A stretch of 64,000 nucleotides of DNA. It comes from Trematomus loennbergii (taxonomy: Eukaryota > Chordata > Actinopteri > Perciformes > Nototheniidae). The translations under genes and the position numbers were made by a program. Of the stretch, positions 1 through 64,000 are shown piece after piece. How positions within the stretch are numbered: the first letter of the stretch is position 1; every line of letters begins with the position of its first letter. The stretch is from positions 62,001 to 126,000 of the forward strand of contig JAAOOA010001148.1 in assembly GCA_012861695.1 (NCBI GenBank), given 5' to 3'. The notes beneath the pieces were generated by a model. It saw only the letters and a list, made by a program, of their open reading frames with translations. It did not search any database and was not told where the DNA came from.

Positions 1-50
<50 letters not shown>

Positions 51-61
51 GAGAGAGAGAC

Positions 62-111
<50 letters not shown>

Positions 112-937
112 AGAGAGTTACGTGGGTTGTTGTTAGCATCTGGTGCTAGCTCGGAGCTAACGGAGATTAGAAGCTGTTTCAACAATAAGGAGAGGGATAG
201 TCCTCTCCTGTCGGACTGAGAGAGATAACGTCAGCTCAGGGAGGTAAAGGACTCTCTGAGTGATTAGGTTGTAAACTTTAGTCTAGTTATCTCAGTGGGT
301 CTCAAACGGTTTGGTCATCTATGTAAACAAATATTTCCATCTATGTAATATATAGTTGTATATAAAATAAGTTAAGAAATCCTTCCAATGTGTACTATAG
401 GTCAGTACAAAAATAAAAAACACAGTTTGAAAGGGGAGTGATTAGTCAAATATGCATAAATAAAAAGAAAAAATGCAGACTAGGTAAGATAAAGATAGGA
501 GAGAGGAGTTTATCAATGATTTGTTATTGGTTGTGAGCTTATTCTAATGGCTTTTTGATTATTGAAATATATACAGTTCTGTTTCATATGAGTGTTGAGA
601 ACTGTATCCATAAATCTCTTAATGTTGCCCTCAAAGTGCACCAGATTGATGCATTCAACTTCAATTTAAAGAAACAAATCTTCCCGGGGTGCATGCCCCC
701 GGACCCCCCTAGAGGATGTCAGGTAATCACAAATAAAACAGGTTCACATGGATAGGATACTAGATAAGTGTGCACACTCATTATATACACTACACATTTT
801 TCTTGGATTTGTTAACACTATAGTCCCTAATATATTTGTAGAAAGGCAGGAAATGGAATTAAATTGAGAAAATATTTCATTGCGGAGGACCCCCTGTTTT
901 GTGTCCCCCCACTTCTCAAACCAAAGTTACACCCTTG
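1..937. mobile_element. hAT-like non-autonomous element, left part outside the window
   Basis: It opens with an (AG)n tract at about 1-115. A block follows containing GTTGTTGTTAGCATCTGG, then a C-rich stretch near 680-710, and it ends in TTACACCCTTG at 937. A complete relative at 54568-55394 has the same right end, an 8-bp target duplication and inner repeats, and the end of 19808-22546 shares the middle block. The element abuts the lectin module at 938. Its left end and target duplication lie outside the window. No gene is seen; the reading frame at 555-755 is a by-product. Confidence 0.6.
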
Positions 938-1176
938 GGCTCTGTAAGGAAGTCTGAAGGAAGGGGCAGATTTTTTTCGGTTGTGTACTTTCAAATTCTA
1001 GCTTACTCTAGCTGGTTTCTCCATTCTTACCTACCCTACCTTTAAGCTCACACACACTATTGTATGGACATATACTGTATGTTCACCTGTTCTCACAAAT
1101 AATAAAATAATTTAGATTATGAGCTCAAAAAATTAACTAAACAGGGAATATGAAAGAATCAAATTGAAGAACTCAC

Positions 1177-2001
1177 CACATTTACAGAGGAACGGGTGTT
1201 TTTCTGCGCGTAGCCGTTCTCCCCATCGTCCAGAAACACTCTTCATCAAAGCTCCACAGTTTCCGTCAGATGGAGTATAAACAGCTTTGCCTGTTTTCCA
1301 GTATCTGAATGAGGATAATGTCTGGTCCGACCACACCCACATGTCCCTGAAGAGGCCAACCCACACTTGCTGGTCCCCGGCTACTTCCCTGATGATCTGA
1401 TACTCTGCATCATTCCACACTGGCCAGGTCTGTGTAGAATTGTCTGCAGTGGTCTCGAGCAGCAATCCAGGTCCTAGCATTTGCAACGTGCACGTACTGA
1501 TCTCTACCTTGTTTTCCTCCTATGAAGAAAACCACAAGTTTATCGTTTTTGTGTGTCTCTCTGTGTATTAGAAAGACTGGTGCTGATTGTTTTGATCCTT
1601 AAAGACGCCTTGTGTATACAGGCTTTTTGGGGTTTCCCTTCTACTGCGTTATATTGGTTTGTGTGCATGTAAATGGTCTGCAAAGGCTAAAACCCCTGCC
1701 TGAAACGCCTCCATTGGACTCCTTTGTTTACGTCTGTAACATAGTGACATCACTATGTAACACTCATTCTCCTATTGGCTAGTGCTCCAACACATTGTAC
1801 GTGATAGGCTAGGGGGCGGGACATCTCTAAGCGGTTGACCAATCACAACAGAGCCGGCCAGCTAACCAATCAGAGCAGACTGGGCTCTGGTTTCAGACAG
1901 AGGGTGAAAGAGGTGCTGCAGCACAGGCAGTATGATAAAAATAAAGAGCTTTTTGAACATTAAAGCATGGAAACATGTCACAGTAGAGGCACACATTTGA
2001 A

Positions 2002-2097
<96 letters not shown>

Positions 2098-2932
2098 TGA
2101 CTCCAGAATCAAAGTGTCACTCACCATCAAAGCAAATTGAAAGTTGTGTGGTGGTGCACTGTCTGACAAACAGTGTCCCGTTGTTGAAGGCTCCACAGCT
2201 GAAACCAGTATCTTTTGCATGTACCAAATTAAATACTCTCTTTCTCCCTTCTTGTAGAAATCTTTTTCAGTTATGGACCAGTGCCACCTCTGCTCCCCTT
2301 TCATGAGTCCTATCCACACGGCATCATCGTACTGGCCCTCAACAGATCTCAGCACTGTTTCAATATCTCCCAGGTCCTCTATGGTGGCAAGGTCGAGACA
2401 ATTCTCTCTGCAGAAACTCTGAGCCTCTCGCCAGGTTTTCTTTTCTTTGAATAAGACAAACTCAGGTTGTTGGTTGAGTACACATGAGGACAGAGAGCAC
2501 AGCGCTGTGGGAGAGAAGCCATGGAGATACATTTCAACTGAAAAATACAATAAACATACTCAAATTATATTCAATTACACTTTTATATTTTAAGAGCCAT
2601 TTAAATTATGATTTGAATTGATTGATTGATTGATTTAGTTAGTGCATGATTAAGTTAGTTTTGTTAACTGATTAATGTAGTAATTGATTGAGTTAATGAT
2701 TGGTTAATTGGTTGGTTTGATATCTGGAGGAGAGAAACTGTGTAATAGAAAATCAAAAACATGCTGCAGCTGAGAGAAACTACAGTATTGTGACAAATGA
2801 TCATTTACATCCTTGTAAGTCACATTGGTTTGTCAAACGAAAGCTAATGTTTATTCAGAGACTGTTCACTTAGAGAAAGTAAAAGGAGTTACACTTACCT
2901 GAAAGTAGAATGAGATTTAGAATCCAATCCAT
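1177..2932 (-). pseudogene. C-type lectin-like gene, copy A (two CTL domains, frameshifted)
   Basis: Three exons read right to left. Exon 1 (2932-2899) encodes a signal peptide beginning MDWILNLILL and ends at a GTAAGT donor. Exon 2 (2537-2125) follows a TTTTTCAG acceptor and encodes the first CTL domain, with the WIGL motif and its cysteines, ending at GTGAGT. Exon 3 (1519-1177) encodes the second domain, with WVGL and the terminal FLCKC. All junctions are phase 1. The layout matches the secreted two-CTLD lectin-like proteins of fish, which bind carbohydrate or other ligands outside the cell; the ligand here is unknown. Exon 2 lacks one base near 2213 and exon 3 lacks two near 1411, so the frame breaks twice. 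The WxxxxC cysteine of domain 2 is missing. A last short exon below 1177 may exist but is not resolved. Copies B and C carry different breaks, so consensus error is an alternative to true decay. Confidence 0.75.
2004..2095. repeat. (GT)n microsatellite in intron 2 of lectin copy A
   Basis: About 46 GT dinucleotides lie just downstream (in gene sense) of the exon 2 donor. The same intronic tract is 24 bp long in copy B (45764-45787) and about 48 bp in copy C (58914-58961). It is therefore a shared, length-variable marker of the triplication. Confidence 0.95.
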
Positions 2933-3583
2933 AACTCTGATGAGGCGGAGAAAGCAAGATTTAGTTATACTGCAATACAATTGTTGAAAGACTGAATTTA
3001 ACAGACAAAGTTCAAGATTTAAAAGTGGGATTAGCTCATGAAATAGTTGACCAAATGCCCAAAAATGATAGCATGATTTTTAACATATTGAGATTTAATA
3101 ATAAAAAGATGAACAACTGATTTACCTGACGTATGCTAAGTCTTCACTGGTCAATTGTTGATTGCATTGTCTGTGTCTTTTCTTCTTAAAAATAATATCT
3201 ATGTTATTTGTTCAGCTCTGAATCCCTCTCTCCTCTGTGATCACAGGGCTATATGGTTATGTAGTTTGAACATACATGAATACATGGGTTGAGTTTACAT
3301 CCAGTGTCTCATATCCATATACAAATGTTTCTTCCTCTTATGTAAACGTGCAATCTCTGGAACGTGTACAATGCAAACTTTATTATAATAATGTTCAAGG
3401 GCAAAGTAAAGATACATACACACCTAACAACATCTATTTACATTTGTTGTACTAGACAGATATAGGGCTTGATTACCGACGAGCCCTGGTAAAAAGAATA
3501 TTTTTTATTGGTAGGTGCTTGTAATATTTATTATTCACCACAACATAATGCAGTACAATGTTTTGGGGAAATATTTTCCAAGG
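2933..3583. other. 5' flank of lectin copy A
   Basis: AT-rich DNA upstream of the lectin start. It is shared with copies B (49121-49720) and C (59801-60175), and parts recur at 35920-36190 and 61000-61280. No coding sequence is seen. The similarity of all three flanks shows that the duplicated unit includes the probable promoter region. The palindromic element begins at its distal end. Confidence 0.6.
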
Positions 3584-3589
3584 CCCATA
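3584..3589. repeat. Left target-site duplication of the palindromic element (CCCATA)
   Basis: CCCATA directly precedes AGTAGTAATAC and is repeated at 18479-18484 just after the other terminus. A paralogous locus without the insert (49721-49735) reads AGGCCCATAAATTTG, so one copy of the hexamer is the pre-insertion state. Confidence 0.8.
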
Positions 3590-3671
3590 AGTAGTAATAC
3601 AAATACTGTTTCAATCACATTAGTATGCATAAAAAGTGACAGGTCACACCTGCCTCATCAGTACTACTACT
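3590..3671. promoter_or_regulatory. Terminal segment able to fold (AGTAGTA end paired with an internal copy)
   Basis: The terminal 11 bases AGTAGTAATAC are complementary in 10 of 11 positions to GTACTACTACT at 3661-3671. The last about 80 bp can therefore form a hairpin stem. The right terminus has the same arrangement (18397-18407 with 18468-18478). The trinucleotide repeat at the tip resembles the sliding-back starts of protein-primed replicons. Its role as an origin is inference. Confidence 0.45.
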
Positions 3672-3726
3672 TATGCTAATGAGCCCCTTTGATATGCTAA
3701 TGAGCCCCTTTGTTCGAGGTGTTATC

Positions 3727-4211
3727 ACATGTAGTGTGTGACATTCCCCCATTGTAGTAGATCCTTTGTTGTGTAATCTAATTAGCCTTTGATGTCTGAT
3801 CCCTTTGTTGTCTATCCTTTGATGTGAGGGTGAGGTGTTTGTGACATGTAGGTGTGATATCCCTTGTTGTAGTAGATCCTGTGTGTATAATCTAATTAGC
3901 CTTTGATGTCTGCCCCCTTTTGTTGTCTAATCTAATTACCCTTTGATGTCTATCCTTTGATGTGAGGGATGGGGTGTTTGTAACATAGGTGTTAACTCCC
4001 CATTGTAGTAGATCCTTTGTTGTATAATCTAATTAGCCATTGATGTCTGACCCCTTGTTGTCTAATCAAATTAGCCCTTTGATGTCTGTCCTTTGATGTA
4101 AGTTGGGAGGTGTTATAACATGTAGGTGTGTGTATGCACCGGTGTGTTATAAGCCTTTGATGTCAATCTAATTAGCCCTTTGATGTATGTCCTTTGATCA
4201 GTGTTTGTGAT
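3727..4211. repeat. Subterminal tandem array, about four 90-140-bp units (left)
   Basis: Imperfect units contain CATGTAGGTGTG, TTGTAGTAGATCC, AATCTAATTAGCC and TTTGATGTCTG in order. Units start near 3727, 3843, 3982 and 4118, and the last is shortened. The array lies just inside the terminus, where replication or integration proteins might bind. No coding sequence is seen. Confidence 0.75.
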
Positions 4212-4416
4212 TAGTGTTAAGGTAGTCTCTTTGAAGTTGTGTGAGACTGTCTCGCACCCCGTCCTCCTCTCACCTCTACCCCCTCTCACCCCTTCCCCTT
4301 CCTTTTGCTGTGATGTCAGAAGATAGAGGTGGAGGGTGGAGTTAGATGAAAAATAAAATCCGTGCAAACTAGATAAAAAGCCACTCACCAAGTCACCTAA
4401 ACTTTCAAAAACGAAA

Positions 4417-4554
4417 ATGGCAAAGAGACGCATCGATATGGGTTTAATCAGCGAGACGCCTGTGACAACTTACCGCCATCCGTCGGGAGCGCCAGTCAAG
4501 AAACGGATGCAGTTTCTGTGCCGGGTTCAGACCCTCCGTCTGGGCTCTTCATGA
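4417..4554 (+). CDS. Short ORF near the left terminus (45 codons)
   Basis: Starts MAKRRIDMGL and is basic (many Lys/Arg). It stops after 45 residues. In the right arm the same start opens a 79-residue frame because of one extra base near codon 43, so the true C-terminus is uncertain. The ATG sits in AAAATGGC, a good start context. It is flanked by repeated AAGTCACCTAAA boxes (4390, 4671). The family is not recognised; it may be a first exon or a chance frame. Confidence 0.3.
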   Translation: MAKRRIDMGLISETPVTTYRHPSGAPVKKRMQFLCRVQTLRLGSS

Positions 4555-4679
4555 AAAATGGAGTCTGGATGTGTGAGACTGTCTCCCCTCCCTCCCCTCC
4601 CACCCCACCCCTCCCCTCCCCCAGCCGGTCACCTCTTGATTTGGCTATCAGCCATTAATTTTCACTCACCAAGTCACCT

Positions 4680-6004
4680 AAAACTTTTATTGTCCTCTCT
4701 AAATTAGATTAGTTTTAATATGATTTGTGTTAACTATGGATGTTCTCTTAAGTTGTAGGGCTTGTGAACTAATGTTTAATTATTTTACTAACTACAACAA
4801 AGTCTCTTTGAGAGGAAAATAATAATTTAAAGATCTTAATGACCCCTTGATCTTGTCTTTTTATTGTTTAATTACTTTATTAACTATAAGGAAGATTTAC
4901 TGGTATGCTTCCCTAGATGATGTAAATAGTCCAAGTGCCATGTTAGGGGGACATTACGGAACTCAGGAGTCCGCCCTTTGAGGCGTTGTTAACATTAATG
5001 CTTTTGTTTTTGTTACTAAGATACTTTTTTAGATACACTTTTGAAGTGAGCAATACTTTACAACTGGTAGAAAGTTAAGTACTTGTATGGAATTGGGTTT
5101 TCTTTTAGAGCTGTTTTCAGTGAGACAATGCAGTTTCTGATCATTTTAAGTTTTCAAGTTTCAAGGCTTTATGGCATATGCCCATTAGCTACAGTGTAGA
5201 TATGTCAATGAAAAACATAGGTCACAGGCTCCTCCAACACTGCAACATATATATATATATATATATAGAGCACATAAAACAGATAAAATACTGCAATAGA
5301 GTGTTTTGATATGACAGATTTGTGCGTAATTCTCTCACAAAGGAACTGTAAGATACACGTTTATGTATGGAAAACTTTATAACTTGGTAAAATATTCATT
5401 CATTTGTAATGAATTACTTGACTAACATTACTTTTTTTAAATATATGTTTTTAGATGCTTTACTTTTGATTTCTTTCATGTTATTTTAACACAACATTAC
5501 TTTTTTCATATTTTTCAACATACTGTGATATTTGTTTTTTCCCTCCTTTTTCCATTATATTTTTGAATATACAGTGATTTTTATCAAAATACAACATGCA
5601 ACTATTACATTATACAATATTACGACTTTTTGCGATATTTTCAACACAATATACTTTTTTTGTAGGGCTTCAGGATATGTGGCATGTCATGCATAAAACC
5701 GGTGTCATCTTTCCTGAAACTGACGTGCTGTCCGTTTTACAAACAAGTTATCTTTCTGCTTCTTCACCCTCTGAATTTTCCTCCCCCGTCCCTCTTCCTT
5801 CAGCCATCACAACAATAATCAAGTCAGATCTTTGAAATTAAACACCTCTTCCCAAAGCGTGACTTCCCTATTGAGGGAGTGGGGCAGTAGGGCCTAACCC
5901 GATTGGCCAAATATACTAATATGCATAACGTATGGTATGTTTGAAAAAACTAACCATCTATCCAGTTCAAGCTGTCTTTAAGATGTGACATTGCGCTATG
6001 ACTT
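4680..6004. other. AT-rich non-coding part of the left arm
   Basis: No convincing gene is seen. Copies of the AAGATACTTTTTTAGATACAC / ACAACTGGTAGAAAGTTAAG repeat at 5020-5110 and 5340-5400 recur at 7680-8440. An (AT)n run lies at 5250-5267. A LINE-like tail occupies about 5150-5262 in inverse orientation. The region is mirrored at 16070-17400. Confidence 0.6.
5150..5262 (-). repeat. LINE-like 3' tail fragment inside the viral-like arm
   Basis: Read in reverse, TGTTGGAGGAGC ... CTACACTGTAGCT ... GCATATG matches the host repeat at 40145-40245, which continues into an AT-rich tail. A host-type retroposon tail is thus embedded in the arm and mirrored near 16810-16915. It was present before the palindrome formed. 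Confidence 0.55.
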
Positions 6005-6274
6005 TTTCCCCGTAAAATCGTGACAAACTATTACTTATTCTTAAATTTGACCTCTTGCTGCTGGTTGAAAATGATAGATGAAAAATAACTTTTTAAAAAG
6101 AGTCAAACAGCGAGGGACATTATACGGGTGAAAGAAACTCTCATTTCTACAGATGACTCCCCCCCCTCAATGCAATAAGTCCCACCCCAATCAGCAAATC
6201 ATCCAAAACTAAGGACCCCACTAAGACGACCGTTGAAAACTAGCCATGGATCTGAGAAAAACCAAGTCTGATGT
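6005..6274 (+). promoter_or_regulatory. Leader cassette 1 (upstream of ORF1, left arm)
   Basis: About 270 bp, near-identical in two blocks to 8512-8757: a distal block with GTAAAATCGTGACAAACTA, and a proximal block from TTCTACAGATGACTCCCC through GAAAACTAGCC. It ends inside the ORF1 start (MDLRKTKS). An upstream ATG at 6151 gives a 19-codon frame that closes before ORF1. TTCTACAG just before that ATG resembles a 3' splice site. Promoter function is inferred from position and duplication. Confidence 0.55.
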
Positions 6275-7346
6275 AGCCTACCCTTATTATCACCAGGATA
6301 ACGGATATGGGCTTAATGACTGGATGTTACAAAGTAAGGGAGAGGATGTTCCCGAAGAAGAGCTTTCCTCTATATCATATCCATGTAAGGTCTTTAGGAC
6401 AAAAGAGGACTATGATAAAATGACATATGAAGAATATCTTTCTTTAAAAGATGGTATTATAGATAACCTTTATAGAAACAATATATCTCATACAACTCGC
6501 CAAGATCGCAAACGACAATTAGCAGAAAAGAAAAGCAAAAGTAAAGAAAACCGAAGAAAAAGAAAAAGCAAAATGAAAAGGAGAAGAAAAATGAAAAGCA
6601 AACGCAGAATGCGAATGAAAAGAAAAGGGACAATAGGACGGAAAAAGACAAAAAGAAGGAAGGTGAAAAGAAAAAGGAACAAAGTGAAGAAATTTCAACT
6701 AACTATAGAGGATGCTGATAGTGTTGTAGAGCCATTACTGGATCATAATAATCTTATAGATCATCTACCGCTAACCGACTGCTGCGAATGTGTTGAACAA
6801 ATACCAAAAGCAATGGCAGAGCTCTGCTTCAATATAATGAGAGAAAAAGCACGATACTGTGGAATTGCCCAAATTGGCGACAGTGCCAGAACATGTATTA
6901 AAAGACTGTTGGAGGATCTCTATTCTAGTATCGGTTGTCATTACAGCGAAGGATATGCCAAAACGTGTGATGACATAGACAAAGCTTTTGAAGACAATTA
7001 TATGGTACCCGTCCTTACAGCTAAACAAATCCTATGCCAGGTATTCAACAGACCACAAGAAGCACAAGAAGCCCCAGAAAGGATTACATTCAGAGCTAAT
7101 AATGGTGAAACCGAAGAAGAAGCAAAGCAGATTATAATCGTTGCGGGTGAAAGGATAGAGAATTTGCAAGTGATGTTAATGCACTTATCTGATATAAAAA
7201 ATGCATTCATTTACTTCCAAGAGACCCCTAAACATCTACTTGGGCAATGTGAATTGAACGATAAACCGATCACTGTAAATGAAACGCGGAGAGAAGCAGC
7301 AGTGCAAATCGTTAAGTCTATTACCTTGTATGCACTACGACATTAA
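6246..7346 (+). CDS. ORF1: 366-aa protein with a long Lys/Arg-rich tract, family unknown
   Basis: The frame runs from ATG in GCCATGG to TAA. Residues 1-85 are acidic and polar and rich in Tyr. Residues about 86-150 are almost entirely Lys and Arg with scattered Ser/Met, like a nucleic-acid-binding or nuclear/nucleolar-targeting segment. Residues 155-366 look helical and globular, with a cysteine cluster (TDCCECVEQ) and further cysteines around 200-260. No polymerase, integrase, helicase or capsid motif is seen. The first residues come from the leader cassette shared with ORF2, where the same DNA is read as internal codons. The right-arm copy is broken by two single-base losses. A nucleic-acid-condensing or chromatin-associated role is only an inference from composition. 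Confidence 0.7.
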   Translation: MDLRKTKSDVAYPYYHQDNGYGLNDWMLQSKGEDVPEEELSSISYPCKVFRTKEDYDKMTYEEYLSLKDGIIDNLYRNNISHTTRQDRKRQLAEKKSKSKENRRKRKSKMKRRRKMKSKRRMRMKRKGTIGRKKTKRRKVKRKRNKVKKFQLTIEDADSVVEPLLDHNNLIDHLPLTDCCECVEQIPKAMAELCFNIMREKARYCGIAQIGDSARTCIKRLLEDLYSSIGCHYSEGYAKTCDDIDKAFEDNYMVPVLTAKQILCQVFNRPQEAQEAPERITFRANNGETEEEAKQIIIVAGERIENLQVMLMHLSDIKNAFIYFQETPKHLLGQCELNDKPITVNETRREAAVQIVKSITLYALRH

Positions 7347-7515
7347 CTTGGTCAAATGTAATATGTCTTTCTGAAAATGTGGCGAATGGTGTGTTTTTCA
7401 ATTAAGCAACCATAACAAATGAAAATGTGTTTTATTTTTGCTTTCATATATAGTAATAGTATTAATTCCTTTGACTAGACTGTACTAAAATAAGACGTTT
7501 CACTGTTAAATAAAA

Positions 7516-7653
7516 ATGGAAGTAGAAAATCGAGATAATGATGAGGTTCGTTATGTATCCAGTAACTATGAACAGCAGTTGAAAATGTTATTTAACCCTT
7601 TAACTCTAATAGACAAATCTAAAATAGCCTCTAGCTTATCTATAAGTTTGTGA
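7516..7653 (+). CDS. Small ORF downstream of ORF1 (45 codons, left arm)
   Basis: Begins MEVENRDNDEV in the context TTAAATAAAAATGG, which is nearly the same as the start of ORF3 (AAAATAAAAATGG). It ends in TGA and is identical in the right arm. The N-terminal half is acidic. It lies 169 bp after ORF1, just as ORF3 follows ORF2, so the two gene pairs have a parallel layout. No family is recognised. Conservation of an uninterrupted frame in both arms is weak support, because the arms are nearly identical anyway. Confidence 0.35.
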   Translation: MEVENRDNDEVRYVSSNYEQQLKMLFNPLTLIDKSKIASSLSISL

Positions 7654-7669
7654 TTTTAACACTTATTCA

Positions 7670-8511
7670 CTGACACAAGGCAGATTTTGGCTTTTTTCTC
7701 TTGCCAAGATACTTTTAGACACACTTTGAGGTATGCAAAACCTTAAAACTAGAAAATGAAGTACATTGTCTGATTAGATTTTTCTTAAAGACTGTTTCTC
7801 TAAAAGGCAAGTTTTGTGATTTTTAACACTTATTTACTGACACAAGGCAGATTTTGACTTTTTTTTCTCTTTTCTTGTGTTACCAAGATACTTTTAGATA
7901 CACTTTAATGTATGCAACACTTAACAAAAGGGTATAATATGCAGTACTTTGTAAGGAATGGGGGTTTCTTTAATACCCCGTTTTTTATTTTTAAAAACAC
8001 TTGTACAGTTAAATAATGTAGGTTTTCTCTGATATTTTAGTTATTTTCAGCTACCAAGATACTTTTTTGATACACTTTTATGTAGGAACATTTGGCAACT
8101 GGTAGAATGTCAATTATTTTGTAACAAAATGTATTTTCTTAAAGACTGTGACTCTAAAAGGGAAGTTTTATTTTTTTTCTCCCGTTGTCTTTTTGGATAC
8201 AGTTTTATGTATGATAACTTTACAACTGGTAGAAAGTTAAGTACTTTTTCTGAACAGATTTTCTTTAAGACTGTGACTCTTAAAGGTAAGACAATCCAGT
8301 TTTATGGAAGTAACTTAAATTATTTTTTGTTTTTCTCCTACAAAGATACTTATAGTTACACTTTAATGGATGCAAAACTTTATAACTTGGTAAAATATTC
8401 ATTATTTTGTAATGAATTGAGTTTTCTTTTTTGTTTTTGTTTTTCAACATACTATTGTACACAATGACTTTTCCATATATATATTTTTTTTTTCAGACAA
8501 ACTATACTTTT
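7670..8511 (+). repeat. Degenerate 110-160-bp tandem repeats between ORF1 and ORF2 (left arm)
   Basis: Five or so units, each with CCAAGATACTTTTAGATACAC, TATGCAAAACTT, ACAACTGGTAGAAAGT and TTTCTTAAAGACTGTGACTC in order, near 7700, 7880, 8060, 8190 and 8340. Related units lie at 5020-5400. They precede leader cassette 2 and could be enhancer-like. The reading frame at 8129-8467 is a by-product. Confidence 0.65.
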
Positions 8512-8757
8512 GACTTTTTCCGTAAAATCGTGACAAACTATTACTTATTCTTAAATTTGACCTCTTGCTGCTTGGTTGGAAATGATAGATGAAAAAGCTA
8601 CAAAGCTTAAAGAACTTTTCTAAAAACTCTCAATTCTACAGATGACTCCCCCCACTCAACGCAATAAGTCCACCCCCCACTCAGCAAATCAGCTAAAACG
8701 AAGGACCCCACTAAGACGACCGTTGAAAACTAGCCAGGATCTGAGAAAAACCAAGTC
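8512..8757 (+). promoter_or_regulatory. Leader cassette 2 (upstream of and into ORF2, left arm)
   Basis: Second copy of the cassette seen at 6005-6274. Here the ATG after TTCTACAG opens a frame that continues through the cassette, giving ORF2 a basic, Thr/Pro-rich N-terminus of about 40 residues. In front of ORF1 the same stretch is closed by stops. Confidence 0.55.
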
Positions 8758-9298
8758 TCCCCCTGCGAGTTGCAGCCAGGAACAAACTCCTGGACTACTA
8801 TCGTCACCACCATTGTGGACACCCAAATCTTGCAGTACTACAGCTGCTGATGTTACTCCTGGGGCCAAGACGTCTCTGTTTTTGAACATAGTGAAATCGG
8901 AGTTGGTTGATATTCTGGAGAGGGTGCTGGATCGGTACAGAGAAGAAATCTGCAATGGATGCCGAGTCAGTCACCCCGGCCAGAGGCAACACGATTGTCT
9001 GAATGACATTCCAGAATATTTCTTCAGAAACAATTACAACGCGTTAATGAAAAGACTTTGGCTCGCCGACTTCATTACTGCGATTGACCAGAGTCTTAAT
9101 GATAAAAACATTTACACGGCTGAATGGAGGATCCAAGGCGCTTCGGAGGCTTTTCTGCACAATCTCAAAACTGCAGACGCCTCAAGGAGAGACTTGAAAA
9201 GATCCATGTCGAGCTGGATGGATAGGAAGAAGACTAATAACCAGCGGTTGATTGAAGCCAGGGATTTTTTTCGATACTTTGACTTTTCTTTAAAGTAA
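8642..9298 (+). CDS. ORF2: 218-aa protein with a Cys/His cluster, family unknown
   Basis: The frame opens at ATGACTCC and ends TAA. Residues 1-45 are basic and low in complexity and come from the shared leader cassette. Residues 46-75 are Ser/Pro-rich. Residues about 80-218 look globular and helical. A compact cluster, CxxC followed by HPxQxxHxC (about residues 103-119), looks like a metal-binding knuckle. I have a vague memory of similar motifs in uncharacterised metazoan and virus-like proteins but cannot verify it. The stop lies 7 bp before the ORF3 start, suggesting a shared transcript. The right-arm copy is full length but differs at residues 33-40 through two compensating indels. Confidence 0.65.
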   Translation: MTPPTQRNKSTPHSANQLKRRTPLRRPLKTSQDLRKTKSPPASCSQEQTPGLLSSPPLWTPKSCSTTAADVTPGAKTSLFLNIVKSELVDILERVLDRYREEICNGCRVSHPGQRQHDCLNDIPEYFFRNNYNALMKRLWLADFITAIDQSLNDKNIYTAEWRIQGASEAFLHNLKTADASRRDLKRSMSSWMDRKKTNNQRLIEARDFFRYFDFSLK

Positions 9299-9305
9299 AA
9301 TAAAA

Positions 9306-9854
9306 ATGGGTAACTACTATGGAAAACAATCTGTATATATCTATCAGAATGCAGTCAATACCTGTTTAATAAGTGTGTTGTTGATGACGATTGAAAACAG
9401 AATGAGTAGTGATCCCTGTGTAAACAGAACGGCTGAAGTTTGTAAACTAGAAGACATTTTGGATATCGTTCATTCTGGCAGTACTATTCCGGGTCATTGG
9501 GAAACGATTGTAAACGAAACATTTAAAGTGGTACTGGAATCTTCATTTTCCGAAACATTCTGTAACATTACCGAAGAAATTAAACAAACACCAAAAGTGT
9601 ATCATGTGCTCGCATTGTATGCTCTGTTTGTAGATGTAATGCATCTTTGTGTCAAAAACAGCATACACATGAATATTTGGCCGAAGTGCAAAAACTCCAT
9701 TATAATATTTCCCTTCATCTGGGGGATTCTGTGCTGGAGAAGATCCTGGGGATGTTGCAATCAGTATAAATGTATTATTGATTCCTATGGGGTGAAAACA
9801 ATAAATTGTAAATATGAAATTCTGCAAATAAAAAAAGTGTTTTTTACATTTTAA
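9306..9854 (+). CDS. ORF3: about 155-180-aa protein, family unknown (frame differs between arms)
   Basis: Starts MGNYYGKQSV 7 bp after ORF2, in AAAATAAAAATGG. The body is mostly predicted helix, with cysteines and several N-glycosylation-like sequons (NRT, NET, NIT). The extended C-terminus from about residue 121, ending at 9854, is Trp/Cys/Ile-rich and looks frame-shifted: one base is missing relative to the right arm near 9681. In the other frame a stop occurs at 9767-9769, followed by AATAAA signals near 9800 and 9828. A signal peptide is not evident. Function is unknown; a death-pathway regulator was considered and not supported. Confidence 0.5.
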   Translation: MGNYYGKQSVYIYQNAVNTCLISVLLMTIENRMSSDPCVNRTAEVCKLEDILDIVHSGSTIPGHWETIVNETFKVVLESSFSETFCNITEEIKQTPKVYHVLALYALFVDVMHLCVKNSIHMNIWPKCKNSIIIFPFIWGILCWRRSWGCCNQYKCIIDSYGVKTINCKYEILQIKKVFFTF

Positions 9855-10339
9855 AAAACTGTTGTCTTCAAATCATAGTATAGTATTTCCTACATATCAT
9901 TTAAAAAAAAAGAGTCACAGTGTAGAATGTCCGAACATTTATTTTAAAAGTACTAGTATAGTATGTTAAAAGTATCTTGAAAAAAGTCCAAGTATAGTAT
10001 GTAGTTAAGAATTATATTATATAGTTTGTCTGCAATGTCAGTATAGGATCTCTAAAAAAAAAAAAAAAAATGAGAGAAAGTCATAGTATAGTTTGACAAA
10101 AAGATCTTGAAAAAGTCATGACATTGTGTGTTGAAATGGTTTTGAATAAACACGACAAAAAGATCTTGAAAAGTCATGACATTATGTGTTGAAATGGTTT
10201 TGAATAAACACATCAGTATTTTTAAAAAAGTAAAATGGTATCAAGTGCATCAGACAACTCAAATTACTCAATTTGAACCATATTATAAATAAGTAAAGAA
10301 TGGTCATAGTATATAACAGGGCTGTTTAATAGTTTTCGG
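9855..10339. other. AT-rich repeats between ORF3 and the CAGTGTTT array (left arm)
   Basis: Non-coding. CATAGTATAGT-like boxes recur (9875, 9954, 10083). Two near-identical 55-bp units (AAAAGATCTTGAAAA ... GGTTTTGAATAAACAC) lie at about 10097-10150 and 10154-10207. AATAAA in these units could serve as poly(A) signals. Mirrored at 11745-12307. Confidence 0.55.
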
Positions 10340-10658
10340 CGTTTCAGTGTTTTAGTGTTTTCAGTGTTTCAGTGTTTCAGGGTTTTGTGTGTCAGTGTTT
10401 CAGTGTTTCAGTGTTTTGTGTGTCAGTGTCAGTGTGTCAGTGTTGCAGTGTTTCAGTGTTTTGTGTGTCAGTGTTTCAGTGGTTCAGTGTTTTGTGTGTC
10501 AGTGTTTCAGTGTGTCAGTGTTTTGTGTTTTTGTGTTTCAGTGTTTTTGTGTGTCAAAGTTTTCAGTGTTTCAGTATTTCAGTGTTTCGGTTTTTCAGTG
10601 TTTCAGTGTCAGTGTGTCAGTGTTTCAGTGTTTCAGTTTTCAGTGTGTCAGTGTTTAC
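10340..10658 (+). repeat. CAGTGTTT satellite, left side of the axis
   Basis: Low-complexity array built from CAGTGTTT and TTTTGTGTGT words in shifting order. All forward frames are open only because stop codons are rare in the motif, giving Cys/Val/Ser/Phe/Gln-rich nonsense proteins. It is less than half as long as its mirror copy. Confidence 0.9.
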
Positions 10659-11002
10659 AGCCTTGCTTTGCTCTGATCAATCCCCAGGATCCTCCCCTGG
10701 AAGGAATATAGCAGGACGAGAGAAAAACATTTAAAAAAAAACGTATCTTAGAGGTGGCTATAGCATCTGATGCAATTCTAAAAGATAGTCAGATTCCTAA
10801 AAAGTTACAAACGGATGATGGAAACATTTGTTTCCATCATCCGTTTGTAACTTTTTAGGAATCTGACTATCTTTTAGAATTGCATCAGATGCTATAGCCA
10901 CCTCTAAGATACGTTTTTTTTTTTAAATGTTTTTCTCTCGTCCTGCTATATTCCTTCCAGGGGAGGATCCCTGGGGATTGATCAGAGCAAAGCAAGGCTG
11001 TA
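10659..11002. repeat. Symmetry axis of the palindrome, two-base loop
   Basis: The inverted arms meet at GGAAACA-TT-TGTTTCC, with the centre between 10827 and 10828. About 165 bp on each side pair almost perfectly before the satellite begins. A junction with essentially no spacer is expected from fold-back replication or template-strand switching at a replication fork, rather than from two independent insertions. Confidence 0.95.
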
Positions 11003-11739
11003 AACACTGACACACTGAAAACTGAAACACTGAAACACTGACACACTGACACATTGACACACAAAACACTGACACTGAAACACAAAACACTGAAATACTG
11101 AAACACTGAAAACACTGACACACTTAACACAGAACACTTACACACTGACACATTGACACACAAAACACTGAAACACTGAAATACTGAAACACTGAAAACA
11201 CTGACACACAAAACACTGAAACACTGACACACTGCAACACTGCAACACTGAAACACAAAACACTGCCACACTGACACATTGACACACAAAACACTGAACA
11301 CTGAAATACTGAAAACACTGAAAACACTGACACACAAAAAAACACAGAAGCACAAAACACTGAAACACTGAAACATTGAAACACTGACACACAAAACACT
11401 GACACACTGAAACACTGAAACACAAAACACTGAAACACTGAAAACTGAAACACTGACACATTGACACACAAACACTGAAACACTGAAAAACCGAAACACT
11501 GAAATACTGAAACACTGAAAACTTTGACACACAAAAACACTGAAACACAAAAACACAAAACACTGACACACTGAAACACTGACACACAAAACACTGAACC
11601 ACTGAAACACTGACACACAAAACACTGAAACACTGCAACACTGACACACTGACACAGACACAAAACACTGAAACACTGAAACACTGACACACAAAACCCT
11701 GAAACACTGAAACACTGAAAACACTAAAACACTGAAACG
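11003..11739 (-). repeat. CAGTGTTT satellite, right side of the axis
   Basis: Reverse-complement copy of the array at 10340-10658, expanded to about 740 bp with an added TTTTGTGTTTC-rich middle. Unequal length between otherwise matching arms indicates slippage after the palindrome formed, or assembly collapse on one side. Confidence 0.9.
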
Positions 11740-12307
11740 CCGAAAACTATTAAACAGCCCTGTTATATACTATGACCATTCTTTACTTATTTATAATATG
11801 GTTCAAATTGAGTAATTTGAGTTGTCTGATGCACTTGATACCATTTTACTTTTTTAAAAATACTGATGTGTTTATTCAAAACCATTTCAACACATAATGT
11901 CATGACTTTTTCAAGATCTTTTGTCGTGTTTATTCAAAACCATTTCAACACACAATGTCATGACTTTTTCAAGATCTTTTTGTCAAACTATACTATGACT
12001 TTCTCTCATTTTTTTTTTTTTTTTAGAGATCCTATACTGACATTGCAGACAAACTATATAATATAATTCTTAACTACATACTATACTTGGACTTTTTTCA
12101 AGATACTTTTAACATACTATACTAGTACTTTTAAAATAAATGTTCGGACATTCTACACTGTGACTCTTTTTTTTAAATGATATGTAGGAAATACTATACT
12201 ATGATTTGAAGACAACAGTTTTTTAAAATGTAAAAAACACTTTTTTTATTTGCAGAATTTCATATTTACAATTTATTGTTTTCACCCCATAGGAATCAAT
12301 AATACAT
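11740..12307. other. AT-rich repeats next to the axis (right arm)
   Basis: Mirror of 9770-10339, with the same duplicated 55-bp unit and CATAGTATAGT-like boxes. No gene is seen; the frame at 11866-12066 is a by-product. Confidence 0.55.
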
Positions 12308-12771
12308 TTATACTGATTGCAACATCCCCAGGATCTTCTCCAGCACAGAATCCCCCAGATGAAGGGAAATATTATAATGGAGTTTTTGCACTTCGGCCAA
12401 AATATTCATGTGTATGCTGTTTTTGACACAAAGATGCATTACATCTACAAACAGAGCATACAATGCGAGCACATGATACACTTTTGGTGTTTGTTTATTT
12501 CTTCGGTAATGTTACAGAATGTTTCGGAAAATGAAGATTCCAGTACCACTTTAAATGTTTCGTTTACAATCGTTTCCCAATGACCCGGAATAGTACTGCC
12601 AGAATGAACGATATCCAAAATGTCTTCTAGTTTACAAACTTCAGCCGTTCTGTTTACACAGGGATCACTACTCATTCTGTTTTCAATCGTCATCAACAAC
12701 ACACTTATTAAACAGGTATTGACTGCATTCTGATAGATATATACAGATTGTTTTCCATAGTAGTTACCCAT
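12308..12771 (-). pseudogene. ORF3, right-arm copy (frameshifted)
   Basis: Same start as the left-arm ORF3, but one base is missing near 12502, so the frame closes at 108 residues (12445). Near 12400 this copy has the extra T that the left arm lacks. The two arms are thus broken at different places. This is what independent decay or independent consensus errors would give. Confidence 0.6.
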
Positions 12772-12778
12772 TTTTATT

Positions 12779-13435
12779 TTACTTTAAAGAAAAGTCAAAG
12801 TATCGAAAAAAATCCCTGGCTTCAATCAACCGCTGGTTATTAGTCTTCTTCCTATCCATCCAGCTCGACATGGATCTTTTCAAGTCTCTCCTTGAGGCGT
12901 CTGCAGTTTTGAGATTGTGCAGAAAAGCCTCCGAAGCGCCTTGGATCCTCCATTCAGCCGTGTAAATGTTTTTATCATTAAGACTCTGGTCAATCGCAGT
13001 AATGAAGTCGGCGAGCCAAAGTCTTTTCATTAACGCGTTGTAATTGTTTCTGAAGAAATATTCTGGAATGTCATTCAGACAATCGTGTTGCCTCTGGCCG
13101 GGGTGACTGACTCGGCATCCATTGCAGATTTCTTCTCTGTACCGATCCAGCACCCTCTCCAGAATATCAACCAACTCCGATTTCACTATGTTCAAAAACA
13201 GAGACGTCTTGGCCCCAGGAGTAACATCAGCAGCTGTAGTACTGCAAGATTTGGGTGTCCACAATGGTGGTGACGATAGTAGTCCAGGAGTTTGTTCCTG
13301 GCTGCAACTCGCAGGGGAGACTTGGTTTTTCTCAGATCCTTGGCTAGTTTTCAACGGTCGTCTTAGTGGGGTCCTTCGTTTTAGCTGATTTGCTGAGTGG
13401 GGGGTGGACTTATTGCGTTGAGTGGGGGGAGTCAT
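12779..13435 (-). CDS. ORF2, right-arm copy (218 aa)
   Basis: Full-length copy of ORF2 with the Cys/His cluster and helical C-terminus intact. Residues about 33-39 differ from the left arm because one base is gained near 13340 and one lost near 13314. Between them the frame shifts and then returns. The base count at the first site agrees with leader cassette 1, so the right-arm form may be the older one there. The stop lies 7 bp from the ORF3 start. Confidence 0.62.
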   Translation of the reverse strand: MTPPTQRNKSTPHSANQLKRRTPLRRPLKTSQGSEKNQVSPASCSQEQTPGLLSSPPLWTPKSCSTTAADVTPGAKTSLFLNIVKSELVDILERVLDRYREEICNGCRVSHPGQRQHDCLNDIPEYFFRNNYNALMKRLWLADFITAIDQSLNDKNIYTAEWRIQGASEAFLHNLKTADASRRDLKRSMSSWMDRKKTNNQRLIEARDFFRYFDFSLK

Positions 13436-13565
13436 CTGTAGAATTGAGAGTTTTTAGAAAAGTTCTTTAAGCTTTGTAGCTTTTTCATCTATCATTTCCA
13501 ACCAAGCAGCAAGAGGTCAAATTTAAGAATAAGTAATAGTTTGTCACGATTTTACGGAAAAAGTC
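13314..13565 (-). promoter_or_regulatory. Leader cassette 2, right-arm copy
   Basis: Inverted copy of 8512-8757, giving the N-terminal codons of right-arm ORF2 and its upstream block with GTAAAATCGTGACAAACTA. Confidence 0.5.
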
Positions 13566-14410
13566 AAAAGTATAGTTTGTCTGAAAAAAAAATATATATA
13601 TGGAAAAGTCATTGTGTACAATAGTATGTTGAAAAACAAAAACAAAAAAGAAACTCAATTCATTACAAAATAATGAATATTTTACCAAGTTATAAAGTTT
13701 TGCATCCATTAAAGTGTAACTATAAGTATCTTTGTAGGAGAAAAACAAAAAATAATTTAAGTTACTTCCATAAAACTGGATTGTCTTACCTTTAAGAGTC
13801 ACAGTCTTAAAGAAAATCTGTTCAGAAAAAGTACTTAACTTTCTACCAGTTGTAAAGTTGTCATACATAAAACTGTATCCAAAAAGACAACGGGAGAAAA
13901 AAATAAAACTTCCCTTTTAGAGTCACAGTCTTTAAGAAAATACATTTTGTTACAAAATAATTGACATTCTACCAGTTGCCAAATGTTCCTACATAAAAGT
14001 GTATCAAAAAAGTATCTTGGTAGCTGAAAATAACTAAAATATCAGAGAAAACCTACATTATTTAACTGTACAAGTGTTTTTAAAAATAAAAACGGGGTAT
14101 TAAAGAAACCCCCATTCCTTACAAAGTACTGCATATTATACCCTTTTGTTAAGTGTTGCATACATTAAAGTGTATCTAAAAGTATCTTGGTAACACAAGA
14201 AAAGAGAAAAAAAAAAGTCAAAATCTGCCTTGTGTCAGTAAATAAGTGTTAAAAATCACAAACTTGCCTTTTAGAGAAACAGTCTTTAAGAAAAATCTAA
14301 TCAGACAATGTACTTCATTTTCTAGTTTTAAGGTTTTGCATACCTCAAAGTGTGTCTAAAAGTATCTTGGCAAGAGAAAAAAGCCAAAATCTGCCTTGTG
14401 TCAGTGAATA
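13566..14410 (-). repeat. Degenerate tandem repeats (right arm)
   Basis: Mirror of 7670-8511, with the same units in the same order and few differences. Non-coding. Confidence 0.65.
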
Positions 14411-14420
14411 AGTGTTAAAA

Positions 14421-14558
14421 TCACAAACTTATAGATAAGCTAGAGGCTATTTTAGATTTGTCTATTAGAGTTAAAGGGTTAAATAACATTTTCAACTGCT
14501 GTTCATAGTTACTGGATACATAACGAACCTCATCATTATCTCGATTTTCTACTTCCAT
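14421..14558 (-). CDS. Small ORF, right-arm copy (45 codons)
   Basis: Identical in sequence to the small ORF at 7516-7653, with the same TTAAATAAAAATGG start context. Family unknown. Confidence 0.35.
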   Translation of the reverse strand: MEVENRDNDEVRYVSSNYEQQLKMLFNPLTLIDKSKIASSLSISL

Positions 14559-14727
14559 TTTTATTTAACAGTGAAACGTCTTATTTTAGTACAGTCTAGT
14601 CAAAGGAGTTAATACTATTACTATATATGAAAGCAAAAATAAAACACATTTTCATTTGTTATGGTTGCTTAATTGAAAAACACACCATTCGCCACATTTT
14701 CAGAAAGACATATTACATTTGACCAAG

Positions 14728-15826
14728 TTAATGTCGTAGTGCATACAAGGTAATAGACTTAACGATTTGCACTGCTGCTTCTCTCCGCGTTTCATTTACA
14801 GTGATCGGTTTATCGTTCAATTCACATTGCCCAAGTAGATGTTTAGGGGTCTCTTGGAAGTAAATGAATGCATTTTTTATATCAGATAAGTGCATTAACA
14901 TCACTTGCAAATTCTCTATCCTTTCACCCGCAACGATTATAATCTGCTTTGCTTCTTCTTCGGTTTCACCATTATTAGCTCTGAATGTAATCCTTTCTGG
15001 GGCTTCTTGTGCTTCTTGTGGTCTGTTGAATACCTGGCATAGGATTTGTTTAGCTGTAAGGACGGGTACCATATAATTGTCTTCAAAAGCTTTGTCTATG
15101 TCATCACACGTTTTGGCATATCCTTCGCTGTAATGACAACCGATACTAGAATAGAGATCCTCCAACAGTCTTTTAATACATGTTCTGGCACTGTCGCCAA
15201 TTTGGGCAATTCCACAGTATCGTGCTTTTTCTCTCATTATATTGAAGCAAGCTCTGCCATTGCTTTTGGTATTTGTTCAACACATTCGCAGCAGTCGGTT
15301 AGCGGTAGATGATCTATAAGATTATTATGATCCGTAATGGCTCTACAACACTATCAGCATCCTCTATAGTTAGTTGAAATTTCTTCACTTTGTTCCTTTT
15401 TCTTTTCACCTTCCTTCTTTTTGTCTTTTTCCGTCCTATTGTCCCTTTTCTTTTCATTCGCATTCTGCGTTTGCTTTTCATTTTTCTTCTCCTTTTCATT
15501 TTGCTTTTTCTTTTTCTTCGGTTTTCTTTACTTTTGCTTTTCTTTTCTGCTAATTGTCGTTTGCGATCTTGGCGAGTTGTATGAGATATATTGTTTCTAT
15601 AAAGGTTATCTATAATACCATCTTTTAAAGAAAGATATTCTTCATATGTCATTTTATCATAGTCCTCTTTTGTCCTAAAGACCTTACATGGATATGATAT
15701 AGAGGAAAGCTCTTCTTCGGGAACATCCTCTCCCTTACTTTGTAACATCCAGTCATTAAGCCCATATCCGTTATCCTGGTGATAATAAGGGTAGGCTACA
15801 TCAGACTTGGTTTTTCTCAGATCCAT
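14728..15826 (-). pseudogene. ORF1, right-arm copy, broken by two single-base losses
   Basis: The N-terminal 166 codons, including the Lys/Arg tract, match the left arm to about 15332, where one base is missing. A second base is missing near 15258. The C-terminal part is open again from 15237 to the stop at 14728. In the left arm the same gene is a single 366-codon frame. Either this arm has decayed, or these are consensus errors; both losses are one base. Confidence 0.7.
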
Positions 15827-16069
15827 GGCTAGTTTTCAACGGTCGTCTTAGTGGGGTCCTTAGTTTTGGATGATTTGCTGATTGGGGTGGGACTTATTGC
15901 ATTGAGTGGGGGGAGTCATCTGTAGAAATGAGAGTTTCTTTCACCCGTATAATGTCCCTCGCTGTTTGACTCTTTTTAAAAAGTTATTTTTCATCTATCA
16001 TTTTCAACCAGCAGCAAGAGGTCAAATTTAAGAATAAGTAATAGTTTGTCACGATTTTACGGGGAAAAA
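15797..16069 (-). promoter_or_regulatory. Leader cassette 1, right-arm copy
   Basis: Inverted copy of 6005-6274 upstream of right-arm ORF1, with the same conserved blocks. Confidence 0.5.
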
Positions 16070-17400
16070 GTCATAGCGCAATGTCACATCTTAAAGACAG
16101 CTTGAACTGGATAGATGGTTAGTCTTTTTTCAAACATACCATACGTTATGCATATTAGTATATTTGGCCAATCGGGTTAGGCCCTACTGCCCCACTCCCT
16201 CAATAGGGAAGTCACGCTTTGGGAAGAGGTGTTTAATTTCAAGATCTGACTTGATTATTGTTGTGATGGCTGAAGGAAGAGGGACGGGGGGAAAATTCAG
16301 AGGGTGAAGAAGCAGAAAGATAACTTGTTTGTAAAACGGACAGCACGTCAGTTTCAGGAAAGATGACACCGGTTTTATGCATGACATGCCACATATCCTG
16401 AAGCCCTACAAAAAAAGTATATTGTGTTGAAAATATCGCAAAAAGTCGTAATATTGTATAATGTAATAGTTGCATGTTGTATTTTGATAAAAATCACTGT
16501 ATATTCAAAAATATAATGGAAAAAGGAGGGAAAAAACAAATATCACAGTATGTTGAAAAATATGAAAAAAGTAATGTTGTGTTAAAATAACATGAAAGAA
16601 ATCAAAAGTAAAGCATCTAAAAACATATATTTAAAAAAAGTAATGTTAGTCAAGTAATTCATTACAAATGAATGAATATTTTACCAAGTTATAAAGTTTT
16701 CCATACATAAACGTGTATCTTACAGTTCCTTTGTGAGAGAATTACGCACAAATCTGTCATATCAAAACACTCTATTGCAGTATTTTATCTGTTTTATGTG
16801 CTCTATATATATATATATATGTTGCAGTGTTGGAGGAGCCTGTGACCTATGTTTTTCATTGACATATCTACACTGTAGCTAATGGGCATATGCCATAAAG
16901 CCTTGAAACTTGAAAACTTAAAATGATCAGAAACTGCATTGTCTCACTGAAAACAGCTCTAAAAGAAAACCCAATTCCATACAAAGTACTTAACTTTCTA
17001 CCAGTTGTAAAGTATTGCTCACTTCAAAAGTGTATCTAAAAAAGTATCTTAGTAACAAAACAAAAGCATTAATGTTAACAACGCCTCAAAGGGCGGACTC
17101 CTGAGTTCCGTAATGTCCCCCTAACATGGCACTTGGACTATTTACATCATCTAGGGAAGCATACCAGTAAATCTTCCTTATAGTTAATAAAGTAATTAAA
17201 CAATAAAAAGACAAGATCAAGGGGTCATTAAGATCTTTAAATTATTATTTTCCTCTCAAAGAGACTTTGTTGTAGTTAGTAAAATAATTAAACATTAGTT
17301 CACAAGCCCTACAACTTAAGAGAACATCCATAGTTAACACAAATCATATTAAAACTAATCTAATTTAGAGAGGACAATAAAAGTTTTAGGTGACTTGGTG
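16070..17400. other. AT-rich non-coding part of the right arm
   Basis: Mirror of 4680-6004, with an (AT)n run at 16805-16820 and the LINE-like tail at about 16810-16915. No gene is seen. Confidence 0.6.
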
Positions 17401-17408
17401 AGTGAAAA

Positions 17409-17648
17409 TTAATGGCTGATAGCCAAATCAAGAGGTGACCGGCTGGGGGAGGGGGGTGGGGTGGGAGGGGAGGGAGGGGAGACAGTCTCACACATCCAGA
17501 CTCCATTTTTCATGAAGAGCCTCAGACGGAGGGTCTGAACCCGGCACAGAAACTGCATCCGTTTCTTGACTGGCGCTCCCGACGGATGGCGGTAAGTTGT
17601 CACAGGCGTCTCGCTGATTAAACCCATATCGATGCGTCTCTTTGCCAT
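17409..17648 (-). CDS. Short ORF near the right terminus (79 codons)
   Basis: Mirror copy of the left-arm short ORF. The first 42 residues are the same. The frame then runs on into a proline- and serine-rich tail translated from a C-rich tract, which looks non-native. One extra base relative to the left arm accounts for the difference. No known family is recognised. Confidence 0.28.
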   Translation of the reverse strand: MAKRRIDMGLISETPVTTYRHPSGAPVKKRMQFLCRVQTLRLRLFMKNGVWMCETVSPPSPPTPPPSPSRSPLDLAISH

Positions 17649-17859
17649 TTTCGTTTTTGAAAGTTTAGGTGACTTGGTGAGTGGCTTTTTATCTAGTTTG
17701 CACGGATTTTATTTTTCATCTAACTCCACCCTCCACCTCTATCTTCTGACATCACAGCAAAAGGAAGGGGAAGGGGTGAGAGGGGGTAGAGGTGAGAGGA
17801 GGACGGGGTGCGAGACAGTCTCACACAACTTCAAAGAGACTACCTTAACACTAATCACA

Positions 17860-18345
17860 AACACTGATCAAAGGACATACATCAAAGGGCTAATTAGATT
17901 GACATCAAAGGCTTATAACACACCGGTGCATACACACACCTACATGTTATAACACCTCCCAACTTACATCAAAGGACAGACATCAAAGGGCTAATTTGAT
18001 TAGACAACAAGGGGTCAGACATCAATGGCTAATTAGATTATACAACAAAGGATCTACTACAATGGGGAGTTAACACCTACATGTTACAAACACCCCATCC
18101 CTCACATCAAAGGATAGACATCAAAGGGTAATTAGATTAGACAACAAAAGGGGGCAGACATCAAAGGCTAATTAGATTATACAACACAGGATCTACTACA
18201 ACAAGGGATATCACACCTACATGTCACAAACACCTCACCCCTCACATCAAAGGATAGACAACAAAGGGATCAGACATCAAAGGCTAATTAGATTACACAA
18301 CAAAGGATCTACTACAATGGGGGAATGTCACACCTACATGTGATA
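17860..18345. repeat. Subterminal tandem array (right)
   Basis: Inverted counterpart of the left subterminal array, with the same unit order and very few differences. It lies at the same distance from the right terminus. Confidence 0.75.
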
Positions 18346-18478
18346 ACACCTCGAACAAAGGGGCTCATTAGCATATCAAAGGGGCTCATTAGCATAAGTA
18401 GTAGTACTGATGAGGCAGGTGTGACCTGTCACTTTTTATGCATACTAATGTGATTGAAACAGTATTTGTATTACTACT

Positions 18479-18484
18479 CCCATA
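18479..18484. repeat. Right target-site duplication (CCCATA)
   Basis: Second copy of the hexamer at 3584-3589, immediately outside the right AGTAGTA terminus. Confidence 0.8.
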
Positions 18485-18485
18485 A

Positions 18486-18875
18486 CTTTGACCCAGTTTA
18501 TCAGTTCATACTGTCCTGACTGAGCACACGCACCTGTAACCTTGGCTGCTGTGCTCTCAGTGTTTTGTCTCCCTGTTCCTGTCTGTTGGCGTCAGCTGAT
18601 AGAGGTGTTATGATTCTATCTTGTTATGCACAATGTTGATTATTCTCTCTGAACTAGCTAAATACATGGGTCTGGGGAGAGTTCTTCAGAATTGACGTGG
18701 CAACTCTACCGTGAAGTCAGAACCTCTGACTCCTGATTTGTTTTGTGAATTTTCCGGCCGAAGCTCCTAAATAAACCATCAGTGTTTGACATCAAAGCTC
18801 CAGCTCTCCCGTGTCTCCTTCCTGAGTCGGTGACTCCTCCTGCATTGCTACACAGAAGTTTCCCCCACATCTATG
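18486..18875 (+). repeat. LTR-like fragment (solo or decayed)
   Basis: Contains GAGCACACGCACCTGTAACC, TTGGCGTCAGCTGATAGAGG, an AATAAA signal (18769) and GCTCCAGCTCTCCCGTGTC, ordered like the promoter, poly(A) and U5 parts of a retroviral-type LTR. Relatives lie at 37715-38040 and 49735-50050. Boundaries and target duplication are not clear. No gene is seen. Confidence 0.4.
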
Positions 18876-18939
18876 TTATTTTTTCAGCTCTGAATCCCTC
18901 TCTCCTCTGTGATCACAGGGCTATATGGTTATCAAGGCC
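18876..18939. repeat. Fragment of the lectin 5' flank
   Basis: CTCTGAATCCCTCTCTCC ... GGGCTATATGGTTAT matches 3215-3260, 49410-49457 and 60083-60127. It is cut off at 18939 by unrelated DNA; the lectin-flank sequence resumes near 35083. A large insertion therefore separates the two parts. Confidence 0.6.
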
Positions 18940-19447
18940 CCCTGTAATATCCCAACAAATACAAGGACTGTATCCTTGGATTTCACAGCATCTAACTATT
19001 ATTTCACAATAAGATACTGCAATCAAAATCCTCTGTAATATCACAACAACATTGTAAACATTGCAAGGATTTCACAGCATTTAATAATCATATTACAGAG
19101 AAATATTGTAATAAAAAGCCCCTGTAATATCACAACACATTTGTAAACATTGCAAGGATTTCACAGCATTTAAGAGTATCATATTACAGAGAAATATTGT
19201 AATAAAAAGCCCCTGTAATATCACAACAAAATATCTATAAAACTACAGTAAAATTGGATTGACATTATTTAACTATTATTTCACAGTAAAGCACTGTACT
19301 CAAATCATCTGTAATAGCACAACCCTTACTGTAAAATTTGAATTGTGCAGCATTGCACATGTGCAGAATAGACTATTCTAACCGGCGTGTGTCCTGCAGC
19401 ATAGCCTACTTCTCAAACCGTCTGGAAGATTTGAACTGAGACATTCT
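18940..19447. repeat. Tandem 80-90-bp units with TGTAATATCACAAC / TTTCACAGCATTT
   Basis: Three to four imperfect units. The same units recur inside the insertion at 23830-24330, which ties this stretch to the same composite element. No coding sequence is seen. Confidence 0.6.
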
Positions 19448-20075
19448 ATACACTGTAAAAAAATATCCTAATTTTACAGGAAATAATTATTTTTTTATAG
19501 TAATTATGTTTTTTTAAATAACTTGCAAAATCCCGTAAAATTATAGATATGAACTATAAATTAACAACCCAAAACATTATTTTAAGTATTTTGACAACAA
19601 CAAATACATTTATTTCATTTTTTTTTTAAAGTAAATTTACTATATCATATTTACAGTATTTTTGCACTTTCAGAAAATACATGCAGATGTATGTAAAATA
19701 AAAATTATCTGCAATTAAATATGTAACTCCTCGTAATATAAAAGTGTATTACTATTATAAGACTTTAAGATATTTCTTTGTAATTTTAAGGTACCTACAC
19801 ATGAAACCAGTGGCGTCGCCTGGCCTGGGCATCCAGGGCTTTAGCCCCGAATGTTTTTTCTGTAGCCCCGGACAATTCTCCCTCAATAATATATACATTA
19901 ACCGGCTTTACGTGAACCTCATCATGACACAAGAGAGGACGGCAGCACTGTAATTTCCCGTGTTCAGTGAATGCAACAGAGGCATGACACCAGACCAATC
20001 AGAGAGTTGCATGGAAATAAACGTGTGCTTGTGTCATTCAAGCTCGGCTCTGTGTGTGTGGCAATAGCGCATTAA

Positions 20076-21800
20076 GGCCCAATCCCAAAACGCCTTACAC
20101 CCTACCCCTACACACTACCCCTCCGTTTGCGCTGTTCGCGCGGAGGGTCCGCCACATTAAGGCCCCGGCTCCACGAGGACAAATACGGCAAAACGCATCG
20201 GAGTAACGCAAATGCAACCACAAAAAACCTTCCGTCCCCACGCAATATACACCGGATTGTGTCAAGCTCCACGAGACGGCTCCGTTTACATCCAAACGCT
20301 GGAAAAGCTGCAGTACATATGCTGAACCTGTACGTGGCGCTGTAACTTCCTCCACAAAAGCAGCAACTTCCTCCACAAAAGCAGCGAAGAAGAATGGTTG
20401 TCATGGCTGCCCTTCTGTTTATTCCATGGGTGGGTGGGGGCCGAGGGATCCGCGCAGTTTTTCGCCGGTCAACGTGTTTAAATCTTCCGGACAAAATTAT
20501 AAAAGTGCCGGTCAAAGGTCTTCATTGTTATTTATTGAGCTTTAAAACAAATGAATAACGACGATATCATGATATATAATCATCAAATACACGGAGCCTA
20601 TCTCTTTTTCCTCTCTTCTCACAGCGTCAGTGTCTGTCTCATGCAGCAGCTGATCCTGTAATGATGACTCGACAGTAAAAAGAAACATATTTCTAACTAG
20701 TTTAGGTAGTTTGAGAGGTAATTAAAATAGCTAAGGGTGATGATCTGACTTGAAGTGTGTGTTTTGCTCCCGCTGCATCACAGCGGCAGGAGCTGCGTGT
20801 CTCCGTCCTGTCAGATTAGACTTCACTCGCGTTTATGTCCATATCGAGATAAAGATAAATAATCTGAATTCAAGGAGGAGCTCCTGTAGATGTTGCACAA
20901 AGAACTGTAGCATGGTCAGTAGCGACTGGAGCACGATAGCAACCCTGCGGGGGAGAGGCGGGGCTATGAAAACGAATTACCGTATAGGCGACTCCACGGC
21001 CCCGTTGGACCCCCAGAGCGCTCTGTTCCCAGATCTATCCACCTTTGGACCCGTTGTCGTTTGCGGGGTCTGTTTCTACGTTTCCCTTACGGCGTCGTGG
21101 AGCTTAGAGGGCTATACGCATGAGAAATATGCGGATTCAACCAGTTTTCGTCCTCGTGGAGCCGGGGCCTAAGTGCTGTTCCAAACCAACGAGTGTGGAG
21201 AGGTGTGGAAGGGGAGTGGGCTATCAAGCCCTCAAACAGCGAGTCTGCATCGGTGCTGACTTGAGACCGGTCTCTACCTGACCGGAGTCACGCTGTGTGT
21301 GTCCGTCAGGAAACACGCTGTTTACAAACAGTTCCAGCAAACATCCACTGATAAATTGCGATGTTAACAACCTCATGATAACCTCATTTTTTTAACTTAG
21401 GATCATACCTGTGTTTAGTCTAGAAAAAGGTAAATGTGTGCATTTTATTATAAAGTTGTGTATATTTACAGACTGTTGCAAAAACTAAGAAGCTTATAAA
21501 CATCAGGTTTAAAACTAAAAGAGCTTTACAAAAAAGTAACACAATGAAAGATGTTTGGAGTTTTATTTGAGTTCTTAATTTACATTTTTTGTCTAAGAGA
21601 TGCTGATTTGAAACCGTTGTTACATACAGTTACGGCATTTCCTGTTTCTGCCGGAGAGAGGGGAGTTTGTCCCAAAGCTTGCCGCTGTATTTACCCTCCA
21701 TCTGACAGGAGGGAGCCTCGTTGAGCTGCGAGTGTGGCTACAGACGGAGTTCCCTCCGCCACGGAGGGGTAGGGTCGAGGGAGTGGTTTGGGATTGGGCC
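20076..21800. mobile_element. Nested MITE-like element with GGCCCAATCCCAAA ends
   Basis: The left end GGCCCAATCCCAAAACGCC and, in reverse, the right end GGCCCAATCCCAAACCACTC form inverted termini, bordered by TAA on the left and TTA on the right. It lies wholly inside the hAT-like element. The frames within are not convincing genes. Confidence 0.65.
20161..21169. mobile_element. Innermost Harbinger-like element, TAA target duplication
   Basis: Perfect inverted termini GGCCCCGGCTCCACGAGGAC (20161 onward; reverse copy ends 21169) are flanked by TAA at 20158-20160 and 21170-21172. A 3-bp TWA duplication is typical of PIF/Harbinger elements. No transposase is found. The frame at 20750-21172 ends in the terminal repeat and is probably not a gene. 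Confidence 0.75.
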
Positions 21801-22554
21801 TTAGAGGGGGAGGGAGGGAGGGAGGGACCGGTGCCAGCATGGACTGTGTTGTTAGCATCTGGTTAGCTAGCTGCACTAACGGACATAAAGGAGCTGTTTG
21901 TTCCACAAGAAGCTGGAGGAGAGTCCTCTCCTCTCAGACTGAGAGACTCAGGTGAGCTAAAGGACTCTCTGAGTGTTTAGATAGTTAACTTTAGTCTAAG
22001 TTATCTCAGTGGGTCTCAAACGGTTTGGTCACAATTATTCAAAAGATTATTTCCGCGGCACACCTTCATATGATCATTATAGTTAAAAAAAAAAAGAGAA
22101 TAAAGGAAAAAACAGTTATGAAATACTATATGGCAGTAAAACAAGAATAGAGTTTAAAAGGGGAGTGATTAGTAAAATATCCATAAAGAAAAAGTACATC
22201 TGTTTACAGTTCTGCTTCATATGGGTGTTGAGAGAGGTATCCATAGATCTCTTCATTTTGCTCTCAAAGTGCACCAGATTGATGCATATAACTTCAATAT
22301 TTAAAAAAAAATCTTCCCGGGGGAGCATCCCCCCGGAACCCCCTAGAGGAGGTGAGCCCCCACTCATAAAAAATACCACTTTACCCCTGCCTATATGCCG
22401 TGAGCTGATTATCGAGCCTTCATTGTAACAGTCGCGGGTGTACTGTGTGTGGCGTGTGGGGAGTGTTGCAGTGAAAAATGCCACTGTAGTGCCGCCGCCA
22501 CTGTGGGCTAAGCCCCGAATGTTTTCAGGTCCAGGCGACGCCCCTGCATGAAAC

Positions 22555-23000
22555 TGTAAAAAAAAAGTGTCAAACATTTTTACATAAATAATTTTCTCAA
22601 TATTCGATTGAATCCACCACAAACACAAAATATCCAATGTTGAAACAAAAGTAAAAATAAATATGTTTTCATGAAATTCCTAACTTACTATATTGTAAAC
22701 ATCTACAGTTGACAATATCATTAAAAAAAAAAAAAATCATAGAAAGTGGAGAAATCTCTGCAGGGAGGACCAAGGTTTAAAACACACACTGTTATTTACT
22801 CAACAATAAGTCACAGTTATCCTTATTTTATTTATGTGTTATGTTGCTGTGTTTTTTTTCCCATTGGTCAATATACAGTAATAAGGGTTAGTTATAGTCT
22901 TACATGCAGTATAATGTATGGTTTTCGGATTCTGGCCGACAGCCAGAACTACGGCACTTGAAATGGAATTCAGCCATAACACGGCAGACAAGTCAGGCAT
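22555..23000. other. AT-rich DNA without a recognisable gene
   Basis: Poly-A/T runs and no open frame with credible composition. The frame at 22746-22961 is not supported by any motif. Confidence 0.5.
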
Positions 23001-23236
23001 GTTTGGAATGAGTCCACAACACTCCTGATTGGTTAATATAAACGTCATCGAAGAAACCTGCCAATGAGAACTGTCTGCGCCTGTCGTTCACATTTGAAAC
23101 ATCCACGTCAGTTTGAGCGGGTCTCCTGTATTTCTGCTGCAGGAGTTTATGGATTAATATCGGGATCGTTTTACATCTACACGTTAAATATGAGCATCGG
23201 GACGTCGTCAACAAAGAACAGAAGACTTGAGATCTG
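23001..23236 (+). promoter_or_regulatory. Possible promoter and first exon (MSIGTSSTKN start)
   Basis: A locally CpG-richer stretch contains a CCAAT-like box (CTGCCAATGAGAAC) and ends in an ATG frame of 15 codons plus two bases (23190-23236), followed by the GTGAGT donor. Joining straight to the candidate exon at 25477 would create a stop, so either another exon intervenes, a base is wrong, or this exon is unrelated. Confidence 0.25.
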
Positions 23237-23691
23237 GTGAGTCCTGCGACTGTAATGGAGTTAAACATGTATTTAGAATATCCTTAGTTTGTGAATGTTT
23301 TATTTTTTATTTAAGGTTATGTTTCTTCTTCTGGTTAGCTGAGTTTCTTCCCGTTATGATTAATAGGTTGTTAAATGTTAAGAAGCCCTGAGATGCTGTT
23401 TCTTGCAAGATGTTGCGCCCGGGCTTAACAGGTGGCAGCTAACATTAGTTTACAGCTTATTGCAATGCTGCTGCGCCACCCTCTCGTCTCCAACACGGGA
23501 TAATTACACATAAACATGCAGCGGGGTGTCACAGTGTTGTCGCCAAGTTTATTGTAAAGTTTCACAGCTTTCTTACAGCGGAATCCAGTTAGTTAATGTT
23601 CAGTTATAGTTATAGTTATGTTCTAGTTACAGCTAGCATAGCATAAACGGCTAACCGCTAACGTTTAGCTAACTTGCTAGTTAGCTCTGCT

Positions 23692-24430
23692 CTATATATT
23701 ACAAGCTAACATGACTAGCTAATGTCACACTGTGAACTAAAATAGTTTTTGTATTACTACATCATACATGCTTGGTCCAAATCACTGCTAAAATTATAGT
23801 ATGTATTTTTTTACATGTAACAAATACATGTAAAAAGGACTGTATCCTTGGATTTCACAGCATTTAACTATTATTTCACAATAAAATACTGCAATCAAAA
23901 TCCTCTGTAATATCACAACAACATTGTAAACATTGCAAGGATTTCACAGCATTTAAGAGTATCATATTACAGAGAAATATTGTAATAAAAAGCCCCTGTA
24001 ATATCACAACAATATTGTAAACATTGCAAGGATTTCACAGCATTTAAGAGTATCATATTACAGAGAAATATTGTATATATATTACAAGCTAACATGACTA
24101 GCTAATGTCACACTGTAAACTAAAATAGTTTTTGTATTACTACATCATACATGCTTGGTCCAAATCACTGCTAAAATTATAGTATGTATTTTTTTACATG
24201 TAACAAATACATGTAAAAAGGACTGTATCCTTGGATTTCACAGCATTTAACTATTATTTCACAATAAAATACTGCAATCAAAATCCTCTGTAATATCACA
24301 ACAACATTGTAAACATTGCAAGGATTTCACAGCAGTAGTGAACTACTACACACTGTGAACTAAAATAGTTTTTGTATTACTACATCATACATGCTTGGTC
24401 CAAATCACTGCTAAAATTATAGTATGTATT
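23692..24430 (+). repeat. Tandem duplication, about 380-bp unit (two copies plus a partial third)
   Basis: The unit begins TATATATTACAAGCTAACATG and includes ACTACATCATACATGCTTGG, then CACAGCATTT-type repeats. The second unit starts near 24070 and a partial third starts near 24345. The units are very similar, so the duplication is recent. No gene is seen. Confidence 0.8.
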
Positions 24431-24666
24431 TTTTTTGCATTTTTATCACACTTGGCCTAAACTATTTTAGTTCATCATTTAAGAACGGGAGAATGAAAAT
24501 AATGATTTGTGGTAATCAAAAACAAGGCATTTAATTAATACTTTGAATATTAATGACTAAAGGAATAGATTTGAAAATGTATAGTAAAGAAACACTCAGC
24601 CATGCATGAAATAACATAGCAAAATAATACGGATCATTTTTTACCCATGTTGTGAAGTGTAGTGAT

Positions 24667-25245
24667 TAGGGATGTCCCGATAACCTTTTTTTGCTCCCGA
24701 TCCGATTCCGATCATTTGATTTTGACAATCTGCCGATACCAATTTTTCCCGATCCGATCTTTATGCAATGCATTAAGAGAAAAAAGCGGAACCTCCGCCT
24801 TGCAAACATTGCATCTGGCTGTTACACTGCCTTCGCTTTCAATTTTATAATACTTCCAAACTCCTGACATTTTCTCTGTCCCGACTCCCGAGTCACCAGC
24901 TGAACGTAGCCTCTTGTTAGCTTACTGCTACTATTAGACACTGCGCCCTGCCCACGGTCTGCCAGATTTGAGAGAAATAAGCAACCAGGTCTATGAAAAC
25001 AAGCTCAAAAGAAGCAACACATACATGATGTTGTGTAATTTTCAACCAAAACTAAGGCCTCAGGATGACTTTAAGACGTGAACATGGTCATTTTTGTATT
25101 GTAACATTAAATTAAAAAAAAGATTTTATAAAAAAAAAAAAAAAAAAATTCCCGATCCCCGATTTTTTTCTCCCGATTCCGATCTTTTGAAAATCACGTG
25201 ATCGGCTCCGATCCCCGATCACGTGATCGGATCGGGACATCTCTA
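24667..25245. mobile_element. hAT-like MITE, TAGGGATGTCCCGAT ends, 8-bp target duplication
   Basis: The left end TAGGGATGTCCCGATAAC and the right end GATCGGGACATCTCTA are inverted, with GTAGTGAT at 24659-24666 and 25246-25253. The interior has repeated CCCGATCCGAT words. This is a common fish non-autonomous hAT type. It has no coding capacity. Confidence 0.85.
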
Positions 25246-25476
25246 GTAGTGATACAAACATGATTTGTATTCAAAAAGTAAGAAAGGAAAAATTAAAATT
25301 TGGTGTTGATCCAAAACAGGTTAATTGAGGAATACCTGGAATCCTGAATGATTAAAGTAATTTATTGCAAAGATATTTACAATTAAAACTAATTCGGGTC
25401 ACTTTTGACGCATGTTGGTTGTATGTTGTGTAACAAAGGGTTAACATGACAGCTGTGATGTTCACTCTTTTGACAG

Positions 25477-25619
25477 AGCACCAGTGGACAGTAAAGACTA
25501 TGGAAGAGAAGATGTGATGGCTGTGTGGAAAGCTGCTGACGCCAGCCTGTGTTCCTCATCAGTTTCTCCAGGCAGCACCCAGCTATTCTTCCATCTTGCA
25601 GATGAAAAGACTTTGATAT
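25477..25619 (+). CDS. Candidate internal exon of an unrecognised gene
   Basis: The exon lies between a CTCTTTTGACAG acceptor and a GTGAGT donor and is open in one frame (SAPVDSKDYGREDVM... ending LADEKTLI). It ends in phase 1 and joins in frame with the candidate exon at 33717. Composition is normal for coding sequence. The 8-kb intron between them now holds a foldback element and an LTR element. No family is recognised. It could be a host gene or a transposon-encoded gene of the surrounding composite. Confidence 0.4.
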
Positions 25620-25760
25620 GTGAGTAATAACTTGTGTCTAACATAATATTCAATGTGGTTTAGTAAAGTATTTAAAAATACCCCACATTGTACATGTACA
25701 GGACAATCAGACCTTTTTCAACAAAGATCATCACACTACGGTGGCCCGGAAGTGCAAGAC

Positions 25761-26212
25761 ACCACAGCATTTCAGAAAACACAACAGCATTTCAGAAAAC
25801 ACCGCAGCATTTCAGAAAACGCTACAGCATTTCAGAAAACACCGCAGCATTTCAGAAAACGCTACAGCATTTCAGAAAACGCAACAGCATTTCACAAAAC
25901 ACAACAGCATTTCACAAAACACCGCAGCATTTCAGAAAACACCACAGCATTTCACAAAACACCACAGCATTTCAGAAAACACCACAGCATTTCACAAACA
26001 CCACAGCATTTCAGAAAACGCCACAGCATTTCACAAAACGCCGCAGCATTTCACAAAACACAACAGCATTTCAGAAAACACCACAGCATTTCACAAAACA
26101 CCACAGCATTTCAGAAAACACACAGCATTTCACAAAACACCACAGCATTTCAGAAAACGCCACAGCATTTCACAAAACGCCGCAGCATTTCACAAAACAC
26201 AACAGCATTTCA
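25761..26212 (+). repeat. 20-bp satellite ACAGCATTTCAGAAAACACC, left array
   Basis: About 22 units, some with CACAAAAC in place of CAGAAAAC. Because 20 is not a multiple of three, all three frames cycle through the same His/Ser/Phe/Thr/Lys-rich pattern. The long frames here are by-products. Confidence 0.95.
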
Positions 26213-27182
26213 CATTGGACGGAAAGGGTATTCCTTTAGGGAGAACACTTCTTGTTTGTGATTGGACAGAGCCAGCCAGAGAAGCACTGCTGTGATTGGT
26301 TGTTTTTGCTGCCAGTCAAGAAATGACACTTCGTGATCGGTCAGCACCCGACAGCGCAACATGTCCCAACACATCAACCGTTAGCTGTTAGCACACACTC
26401 AGAGCTCACAGCTCCTCATATCTGTTCAGAAACTGGACAAAAGTTAAACAAGTACAAACCACAGACTGTATATGTCATGGCGAATACAGTCGCTGCTTTA
26501 TTTATGTCTGTATGACGCTGTTGTGAGTGTGGACGGAGCAGCTACAGGTTAGTTTAGCCTGATCGATCCGCCCCCTCTCCAGCACGTCTTGTTTGAATGA
26601 CAGGAGTAAACACTGACAGCTGCGGTGAAACTCGAGCGATTAGAGCGATGCGAATATTGGGTAGTCTACCATAGTATTTACATGGAGATAAGCCCCTTAA
26701 AAACCATGAATTAATAAAGCATTAAATCATGGTTTTTTTGCATCGCTCTAATCGCTCGAGTTTCACCGTAGCTGTCAGTGTTTACTCCTGTCATTCAAAC
26801 AAGACGTGCTGGAGAGGGGCGGATCGATCAGGCTAAACTAACCTGTAGCTGCTCCGTCCACACTCACAACAGCGTCATACAGACATAAATAAAGCAGCGA
26901 CTGTATTCACCATGACATAGACAGTCTGTGGTTTGTACTTGTTTAACTTTTGTCCAGTTTCTGAACAGATATGAGGAGCTGTGAGCTCTGAGTGTGTGCT
27001 AACAGCTAACGGTTGATGTGTTGGGACATGTTGCGCTGTCGGGTGCTGACCGATCACGAAGCGTCATTTCTTGACTGGCAGCAAAAACAACCAATCACAG
27101 CAGTGCTTCTCTGGCTGGCTCTGTCCAATCACAAACAAGAAGTGTTCTCCCTAAAGGAATACCCTTTCCGTCCAAAGTGAAA
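26213..27182. repeat. Core inverted repeat of the foldback element
   Basis: The arms begin GGAAAGGGTATTCCTTTAGG and run through CAGTCAAGAAATGACACTTC and GAGTGTGGACGGAGCAGC to GCGATTAGAGCGATGC. The central spacer is about 26650-26735. A 160-bp part (26370-26530) is shared with the MITE at 62913-63687. No credible gene is seen; matching 60-codon frames on both strands reflect the inverted repeat. Confidence 0.85.
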
Positions 27183-30100
27183 TGCTGTGGTGTTTCTGAA
27201 ATGCTGTTGTGTTTTCTGAAATGCTGTAGTGTTTTCTGAAATGCTGTAGCGTTTTGTGAAATGCTGTTGTGTTTTGTGAAATGCTGTTGTGTTTTCTGAA
27301 ATGCTGTTGTGTTTTCTGAAATGCTGTTGTGTTTTCTGAAATGCTGTGGTGTTTTGTGAAATGCTGTTGTTTTCTGAAATGCTGTTGTGTTTTCTGAAAT
27401 GCTGTTGTGTTTTCTGAAATGCTGTGGTGTTTTCTGAAATGCTGTAGTGTTTTCTGAAATGCTGTGGTGTTTTCTGAAATGCTGTTGTGTTTTCTGAAAT
27501 GGTGTGGTGTTTTCTGAAATGCTGTTGTGTTTTCTGAAATGGTGTTGTGTTCTGAAATGATGTGGTGTTTTCTGAAATGGTGTTGTGTTTTCTGAAATGG
27601 TGTAGTGTTTTCTGAAATGCTGTTGTGTTTTCTGAAATGGTGTTGTGTTTTCTGAAATGCTGTAGTGTTTTCTGAAATGCTGTTGGTTTTCTGAAATGCT
27701 GTTATGTTTTCTGAAATGGTGTTGTGTTTTCTGAAATGCTGTGGTGTTTTCTGAAATGCTGTGGTGTTTTCTGAAATGCTGTTGTGTTCTCTGAAATGCT
27801 GTTGTGTTTTCTGAAATGCTGTTGTGTTTTCTGAAATGCTGTGGTGTTTTCTGAAATGCTGTTGTGTTTTCTGAAATGGTGTAGCGTTTTCTGAAATGCT
27901 GTGGTGTTTTCTGAAATGCTGTGGTGTTTTCTGAAATGCTGTGGTGTTTGTGAAATGTTGTGTTTTCTGAAATGGTGTTGTGTTTTCTGAAATGGTGTAG
28001 TGTTTTAAAATGCTGTGGTGTTTCTGAAATGCTGTTGTGTTTTCTGAAATGCTGTGGTGTTTTCTGAAATGCTGTTGTGTTTCTGAAATGGTGTAGCGTT
28101 TCTGAAATGCTGTGGTGTTTTCTGAAATGCTGTGGTGTTTTCTGAAATGCTGTGGTGTTTTGTGAAATGGTGTTGTGTTTTCTGAAATGGTGTTGTGTTT
28201 CTGAAATGGTGTAGTGTTTTATGAAATGCTGTGGGTTTTCTGAAATGCTGTGGTGTTTTGTGAAATGGTGTTGTGTTTTCTGAAATGCTGTGGTGTTTTC
28301 TGAAATGCTGTTGTGTTTTCTGAAATGCTGTTGTGTTTCTGAAATGGTGTGGTGTTTTCTGAAATGCTGTTGTGTTTTCTGAAATGCTGTAGTGTTTTCT
28401 GAAATGCTGTAGCGTTTGTGAAATGCTGTTGTGTTTTGTGAAATGCTGTTGTGTTTCTGAAATGCTGTTGTGTTTTCTGAAATGCTGTTGTGTTTTCTGA
28501 AATGCTGTGGTGTTTTGTGAAATGCTGTTGTGTTTTCTGAAATGCTGTTGTGTTTTCTGAAATGCTGTTGTGTTTTCTGAAATGCTGTGGTGTTTTCTGA
28601 AATGCTGTAGTGTTTTCTGAAATGCTGTGGTGTTTTCTGAAATGCTGTTGTGTTTTCTGAAATGGTGTGGTGTTTTCTGAAATGCTGTTGTGTTTTCTGA
28701 AATGTGTGTTGTGTTTTCTGAAATGCTGTGGTGTTTTCTGAAATGGTGTTGTGTTTTCTGAAATGGTGTAGTGTTTTCTGAAATGCTGTTGTGTTTTCTG
28801 AAATGGTGTTGTGTTTTCTGAAATGCTGTAGTGTTTTCTGAAATGCTGTTGTGTTTTCTGAAATGCTGTTATGTTTTCTGAAATGGTGTTGTGTTTTCTG
28901 AAATGCTGTGGTGTTTTCTGAAATGCTGTGGTGTTTTCTGAAATGCTGTTGTGTTCTCTGAAATGCTGTTGTGTTTCTGAAATGCTGTTGTGTTTCTGAA
29001 ATGCTGTGGTGTTTTCTGAAATGTGTTGTGTTTTCTGAAATGGTGTAGCGTTTTCTGAAATGCTGTGTGTTTTCTGAAATGCTGTGGTGTTTTCTGAAAT
29101 GCTGTGGTGTTTTGTGAAATGGTGTTGTGTTTTCTGAAATGGTGTTGTGTTTTCTGAAATGGTGTAGTTTTATGAAATGCTGTGGTGTTTTCTGAAATGC
29201 TGTTGTGTTTTCTGAAATGCTGTGGTGTTTTCTGAAATGCTGTTGTGTTTTCTGAAATGGTGTAGCGTTTTCTGAAATGCTGTGGTGTTTTCTGAAATGC
29301 TGTGGTGTTTTCTGAAATGCTGTGGTGTTTGTGAAATGGTGTTGTGTTTTCTGAAATGGTGTTGTGTTTTCTGAAATGGTGTAGTGTTTTATGAAATGCT
29401 GTGGTGTTTCTGAAATGCTGTGGTGTTTTGTGAAATGGTGTTGTGTTTTCTGAAATGCTGTGGTGTTTTCTGAAATGCTGTTGTGTTTTCTGAAATGCTG
29501 TTGTGTTTTCTGAAATGGTGTGGTGTTTTCTGAAATGCTGTGGTGTTTTCTGAAATGCTGTGGTGTTTTCTGAAATGCTGTGGTGTTTTCTGAAATGGTG
29601 TGGTGTTTTCTGAAATGGTGTTATGTTTTCTGAAATGGTGTTATGTTTTCTGAAATGCTGTGGTGTTTTCTGAAATGGTGTTATGTTTTCTGAAATGCTG
29701 TTGTGTTTTCTGAAATGGTGTTATGTTTTCTGAAATGCTGTGGGTTTTCTGAAATGCTGTGGTGTTTTCTGAAATGGTGTAGTGTTTCTGAAATGCTGTG
29801 GTGTTTTCTGAAATGGTGTTGTGTTTTCTGAAATGCTGTTGTGTTTCTGAAATGGTGTTGTGTTTTCTGAAATGCTGTTGTGTTTTCTGAAATGGTGTAG
29901 CGTTTTCTGAAATGCTGTTGTGTTTTCTGAAATGCTGTTGTGTTTTCTGAAATGGTGTAGTGTTTTCTGAAATGGTGTTGTGTTTCTGAAATGCTGTTGT
30001 GTTTTCTGAAATGGTGTAGTGTTTTCTGAAATGCTGTTGTGTTTTCTGAAATGCTGTTGTGTTTTCTGAAATGCTGTTGTGTTTCTGAAATGGTGTAGTG

Positions 30101-30222
30101 TTTTCTGAAATGCTGTTGTGTTTTTCTGAAATGCTGTAGTGTTTTCTGAAATGCTGTTGCGTTTTCTGAAATGCTGTGGTGTTTTCTGAAATGCTGTTGC
30201 GTTTTCTGAAATGCTGTGGTGT
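27183..30222 (-). repeat. 20-bp satellite, right array (about 150 units)
   Basis: Reverse-complement units GTGTTTTCTGAAATGCTGTG with frequent variants (GGTGT, GTGAAAT, single-base losses). Higher-order repetition is visible: a block near 27440-28420 recurs near 28590-29500. The array therefore grew by duplication of multi-unit blocks. Confidence 0.95.
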
Positions 30223-30243
30223 CTTGCATTCCGGGCCACCGTA

Positions 30244-30781
30244 TCAGACAATTGTTTTGTCTTTTGAGGTACAGCCGCAGCAGAGAGTCTGAGTTTGAAG
30301 AAAACCCTACAATTGTATTCAGTGTTGTTTAATCAAATATTTACTGGTCTTGAATTTCCTCACTGGATTACAAAATGCTCGAATCTTATTGTACAGGGAC
30401 ATTATGCAGATTCATCAACTGAAGATGAAAATATAGATTCAGCGATATGTACCATTTTAAGGAAATAGACTGTTAGCGGTATTGACCGAAGCTCCGCAGC
30501 TGTAGCTAGGCGCTGCTAATGAAAACTCAAGTGCTCAATTTGTTACTTTTGCTTTTTATTAAGAATGACCAAGCATATCTTCCTCTTCGAAATCCCAGTT
30601 GTACTTCGCTAACACGCAGTGCCTGCGAGAGTGCGTTTGATTGTTCCCACCCTTACCTCATTTATGGACTAGGTCATGTTAGACAAGCAATCCAGTGGTT
30701 AGTTTTAGGGTAAGGGTTTTTTTATTTATTCACTTTAAGAGAAAGGGATTTCAGAAACAAGTCTCACAAGTTTGCCTCAAG
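30244..30781. other. Intronic DNA without a recognisable gene
   Basis: Unique-looking DNA between the foldback element and the LTR element. It holds no convincing exon and no clear repeat. Confidence 0.4.
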
Positions 30782-30786
30782 GTAAC

Positions 30787-31143
30787 TATTACGTGCCGCA
30801 GTTGGTGCATTTGTGTGAGTCTCTCTCTCCTTCTCCTGTGAGCTGCATGGATGGCAGGGGTGATCTGTGCAGCAGTGTAGTGTTTTGTTGTTGTCTACGT
30901 GGGACATGCAACTTGTAGAGGTTCTGAGTGGTGTCTTGGTTTACTGTTGTCGCTTTCTTTTGTGAGAAAGTTGTTTTGGTTGTCGTTGGTTTGCAAATTG
31001 GCTGGTGAGCCTCCTTTTCTTTTATTAATTAAAAGGTCACTTGTGGCTTTATATCTCAGTTTCCTCTCCTTTTTTCTCTCTCCTGGTCTTTTCATATGTT
31101 GTTACTTCCCTCTGGTTCCCCTAGCCCAGTAAGGAACGTAACA
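30787..31143 (+). repeat. 5' LTR
   Basis: 357 bp beginning TATTACGTGCCGCAG (the first dinucleotide has changed from TG) and ending GTAACA. It closely matches the 3' LTR, with a few single-base indels. Confidence 0.85.
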
Positions 31144-31683
31144 TGGGGGCTCGTCCAATCTTTGAGACAAAGAGTGAGTATTTGTTTGTTGTTTAGTGTT
31201 GATATTGTCTTTAGTGGTGAGCAGTAGTGTGTGTATATAAGTGTAGCATTGGCTGTGAAGTCTCTTACTGTTGAACAGCTTCCTCAGTTTAGACAGGGGA
31301 GTGTCTAGGGCTGAATCAGTCCTTCCTTCAGGCACTCATTTATTATTTTGCCTTTTTTATTTTCGGGGTAATCCTGGGTGGGGATTTAGTCCCTGTGGGG
31401 CAGGCGTTTCAGGGTTTCGGCCGCTGATGTTTGCCTTTAAAGTCCCCTCGAGCCCGGCACGCTCCAGAAGATAGGTAGGCAAGTTGTGGTAGGCAGGATC
31501 TGGGGAAGTGTTATTGGAAGAGTCGATGTTGTGTAGCATCAGATATTTTGCTGTTGAGTGAGGTGATTTAAGTGAGTTGAAAATTAGTTTGTGTGTTTTA
31601 GTATGGTCCCTTGTGTTGGGTGAGTCCTCTCATACTGGTTCTAAATTAGATGCCAGGGTAAAAGTGCGTATAGCTCGTCTTCA

Positions 31684-32968
31684 GTGGAGAAGGAGGAGCG
31701 TGATAGGGATTTTCAGCTCAGGAGGGAGCTGGAGATCAGGAAGTCGGAGCTGGAGATCAGGAAGTTGGATGCAGACACAGCTTTCAGGATGCGTCAGCTA
31801 GAGCTGCACACAGGTTCTACTACTGCTTTTGATGTTGGTAGCAACATTCAGCTGGTCCCTGTCTTTCGTGAGTCAGGAGTGGAGACCTTCTTTGGTGCAT
31901 TTGAGCGCATTGCTGCTGCACTGCGCTGGCCAGAAGATGGTGGGCCATACTTGTACAGTGCAAGCTAGTCGGCAAGGCTCAGGAGGCTTGCTCTTCTCTT
32001 TCTGTCGAGGATTGTATGGTGTATGACAAAGTGAAAGGTGCTGTCTCAGGGCATATGAGCTTGTGCCTGAGGCCTACAGGCAGCGTTTTCGCGGCCTGAT
32101 GAAAAACTTCTGGCCAAACTTACGTGGACTTCGCAAGAGAGAAGAAAGTCCTCTTTGACAGGTGGTGTAGAGCTTGTAAAGCTGACGACATTACTTCAGT
32201 GTGTGAGCTAATGATGTTAGAGGAGTTAAGAACTGTGTGCCTGAGCGTACGGTAGTCTACCTGAACGAGCAGAAGGTAACTACCCTTCAGCAGGCTGCCA
32301 CTCTGGCAGACGAGTTTGCACTGATACACAAGAGCGTTTTCTTTCAGCGTGATCCTCCTCAGCGAGACACTTATCGTAGAGCTCCTGACAATTACGTTCC
32401 CTGTGCCAGTGTTCCAGTGTTAGATCCCAGGCTAAACAGAGCTTGTTTTTTTTGTCATGACCCAGGTCATTTGATAGCACACTGTGCAGCTTTGAAGCGA
32501 GAGCAGGCTGCCACTATGGCGGATGTGGAAGGATTGTGCTATCACACAGTGGTGTTTTGGCTCAGAGCAATTCTCATCGTGTTGGTTTCCGGAAAGCTTG
32601 TAACAGGCGTGACACACATGCTCACTCTGTTTCTCTTCCAGGACCCAAGAAAAAGAGATTGTGTTTCTTTTGTCTTGACCTGGTCACCTAGTGGCAGAGT
32701 GTGTAGCTCGGAAGAAGCAGGTGGCAGCTTCCAAGCGGTCTGTGGAAAAACCAAGAGACCAGCACCAGTTGCAATGCGACAGAGTGGTGAGTTGCAGTTA
32801 AGTTCTGCGTCCGTCTGTGTCTGTGACTGTGCTGTGGGTGTTCCCGTTTCTGAAGCGGTGGCTGTGGACCTGGCTCAGAGCGATGTGGATCTGTGTTCAG
32901 TGAGTGAGTGTGTTCCATGTGATGTGTGTGTTCCATGTGTGCCGGTGTTTGGCTTGTGGGCAGTATAA
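31684..32968 (+). pseudogene. gag-like remnant with CCHC zinc knuckles
   Basis: Fragments in shifting frames. A Glu/Arg-rich coiled stretch (31684-31800) is followed by a capsid-like part (VPVFRESGVETFFGAFERIA, then frames to about 32340). A CxxCxxxxHxxxxC knuckle sits near 32443-32484, with a second knuckle-like CFFC motif near 32660. This order is that of Ty3/gypsy gag from fish, which packages the retrotransposon RNA. At least three frame breaks and the lack of pol make it non-functional as read. Confidence 0.65.
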
Positions 32969-32989
32969 CGTGTGTTTTATGGGGGGGGG

Positions 32990-33343
32990 TGTTATGTGCC
33001 GCAGTTGGTGCATTTGTGTGAGTCTCTTCTCCTTGTCCTGTGAGCTGCATGGATGGCAGTGGGTGATCTGTGCAGCAGTGTAGTGTTTTGTTGTTGTCTA
33101 CGTGGGACGTGCAACTTGTAGAGGTCTGAGTGGTGTCTTGGTTTACTGTTGTCGCTTTCTTTTGTGAGAAAGTTGTTTGGTTTGTCGTTGGTTTGCAAAT
33201 TGGCTGGTGAGCCTCCTTTCTTTTATTAATTAAAAGGTCACTTTGTGGCTTTATATCTCAGTTTCCTCTCCTTTTTTCTCTCTCCTGGTCTTTCATATGT
33301 TGTTACTTCCCTCTGGTCCCCTAGCCCAGTAAGGAACGTAACA
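32990..33343 (+). repeat. 3' LTR
   Basis: 354 bp, beginning TGTTATGTGCCGCAG after a nine-G run and ending GTAACA. Similarity to the 5' LTR indicates a fairly recent insertion. Confidence 0.85.
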
Positions 33344-33716
33344 GTAACATTAACAAAAGCTAACTGTTGTTAGACTATGTTCCCCGCTTCTAAACTTATG
33401 AAATGATGAGAAAAATATGAACAACTCTTCATAGAGCCACATCCACACAGCTTTAAAGTTGTAGGAAGCTGAAGCACTGCATTCGTGCCAGCGCCTAGTT
33501 GTAGTTTCTAAGGTATTAGAAAGTTGTTTTTCTGGAAGGGGTTTAGCATTTGATCAATTCCCTTGGGATGCCATCAAGAACTGTTTTTACAATCAATAGT
33601 GTGTTTAAGTTTCCAACCCTGCTTCAAAGGTCCATCATACAAGATGGGGATCTATTGGCAGCTGCTGATAATAACATTCATCATTATGGTTTACTAATTG
33701 TCTTTTTGTCCTCTAG

Positions 33717-33822
33717 GTTGCACTGCCACATCTACAGTAGCGCAGAATGGACAGAGGAAACATGATGGGCCTCAAGTTTTTTGCAGCCAATATACATTCT
33801 CCTACAAACTTGGGATAGGAGG
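33717..33822 (+). CDS. Candidate next exon of the same unrecognised gene
   Basis: It lies between TGTCCTCTAG and the donor GTGAGT. It is open in the frame needed to follow the exon at 25477-25619 (TATSTVAQNGQRKHD ... YKLGIGG). Both ends have canonical splice signals. The domain is unknown and further exons are not found downstream. Confidence 0.4.
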
Positions 33823-35079
33823 GTGAGTGAACAAGTTATCCATTGGTTGGAACCTACCATGTTAGACGTACTAAATCCTGCACACTGCTCCTTCAAATGG
33901 ACAATGTGAACATATGTCGCCATTTTGTAATTTCTGTTATTTTCAGTTGAGAATGTTTCAAAGTAATCTTAAAAAATTAAACTTACTTTTGTTTATACTG
34001 TTTAAAGTAGATGTTTAAATATTAAATGCTGTTCATTAATGGTTGTATAATTCTACAAATATTTTTATATTTTAAGTTTTAACATTTTTATAGTAATTGT
34101 TCCCTACAGAACATTTTGTGCTGAACGTCTTTGATTGGAAAATGTTAGAAAAAAGCTGTAAAATAACAGTATTCTACCTGTAGAACTTTAGGTTCTGCAT
34201 TTACTTTTGTGTTTGATCATAAAAATCTAATAAAAAAAATGAAAAAACAGTTTTTCTCATCAGAACTTTATTTAAGGTATTTGAATGTAACATTTTAAGA
34301 CAATGGATTTTGAAAAGAGAGGAAAACATCTGTAACACTACAATGTTTTCCTGTAAAATCTTTAAGGACAATTCCTGTTTATTAATTGCTTTAGCACTTT
34401 ATTTCAGTGAAGTATTTTACTTTAATTTAAGGGTTTTTGTTTGGCAGTTTCTTTTTACAGTGTAGCCTATTTGATTTGACCCAACTGGACTCACGGGTGA
34501 GATGCTTTTGTGCATTTTTGCTTGCTGTATGTGGATGACGTGATTAGTCATGTCATCCAATAGTATTTGACAGGAAACCATTGTATGAGCTTCCTCCAGG
34601 AAGGACGGAGCTGGGGACTACAGTTATGCACGTCTATCATTGTAAATTGATAGTAAATTGCTGGCTACTCATGCATTACTTTCACAGTACACATTGTACA
34701 TTCACAGTACATTACTGGCAACTCTTTTGCATTACTTTCACAGTACACATTGTACATTCACAGTAAATTTACTGGCAACCTGCATGCTTTCACAATAGAA
34801 ATGTAAAAGTACAGGCCCTTGTTGTAATGCATGTACAACAAAATGATGTAATTCCCCAGTAACATACTGTAATTTCACAGTAATTCCTTAGTCATTGAAG
34901 CTGTGAAGTTACAGTATACAGTTTTACCTTTGCAATAATGCATTGTAATATCATGGGTGTGAAATTACAATACATTGCTGTGAAGACATCACAGTAAATT
35001 GCTGTGAATCTTACTGTGAAAGTCATGCAAAATTTGGCCAAGTATTTATTGTGAATTCACGGTGAATATTTTTACAGTG
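33823..35079. other. AT-rich non-coding DNA with TTCACAGTA words
   Basis: Repeated TTCACAGTACACATTGTACA and ACAGTAAATT-type words at 34670-35060 resemble the subterminal repeats at the other end of the proposed CACTA-like insertion. No gene is seen. Confidence 0.5.
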
Positions 35080-36487
35080 ATAGGTTGAGTTTACATCCAG
35101 TGTCGTTTACCAACACACTCTCACTCCCTAAGCGTCCAGGAGCGACGCTTGGTCAGGGTCCCGTGGCGTCCAGTTGTGACGCCGAGGCTCCTTCAGCTTC
35201 ATAAACGGACGCAAAGAGCTTTCAACTGATTGCAATGTATTCCCATCGGCGGCGGTATTTGACGCTTAGGGAGCACGGCATTCGTTTGTGTCGGAGGCTG
35301 TTAAAGGCAATGTGAGCGTCCATTCCCATTGGATAACGGAGAATTGTACACCCGGAAGTAAGTATTCCCCTTACTGTCGATGATTTGACAGTGATATCTC
35401 CACTACTCATCAACTCAAAAACACCAGATTATCCTAATAAATAATACAATGATAAAATGCAATAACGTGCTTTAACCAGTAGGTGTCCCTTTCTATCAGC
35501 TGTGCACCGTTATGGCGTAAATACAGCTATCTACCAATTGGATCAAATATAAAAGTCAGCCGAATTAGTGTGATACTGCAAGGAGACGTATGTGTGAAAA
35601 GAAATGTAAGATGTTGTTTAATTGCTTATATATTAAGATCCAGTCAAGTTTTCAGTTTTGGCGGCAGTTCCTGTTTGTCTAGAAGTCTTGTCATCAGGGC
35701 TCTATACATAGAGTTAACTACGGCAGATATGTCATATTTAATGCAGCCGAAACGTGTATTACAATGCCGTTATGTGATGACTTTCAAAGAGAAAAGCAAG
35801 CACACTCGGAATAATGTATTATTAATTGTTTTATACAGTCTATGGTTGCTACAGAGGATTGTGGGTAATGTAATGTCTTCGGCCATCCAAAACTCATAGA
35901 AAACGACTTGTATATTCATATACAAATGTTTTCCTGTTATGTAAAACGTGCAATCTCTGGAACGTGTGCAAACTTTATTATAATAATGTTCAAGGGCAAA
36001 GTAAAGATACATACACACCTTACAACATCTATTTACATTGTTGTACTAGACAGATATAGGGCTTACGACGAGCCCTGGTAATGTTTACTCAAATGGATGG
36101 AAATCATTTTTATGGTAGGTGCTTGTAATATTTATTATTCACCACAACATAATGCAGTACAATGTTTTGGGGAAATAATTTCCTAGGCCCATAACCTCTC
36201 CCTCTTCCCTCTCCCTTCTCTCCCCCTCTCCTTCTCTCCCCCCCCCCCTTCCACCCCCCCCCCCCCTCTCTCCCTTCTCTCCTCTCTATCTCACTCCACC
36301 CTGCCCCACTGGACCGGGACTTTAAAACCCCCCACACACACAGACACAACAAATCCAACACCAGTCACTTTTACGCTGCTATGGAAATGTTTGCACTCCC
36401 ATTTGCACTATGTACATCATCTTTTTTTATATATATCCTGCTTACTTGAAGTAAACGGTTATTTTGTGTTTTTTTGTAAATATTGAG

Positions 36488-37560
36488 TGTTCTTGCATTA
36501 CATTACATTTCATTTAGCTGACGCTTTTATCCAAAGCGACTTACAATAAGTGCATTCGACCAAGAAGATACAAACTTGAAGAAAACAGAATCATATAAGT
36601 ACATTAGGTTTCATAGAGCAAAACATTTCAAGTGCTACTCAACAGGCTTTAGATAAGCCAGTCCTTTATTAGTATATAAGTGCTTTGTTAGTATCTAAGT
36701 TTTTTTTGTTTTTCATTTTTTGTTCGAAGTGGAGTCGAAAGAGATGAGTTTTCAGTCTGCGCCGGAAGATGTGTAAGCTATCTGCTGTCCTGATGTCAAT
36801 GGGGAGCTCATTCCACCATTTTGGAGCCAGGATAGCAAACCGACGTGTTTCTGCTGATGGGAACTTGGGTCCCCCTCGCAGTGCGGGTGCAGCGAGCCGT
36901 TTGGCTGATGCAGAGCGGAGTGCACGTGCTGGGGTGTATGGTTTAACCATGTACTGGATGTAGGAAGGGCCAGATCCATTCACAGCATGGTACGCTAGTA
37001 CCAGTGTCTTGAAGTGGATTCTAGCAGTTACTGGAAGCCAGTGAAGGGAGCGGAGGAGCGTGGTGTGGGAGAATTTAGGAAGGTTGAAGACCAGACGAGC
37101 TGCTGCATTCTGGATGAGCTGCAGAGGTGATGGCACATGCAGGTAGACCAGCCAGGAGGGAGTTGCAGTAGTCTAGGCGTGAGATGACAAGAGCCTGGAC
37201 CAGAAGCTGCATCGCTTTCTGGGTCAGGAGGGGACGTATCCTCCTGATGTTTTAAACTAAAGAGTGTATCTGCAGCAGCGGGTTGTAGCAGCGATGTTTG
37301 CAGTGAAGGACAGTTTGTTATCTAGGGTCACACCCAGATTCCTTGCAGTCTGAGTCGGGGAAACAACCGAGGTGCCGATGTTGATTGTTAGGTCAAGAGT
37401 GGGACAATCTTTTCCAGGAAGAAAAAGCAGTTCAGTCTTGTCAAGGTTGAGCTTGAGGTGGCGAGCAGACATCCACTGAGAGATGTCAGCTAGACAAGCA
37501 GAGATGCGTGCGAAGACCTGGGTTTCTGAACGGGGAAAAGACTAAATTAATTGAGTGTCG
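36488..37560 (-). mobile_element. L2-type LINE, 5'-truncated, ORF2 C-terminal end
   Basis: On the minus strand, the segment starting MSARHLKLNLDKTELLFLPG (37472-37257) is the post-catalytic end of reverse transcriptase. A second segment (about 37136-36669) includes [22 protein letters not shown] and WWNELPIDIR. These are hallmarks of the C-terminal part of fish L2-like LINE ORF2. It ends in the ATTACATTACATT-type tail near 36490. The frame is broken. The catalytic domain is missing. Confidence 0.8.
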
Positions 37561-37599
37561 TCAGCGTAGCAATGGTATGCATTTTAATGTGTGTTTTTT

Positions 37600-37700
37600 T
37601 GTTATACCTCGGGACTGTGGGAAACAGTATTTCGATTTTCTGTGTGTACTGTACAAACATATTTTGAGATTGACAATAAAGTTGACTTTGACTTTTACCT
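37600..37700 (-). repeat. LINE-like tail fragment with TCAAAGTCAACTTTATTGTC
   Basis: Read in reverse it matches 41140-41235, a common fish retroposon tail. It also occurs in the second segmental copy at 62710-62815. Confidence 0.6.
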
Positions 37701-37714
37701 AGTTAATCAGTTTT

Positions 37715-38150
37715 TACTGCCCTCGCTGAGCACAGGCCTGCAACCTTGTGTTTTGTCTCCTTATTCCTGCCTGTTGGCGTCAGCTGATAGAGGTGTCTTA
37801 GTGCTTTGCCTGATCTATCTGTGCACAATGTTGATTATTCTCTTGTCACCAGCTAAATACAAGGCTCTGGGGTAGAGATCTTGAGGATTGGTTGGGATAC
37901 CGCCGTGTCAACTTCTGGCTGCAGCAAATGTCTTTGTCAATTCTCCGTCCGTAACTTCAAATAAATCTTCAGTGCTTGCCATCAAGCTCCAGCTCCCCGT
38001 GTTTCATTGTGTTTCGACTACATGCTCCAGAAGTTTCCATGACACAATGCAACACCATATTTTTAGCATCACGGAAGTTAACCATAAAGTCAAAATCCAC
38101 ACTTATTGTTTCCCACCAAAGGATATTTGTTAACATGGGGTAAATTAGCC
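37715..38150 (+). repeat. LTR-like fragment
   Basis: Related to 18520-18865 and nearly identical to 49735-50155. Contains GTTGGCGTCAGCTGATAGAG, an AATAAA and CATCAAGCTCCAGCTC. The whole unit is not defined. Confidence 0.45.
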
Positions 38151-38191
38151 CAGTTACAAGTGTTAAAACGTACCTATTGAAGTCTATCCTT

Positions 38192-38390
38192 TAGGCAAGG
38201 CAAGGCAAGGCAAGTTTATTTATATAGCACCTTTCAACACAAGGCAATTCAAGTGCTTTACAAAAATGAAAGACATTAAGAAAATGGCATTTAAAAACAG
38301 TCATTAAAAAGCAAAGATAATAAAATAAACATTAAAATGAAAAATACATGAATAAAAGTTACAGTGCAGTTTAACATTACATTACATTAC
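38192..38390 (+). repeat. AAGGCAAGGCAAGTTTATTTATATAGCAC retroposon tail
   Basis: Typical fish repeat with a short (CAAGG)n start. The second copy at 50206-50323 is interrupted by the transposon at 50324-53023 and resumes at 53032, which proves that insertion. Confidence 0.65.
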
Positions 38391-38790
38391 ATTACATTAC
38401 ATTGCATTTAGCTGACGTTTTTATCCAAAGCGAATTACAATAAGTGCATTCAACCAAGAAGATACAAGCTTATCATATAAGTACATTAGGTTTCATAGAG
38501 CCAAAACATTTTAAGTGCTACTCAACTGGCTTTAGATAAGCCAGTCCTTTGTTAGTATATAAGTGCTTTGTTAGTATCTAAGTGCTTAGTTAGTATATAA
38601 GTGCTTTGTTAGTAATTGTATTGCTCGAAGTGGAGTCGAAAGAGATTCGTTTTTAGTCTGCGTCGGAAGATGTGTAAGCTTTCTGCTGTCCTGATGTCAA
38701 TGGGGAGCTCATTCCACCATTTTGGAGCCAGGATAGCAAACCAACGTGTTTTTGCTGATGGGAACTTGGGTCCCCCTCGCAGTGGACTTC
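38375..38790 (-). mobile_element. L2-type LINE 3' tail, short copy
   Basis: Starts with an (ATTAC)n run and matches the 3' part of the LINE at 36488-37560 up to the GGAACTTGGGTCCCCC segment, where it is 5'-truncated. Confidence 0.75.
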
Positions 38791-40714
38791 AGAGACTATA
38801 TCCTTGGAAAATGCGAGTCAAACTGAATTAAAAAATGAGTGTCATCACTGTGTTCAAATTTGACTAAGATTAGCCAGATCAAGTTTATTTGTATCTGTGT
38901 GTCTTTGGCTGCTCCTCTTGCTGAGAATGTAAATAAATACTATATTTACTCACTGACCGTTTTTGTCAGCCCATGCACCTGTCCCTTTGACCCCAAAGTG
39001 TCCAGGCCGACTTCATTTAGACAAATTCAGGATGAGAGGGACACAGTGTTGCTGTGGATGCACTCCGGCCCAGCAGGTGGCAGTGGTGTTCATTAAGCTT
39101 ACTTCATTGTGTGCTTGCTGCTATAAACGTCACACAGAAAATACTTCCTGCTACCTGACATGAAGCTGAGGGTAAAGAGAAGCCTATTTCATTCTCTTTC
39201 TGCAGGGTTTATATCTATATCTATTACACTGAATGTTTGAGAAGGAAACAGAGATAAAGTCTGCTTTATTTGGATGAACAAGCTTGATCATTTGTGAGTA
39301 CGGTAAGTGACTCACTATAACACAGTGACACCAACAATCCTCCAGATGTGTGTGATATTACTGTTCCCAGTGATGGAAGAAGCAGAGGTGGAAGAAGTAC
39401 TCAGATCTGGTACTTGAGTAAAAGTAGAAGTACCAGAGTGTAGGAATACTCTGTTACAAGTAAAGTCCTGCATTCAAAATGTTACTCAAGTAAAAGTAGG
39501 AAAGTATTATCATCAAATATACTTAAAGTAGCGACAGTAAAAGTTGTCATCGTGCAGATTGGTCCATTTCAGAATAATATATATGATGTGTTTTATAATG
39601 ATTGATCATTAAAGTGTTCTCAAAGCTGGTAAAGGTGCAGCTAGTTTGAATGACTTTGTATACTGCAGGGTAGCTTGTGAATTTACTCCAGGTGGAACTA
39701 AAGTCTGATTTAACACTTGATTATATTTCATTAATCCACATCTGGAAAGTAACTAAGGGTATTAAATACATGTAGAGGAGTAAAACTACATGATTTACCT
39801 CTGAATTGTAAATTGCAAATAGAAAATAACTATAAACATCTCACAATATAAAAATGAAACAGAACTAAGAAGTGAAAGATATACAAGTTGACCGTGAAAG
39901 ATGCAAATCTGTAGACTATCTGTTAATAAAAGTCGGATATTATTAGCATTAAGTGTGTGAAGAATGGCATAATAATTCAATATAAATGTTATCTGAATAG
40001 TTATCACCGCAATAAACCGTATTTAATTTTGTCTTAATGTCAATTCTTTAATTTCATATTCTGTTTTTGTACATATCATATTCTATTTACATGTATATAG
40101 ACTTCTTGCACAATTTTATTTTATTTTGTATTTTGTATTTTATTATATATGTTGCATTGTTGGAGGAGCTCAGGTCAGAAGAATTTCATTGCCATTTCTA
40201 CACTGTAGCTTTGTGCATATGACAATTAAACCTTTGAATTTGAATTGAATTTGAATAAATGTACAGTGTGAATATAAGTCCAGTTAAAGGTCCCCTAAAC
40301 TGTTTTTCATCAATATATTATAGGTCTCAGATATATACAAAACATGTCTCTGAAGTGTTTGGCTCCAAACACCAAACAGATCTCTGTTTCAGCCCTGTTT
40401 CAAAAGTGCTGATTCTCTTTCTGTTACCTTACCTTGGTTTGTGATTGGCTAATGGTTACACAAGCCAAAACATCGTTATGACATCATAAAGTGGCTAAAA
40501 TCTGATCAGCTCATTTTCAGACAGGTTTTTATATAAATGGATCAGGACAAAAAGTGAGAGAATCTTTTTTCCTGAAACTTTCAGAATCTCTTTCCACAGA
40601 GGGGACACATGTTGATGTAGAAGAGACATGAAGAAGTGGATTTTGCATGATAGTGACCTTTAAGAGCAGAGATGTTAAACACACACTGTGCTTCATCTTC
40701 AGCTCTGAGTGGAG
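38791..40714. other. Upstream region of the kinase-like gene, with repeat fragments
   Basis: No coding exon is identified. A hAT-type repeat with AAGTACTCAGATCTGGTACTTG lies at about 39385-39560 (relatives near 43375-43530 and 63710-64000). A LINE-like tail lies at 40140-40250. The kinase promoter should lie here, but no clear core elements are visible. Confidence 0.5.
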
Positions 40715-42732
40715 ATGAAGCCGGAGCACCAGGATCTGGTCCTGCAGGCCTGCGGGGCCTCCTCCCTGTGTGTGGGGGCAAAGATCCAGACGCTGGAGCG
40801 GGTACGGGGAGATCGTGCGGCTGCAGTTGCAGGGCTCTGATTGGCCGTCTGTGGTCCTCAAACACGTCAAGTTTCCAGAGGAGGCGGAGCATCCCGGCGG
40901 CTGGAACACAGATCGCTCACACACACGTAAAGTGAGATCCTACCAGGTGGAGACTCACTGGTACCAGAACTTCTCCACCAATCAGAGCTGCAGGACCCCC
41001 GCCTGCCTGGCTGCTCGTTCCTATGGAGACGAGATGCTGATCGTGCTGGAGGACCTGGATGTGGCCGGGTATGATCAGAGGAGGTATGAGATTTTGTAAG
41101 AAATACTGGTCGGTCTGTAGCTCTGCAATGTATATCAAAGTCAAAGTCAACTTTATTGTCAATCTTTCAGTTTGTGTGTACATACAGAGAGATCGAAATA
41201 CCGTTTCCCACAATCCCGAGTACAAAAACACATATATATAAAATATGTGTGCAAATATTTATACATATGCACACATTAAGACCTAAATAAAAGCACAACA
41301 ATCAATATATACAAAATAACAGTCACTTTAATATCTAATGAATCATCATGTTTTACATTTCTTATTTCCTAGATGAGAAGCAGTTGAGCAAAACATACAT
41401 TTGTTCAAAGACTTTCCGTTATAAATACATCCACATAAACAGCCAGGATTAAATAAATCAATATTGAGGTCATAGGTCAAAATTCTCACATTGCATGTTA
41501 CTTTTCAGAACATATCACATCACACAGGGGAAGCAATAAGGTTTCATGAAATACAAACGAAATAAAAATACAGGCGTTTTGGTGACTCGTCATAAATATA
41601 CGTGGGTGGAAATATAATGTTAAAAATGCTAATGTTTTTTACACTCGCAGGACATAGAAATACAAACCCCTTTATCCTATTTAGTTATTGCTTAAAAAAA
41701 AATACAAATTAGACTAAAATATGATACAAATAAGCACTAAAAACTCACCAAAATGTGTAATGCGTGTTATCTCACCTCTTCTTCATGATGTTAAAAAGAA
41801 AACTCATCATATTTCCAAATACAAAAGTGTGAGAATCAAAGTGTTTTCAAGCTTTGGGTGCATGATGTATGCATGCAAATACTTCTCACCGCTCATAAAA
41901 TAAGATGCAAATACCATAACAAGGCATTTTAACGTTTTAAACCGTTATCCATTTTCAAAGAACCAAAATCAAATCAAAACAACATGTGGCAGTTCTTGTG
42001 AGCACTCTGTTTTTGACCATTCCTCTTCAACATCCTGTATAGTACATGCTTGTCAGGTTGTACCACGGCATGGAGAAGTGTGAGACATTCTGAGACAATA
42101 CAAATGTTTCATGCTGTATAAATAAGGATGTTTTCTCTGTAGGACCAGCGTGAAGGACAGAGAAATAAATGCTTGTCTCAGCTGGCTGGCCCACTTCCAC
42201 ACTCTCTTCCTGGGGTGGAACCTGAGGGTCTGTGGCCCGTCGGCACATACTGGCACCTGGAGACCCGGCCCGACGAGCTGGAGGCCATGGGCCATCCCGA
42301 GCTGAAAGCAGCTGCCGGGGACATCGACAAGATCCTCAACGAATGTCGCTTCAAGACAATCGTTCACGGAGACGCCAAGTTAGCCAACTTCTGTTTCTCC
42401 GAAGGTGGGCGGGACGTGGCGGCGGTAGACTTTCAGTATGTGGGAGGAGGCTGTGGGATGAAGGACGTTGTGTATTTTTTAGGAAGCTGCATGGAGGAGA
42501 AGCAGTGTGAAAAGAGGTACCAGGCCTGTTGGACTACTATTTTAGTGAACTGAAGCAATCTGTGAAAAAAGATGTGGACTTTGCTGCCCTGGAGACGGAG
42601 TGGAGGGAGATGTTTGTTTATGCCTGGACAGATTTTCATCGCTTTCTGCTGGGATGGAAGCCTGGACACTGGAAGATCAACCGCTACAGTAAACAGCTGA
42701 CCAAGGAGGTGCTCCGAAAGCTGAAGCTGTAA
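40715..42732 (+). CDS. APH/EcKinase-like small-molecule phosphotransferase, two exons
   Basis: Exon 1 (40715-41083) begins [14 protein letters not shown] and ends at a GTATGAG donor in phase 2. Exon 2 (42143-42732) follows TTTTCTCTGTAG. The second half carries HGDAKLANF, the catalytic loop of the aminoglycoside-phosphotransferase/choline-kinase fold, then [14 protein letters not shown] with the metal-binding Asp, as in EcKinase and CHK-like proteins. ATP-dependent phosphorylation of a small metabolite is the likely role; the substrate is unknown. At about 320 residues it is near the usual size. Three single-base discrepancies (near 40803, 42213 and 42525) break the frame, while all motifs and the stop remain in order. 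I suspect consensus errors more than decay. AATAAA at 42931 fits as the poly(A) signal. Confidence 0.8.
41140..41240 (+). repeat. Retroposon tail in the kinase intron
   Basis: TCAAAGTCAACTTTATTGTC and the following bases match 37600-37700 in reverse. The rest of the 1059-bp intron shows nothing recognisable. Confidence 0.6.
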
Positions 42733-42930
42733 CCAAAAACATTTAGGAGAACTGGAGTGTGGCTGGAAGGCTACCTGAAAATCTGTAAATGGAAAAATGT
42801 ATTACTTAAAAAACCTGTGTACAGTTAAGCATGCCTTTTGAAACACTTCTGGATACATTGAAGTGTGTGCAAAATACTGTCACTTTACTATACTGCCGTT
42901 CTTTTGACAAGGAAAACATTGTACCATCTC

Positions 42931-42936
42931 AATAAA
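42931..42936 (+). terminator. Poly(A) signal AATAAA of the kinase-like gene
   Basis: AATAAA lies 199 bp after the stop codon and is the first canonical signal downstream. Confidence 0.6.
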
Positions 42937-42959
42937 GTAAAACAAAAAAACAACTAGTC

Positions 42960-44400
42960 ACTGGAGCTTGTCTTATACGAAGATTGTACTTTTCCCTTTT
43001 TTTGTGTTTTTAGGTTTTTTCCTATATTATTGTGTTTTTTCTCTCTTAAAGAAATGTCCAGCTACGATGTTGAAATTATTATCCTATTGAAAGTAAAGTC
43101 ATGACGTTATCAAAATCAGGTTTTATGACCATTTTGAACGCATTAAATAAAAACATAAAATGGAATCAAATGTTGAAAAAAGGTAGGAAGTTTAAGTCAA
43201 AAGATGCAACTCAATTTATAACAACAAGAAATATGTAAAAACATGTTTATTACAACAAATACAGTGATGTCATAATAAAGGTATTAATGCTTAAAACAAG
43301 GTTATTGATCAGGGTAATAACTTGAATGATATGAATTGTTTTAAAGTCTCGTTGCATTTTTTTCACCACCTCCAGCGGTGTAAAGTAACTAAGTACGTTT
43401 AATCAAGTACTGTACTTAAGTACAGTTTTGAGGTACTTGTACTTCCCCTTGAGTATTGTCATGTTATGCTACTTTATAGTTTTACTTTACTTAATTTTTG
43501 GAGGCAATTTTGTACATTTTATTCCACTAGATTTTTTTAACAAATGAAGTTACTAGCAACTTTGCGGTAATGCATTAAAATATAGACTAAAAATCAACCA
43601 GTACGGACCCAACGTGACACGGGTGTCACATGCACTTTAAATGTTCTGGAAAGTTCCTTATACAGCTTTAGCCTTTATTTTATCTCATGAAGTCCCTAAG
43701 TGACACACTGAACAGTCTGGTGGGTCCTGGGCCAGGTCATGTGACTTTGTGTCCCATAACAACATGTCCAAGATGTCCATGTGCCAGACTAACACATGTG
43801 ACAGAACTAGCTACATTTCAAAAGCTTTTGTTGTTGTTGCTAAAGGTAAAATTCAAGCCATTTAAGAATTAAAATGCTTACATAACATGTCCTTTATTAC
43901 ATTTAACCTGTTGTGGAAACATTTCTTGATCAAATTGATATGAAACAAATGAGATAAATATCGCTGTGACACTGGTTTCACATCGGGACTTTAACCCTAC
44001 ACTTTCACAGTAAACCCGGAGTGACATATATGCTCAATTACAAATATGATTATGATCTGCTCAGTTAATTTAGCTGATTCAATTATATTTAGTTAATATA
44101 TTCTTTATTCTTCAATTCAAGAATGTTCAAACTAATTTAAACCAAAAAATCATCCTCATTAATTAAGTTATAAATAAGAGTTGTTTTACCATTAAAGCCC
44201 AATGTGACATATATGTCACATTGCAGATATTTGACACTAGGGGGGGTTTCTTGTGTTTTAGGTGGTCTATTTAGTCTAAATTATGTTCCTCTTAATTTCC
44301 CCAAAAGTAGAAATGGGTCCGGGTTCTTATGGGTTAAACCAGGACTTGTACTTGTAACAGATAAATAAAAATGTTGTTTATTTTAGTAGAAATAAAATCT
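42960..44400. other. Intergenic, no recognised gene
   Basis: AT-rich. It holds the TACTTGTACTTCCCC-type repeat at about 43375-43530. Duplicate-like CAATGTGACATATATGTCACATT near 44200 is a short perfect inverted repeat. No credible frame is seen. Confidence 0.5.
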
Positions 44401-46339
44401 GAGCTCACAGAACATTCCTGTTTAATACACACAGTTAAAGGTAATTCACTTCAGAAACACTTTTTGTTATATTCCATGGAATGCTCTTAACATCCTGATA
44501 GCAATGAATACATTAAATGCTTTGGCAATAAATATATGCAAATATTTCATCTGTGGAAGCCGTGGCGCTGTAAAAAGCACGACCAATCATCTGCCTCGGC
44601 CCGCGGCAGATAATTGGATGGCCTACCTGCCTGTCAGCCTTCCATCTGTGCACAAACTTATCTCGTGCTCTCATTGGTCATGTGCGCGTTCGTGTGTGTT
44701 GGAGGAGGGGCTCTGTCAGGAAGTCTGAAGGAAGGGGCAGATTTTTTTCGGTTGTGTACTTTCAAATTCTAGCTTACTCGAGCTAGTTTCTCCATTCTTA
44801 CCTACCCTACCTTTAAGCTCACACACACACTATTGTATGGACATATACTGTATGTTCACCTGTTTCTCACAAATAATAAAAAATTTAGATTATGAGCTCA
44901 AAAAATTAACTAAACAGGGAATATGAAAGAACTCACCACATTTACAGAGGAACGGTGTTTTTCTGCGCGTAGCCGTTCTCCCATCGTCCAGAAACACTCT
45001 TCATCAAAGCTCCACAGTTTCCGTCAGATGGAGTATAAACAGCTTTGCCTGTTTTCCAGTATCTGAATGAGGATAATGTCTGGTCCGACCACACCCACAT
45101 GTCCCTGAAGAGGCCAACCCACACTTGCTGGTCCCGGCTACTTCCCTGATGATCTGATACTCTGCATCATTCCTCACACTGGCCAGGTCTGTGTAGAATT
45201 GTCTGCAGTGGTCTCGAGCAGCAATCCAGGTCCTAGCATTTGCAACGTGCACGTACTGATCTCTACCTTGTTTTCCTCCTATGAAGAAAACCACAAGTTT
45301 ATCGTTTTTGTGTGTCTCTCTGTGTATTAGAAAGACTGGTGCTGATTGTTTTGATCCTTAAAGACGCCTTGTGTATACAGGCTTTTTGGGGTTTCCCTTC
45401 TACTGCGTTATATTGGTTTGTGTGCATGTAAATGGTCTGCAAAGGCTAAAACCCCTGCCTGAAACGCCTCCATTGGACTCCTTTGTTTACGTCTGTAACA
45501 TAGTGACATCACTATGTAACACTCATTCTCCTATTGGCTAGCGCTCCAACACATTGTACGTGATAGGCTAGGGGCGGGACATCTCTAAGCGGTTGACCAA
45601 TCTCACAGAACCGGCCAGCTAACCAATCAGAGCAGACTGGGCTCTGGTTTCAGACAGAGGGTGAACAGAGGTGCTGCAGCACAGGCAGTATGATAAAAAT
45701 AAAGAGCTTTTTGAACATTAAAGCATGGAAACATGTCACAGTAGAGGCACACATTTGAAATTGTGTGTGTGTGTGTGTGTGTGTGTGAGTGACTCCAGAA
45801 TCAAAGTGTCACTCACCATCAAAGCAAATTGAAAGTTGTGTGTGGTGCACTCTCTGACAAACAGTGTCCCGTTGTTGAAGGCTCCACAGCTGAAACCAGT
45901 ATCTTTTTGCATGTACCAAATTAAATACTCTCTTTCTCCCTTCTTGTAGAAATCTTTTTCAGTTATGGACCAGTGCCACCTCCGCTCCCCTTTCATGAGT
46001 CCTATCCACACGGCATCATCGTACTGGCCCTCAACAGATCTCAGCACTGTTTCAATATCTCCCAGGTCCTCTATGGTGGCAAGGTCGAGACAATTCTCTC
46101 TGCAGAAACTCTGAGCCTCTCGCCAGGTTTTCTTTCTTTAAATAAGACAAACTCAGGTTGTTGGTTGAGTACACATGAAGACAGAGAGCACAGCGCTGTG
46201 GGAGAGAGCCATGGAGATACATTTCAACTGAAAATACAATAAACATACTCAAATTATATTCAATTACACTTTTATATTTTAAGAGCCATTTAAATTATGA
46301 TTTGAATTGATTAATTTAGTTAGTGCATGATTAAGTTAG

Positions 46340-46810
46340 TGTTAGGATGCGTGGAAGGGTAGGACCCAAATGCAGACTATCAAAAAAGGTAAAGGTCTCG
46401 AAACAAAAAGCGAGCTTTATTTTAAAAGCTGAACAAAAACATGGCATGAAAAATGGGTTGTACAAAACTGACCGTGACCAACATGGAGGGAGACAGGAGA
46501 GACAACCGTGACTGACATGGAGGAAGACAGGAAAAACCAACAATGAACCGACAAGGCACACAGGGGAAGACAAGACTAAATACAGAGAGGGGTAATCACA
46601 AGACGAGACACAGCTGGGGTAAGGGAGGCAGAAACACAAGGGCAACAGGTGAACACAATCAGACAATCAAACACACCAGGAAACTAAGACAGGAAGGCAA
46701 ACACAGGAAGAAGGAACAGAGAAGACACAAGGAGGAAAACATTTCAAAACAAAACAGGAAACCAGAGACAGAAAAAGACAAGACAAACACAACACAGACA
46801 GATCGTGACA
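46340..46810 (-). repeat. 3' LTR (minus-strand element)
   Basis: 471 bp, TGTTAGGATGCGTGG to GATCGTGACA on the plus strand. About the same as the 48362 copy, apart from a few indels. Confidence 0.88.
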
Positions 46811-46820
46811 TAACCCCCCC

Positions 46821-47813
46821 TCAAGGGACGGATCCCAGAGGTCCCAAAAAACATAGTCCAACATTTCCAAAAGGGTGGGTGGAGGGGGTCCGGAGGACGG
46901 GCCCGAAAGGGGTCCCGGGCGGACGGCCCGGGGGCAAGGCAGAGTCCAAAAAGGGGCGAAGGCCACGGCTGGAAGAATCAGGGGGCCGAGCCCAAAGACC
47001 GCGGCACTCAGGGGCCGGGCTCGAGGGCGAACAAGAAGGCGGGCGACGAGACAGCTCCGGAGGCCGGGCAGGAAGGCGCTGACGGGACAGCTCCGGAGGA
47101 CGAGCAGGAACCAGTATCGGCCGGACAGGAACCGGAGCCGACGGGACAGGCGTAGACGGGGTCCTGAACATGACATGGGCTGGTGTCGACTGGACCCCCA
47201 ACGGAACAGGACACAGAGTTGGCAGGACCCCCGGTGGAACAGGTGTCGGCGGGACCTCCAACAGGACAGGACACAGAGTTGGCAGGACCCCTGGCAGGAC
47301 AGGTGTCGGCGGGACCCCCAACAGGACAGGACATGGAGTTGGCAGGACCCCTGGCAGGACAGGTGTCGGTGGGACCCCCAACAGGACAGGACATGGAGTT
47401 GGCAAGACCCCCGGCAGGAGAGTAGTCGGCGGGACCTCCAACATCACAGGACATAGGGTTGGCAGGACCCCCGGCAGAAGAGTAGTCGGCGGGACCCCCA
47501 ATGGGACAGGACATGGAGTTGGCAAGACCCCCGGCAGGAGAGTAGTCGGCGGGACCTCCAACATCACAGGACATAGGGTTGGCAGGACCCCCGGCAGGAG
47601 AGTAGTCGGCGGGACCTCCAACATCACAGGACATAGGGTTGGCAGGACCCCCGGCAGTAGAGTAGTCGGCGGACCTCCAACATCACAGGACATAGGGTTG
47701 GCAGGACCCCCGGCAGGAGAGTAGTCGGCGGGACCTCCAACATCACAGGACATAGGGTTGGCAGGACCCCCGGCAGAAGAGTAGTCGGCGGGACCCCCAA
47801 TGGGACAGGACAT
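46821..47813 (-). CDS. Repeat-rich reading frame in the LTR element (20-residue units)
   Basis: A frame of up to 330 codons built on about a dozen 60-bp units (47170-47880). Because 60 is a multiple of three, each unit adds 20 residues, and two minus-strand frames are open: Pro/Leu/Val-rich (PPTTLLPGVLPT) or Gly/Ala-rich (GGPADYSPAGGP). A downstream Pro/Arg/Ser-rich region extends to 46821. It lies where gag continues in relatives. It could be a translated, expanded gag linker or a non-coding minisatellite. The GC content stands out from the AT-rich surroundings. Confidence 0.35.
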   Translation of the reverse strand: MSCPIGGPADYSSAGGPANPMSCDVGGPADYSPAGGPANPMSCDVGGPPTTLLPGVLPTLCPVMLEVPPTTLLPGVLPTLCPVMLEVPPTTLLPGVLPTPCPVPLGVPPTTLLPGVLPTLCPVMLEVPPTTLLPGVLPTPCPVLLGVPPTPVLPGVLPTPCPVLLGVPPTPVLPGVLPTLCPVLLEVPPTPVPPGVLPTLCPVPLGVQSTPAHVMFRTPSTPVPSAPVPVRPILVPARPPELSRQRLPARPPELSRRPPSCSPSSPAPECRGLWARPPDSSSRGLRPFLDSALPPGRPPGTPFGPVLRTPSTHPFGNVGLCFLGPLGSVP

Positions 47814-48361
47814 GGAGTTGGCAAGACCCCCGGCAGGAGAGTAGTCGCGGGACCTCCAACATCACAGGACATAGGATTGGCGTCGGCCGTAGAGCCAACA
47901 GGAGACGAGCCAAGGACTGCTGGCTTTCAACTAAGGCTCGCATCATCTGCTCATGTTGGCCCAGAAGATTTCCCTGATGAGAAATGGCGTGCTGGACCGG
48001 AACAGAGGCCGGAACCATGGCTGCTGGGGCTGGAACCATGGCTGCTGGGGCCACGGCTTGAATCCTGGCCTTGCGTCTCCTAGAGACCTCCTGGAGGCTC
48101 CGTGGACCTCCTAAGGCAAGGCTGGATCCCGAGAAGGGGTTTGAGGCTTGAAGCTGGCACTCAGGGCTGCTAGTAAAAACTCTTGAGAAATTCAGGCAAA
48201 GAGCTCCACAGCCATGGCACATTATCCACCTCCATTTGTGCTCTTTTTTCTTTTTCCACTCCACACAGTATAAAGACATCGAAGGGAGTAATCCAGAGAA
48301 AGCAATTCAGCATCAAAATCAAAAACATAATCCGCTGGGTCCATAATTGGTCGGTTCATTA

Positions 48362-48836
48362 TGTTAGGATGCGTGGAAGGGTAGGACCCAAATGCAGACT
48401 ATCAAAAAAGGTAAAAGGTCTCAAAACAAAAAGCGAGCTTTATTTTAAAAGCTGAACAAAAACAAGGCATGAAACACATCGGTTGTACAAAACTGACCGT
48501 GACCAACATGGAGGAGACAGGAGAGACAACCGTGACTGACATGGAGGAAGACAGGAAAAACCAACAATGAACCGACAAGGCACACAGGGGAAGACAAGAC
48601 TAAATACAGAGAGGGGTAATCACAAGACGAGACACAGCTGGGGTAAGGGAGGCAGAAACACAAGGGCAACAGGTGAACACAATCAGACAATCAAACACAC
48701 CAGGGAAACTAACGACAGGAAGGCAAACACAGGAAGAAGGAACAGAGAAGACAAAAGGAGGAAAACATTTCAAACAAAACAGGAAACCAGAGACAGAAAA
48801 AGACAACACAAAACACAACACAGACAGATCGTGACA
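48362..48836 (-). repeat. 5' LTR (minus-strand element)
   Basis: 475 bp, from TGTTAGGATGCGTGG to CGTGACA, followed by the GTTAG target duplication. Confidence 0.88.
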
Positions 48837-49734
48837 GTTAGTGATTGGTTTGTTAACTGATTAATGTAGTAATTGATTGAGTTAATGATTGGTTAATTGG
48901 TTGGTTTGATATCTGGAGGAGAGAAACTGTGTATAGAAAATCAAAAACATGCTGCAGCTGAGAGAAACTATAGTATTGTGACAAATGATCATTTACATCC
49001 TTGTAAGTCACATTGGTTTGTCAAACGAAAGCTAATGTTTATTCAGAGACTGTTCACTTAGAGAAAGTAAAAGGAGTTACACTTACCTGAAAGTAGAATG
49101 AGATTTAGAATCCAATCCATAACTCTGATGAGGCGGAGAAAGCAAGATTTAGTTATACTGCAATACAATTGTTGAAAGACTGAATTTAACAGACAAAGTT
49201 CAAGATTGAAAAGTGGGATTAGCTCATGAAATAGTTGACCAAATGCCCAAAAATGATAGCATGAAGAGTTTTATTTTTAACATATTGAGATTTAATATTA
49301 AAAAGATGAACAACTGATTTACCTGACGTATGCTAAGTCTTCACTGGTCAATTGTTGATTGCATTGTCTGTGTCTTTTCTTCTTAAAAGTAATATCTATG
49401 TTATTTGTTCAGCTCTGAATCCCTCTCTCCTCTGTGATCACAGGGCTATATGGTTATGTAGTTTGAACATACATGAATACGTGGGTTGAGTTCGCATCAA
49501 GTGTCTCATATCCATATACAAATGTTTCTTCCTCTTATGTAAAACGTGTGACCTCTGGATCATGTTAAATAAAAAGATATAGGGCTTGATTACCGACGAG
49601 CCCTGGTAATGTTACTCAAATGGATGGAAATCTTTTTTATTGGTAGGTGCTTGTAATATTATTATTCAACACAACACAATGCAGTACAATGTTTTGGGGA
49701 AATAATTTCCTAGGCCCATAAATTTGAAGTTTTT

Positions 49735-50315
49735 ACTGCCCTCGCTGAGCACAGGTGTGCTTTGTCTCCTTATTCCTGCCTGTTGGCGTCAGCTGATAGA
49801 GGTGTCTTATTGCTTTGCCTGATCTATCTGTGCACAATGTTGATTATTCTCTTGTCACCAGCTAAATACAAGGCTCTGGGGTAGAGACCTTGAGGATTGG
49901 TTGGGATACCGCCGTGTCAACTTCTGGCTGCAGCAAATGTCTTTGTCAATTCTCCATCCGTAACTTCAAATAAATCTTCAGTGCTTGCCATCAAGCTCAA
50001 GCTCTCCCCGTGTTTCATTGTGTTTCGACTACATGCTCCAGAAGTTTCCATTACACAATGCAACACCCTATAATTAGCATCACGTAAGTTAACCATAAAG
50101 TCAAAATCCACACTTATTGTTTCCCACCAAAGGATATTTGTTAACATGGGGTAAATTAGCCCAGTTACAAGTGTTAAAACGTACCTATTGAAGTCTATCC
50201 TTTAGGCAAGGCAAGGCAAGGCAAGTTTATTTATATAGCACCTTTCAACACAAGGCAATTCAAAGTGCTTTACAAAAATGAAAGACATTAAGAAAATGGC
50301 ATTTAAAACAGTCAT
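49735..50315 (+). repeat. LTR-like fragment and retroposon tail, second copy
   Basis: Nearly identical to 37720-38320. The junction at 49721-49735 (AGGCCCATAAATTTG) preserves the target site that is occupied by the palindromic element at 3584-3590 in module A. Confidence 0.6.
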
Positions 50316-50323
50316 TAAAAAGC

Positions 50324-53023
50324 CAACCCGGTATCACGGCAAGACGTGAACATGTGACGATCTACCATGCTGGGAGACGTGAATATGTCACGGTTTCGTC
50401 CCTTCAAACGTGACAGTTACACGGTATTGTTAACATGGCCCAACCAGTGGAGAAATACCCGGAAGTGCCTAGCAAATGGTCTACCGCGCCTATTGGTCGG
50501 TTTTTATTGTCAAAATGAGATGTTTTTAATTTATTTTTTAATCATCACACTTGATTTCGCCGATTTTCTTGTTGCCCTAGCTGGTCGACACCTCTTTTAG
50601 CAGAAACAAAGGCTACATTAATGTATTAAATCGATGTTAATCCATGTGTGTGGAGGTGAGGATGTGGAATTAACGGACGTGACGTTGTGTGATTGCGTTT
50701 TTACAAACTCTTCAACTACAACCCTAATTATATTTTAAAACATTTTAGAAGGCCTCACGAAATACTTTAATGTAAATTAAAATGTAAATGTGAAGGGGTG
50801 TGTGTAATGTGGTGATTGACATTATTCACCCACGGATCTATGGGTTGGGGGTATTGTTCCGCACGGACATTTTAGTTAAACGGACTTACTGTTGATGTGA
50901 AATCCGAAAAAAAATACGTTATACACCATAACGGTGCACAGCTGATATAAAAGGACTTGTCGTTTTTAAAGATATTACTGATTTTCTTTGAATATAAGAA
51001 TGTAAATACTGAGTTGAGAGAATAGTCAGGGGATTTGGGTGATGGGAGACACATCTATGGATTCAGAATTTCAATAGCTTACTGTTAAATGACGGATATA
51101 CCTTTCTGTCTGTGATGTTTTACAAATCAGATATTATAAGTAAAACATGTGAAATAATATAGCAATATCCTGTACAATTATGTGAAAACATGAATAAAAC
51201 TACACATCTTCAGATGTTATACATACACAAGTGTCCTACACTAATAATACAAAGTTATTATGGCTGTGTGTACCTTGTGTGCACCGCCTAGTGGTTAAAG
51301 CACGTTATTGAATTAGTTGTGTATATGATATGTCAATGATCCTTAGAAAATCTTGAAATCTTGAAAGGGATATGCAAAATAGCCATTATATACAGTCTTT
51401 AATTAACTATTAGTAGAGAATAACGAGTAATGAATATACTTTATAGGGATCTGCAGATAAATGTTTAGTCTTCTCAAGCAGCAACTATCAAATATCTCTC
51501 CTGATTGTTGGCACTTGACAATCACCTTTCCCTGAATTTTACTCAGGTGTAACTAAAGCCTGATTTAAGGGTTGTTTATATTTCACATCATTAATCAGAA
51601 TCTGCAAAGTAACTAAAATATAATGTAGTGGAGTAAAAATACCAGGTTAACCTCTGAATTGTAGTGGAGTAGAATTGCTGTTTTGTTTAGTAATGGATAT
51701 TGAATATGGAATAAAGGTTTTGACAAGACCTGGTGTAACAATAATCAAAAAGGACATTAAAAGAGCTCCAGATGTCAATGATCTAAACAAAACAGCACAC
51801 CTGAAATGTATATTAAATACTTTATTAAGGGCAGTGAATTAGTTTTTTCTGTATGTTTTTCAAATCAGTGTTATACAGTAAGTGTCATAGACAGTGTTAC
51901 ATTGCTATTATTATCCTTAAAATATATATAAAAAAAACCATTTATGATCTTTTTTTTTGGGTGGTTTACTAATGACAGTTAATTCTGTTTCTGCTATTGA
52001 TGGTTTCATTTTTGTGAAAAATAATAAAATAATAAAATTCAATAACGTGCTTTAACCACTAGATGTGCCTTTCTATCAGCTGTGCACCGTTATGGTGTAA
52101 ATACAGCCTATCTACCAATTGGATCAAATATAAAAGTCAGCCGAATTAGTATTGATACTGCAAGGAGACGTATTGTGTGAAAATAAATGTAAGATGTTGT
52201 TTAATTGCTGATATATTTATGATCCACGTCACGTTTTCAGTTTTGGCGGCAGTGCTTCCTGTTTGTCCAGAAGTCTTCTCATCAGGGCTCTATAAATACA
52301 GAACTACGGCAGATATGTCATATTTAATGCAGCCGAACCGTGTATTACAATGCCGTTATGTGATGACCTCCAAAGAGAAAAGCAAGCAAACTCGGAATAA
52401 AGTATTATTATTTTTTTTTAAATGTTTTCGGATTTCACATCAACAGGAGTCCGGTTAACTAAAATGTCCGTGCGGAACAATACCCCCAACCCATAGATCC
52501 GTGGGTGAATAATGTCAATCACCACATTACACACATTCCTTCACATTTACATTTTAATTTACATTAAAGTATTTCGTGAGGCTGTCTAAAATGTTTTTAA
52601 ATATAATTAGGGTTGTAGTTGAAGAGTTTGTAAATTGCGTTGCCTGGCAACGCAATCGCACAACGTCACGTCCGTTAATTCCACATCCTCACCTCCACAC
52701 ACATGGATTAACATCGATTTAATACATTAATGTAGCCTTTGTTTCTGCTAAAAGAGGTGTCGACCAGCTAGGGCAACAAGAAAATCGGCAAAATCGAGTG
52801 TGACGATTAAAAAATAAATTAAAAACATCTAATTTTGACAATAAAAACCGACCAATAGGCGCGGTAGACCATTTGCTAGGCACTTCCGGGTATTTCTCCA
52901 CTGGTTGGGCCATGTTAACAATACCGTGTAACTGTCACGTTTGAAGGGACGAAACCGTGACATATTCACGTCTCCCAGCATGGTAGATCGTCACATGTTC
53001 ACGTCTTGCCGTGATACCGGGTG
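50324..53023. mobile_element. Long inverted-repeat DNA transposon, 8-bp target duplication
   Basis: The termini CAACCCGGTATCACGGCAAG and, in reverse, CACCCGGTATCACGGCAAG are flanked by TAAAAAGC (50316-50323, 53024-53031). The arms of nearly 1 kb (50324-51310 and about 52025-53023) pair with indels. Parts of the inner arm (CAGCTGTGCACCGTTATGG) are also found at 35498 and 60577. The interior is AT-rich and has no transposase. MuDR-like or hAT-like by duplication length; the family is uncertain. Confidence 0.8.
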
Positions 53024-53099
53024 TAAAAAGCAAAGATAATAAAATAAACATTAAAATGAAAAATACATGACTAAAAGTTACAGTGCAGTTTAACATTAC

Positions 53100-54005
53100 A
53101 TTATCACAACAAAAAACACTCCTGCAGTAAAGATCTGTTCCTCTCGGGTTGCGTTGCGGGCCCACATGACAGTGACAGGGGAACCATTGCTCAGATTTGC
53201 CACTGAGCAAACAAAAATGATCAAGAGGGAGCAGGAGCGCCTCATCTACCGATCTACATCCCCCCCTACTCCCTCCCTTTTTTAATTTAATGTGTTCTCA
53301 TTGTTCCCCCTTTTCCCCTAAGTCCATGTAGTCTTCATGAATGGGTTTTCTCCAGGTGTTCTGGGTTTTTCCAACAGTCTGAATGTTTCAGCATAAAAAA
53401 ACACCGGGGGGGGGGGGGGGGGGGTGGTGGTGCTAGTGGAGCACGCTTACAGTAATTGCGCCGCATATGAATTGTAATGCTTAATGGGATAAAGGTGTGC
53501 CGCATTTGCGCTTCGGGTGAGGCCCCCTCTGCAAGACGAGGCCCCCTCCGCGATGTGAGGCCCCACGTGATCTGCGTGTAGGGAGGGGCGGGCCTGCTTA
53601 TTGTCTTAAATGGAATAAGTAAACTGTTTACTGTTTTAAATATTTATTAAGTAATCACAATTTTGATTTGAAACTAGTGATAGAGACCGTAAACTTATAA
53701 AGAATATGTTTGCTGGAAGTGATACCGAGTTAATGAAGTGATAGGAAGATTATTTTCTCATTAACTTCTATAAAACCTGATGTGTTCAACCAGAGGAGAC
53801 GCCCCCTCTTGGATAGAGAGAATGCACATTCAGGGAAGTTGCAGGATAGACCAGAAAGATAATAATTCACTGCATAAACACATATCAAAAATAATAACTG
53901 CAACATAAGGATAATGATGTGTTGCTGTATATCAAGAAAGTCACCACAGGATTATAATTCAGACACATTTTAGATTGCACACAGTCATTGTTAATATTAC
54001 AATTG
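53100..54005. other. Intergenic, G-run and CpG-richer patch, no gene
   Basis: A G run of about 19 bases lies at 53406-53424, followed by GAGGCCCCCTCYGC-type repeats at 53520-53570. No credible frame or known element is seen. Confidence 0.5.
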
Positions 54006-54434
54006 TTAGTTTTGCTTTGTAGTTTTTACAAAAGATTTCCACTGTAACTCCGTAACATTCACACCCTTCTCCGCCAGCTTCTTCTTGATCTGAAATAGAA
54101 AATAGAAAATAAAGAAATTAAAAGCAAAGCTCACAATATGTTTTTTTTTCAGGAAAATGTGCAAGAAATTCAGGAAAATAATAATAAAATAAAACTTAAA
54201 CTTAAATTGTACATGTCTATTGTTGAATTGTCTTAGTATGGTAAACAGATATGAAATATTATACACCAATGTACTGTATGTCGTACAATTTTCGTGCAAA
54301 AATAAGGCTGCATACTTTTTTCTTTCAGTATGTACTGCAACTGCACTAGCATGCAGAATACACACAATTGGGAACAAACGTCTTACATCTTGAACCTCTT
54401 TCTCATTTATCCGTCGCAATTTTTGCCGCATCAT
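54006..54434 (-). CDS. Small spliced reading frame (43 aa), function unknown
   Basis: Exon 1 (54434-54387) reads MMRQKLRRINEKEVQD and meets a GTAAGA donor in phase 0. Exon 2 (54089-54006) follows TTTCTATTTCAG, begins IKKKLAEKGVN and ends at TAA. The joined product is highly charged and helical, like the end of a larger coiled-coil protein. Further upstream exons may exist, although exon 1 has an ATG in TTAAATGATG. The intron (297 bp) is AT-rich. The family is not recognised, and a chance pairing of splice-like signals is possible. Confidence 0.35.
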   Translation of the reverse strand: MMRQKLRRINEKEVQDVRRLFPIVCILHASAVAVHTERKKYAALFLHENCTTYSTLVYNISYLFTILRQFNNRHVQFKFKFYFIIIFLNFLHIFLKKKHIVSFAFNFFIFYFLFQIKKKLAEKGVNVTELQWKSFVKTTKQN

Positions 54435-54567
54435 TTAAAACTCACCTACTATATTTGAACAATATATTATAGGGCCATATCTATACAAAACATGTCTCAG
54501 AAGTGTTTTGATCAAAATACCAAATAAATCACCCATGCCTCATACCCCTCTATTTCAGCCCTGTTAC

Positions 54568-55394
54568 CATGGGCGTAATTTCCACTGGGGACAGGGGGGA
54601 CATGTCCCCCCCACTTTTCAAAATCCCATTTGTGTCCCCCCACTTTTTAAATGTGTTTATTATTTATTTTTTACGCAAGCGGTCATCGTCAAGGAGGAGC
54701 GTCTGTGTGTGTGTGGCACGAGCGCATCTTGTGAGAGAGAGATAGAAAGAGAGAGAGAGGGGGTTGTTGTTAGCATTTGGTGCTAGCTCGGAGCTAACGG
54801 AGATTAGTAGCTGTTTCAACAATAAGGAGAGGGAGAGCTCTTTCCTGTCGGACTTTGAGAGACTGAGAGAGAGACAGACAAATATATAGAGAGAGAGAGA
54901 CAGAGAGAGTTACGTGGGTTGTTGTTAGCATCTGGTGCTAGCCCGGAGCTAACGGAGATTAGTAGCTGTTTCAACAATAAGGAGAGGGAGAGCTCTTTCC
55001 TGTCGGACTTTGAGAGAGTGAGAGAGAGACAGACAAATATATAGAGAGAGAGACAGAGAGACAGAGAGAGAGACTGAGAGAGAGACTGAGAGAGTTACGT
55101 GGGTTGTTGTTAGCATCTGGTGCTAGCCCGGAGCTAACGGAGATTAGAAGCTGTTTCAACAATAAGGAGAGGGAGAGCTCTCTCCTGTCGTAAAACAGGT
55201 TCACATGGATAGGATACTAGATAAGTGTGCACACTCATTATATACACTACACATTTTTCTTGGATTTGTTAACACTATAGTCCCTTATATATTTGTAGAA
55301 AGGCAGGAAATGGAATTAAATAGAGAAAATGTTTCATTGCGGAGGACCCCCTGTTTTGTGTCCCCCCACTTCTCAAACCAAAGTTACACCCTTG
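54568..55394. mobile_element. hAT-like non-autonomous element, complete copy
   Basis: The left end CATGGGCGTAATTTCCACTG and, in reverse, the right end CAAGGGTGTAACTTTGG are flanked by CCTGTTAC (54560-54567, 55395-55402). Inside, three tandem units of about 160 bp carry TTGTTGTTAGCATCTGGTGC and AG-rich tracts. It is a relative of the truncated copy at 1-937, which holds one unit. Confidence 0.8.
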
Positions 55395-55665
55395 CCTGTT
55401 ACTAAATAATAATAATAATAATACATTACATTTATAAAGCGCTTTACAAGCAAGTAAAGTAGAAACAAAATAACAACAAAAGTAAAAAGTGCTAAACTAG
55501 GTGGAATAAGGGCGAAGGGTTAGTGGATTAGGAGTTGAAGGCAAGAGTGAAAAGGTGAGTTTTGAGGGATTGTTGAATGATGAGAGAAACTGCTGATTCT
55601 GGGTCCTTAGCTTCAAATGTAACCCGAGCTGCGGTGGCCACGCCCCCTTTAGCGCAGGCAAGCAG

Positions 55666-56080
55666 TAGTGATGGGAATTACGGCTCTTTGAAGGGAGCCG
55701 GATCTTATGGCTCCGTTCCTTTCCGAGAGCCGTTCAAAAGAGTTTTTTTTAAGGGCGCGGGGTTAATAGATTTATCTGCTAAATAATCACCAGGATAATG
55801 ATTGACTGTATTGCCAGAAGTCTTCTTTTACTCACAGAAAATGTATAACTTGCATCTCTCAGTCAGCCAAACTACTACTCAAGCAGCATGCGTTATGCCA
55901 TCATCATCTACGGAACATTTACATTCAGGAAAGCAAGTTCCCGTAAAGGCGAGTGGATTTATGGCAGGCAGCGAACCAACGATAAAAAGAACGGCTCTCA
56001 CCAAGTACGACTCGGTTCCCTTCGTTCGTACCAAAGAGCCGTTCAAAAGAATCGGATCGTTCGCGAACGTCACATCACTA
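55666..56080. mobile_element. hAT-like MITE with TAGTGATGGGAA ends
   Basis: The left end TAGTGATGGGAATTACGG and the right end CACATCACTA are flanked by GCAAGCAG (55658-55665, 56081-56088). The interior has GAGCCGTTCAAAAGA repeated near each end. Non-coding. Confidence 0.85.
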
Positions 56081-56088
56081 GCAAGCAG

Positions 56089-57530
56089 TGAGCTCTGTGA
56101 AGAGAAGAGTGTCTACTGAAACTCAGCTAAACGCTGCCGTGATTAAACGCCATATTATGTTCCAAACCACTTCAAGGATTATTTCTGAAACAGTATGGAG
56201 CTCAAATGCTTTTTCTGCCGCATATTTACCACAAGGACAGTACCTTTTTATATCTTGCTTTTTTACACATACTCTCTCCAGTACAGGTTAGCTCTGAGTG
56301 TTAGCGTTGCTTGCTAGTGTAAACACAGACCATATTACGTCCAAAACATGTTGCGCATTGTTTCTGACAGCAACGTTTCTGATTCACATTTTAGTAATGT
56401 CGTCATGCCCACAGCTAATCTGGATTAGCTCCGTTGTACCCCCGTTTTTAGAGATGTGGGTAAGGAGGAAAAAAGAGGGTTTTATTTTCTTTGTGAGTCT
56501 CCTTACACACCGGCCGGGGACACATATTCATGTATAAAAGACATTGAAAAGTGCATTTTGCATAATAGGTGACCGTTAAAGTAAAAATATGTGAGCTAAT
56601 GCTCGCCACAGATGGAGAGCTCTGCTTCTCTCTCAGGGTTTCAGTCAATGTGATGTCTTCTCCGTAGCACCGAAGATGGTGGGTCGAATACTATGCACGT
56701 TTTCATACTGCAATATGCGACCAAATTCAGTAGGACTTCATGGTATTTTTGGCAACTTGCATTTGACATACAGTACTGTGTATTGGGACAAACTACTCCT
56801 TAAACGGCTAAAGTGCAATAATTATTCTTCCTCTGGCATGTTTGGCCATCAAAAAAATCTTTAGGTGCATTACTACAAGCCTGTTGACTGGAGTGGAGCT
56901 TATGAAAATAATGATTTGCATCAGTTTAAAAAACGGGACAGATTGTTATTGGATTTTTATCTTGACAAGGAAGATGGCCATATTTGGCTTAAATCCAAAA
57001 TGTCATCTGTTTTATTGCAACACTTAAAATGGGACCTTGGACTCACTTGAATCAAGAGGTCATTCTTCATTGCAGGAAGGTTTTCTTCCAGCACTGCGTC
57101 CTGTGAGCTGATAGTCATTTTCAAATGCATCATAGTGAGACCTGATATAATGAGAGACACAAAATATTTCATTAATTCCATCATGACCGGAAAAGACAGA
57201 GTAGTTTATAAACTCTGCTTTATTCAGCGATTTGCTATCAAATCAGAGTATCAACATATAGACCGTTCTCTTACTTTTGGATTACCTCAAGATCAAATGG
57301 CAATAAATACAAAAGAAAAGAAAAATAATAACCAATAAGATGTTTTTGTCTGTAAGACAACTGAACAATGTGACCTTAGATATGAAGAAACCAAGATATT
57401 TAGGGTCTAAAATGTGTCCTTTTCTCAGAGATTTTATTGATAGGAAAACCTGCCTTTCATGAAGCATCATCAGGCAGTAGCCTACACACCAACAATGAAA
57501 CACACGAGCACATACTACAGAAAAAAGCAG
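56089..57530. other. Intergenic, one weak exon-like segment
   Basis: No firm gene. On the minus strand, 57142-57047 lies between TTATATCAG and GTGAGTCC and is open in one frame (LTMMHLKMTISSQ ... NDLLIQ). It could be an exon of an unseen gene or chance. Confidence 0.3.
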
Positions 57531-58086
57531 AAATAAAATCTGAGCTCACAGAACATTCCTGTTTAATACACACAGTTAAAGGTAATTCACTTCAGAAACA
57601 CTTTTTGTTATATTCCATGGAATGCTCTTAACACCCTGATAGCAATGAATACATTAAATGCTTTGGCAATAAATATATGCAAATATTTCATCTGTGGAAG
57701 CCGTGGCGCTGTAAAAAGCACGACCAATCATCTGCCTCGGCCCGCGGCAGATAATTGGATGGCCTACCTGCCTGTCAGCCTTCCATCTCGTGCACAAACT
57801 TATCTCGTGCCCTCATTGGTCATGTGCGTTCGTGTGTGTTGGAGGAGGGGCTCTGTAAGGAAGTCTGAAGGAAGGGGCAGATTTTTTTCGGTTGTGTACT
57901 TTCAAATTCTAGCTTACTCTGGCTAGTTTCTCCATTCTTACCTACCCTACCTTTAAGCTCACACACACTATTGTATGGACATATACTGTATGTTCACCTG
58001 TTCTCACAAATAATAAAATAATTTAGATTATGAGCTCAAAAAATTACTAAACAGGGAATATGAAAGAATCAAATTGAAGAACTCAC

Positions 58087-58911
58087 CACATTTACAGAGG
58101 AACGGGTGTTTTTCTGCGCGTAGCCGTTCTCCCCATCGTCCAGAAACACTCTTCATCAAAGCTCCACAGTTTCCGTCAGATGGAGTATAAACAGCTTTGC
58201 CTGTTTTCCAGTATCTGAATGAGGATAATGTCTGGTCCGACCACACCCAGATCCCTGAAGAGGCCAACCCACACTTGCTGGTCCCCGGCTACTTCCCTGA
58301 TGATCTGATACTCTGCATCATTCCTCACACTGGCCAGGTCTGTGTAGAATTGTCTGCAGTGGTCTCGAGCAGCAATCCAGGTCCTAGCATTTGCAACGTG
58401 CACGTACTGATCTCTACCTTGTTTTCCTCCTATGAAGAAAACCACAAGTTTATCGTTTTTGTGTGTCTCTCTGTGTATTAGAAAGACTGGTGCTGATTGT
58501 TTTGATCCTTAAAGACGCCTTGTGTATACAGGCTTTTTGGGGTTTCCCTTCTACTGCGTTATATTGGTTTGTGTCATGTAAATGGTCTGCAAAGGCTAAA
58601 ACCCCTGCCTGAAACGCCTCCATTGGACTCCTTTGTTTACGTCTGTAACATAGTGACATCACTATGTAACACTCATTCTCCTATTGGCTAGCGCTCCAAC
58701 ACATTGTACGTGATAGGCTAGGGGGCGGGACATCTCTAAGCGGTTGACCAATCTCAACAGAACCGGCCAGCTAACCAATCAGAGCAGACTGGGCTCTGGT
58801 TTCAGACAGAGGGTGAACAGAGGTGCTGCAGCACAGGCAGTATGATAAAAATAAAGAGCTTTTTGAACATTAAAGCATGGAAACATGTCACAGTAGAGGC
58901 ACACATTTGAA

Positions 58912-58964
<53 letters not shown>

Positions 58965-59800
58965 TGACTCCAGAATCAAAGTGTCACTCACCATCAAAGC
59001 AAATTGAAAGTTGTGTGGTGGTGCACTCTCTGACAAACAGTGTCCCGTTGTTGAAGGCTCCACAGTTGAAACGATTATCTTCTTGCATGTACCAAATTAA
59101 ATACTCTCTTTCTCCCTTCTTGTAGAAATCTTTTTCAGTTATGGACCAGTGCCACCTCCGCTCCCCTTTCATGAGTCCTATCCACACGGCATCATCGTAC
59201 TGGCCCTCAACAGATCTCAGCACTGTTTCATATCTCCCAGGTCCTCTATGGTGGCAAGGTCGAGACAATTCTCTCTGCAGAAACTCTGAGCCTCTCGCCA
59301 GGTTTTCTTTTCTTTAAATAAGACAAACTCAGGTTGTTGGTTGAGTACACATGAGGACAGAGAGCACAGCGCTGTGGGAGAGAAGCCATGGAGATACATT
59401 TCAACTGAAAAATACAATAAACATACTCAAATTATATTCAATTACACTTTTATATTTTAAGAGCCATTTAAATTATGATTTGATTGATTTGATTGATTGA
59501 TTTAGTTAGTGCATGATTACGTTAGTGATTTGTTAACTGATTAATGTAGTAATTGATTGAGTTAATGATTGGTTAATTGGTTGGTTTGATATCTGGAGGA
59601 GAGAAACTGTGTAATAGAAAATCAAAAACATGCTGCAGCTGAGAGAAACTATAGTATTGTGACAAATGATCATTTACATCCTTGTAAGTCACATTGGTTT
59701 GTCAAACGAAAGCTAATGTTTATTCAGAGACTGTTCACTTAGAGAAAGTAAAAGGAGTTACACTTACTGAAAGTAGAATGAGATTTAGAATCCAATCCAT
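58087..59800 (-). pseudogene. C-type lectin-like gene, copy C (two CTL domains, frameshifted)
   Basis: Exon 1 59800-59768 (signal peptide; one base missing at the donor, which now reads CAGTAAGT), exon 2 59404-58992 (CTL domain 1), exon 3 58429-58087 (CTL domain 2). In exon 2 one base is missing near 59232 (ETVLRS is lost in frame). In exon 3 two bases are missing near 58252, just before the WSDQ part. Domain 2 lacks the cysteine of the WxxxxC motif, as in copy A. Exon 2 differs from A and B at a few residues (QEDNRFNC against QKDTGFSC), so real divergence exists among the copies. The predicted role is the same: a secreted lectin-like protein. Confidence 0.75.
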
Positions 59801-60149
59801 AACTCTGATGAGGCGGAGAAAGCAAGATTTAGTTATACTGCAATACAATTGTTGAAAGACTGAATTTAACAGACAAAGTTCAAGATTTAAAAGTGGGATT
59901 AGCTCATGAAATAGTTGACCAAATGCCCAAAAATGATAGCATGATTTTTTAACATATTGAGATTTAATAATAAAAAGATGAACAACTGATTTACCTGACG
60001 TATGCTAAGTCTTCACTGGTCAATTGTTGATTGCATTGTCTGTGTCTTTTCTTCTTAAAAATAATATCTATGTTATTTGTTCAGCTCTGAATCCCTCTCT
60101 CCTCTGTGATCACAGGGCTATATGGTTATGTAGTTTGAACATACATGAA

Positions 60150-62910
60150 TACGTAGGTTGAGTTTACATCCAGTGTCTCGTTTACCAACACACTCTCACT
60201 CCCTAAGCGTCCAGGAGCGACGCTTGGTCAGGGTCCCGTGGCGTCCAGTTGTGACGCGCCGAGGCTCCTTCAGCTTCATAAACGGACGCAAAGAGCTTTC
60301 AACTGATTGCAATGTATTCCCATCGGCGGCGGTATTTGACGCTTAGGGAAGCACGGCATTCGTTTGTGTCGGAGGCTGTTAAAGGCAATGTGAGCGTCCA
60401 TTCCCATTGGATAACGGAGAATTGTACACCCGGAAGTAAGTATTCCCCTTACTGTCGATTGATTTGACAGTGATATCTCCACTACTCATCAACTCAAAAA
60501 CACCAGATTATCCTAATAAATAATACAATTATAAAATGCAATAACGTGCTTTAACCAGTAGGTGTCCCTTTCTATCAGCTGTGCACCGTTATGGCGTAAA
60601 TACAGCCTATCTACCAATTGGATCAAATATAAAAGTCAGCCGAATTAGTGTTGATACTGCAAGGAGACGTATTGTGTGAAAAGAAATGTAAGATGTTGTT
60701 TAATTGCTTATATATTTAAGATCCACGTCAAGTTTTCAGTTTTGGCGGCAGTTCCTGTTTGTCTAGAAGTCTTGTCATCAGGGCTCTATAAATAGAGTTA
60801 ACTACGGCAGATATGTCATATTTAATGCAGCCGAAACGTGTATTACAATGCCGTTATGTGATGACTTTCAAAGAGAAAAGCAAGCACACTCGGAATAATG
60901 TATTATTTAATTGTTTTATACAGTCTATGGTTGCTACAGAGGATTGTGGGTAATGTAATGTCTTCGGCCATCCAAAACTCATAGAAAACGACTTGTATAT
61001 CCATATACAAATGTTTCTTCCTGTTATGTAAAACGTGCAATCTCTGGAACGTGTGCAAACTTTATTATAATAATGTTCAAGGGCAAAGTAAAGATACATA
61101 CACACCTTACAACATCTATTTACATTTGTTGTACTAGACAGATATAGGGCTTACCGAAGAGCCCTGGTAATGTTTTACTCAAATGGATGGAAATCATTTT
61201 TATTGGTAGGTGCTTGTAATATTTATTATTCACCACAACATAATGCAGTACAACGTTTTGGGGAAATAATTTCCTAGGCCCATAACCTCTCCCCTCTCTC
61301 CCTTCTCTCCCTTCTCTCCCCTCTCTCCCTTTCTCCCCCCCCCTTCCACCTCTCCCCTCTCCCCCTCTCCCCCTCTCTCCCTTCTCTCCCCTCTATCTCA
61401 CCTCTCCACCCTGCCCCCACTGGACCGGGACTTTAAAACCCCCCACACACACAGACACAACAAATCCAACACCAGTCACTTTTACGCTGCTATGGAAATG
61501 TTTGCACTCCCATTTGCACTATGTACATCATCTTTTTTTATATATATCCTGCTTACTTGAAGTAAACGGTTATTTTGTGTTTTTTTGTAAATATTGAGTG
61601 TTCTTGCACATTACATTTCATTTAGCTGACGCTTTTATCCAAAGCGACTTACAATAAGTGCATTCGACCAAGAAGATACAAACTTGAAGAAAACAGAATC
61701 ATATAAGTACATTAGGTTTCATAGAGCTAAACATTTCAAGTGCTACTCAACAGGCTTTAGATAAGCCAGTCCTTTATTAGTATATAAGTGCTTTGTTAGT
61801 ATCTAAGTTTTTTTTGTTTTTCATTTTTTTGTTCGAAGTGGAGTCGAAAGAGATGAGTTTTCAGTCTGCGCCGGAAGATGTGTAAGCTATCTGCTGTCCT
61901 GATGTCAATGGGGAGCTCATTCCACCATTTTGGAGCCAGGATAGCAAACCGACGTGTTTCTGCTGATGGGAACTTGGGTCCCCCTCGCAGTGCGGGTGCA
62001 GCGAGCCGTTTGGCTGATGCAGAGCGGAGTGCACGTGCTGGGGTGTATGGTTTAACCATGTCTGGATGTAGGAAGGGCCAGATCCATTCACAGCATGGTA
62101 CGCTAGTACCAGTGTCTTGAAGTGGATTCTAGCAGTTACTGGAAGCCAGTGAAGGGAGCGGAGGAGCGCGTGGTGTGGGAGAATTTAGGAAGGTTGAAGA
62201 CCAGACGAGCTGCTGCATTCTGGATGAGCTGCAGAGGTCGGATGGTACATGCAGGTAGACCAGCCAGGAGGGAGTTGCAGTAGTCTAGGCGTGAGATGAC
62301 AAGAGCCTGGACCAGAAGCTGCATCGCTTTCTGGGTCAGGAGGGGACGTATCCTCCTGATGTTTTAAACTAAAGAGTGTATCTGCAGCAGCGGGTTGTAG
62401 CAGCGATGTTTGCAGTGAAGGACAGTTTGTTATCTAGGGTCACACCCAGATTCCTTGCAGTCTGAGTCGGGGAAACAACCGAGGTGCCGATGTTGATTGT
62501 TAGGTCAAGAGTGGGACAATCTTTTCCAGGAAGAAAAAGCAGTTCAGTCTTGTCAAGGTTGAGCTTGAGGTGGCGAGCAGACATCCACTGAGAGATGTCA
62601 GCTAGACAAGCAGAGATGCGTGCGAAGACCTGGGTTTCTGAACGGGGAAAAGACTAAATTAATTGAGTGTCGTCAGCGTAGCAATGGTATGCATTTTAAT
62701 GTGTGTTTTTTTGTTATACCTCGGGACTGTGGGAAACAGTATTTCGATTTTCTGTGTGTACTGTACAAACATATTTTGAGATTGACAATAAAGTTGACTT
62801 TGACTTTTACCTAGTTAATCAGTTTTTACTGCCCTCGCTGAGCACAGGCCTGCAACCTTGTGTTTTGTCTCCTTATTCCTGCCTGTTGGCGTCAGCTGAT
62901 AGAGGTGTCT
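60150..62910. repeat. Segmental duplication, copy 2 (partner 35083-37795)
   Basis: Collinear with copy 1, with short indels: insertion segment 60178-60995, CT-rich tract 61285-61400, L2 tail, and LTR-like start. It is continuous with the lectin copy C flank, whereas copy 1 is separated from lectin copy A by the large insertions. The original unit was therefore lectin gene plus this tail. Confidence 0.85.
61605..62670 (-). mobile_element. L2-type LINE, 5'-truncated, second copy
   Basis: Duplicate of 36488-37560, with the same coding remnants (MSARHLKLNLDKTELLFLPG at 62584 downward; WWNELPIDIR near 61900). It was duplicated as part of the segment, not inserted separately, because the flanks match. 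Confidence 0.8.
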
Positions 62911-62912
62911 TA

Positions 62913-63687
62913 TGCCGCAGTTCCACTACACGGTCGGCCTCGGCCACGCTCGGTACGGCTCGGTACGGCTTGGCCTTAACAGGGCCGACTCACTTCATGC
63001 TGCGCTTCCATTACAGTTTAGGAACTGGGGTAGTTACTATAGTAACGCAGTGTAGGCGGAGCCGTGACGTCATCTTCAGTGAGAACTCCAGAAACACAAC
63101 ACAGCCGTTAGCTGTTAGCACTCAGAGCTCACAGCTCCTTATATATGTTCAGAAACTCGACAAAAGTTAAACAAGTACAACCACAGACTGCCTGTGTCAT
63201 GGTGAATACAGTCGCTGCTTTATTTATGTCTGTATAGGCCGTTGTTGTGAGTGTGGACGGTCGGAGCATATACTGCGTTAGCTTAGCCAATCTCCACCTA
63301 GAAAAACACGCATTTTAAAAGGTTTTTCGCCTGCCGTCTGTCTGCAGACTTGACAAAGCATTAATTCATGGTTTTTACTAACCGGTATCAGTATGTTGTT
63401 ACTTCGGCATCATTTTGAAACGTGTATTACAATTAAATCACGGTCAAATATGTCCATCTTGTTGTAGTTGTAGCCCCCTTGCAGCGCTCCTCTCTCTAGT
63501 TTAGCATACTCAGCCCGACTCAGCCCTGTTTGTTGGCCTCGATAGAACCACAATTTTCTCGGGCCAGAAAAGACGTGAAAAAGTGGCCCCGGGCCGTAAC
63601 TAGGCCTAGTGGAAGCGCAACCAAAAACGTGCACGGCACGACACGGCACGCTTAAAGCGAGCTCCGCGCTGTAGTGGAACTGCGCCA
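62913..63687. mobile_element. MITE with TGCCGCAGTTCCACTACA ends, TA target
   Basis: The inverted ends TGCCGCAGTTCCACTACA and, in reverse, TGGCGCAGTTCCACTACA are bordered by TA. It interrupts the LTR-like fragment that continues in the other copies at 37795. An inner block (63100-63260) is related to the core of the foldback element (26370-26530). No coding sequence is seen. Confidence 0.75.
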
Positions 63688-63704
63688 TAAGTGACATAGG
63701 TCAA

Positions 63705-64000
63705 GCTCCTAGGTGGAAAAAGTACTCAGATCTTGTACTTGAGTAAAAGTAGAAGTACCACAGTGTAGTAATACTTTGTTACAAGTAACAGTCCTGCATT
63801 CAAAATGTTAGTTTGGGCATCATAATATACCAAAAGTAAAAGTAGTCATCGTGCAGATTGGTCCATTTCAGAATAATATATATGATATGTTTTATAATGA
63901 TTGATCATTAAAGTCTGATTTAACACTTGATTATATTTCACATCATTAATCCAGATCTGTAAAGTAACTAAAAGTATTAAATACATTTAATGGAGTAAAA
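63705..64000 (+). repeat. hAT-type repeat with AAAGTACTCAGATCTTGTACTTG, cut by window end
   Basis: Matches 39390-39775 with small differences. It is a common fish interspersed repeat. The right end lies outside the window. Confidence 0.6.

What the first reader, a model, noticed from the sequence alone, without database searches (positions are those of the whole stretch)
3590..18478. A 14.9-kb palindromic integrated genome: possible snap-back Maverick/Polinton-like virus
Two inverted arms of about 7.2 and 7.6 kb meet with a two-base loop, carry the same gene set, end in the same AGTAGTA terminus, and are bounded by a 6-bp direct repeat next to unrelated flanks. In protein-primed linear DNA viruses such as adenoviruses, palindromic defective genomes arise by fold-back of one end. 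An integrated natural example in a fish would be new to me. Its lack of all core genes means replication and integration proteins came from elsewhere.
Basis: partly seen in the sequence, partly recalled or inferred. Interest (0 to 1): 0.88.

Follow-up and report, generated by a model that had tools for sequence, protein, structure and literature searches.

The report
Palindromic satellite of a Maverick virus
This 15-kb stretch is one of many inserted copies of a mirror-image DNA parasite that arose when one end of a Maverick/Polinton virus-like element folded back on itself, which suggests that a copying accident known from defective virus genomes can found a lasting, spreading family.

Summary
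The palindrome is real: arms 3590-10826 and 10829-18478 (7201 identical columns), perfect 6-bp TSD, and an uninterrupted paralogous site at 49715. It is not unique: with ten fetched paired copies of the same genome, 10 of 11 have perfect, mutually different 6-bp TSDs. The genome also holds PolB-bearing Polintons. One (14,364 bp; ATPase, rve integrase, TSD) ends like the arm (81% over 155 bp), and its integrase-side end is collinear with the arm; the axis lies inside the integrase core domain. Three copies keep the older junction: integrase sequence, a ~31-nt loop, then its reverse complement. That junction matches 155 times genome-wide, a trimmed form 36 times, controls 0. An exact 27-base Polinton terminus bounds 8 PolB spans and 10 fold-back spans among 37 listed pairs, never both. 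Best reading: a helper-dependent palindromic satellite founded by one snap-back and multiplied as a palindrome. Protein-primed copying, mobilisation in trans and packaging are inferred.

The parts
3584..3589 (.). left target-site duplication CCCATA
   Evidence: identical to 18479-18484; once in the paralogous empty site at 49715
3590..10826 (+). left arm of the palindrome (7237 bp)
   Evidence: inverted copy of 10829-18478, 7201 matching columns
3590..3744 (+). terminus (arm 1-155) similar to both ends of the C687 Polinton
   Evidence: 81% identity
18324..18478 (-). the same terminus on the right arm
   Evidence: mirror of 3590-3744
3716..4130 (+). subterminal 114-140 bp tandem repeats (mirror about 17936-18352)
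6246..7346 (+). ORF1, 366 aa, no known domain; split in the right arm (14728-15237 and 15314-15826, minus strand)
8642..9298 (+). ORF2, 218 aa; region homologous to the 273-aa ORF beside the Polinton integrase (36%, E 2e-35); right-arm copy 12779-13435 minus
9306..9854 (+). ORF3, 182 aa, unknown; shorter in the right arm (12445-12771 minus)
10341..10656 (+). GTTTCAGT minisatellite (mirror 11002-11738, longer)
10724..10822 (+). relic of the integrase core domain (arm 7135-7233), cut off by the axis; mirror about 10833-10933 minus
   Evidence: 60.6% identity over 33 aa to C687 integrase residues 139-171, E 3e-6
10827..10828 (.). axis of symmetry (two-base loop)
   Evidence: axis-proximal sequence ends at the same place in the other 13 centres examined, C33 with one side only
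10829..18478 (-). right arm of the palindrome (7650 bp)
18479..18484 (.). right target-site duplication CCCATA
49575..50013 (+). paralogous empty target site, CCCATA once at 49715-49720
   Evidence: joined flanks align across the junction

Best explanation
The element is one copy of a non-autonomous, palindromic satellite of a Maverick/Polinton. Once, in an ancestor, a strand of a Polinton ended inside the integrase gene about 2.7 kb from the right terminus, folded back with a loop of about 31 nt and copied itself to its own end. The product was a linear palindrome with the integrase-side terminus at both ends and no complete core gene. Because both ends carry the (AGT)2 terminus, the protein-primed polymerase of intact Polintons can copy it and their integrase can insert it with 6-bp TSDs. 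The arms then grew (duplicated leader, further ORFs, minisatellite) back towards Polinton length. Arms stay alike through arm-to-arm conversion, most simply when a displaced strand folds into a hairpin and mismatches are repaired, and now and then through a new fold-back. SHOWN: palindromy in many copies, TSDs, shared termini with PolB elements, collinearity with the integrase side, axis inside integrase, a common junction, arms concordant within most elements examined. INFERRED: protein-primed snap-back, copying and integration in trans, hairpin repair, size limit by packaging.
For: Window plus ten fetched paired copies: 10 of 11 with perfect distinct 6-bp TSDs. C687 Polinton: PolB, Pox_A32 ATPase E 1.2e-8, rve integrase E 1.6e-13, adenovirus-type protease E 0.0027 (below the Pfam cut-off), TSD TACAAT. 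Collinearity of arm and Polinton right end, axis in integrase. Junction with integrase reading frame and loop in C116, C960, C1367, the three older-type centres read. 155 + 36 junction matches, controls 0. Exact 27-base terminus on 8 PolB and 10 fold-back spans of 37 listed pairs, none with both. Substitutions shared by both arms against private to one: C1944 106/5, C773 103/12, C21 99/12, C94 104/14, C116 77/20. Vertebrate Mavericks have (AGT)2//(ACT)2 ends, 6-bp TSDs and constrained size (PMC8097293: section 7 and passages).
Against: No replication, transposition or particle was observed. I fetched copies because their ends were paired in opposite sense, so inverted outer arms in them are partly by choice; the inner arms, TSDs and genome-wide junction counts are not. 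C86 (34 shared, 64 private) and the outer 1 kb of C116 (198 substitutions in 835 columns) are poorly homogenised. C116 lacks a perfect TSD. Some axes are well off centre (0.11 in one C86 span; about 0.29 in C229 and 0.68 in C116, coordinates). The C687 Polinton is 71-92% identical to the window's arm in the matching DNA pieces, so it need not be the helper of this lineage. Single-arm forms exist (C399, C1148:131720, C15). Shared arm differences between C127 and C960 speak against a strict cycle in which one arm is regenerated every round. Assembly errors, polishing and duplicate haplotype contigs could blur arm comparisons and counts.
Confidence: 0.86

Rival explanations
1. Assembly artefact: palindromic (missing-adapter) long reads or collapse of terminal repeats created the fold-back.
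For: Arms differ mainly by small indels, typical of long-read error.
Against: The two flanks differ and carry a TSD, with an empty paralogous site. 10 of 11 paired copies have distinct TSDs. One junction, with the same loop, matches 155 times. Most axes found inside terminus pairs lie near the middle. Lineage-specific substitutions are shared by both arms.
Confidence: 0.03
2. The palindrome formed on the chromosome: an integrated Polinton suffered a break and host repair folded one end back; the product was then mobilised by Polinton proteins.
For: The junction shows little microhomology and a ~31-nt loop, which host repair can also make (inference).
Against: Both ends are exact Polinton termini, which a linear molecule with one terminus gives directly; chromosomal fold-back copying would be expected to run on into host flank (inference). 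Secondary axes at element centres (C1944; C28 and C115, positions) suggest repeated fold-back in the element's own cycle.
Confidence: 0.08
3. An ordinary DNA transposon of another class with very long terminal inverted repeats.
For: 6-bp TSDs and long inverted repeats occur in other classes (recalled); no Pfam family reached its cut-off in the five arm ORFs tested.
Against: 27 identical terminal bases shared by PolB spans and fold-back spans, integrase relic at the axis, ORF2 region homologous to a Polinton ORF.
Confidence: 0.02
4. The single-arm forms with shorter TIRs (C399, C1148:131720, C15) are the normal element and palindromes are by-products.
For: Two sister single-arm copies share one structure; C15 has a perfect TSD.
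Against: C399 and C1148:131720 keep 18-24 bp of inverted sequence beyond the axis before jumping to arm ~1004, so they descend from a palindrome. The older-type junction matches 155 times.
Confidence: 0.04

Closest known systems
Maverick/Polinton of vertebrates (PMC8097293, section 7 and passages)
   Same: (AGT)2 end motif, 6-bp TSD, inverted termini, a homologue of an ORF beside the integrase, an integrase fragment
   Different: no PolB, ATPase, protease or capsid gene found; both ends come from the integrase side; palindromic
Snapback defective genomes of AAV (PMC8235507, passages) and of adenovirus (recalled)
   Same: one terminus plus part of the genome, folded back; symmetric and asymmetric forms; need helper functions
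   Different: AAV uses Rep and hairpin ITRs (recalled), not a protein primer; here the palindrome is an integrated, dispersed family
Yeast hairpin plasmid from a protein-capped linear plasmid (Kikuchi 1985: recalled; seen only as a citation in PMC4443254)
   Same: fold-back of one end of a protein-primed linear replicon (recalled)
   Different: cytoplasmic plasmid, not integrated or dispersed by an integrase (recalled)
Non-autonomous DNA transposons / MITEs (recalled)
   Same: move in trans with the ends of an autonomous partner
   Different: mostly 13-15.6 kb here, with ORFs, near helper size, founded by snap-back rather than internal deletion

Membership tests
[quoted passage not shown]
   none of the PF03175 places listed for this genome lies on the window's contig or in a fold-back span examined; no family at cut-off in five arm ORFs
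Autonomous Maverick/Polinton | rve-type integrase gene | tested here: not met
   only about 33-37 codons remain at the axis
Autonomous Maverick/Polinton | capsid, ATPase and protease genes | tested here: not met
   tblastn of the C687 ATPase, protease-like, 455-aa and 302-aa ORFs against the arm gave only E 0.12 or worse; no family at cut-off in five arm ORFs
Maverick/Polinton-derived element | (AGT)2//(ACT)2 termini | tested here: met
   AGTAGT at both ends of all 11 paired copies examined; definition from PMC8097293
Maverick/Polinton-derived element | 6-bp target-site duplication | tested here: met
   10 of 11 paired copies perfect, also C15 and the C687 Polinton
Maverick/Polinton-derived element | sequence derived from a Polinton | tested here: met
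   collinear with C687 right end, tblastx linked E 3e-53
Snap-back defective genome | same terminus at both ends with internal viral sequence at the fold | tested here: met
Snap-back defective genome | replicates with helper functions | not testable with these tools
   inferred from copy number and shared termini only
Snap-back defective genome | packaged into helper particles | not testable with these tools
   indirect only: 23 of 33 spans are 13.0-15.6 kb; Polinton spans 14.4 kb and 15.0-16.3 kb

The most novel reading that the evidence does not exclude
A self-perpetuating palindromic satellite virus of Polintons: a lineage that replicates through a hairpin intermediate, is packaged by the helper, inserts as a full palindrome, and has evolved its own genes and a helper-like genome size. 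Its convergent ORFs could also yield hairpin RNA carrying an integrase segment, so it might act on its helper.
Probability: 0.4. Interest if true: 0.92.

Novelty: new variant of a known kind. Interest (0 to 1): 0.85.

Why it matters
How Mavericks replicate is argued from their polymerase and end motifs, and particles had not been observed when PMC8097293 was written (start of its abstract and passages). A fold-back junction fixed in the germline at a defined place is a possible footprint of that replication. The family shows a defective-genome class founding a successful parasite, offers a natural case of palindrome upkeep by arm-to-arm conversion, and its sizes near the helper's are compatible with a packaging limit. 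Screens that start from integrase and polymerase hits on one contig, as in PMC8097293 (passage), would probably miss it.

Tried and rejected
Pfam on five arm ORFs: only hits below cut-off (best E 0.048). PDB sequence search: nothing for ORF1 and ORF2. AlphaFold model of ORF1 from one sequence was poor, mean pLDDT 42.7, so no fold search was made. Protein searches found one short ENA relative of ORF1 and four of ORF2. IMG/VR gave no relatives of ORF1, ORF2 or the C687 integrase; two terminus-pattern matches there share nothing else with the arm. Phage collection: no match. dN/dS rests on few differences and says little. Considered and rejected: assembly artefact; other transposon class; a one-off; strict regeneration of arms every round (shared arm differences). 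Inserts of about 1.5 kb at the paralogous sites near 36195 and 61286 start just past CCCATA and share no sequence with the arm. Literature: searches listed no paper whose title or shown abstract start describes a palindromic Polinton; several listings were capped (for example 10 of 119, 12 of 74). 'Palindrom' does not occur in the held texts of PMC8097293 and PMC6431247. Passages only were seen of PMC6431247, PMC10175614, PMC4046053, PMC4443254 and PMC8235507. Only open-licence papers are held; Kapitonov and Jurka 2006 is not.
Full report
WHAT IS THERE. The window holds a 14,889-bp palindrome at 3590-18478. Arms of 7237 and 7650 bp meet at a two-base loop (10827-10828). Aligned, they give 7201 matches, 11 substitution columns and 30 gap events besides the loop; 29 gaps are 1-4 bases and one of 423 bases is a length difference in a GTTTCAGT minisatellite. 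The ends are 5'-AGTAGTAATAC on both sides and CCCATA is duplicated directly outside. The insertion sits in a duplicated segment: at 49575-50013 of the same window the two flanks run together without the element, with CCCATA once at 49715.

A FAMILY, NOT ONE EVENT. A search of the same genome (1.21 Gb, 3566 contigs, unnamed) with the first 2 kb of the arm gave 104 matching pieces, many in opposite pairs; only 40 of 3632 first-look candidates were scored. Besides the window I noted eleven pairs and fetched ten (C140 was not fetched). Choosing pairs favours inverted outer ends; the inner sequence was not part of the choice. Nine of the ten have two long inverted arms, several of them truncated near the centre on one side; C399 has one full arm and 1.0 kb of the other. 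With the window, 10 of 11 have a perfect 6-bp TSD, each different; C116 has GACATG/GACAGT. Of three unpaired hits fetched, C33 and C1367 are palindromic and C1148:131720 has the C399 form. C346 is an inverted-arm copy with foreign sequence in the centre and C15 a 6.2-kb single-arm form. In C1944, C773, C21 and C94 large insertions and deletions relative to the window are present in both arms. Substitutions against the window's left arm, shared by both arms / private to one: C1944 106/5, C773 103/12, C21 99/12, C94 104/14, C116 77/20, C86 34/64, C960 3/10, C127 0/7, C739 0/3 (sites where both arms differ in different ways, 0-2 per element, are left out, and C399 because its second arm is short). 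So arms evolve together in most but not all elements. In the outer 1000 bases arms differ by 0-6 substitutions in 9 of 11 elements, by 32 of 767 columns in C86 and 198 of 835 in C116; the left arms of the window, C127, C739 and C399 have no substitutions between them there, so movement is recent.

THE FULL-LENGTH RELATIVE. PF03175 (DNA polymerase B) has 122 matches in the genome. Around one, on C687, two stretches show a 14,364-bp element with TSD TACAAT and identical ends AGTAGTGTTACCAATCCCGCTTCA. It encodes a Pox_A32-type ATPase (E 1.2e-8) and an rve integrase (E 1.6e-13); a 185-aa ORF resembles adenovirus protease below the Pfam cut-off (E 0.0027). The 455-aa and 302-aa ORFs sit where capsid genes are expected but had no Pfam hit; that they are capsid genes is inference. 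Read inwards from its right end, this Polinton is collinear with the palindrome's arm: 1-155 with arm 1-155 (81%), 912-1164 with arm 2462-2680 (72%), 1056-1329 with arm 5057-5235 in two pieces (76-77%), 1504-1827 with arm 5260-5583 (protein level), and 2529-2627 with arm 7135-7233 (protein level). From the left end only the terminus and a short stretch near arm 1211-1286 match. The ORF2 region is homologous to the 273-aa ORF beside the integrase (36%, E 2e-35), and the last 33 codons before the axis match integrase residues 139-171 (60.6%, E 3e-6). I looked at the ends of one PolB element only; that others share them follows from the terminus search below.

THE FOLD-BACK JUNCTION. Fourteen centres were examined. 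In C116, C960 and C1367 sequence matching the integrase gene up to ALLKK (with a stop codon or a shift in the copies) runs through the stem and a loop of about 31 nt, after which the reverse complement of the stem begins. The fold point is inside the integrase core domain, downstream of the TDAG motif (that this holds the second catalytic residue is recalled). I call this type older because it keeps the integrase loop. In the others most of the loop is lost, leaving an off-centre remnant; in the window even this is symmetrical, which I read as conversion through the axis. Eight copies keep 18-42 bp of a shortened arm at an axis; in C33 no inverted remnant was found. Searched with up to three mismatches, the older junction has 155 matches and the trimmed one 36, with none for the reversed controls. 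These are matches, not elements: at least C28, C115, C652 and C1944 hold two of the trimmed kind, and the assembly may hold duplicate haplotypes (C1142 and C1606 have PolB hits at identical coordinates). Of 33 terminus pairs formed from 92 of the first 100 listed termini, 16 hold a trimmed axis at 0.39-0.56 of their length; three more hold the older junction, at about 0.68 (C116), 0.29 (C229) and 0.52 (C460), worked out by hand.

SAME ENDS ON POLINTON AND SATELLITE. The 27-base Polinton terminus has 276 matches at up to two mismatches, control 0. The first 100 listed, all exact, form 37 pairs: 8 contain PolB (15.0-16.3 kb), 10 contain a fold-back junction (at 0.114, 0.446, 0.473, 0.486, 0.497, 0.498, 0.499, 0.500, 0.502 and 0.507 of their length), none contains both, and 19 contain neither in the cut listings. 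The other terminus pattern (AGTAGTNATACAAAT...) has 793 matches against 32 for the control; none of the 92 termini I used lies within 20 kb of a PolB place. That pattern admits the C687 terminus at two mismatches, so the two counts overlap.

HOW IT MOST LIKELY WORKS. Vertebrate Mavericks end in (AGT)2//(ACT)2 or similar motifs, make 6-bp TSDs, and their repeated end motif is expected to serve jumping-back in protein-primed replication (PMC8097293; section 7 and passages). An unfinished or displaced strand whose 3' end folds back would copy itself into a hairpin; priming at its single terminus and copying round the loop gives a duplex palindrome with that terminus at both ends. It could then use the polymerase and integrase of intact elements. 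Snapback genomes that replicate with helper functions are described for AAV, in symmetric and asymmetric forms (PMC8235507, passages). The palindrome seems to be copied whole: C127 and C960 share sites at which one arm has the state found in other lineages and the other arm the window's state; C739 has one such site and the window none. Arms are then evened out in tracts. C1944 has two opposed axes and a new centre, and C28 and C115 have opposed axis matches 69 bases apart around the element's midpoint (their sequence was not read), which I take for later fold-backs. The single-arm forms C399 and C1148:131720 keep 18-24 bp beyond the axis and so descend from palindromes. Spans cluster near Polinton length (median 13,987; 23 of 33 within 13.0-15.6 kb), although a bare snap-back would give only about 5.4 kb. 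Packaging selection is a natural inference, not a result.

LIMITS. The assembly has indel errors; polishing between near-identical copies could create or hide arm differences. The exact helper of the window's lineage was not identified. Host species, transcription, replication and particles were not examined.

Noticed in passing
window 27178-30222 and 25759-26212: A 3-kb array of a 20-bp unit (about 154 copies, TGAAATGCTGTTGTGTTTTC) with strong strand asymmetry (GC skew up to 0.56), and a shorter 20-bp array that looks like the inverse of a related unit.
   Followed up: no
window 937-3310 and 57848-60179, also 44708-50019: The host region is duplicated within the window, about 97% identical over 2.4 kb; left-flank ORFs look like C-type lectin domains (by eye, no database search).
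   Followed up: partly
L045 (C15:1988700-1995230): A 6.2-kb single-arm member with an 87-bp TIR and perfect TSD TATACC; its inner junction looks like a short fold-back within the minisatellite followed by the terminus.
   Followed up: partly
L044 341-2074 (C346 copy): An inverted-arm copy carries in its centre a 578-aa ORF that resembles a tyrosine recombinase by eye; Pfam found nothing at E 0.01.
   Followed up: partly
L018 3718-4041 (C773 copy): The C1944/C773 arms carry a segment absent from the window's arm; in C773 it holds a 108-aa ORF without a Pfam hit.
   Followed up: partly
G000 C16:23563854, 24048259, 24102545, 24142991: Four exact termini on the same strand within 0.6 Mb without listed partners, perhaps a duplicated half element.
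   Followed up: no
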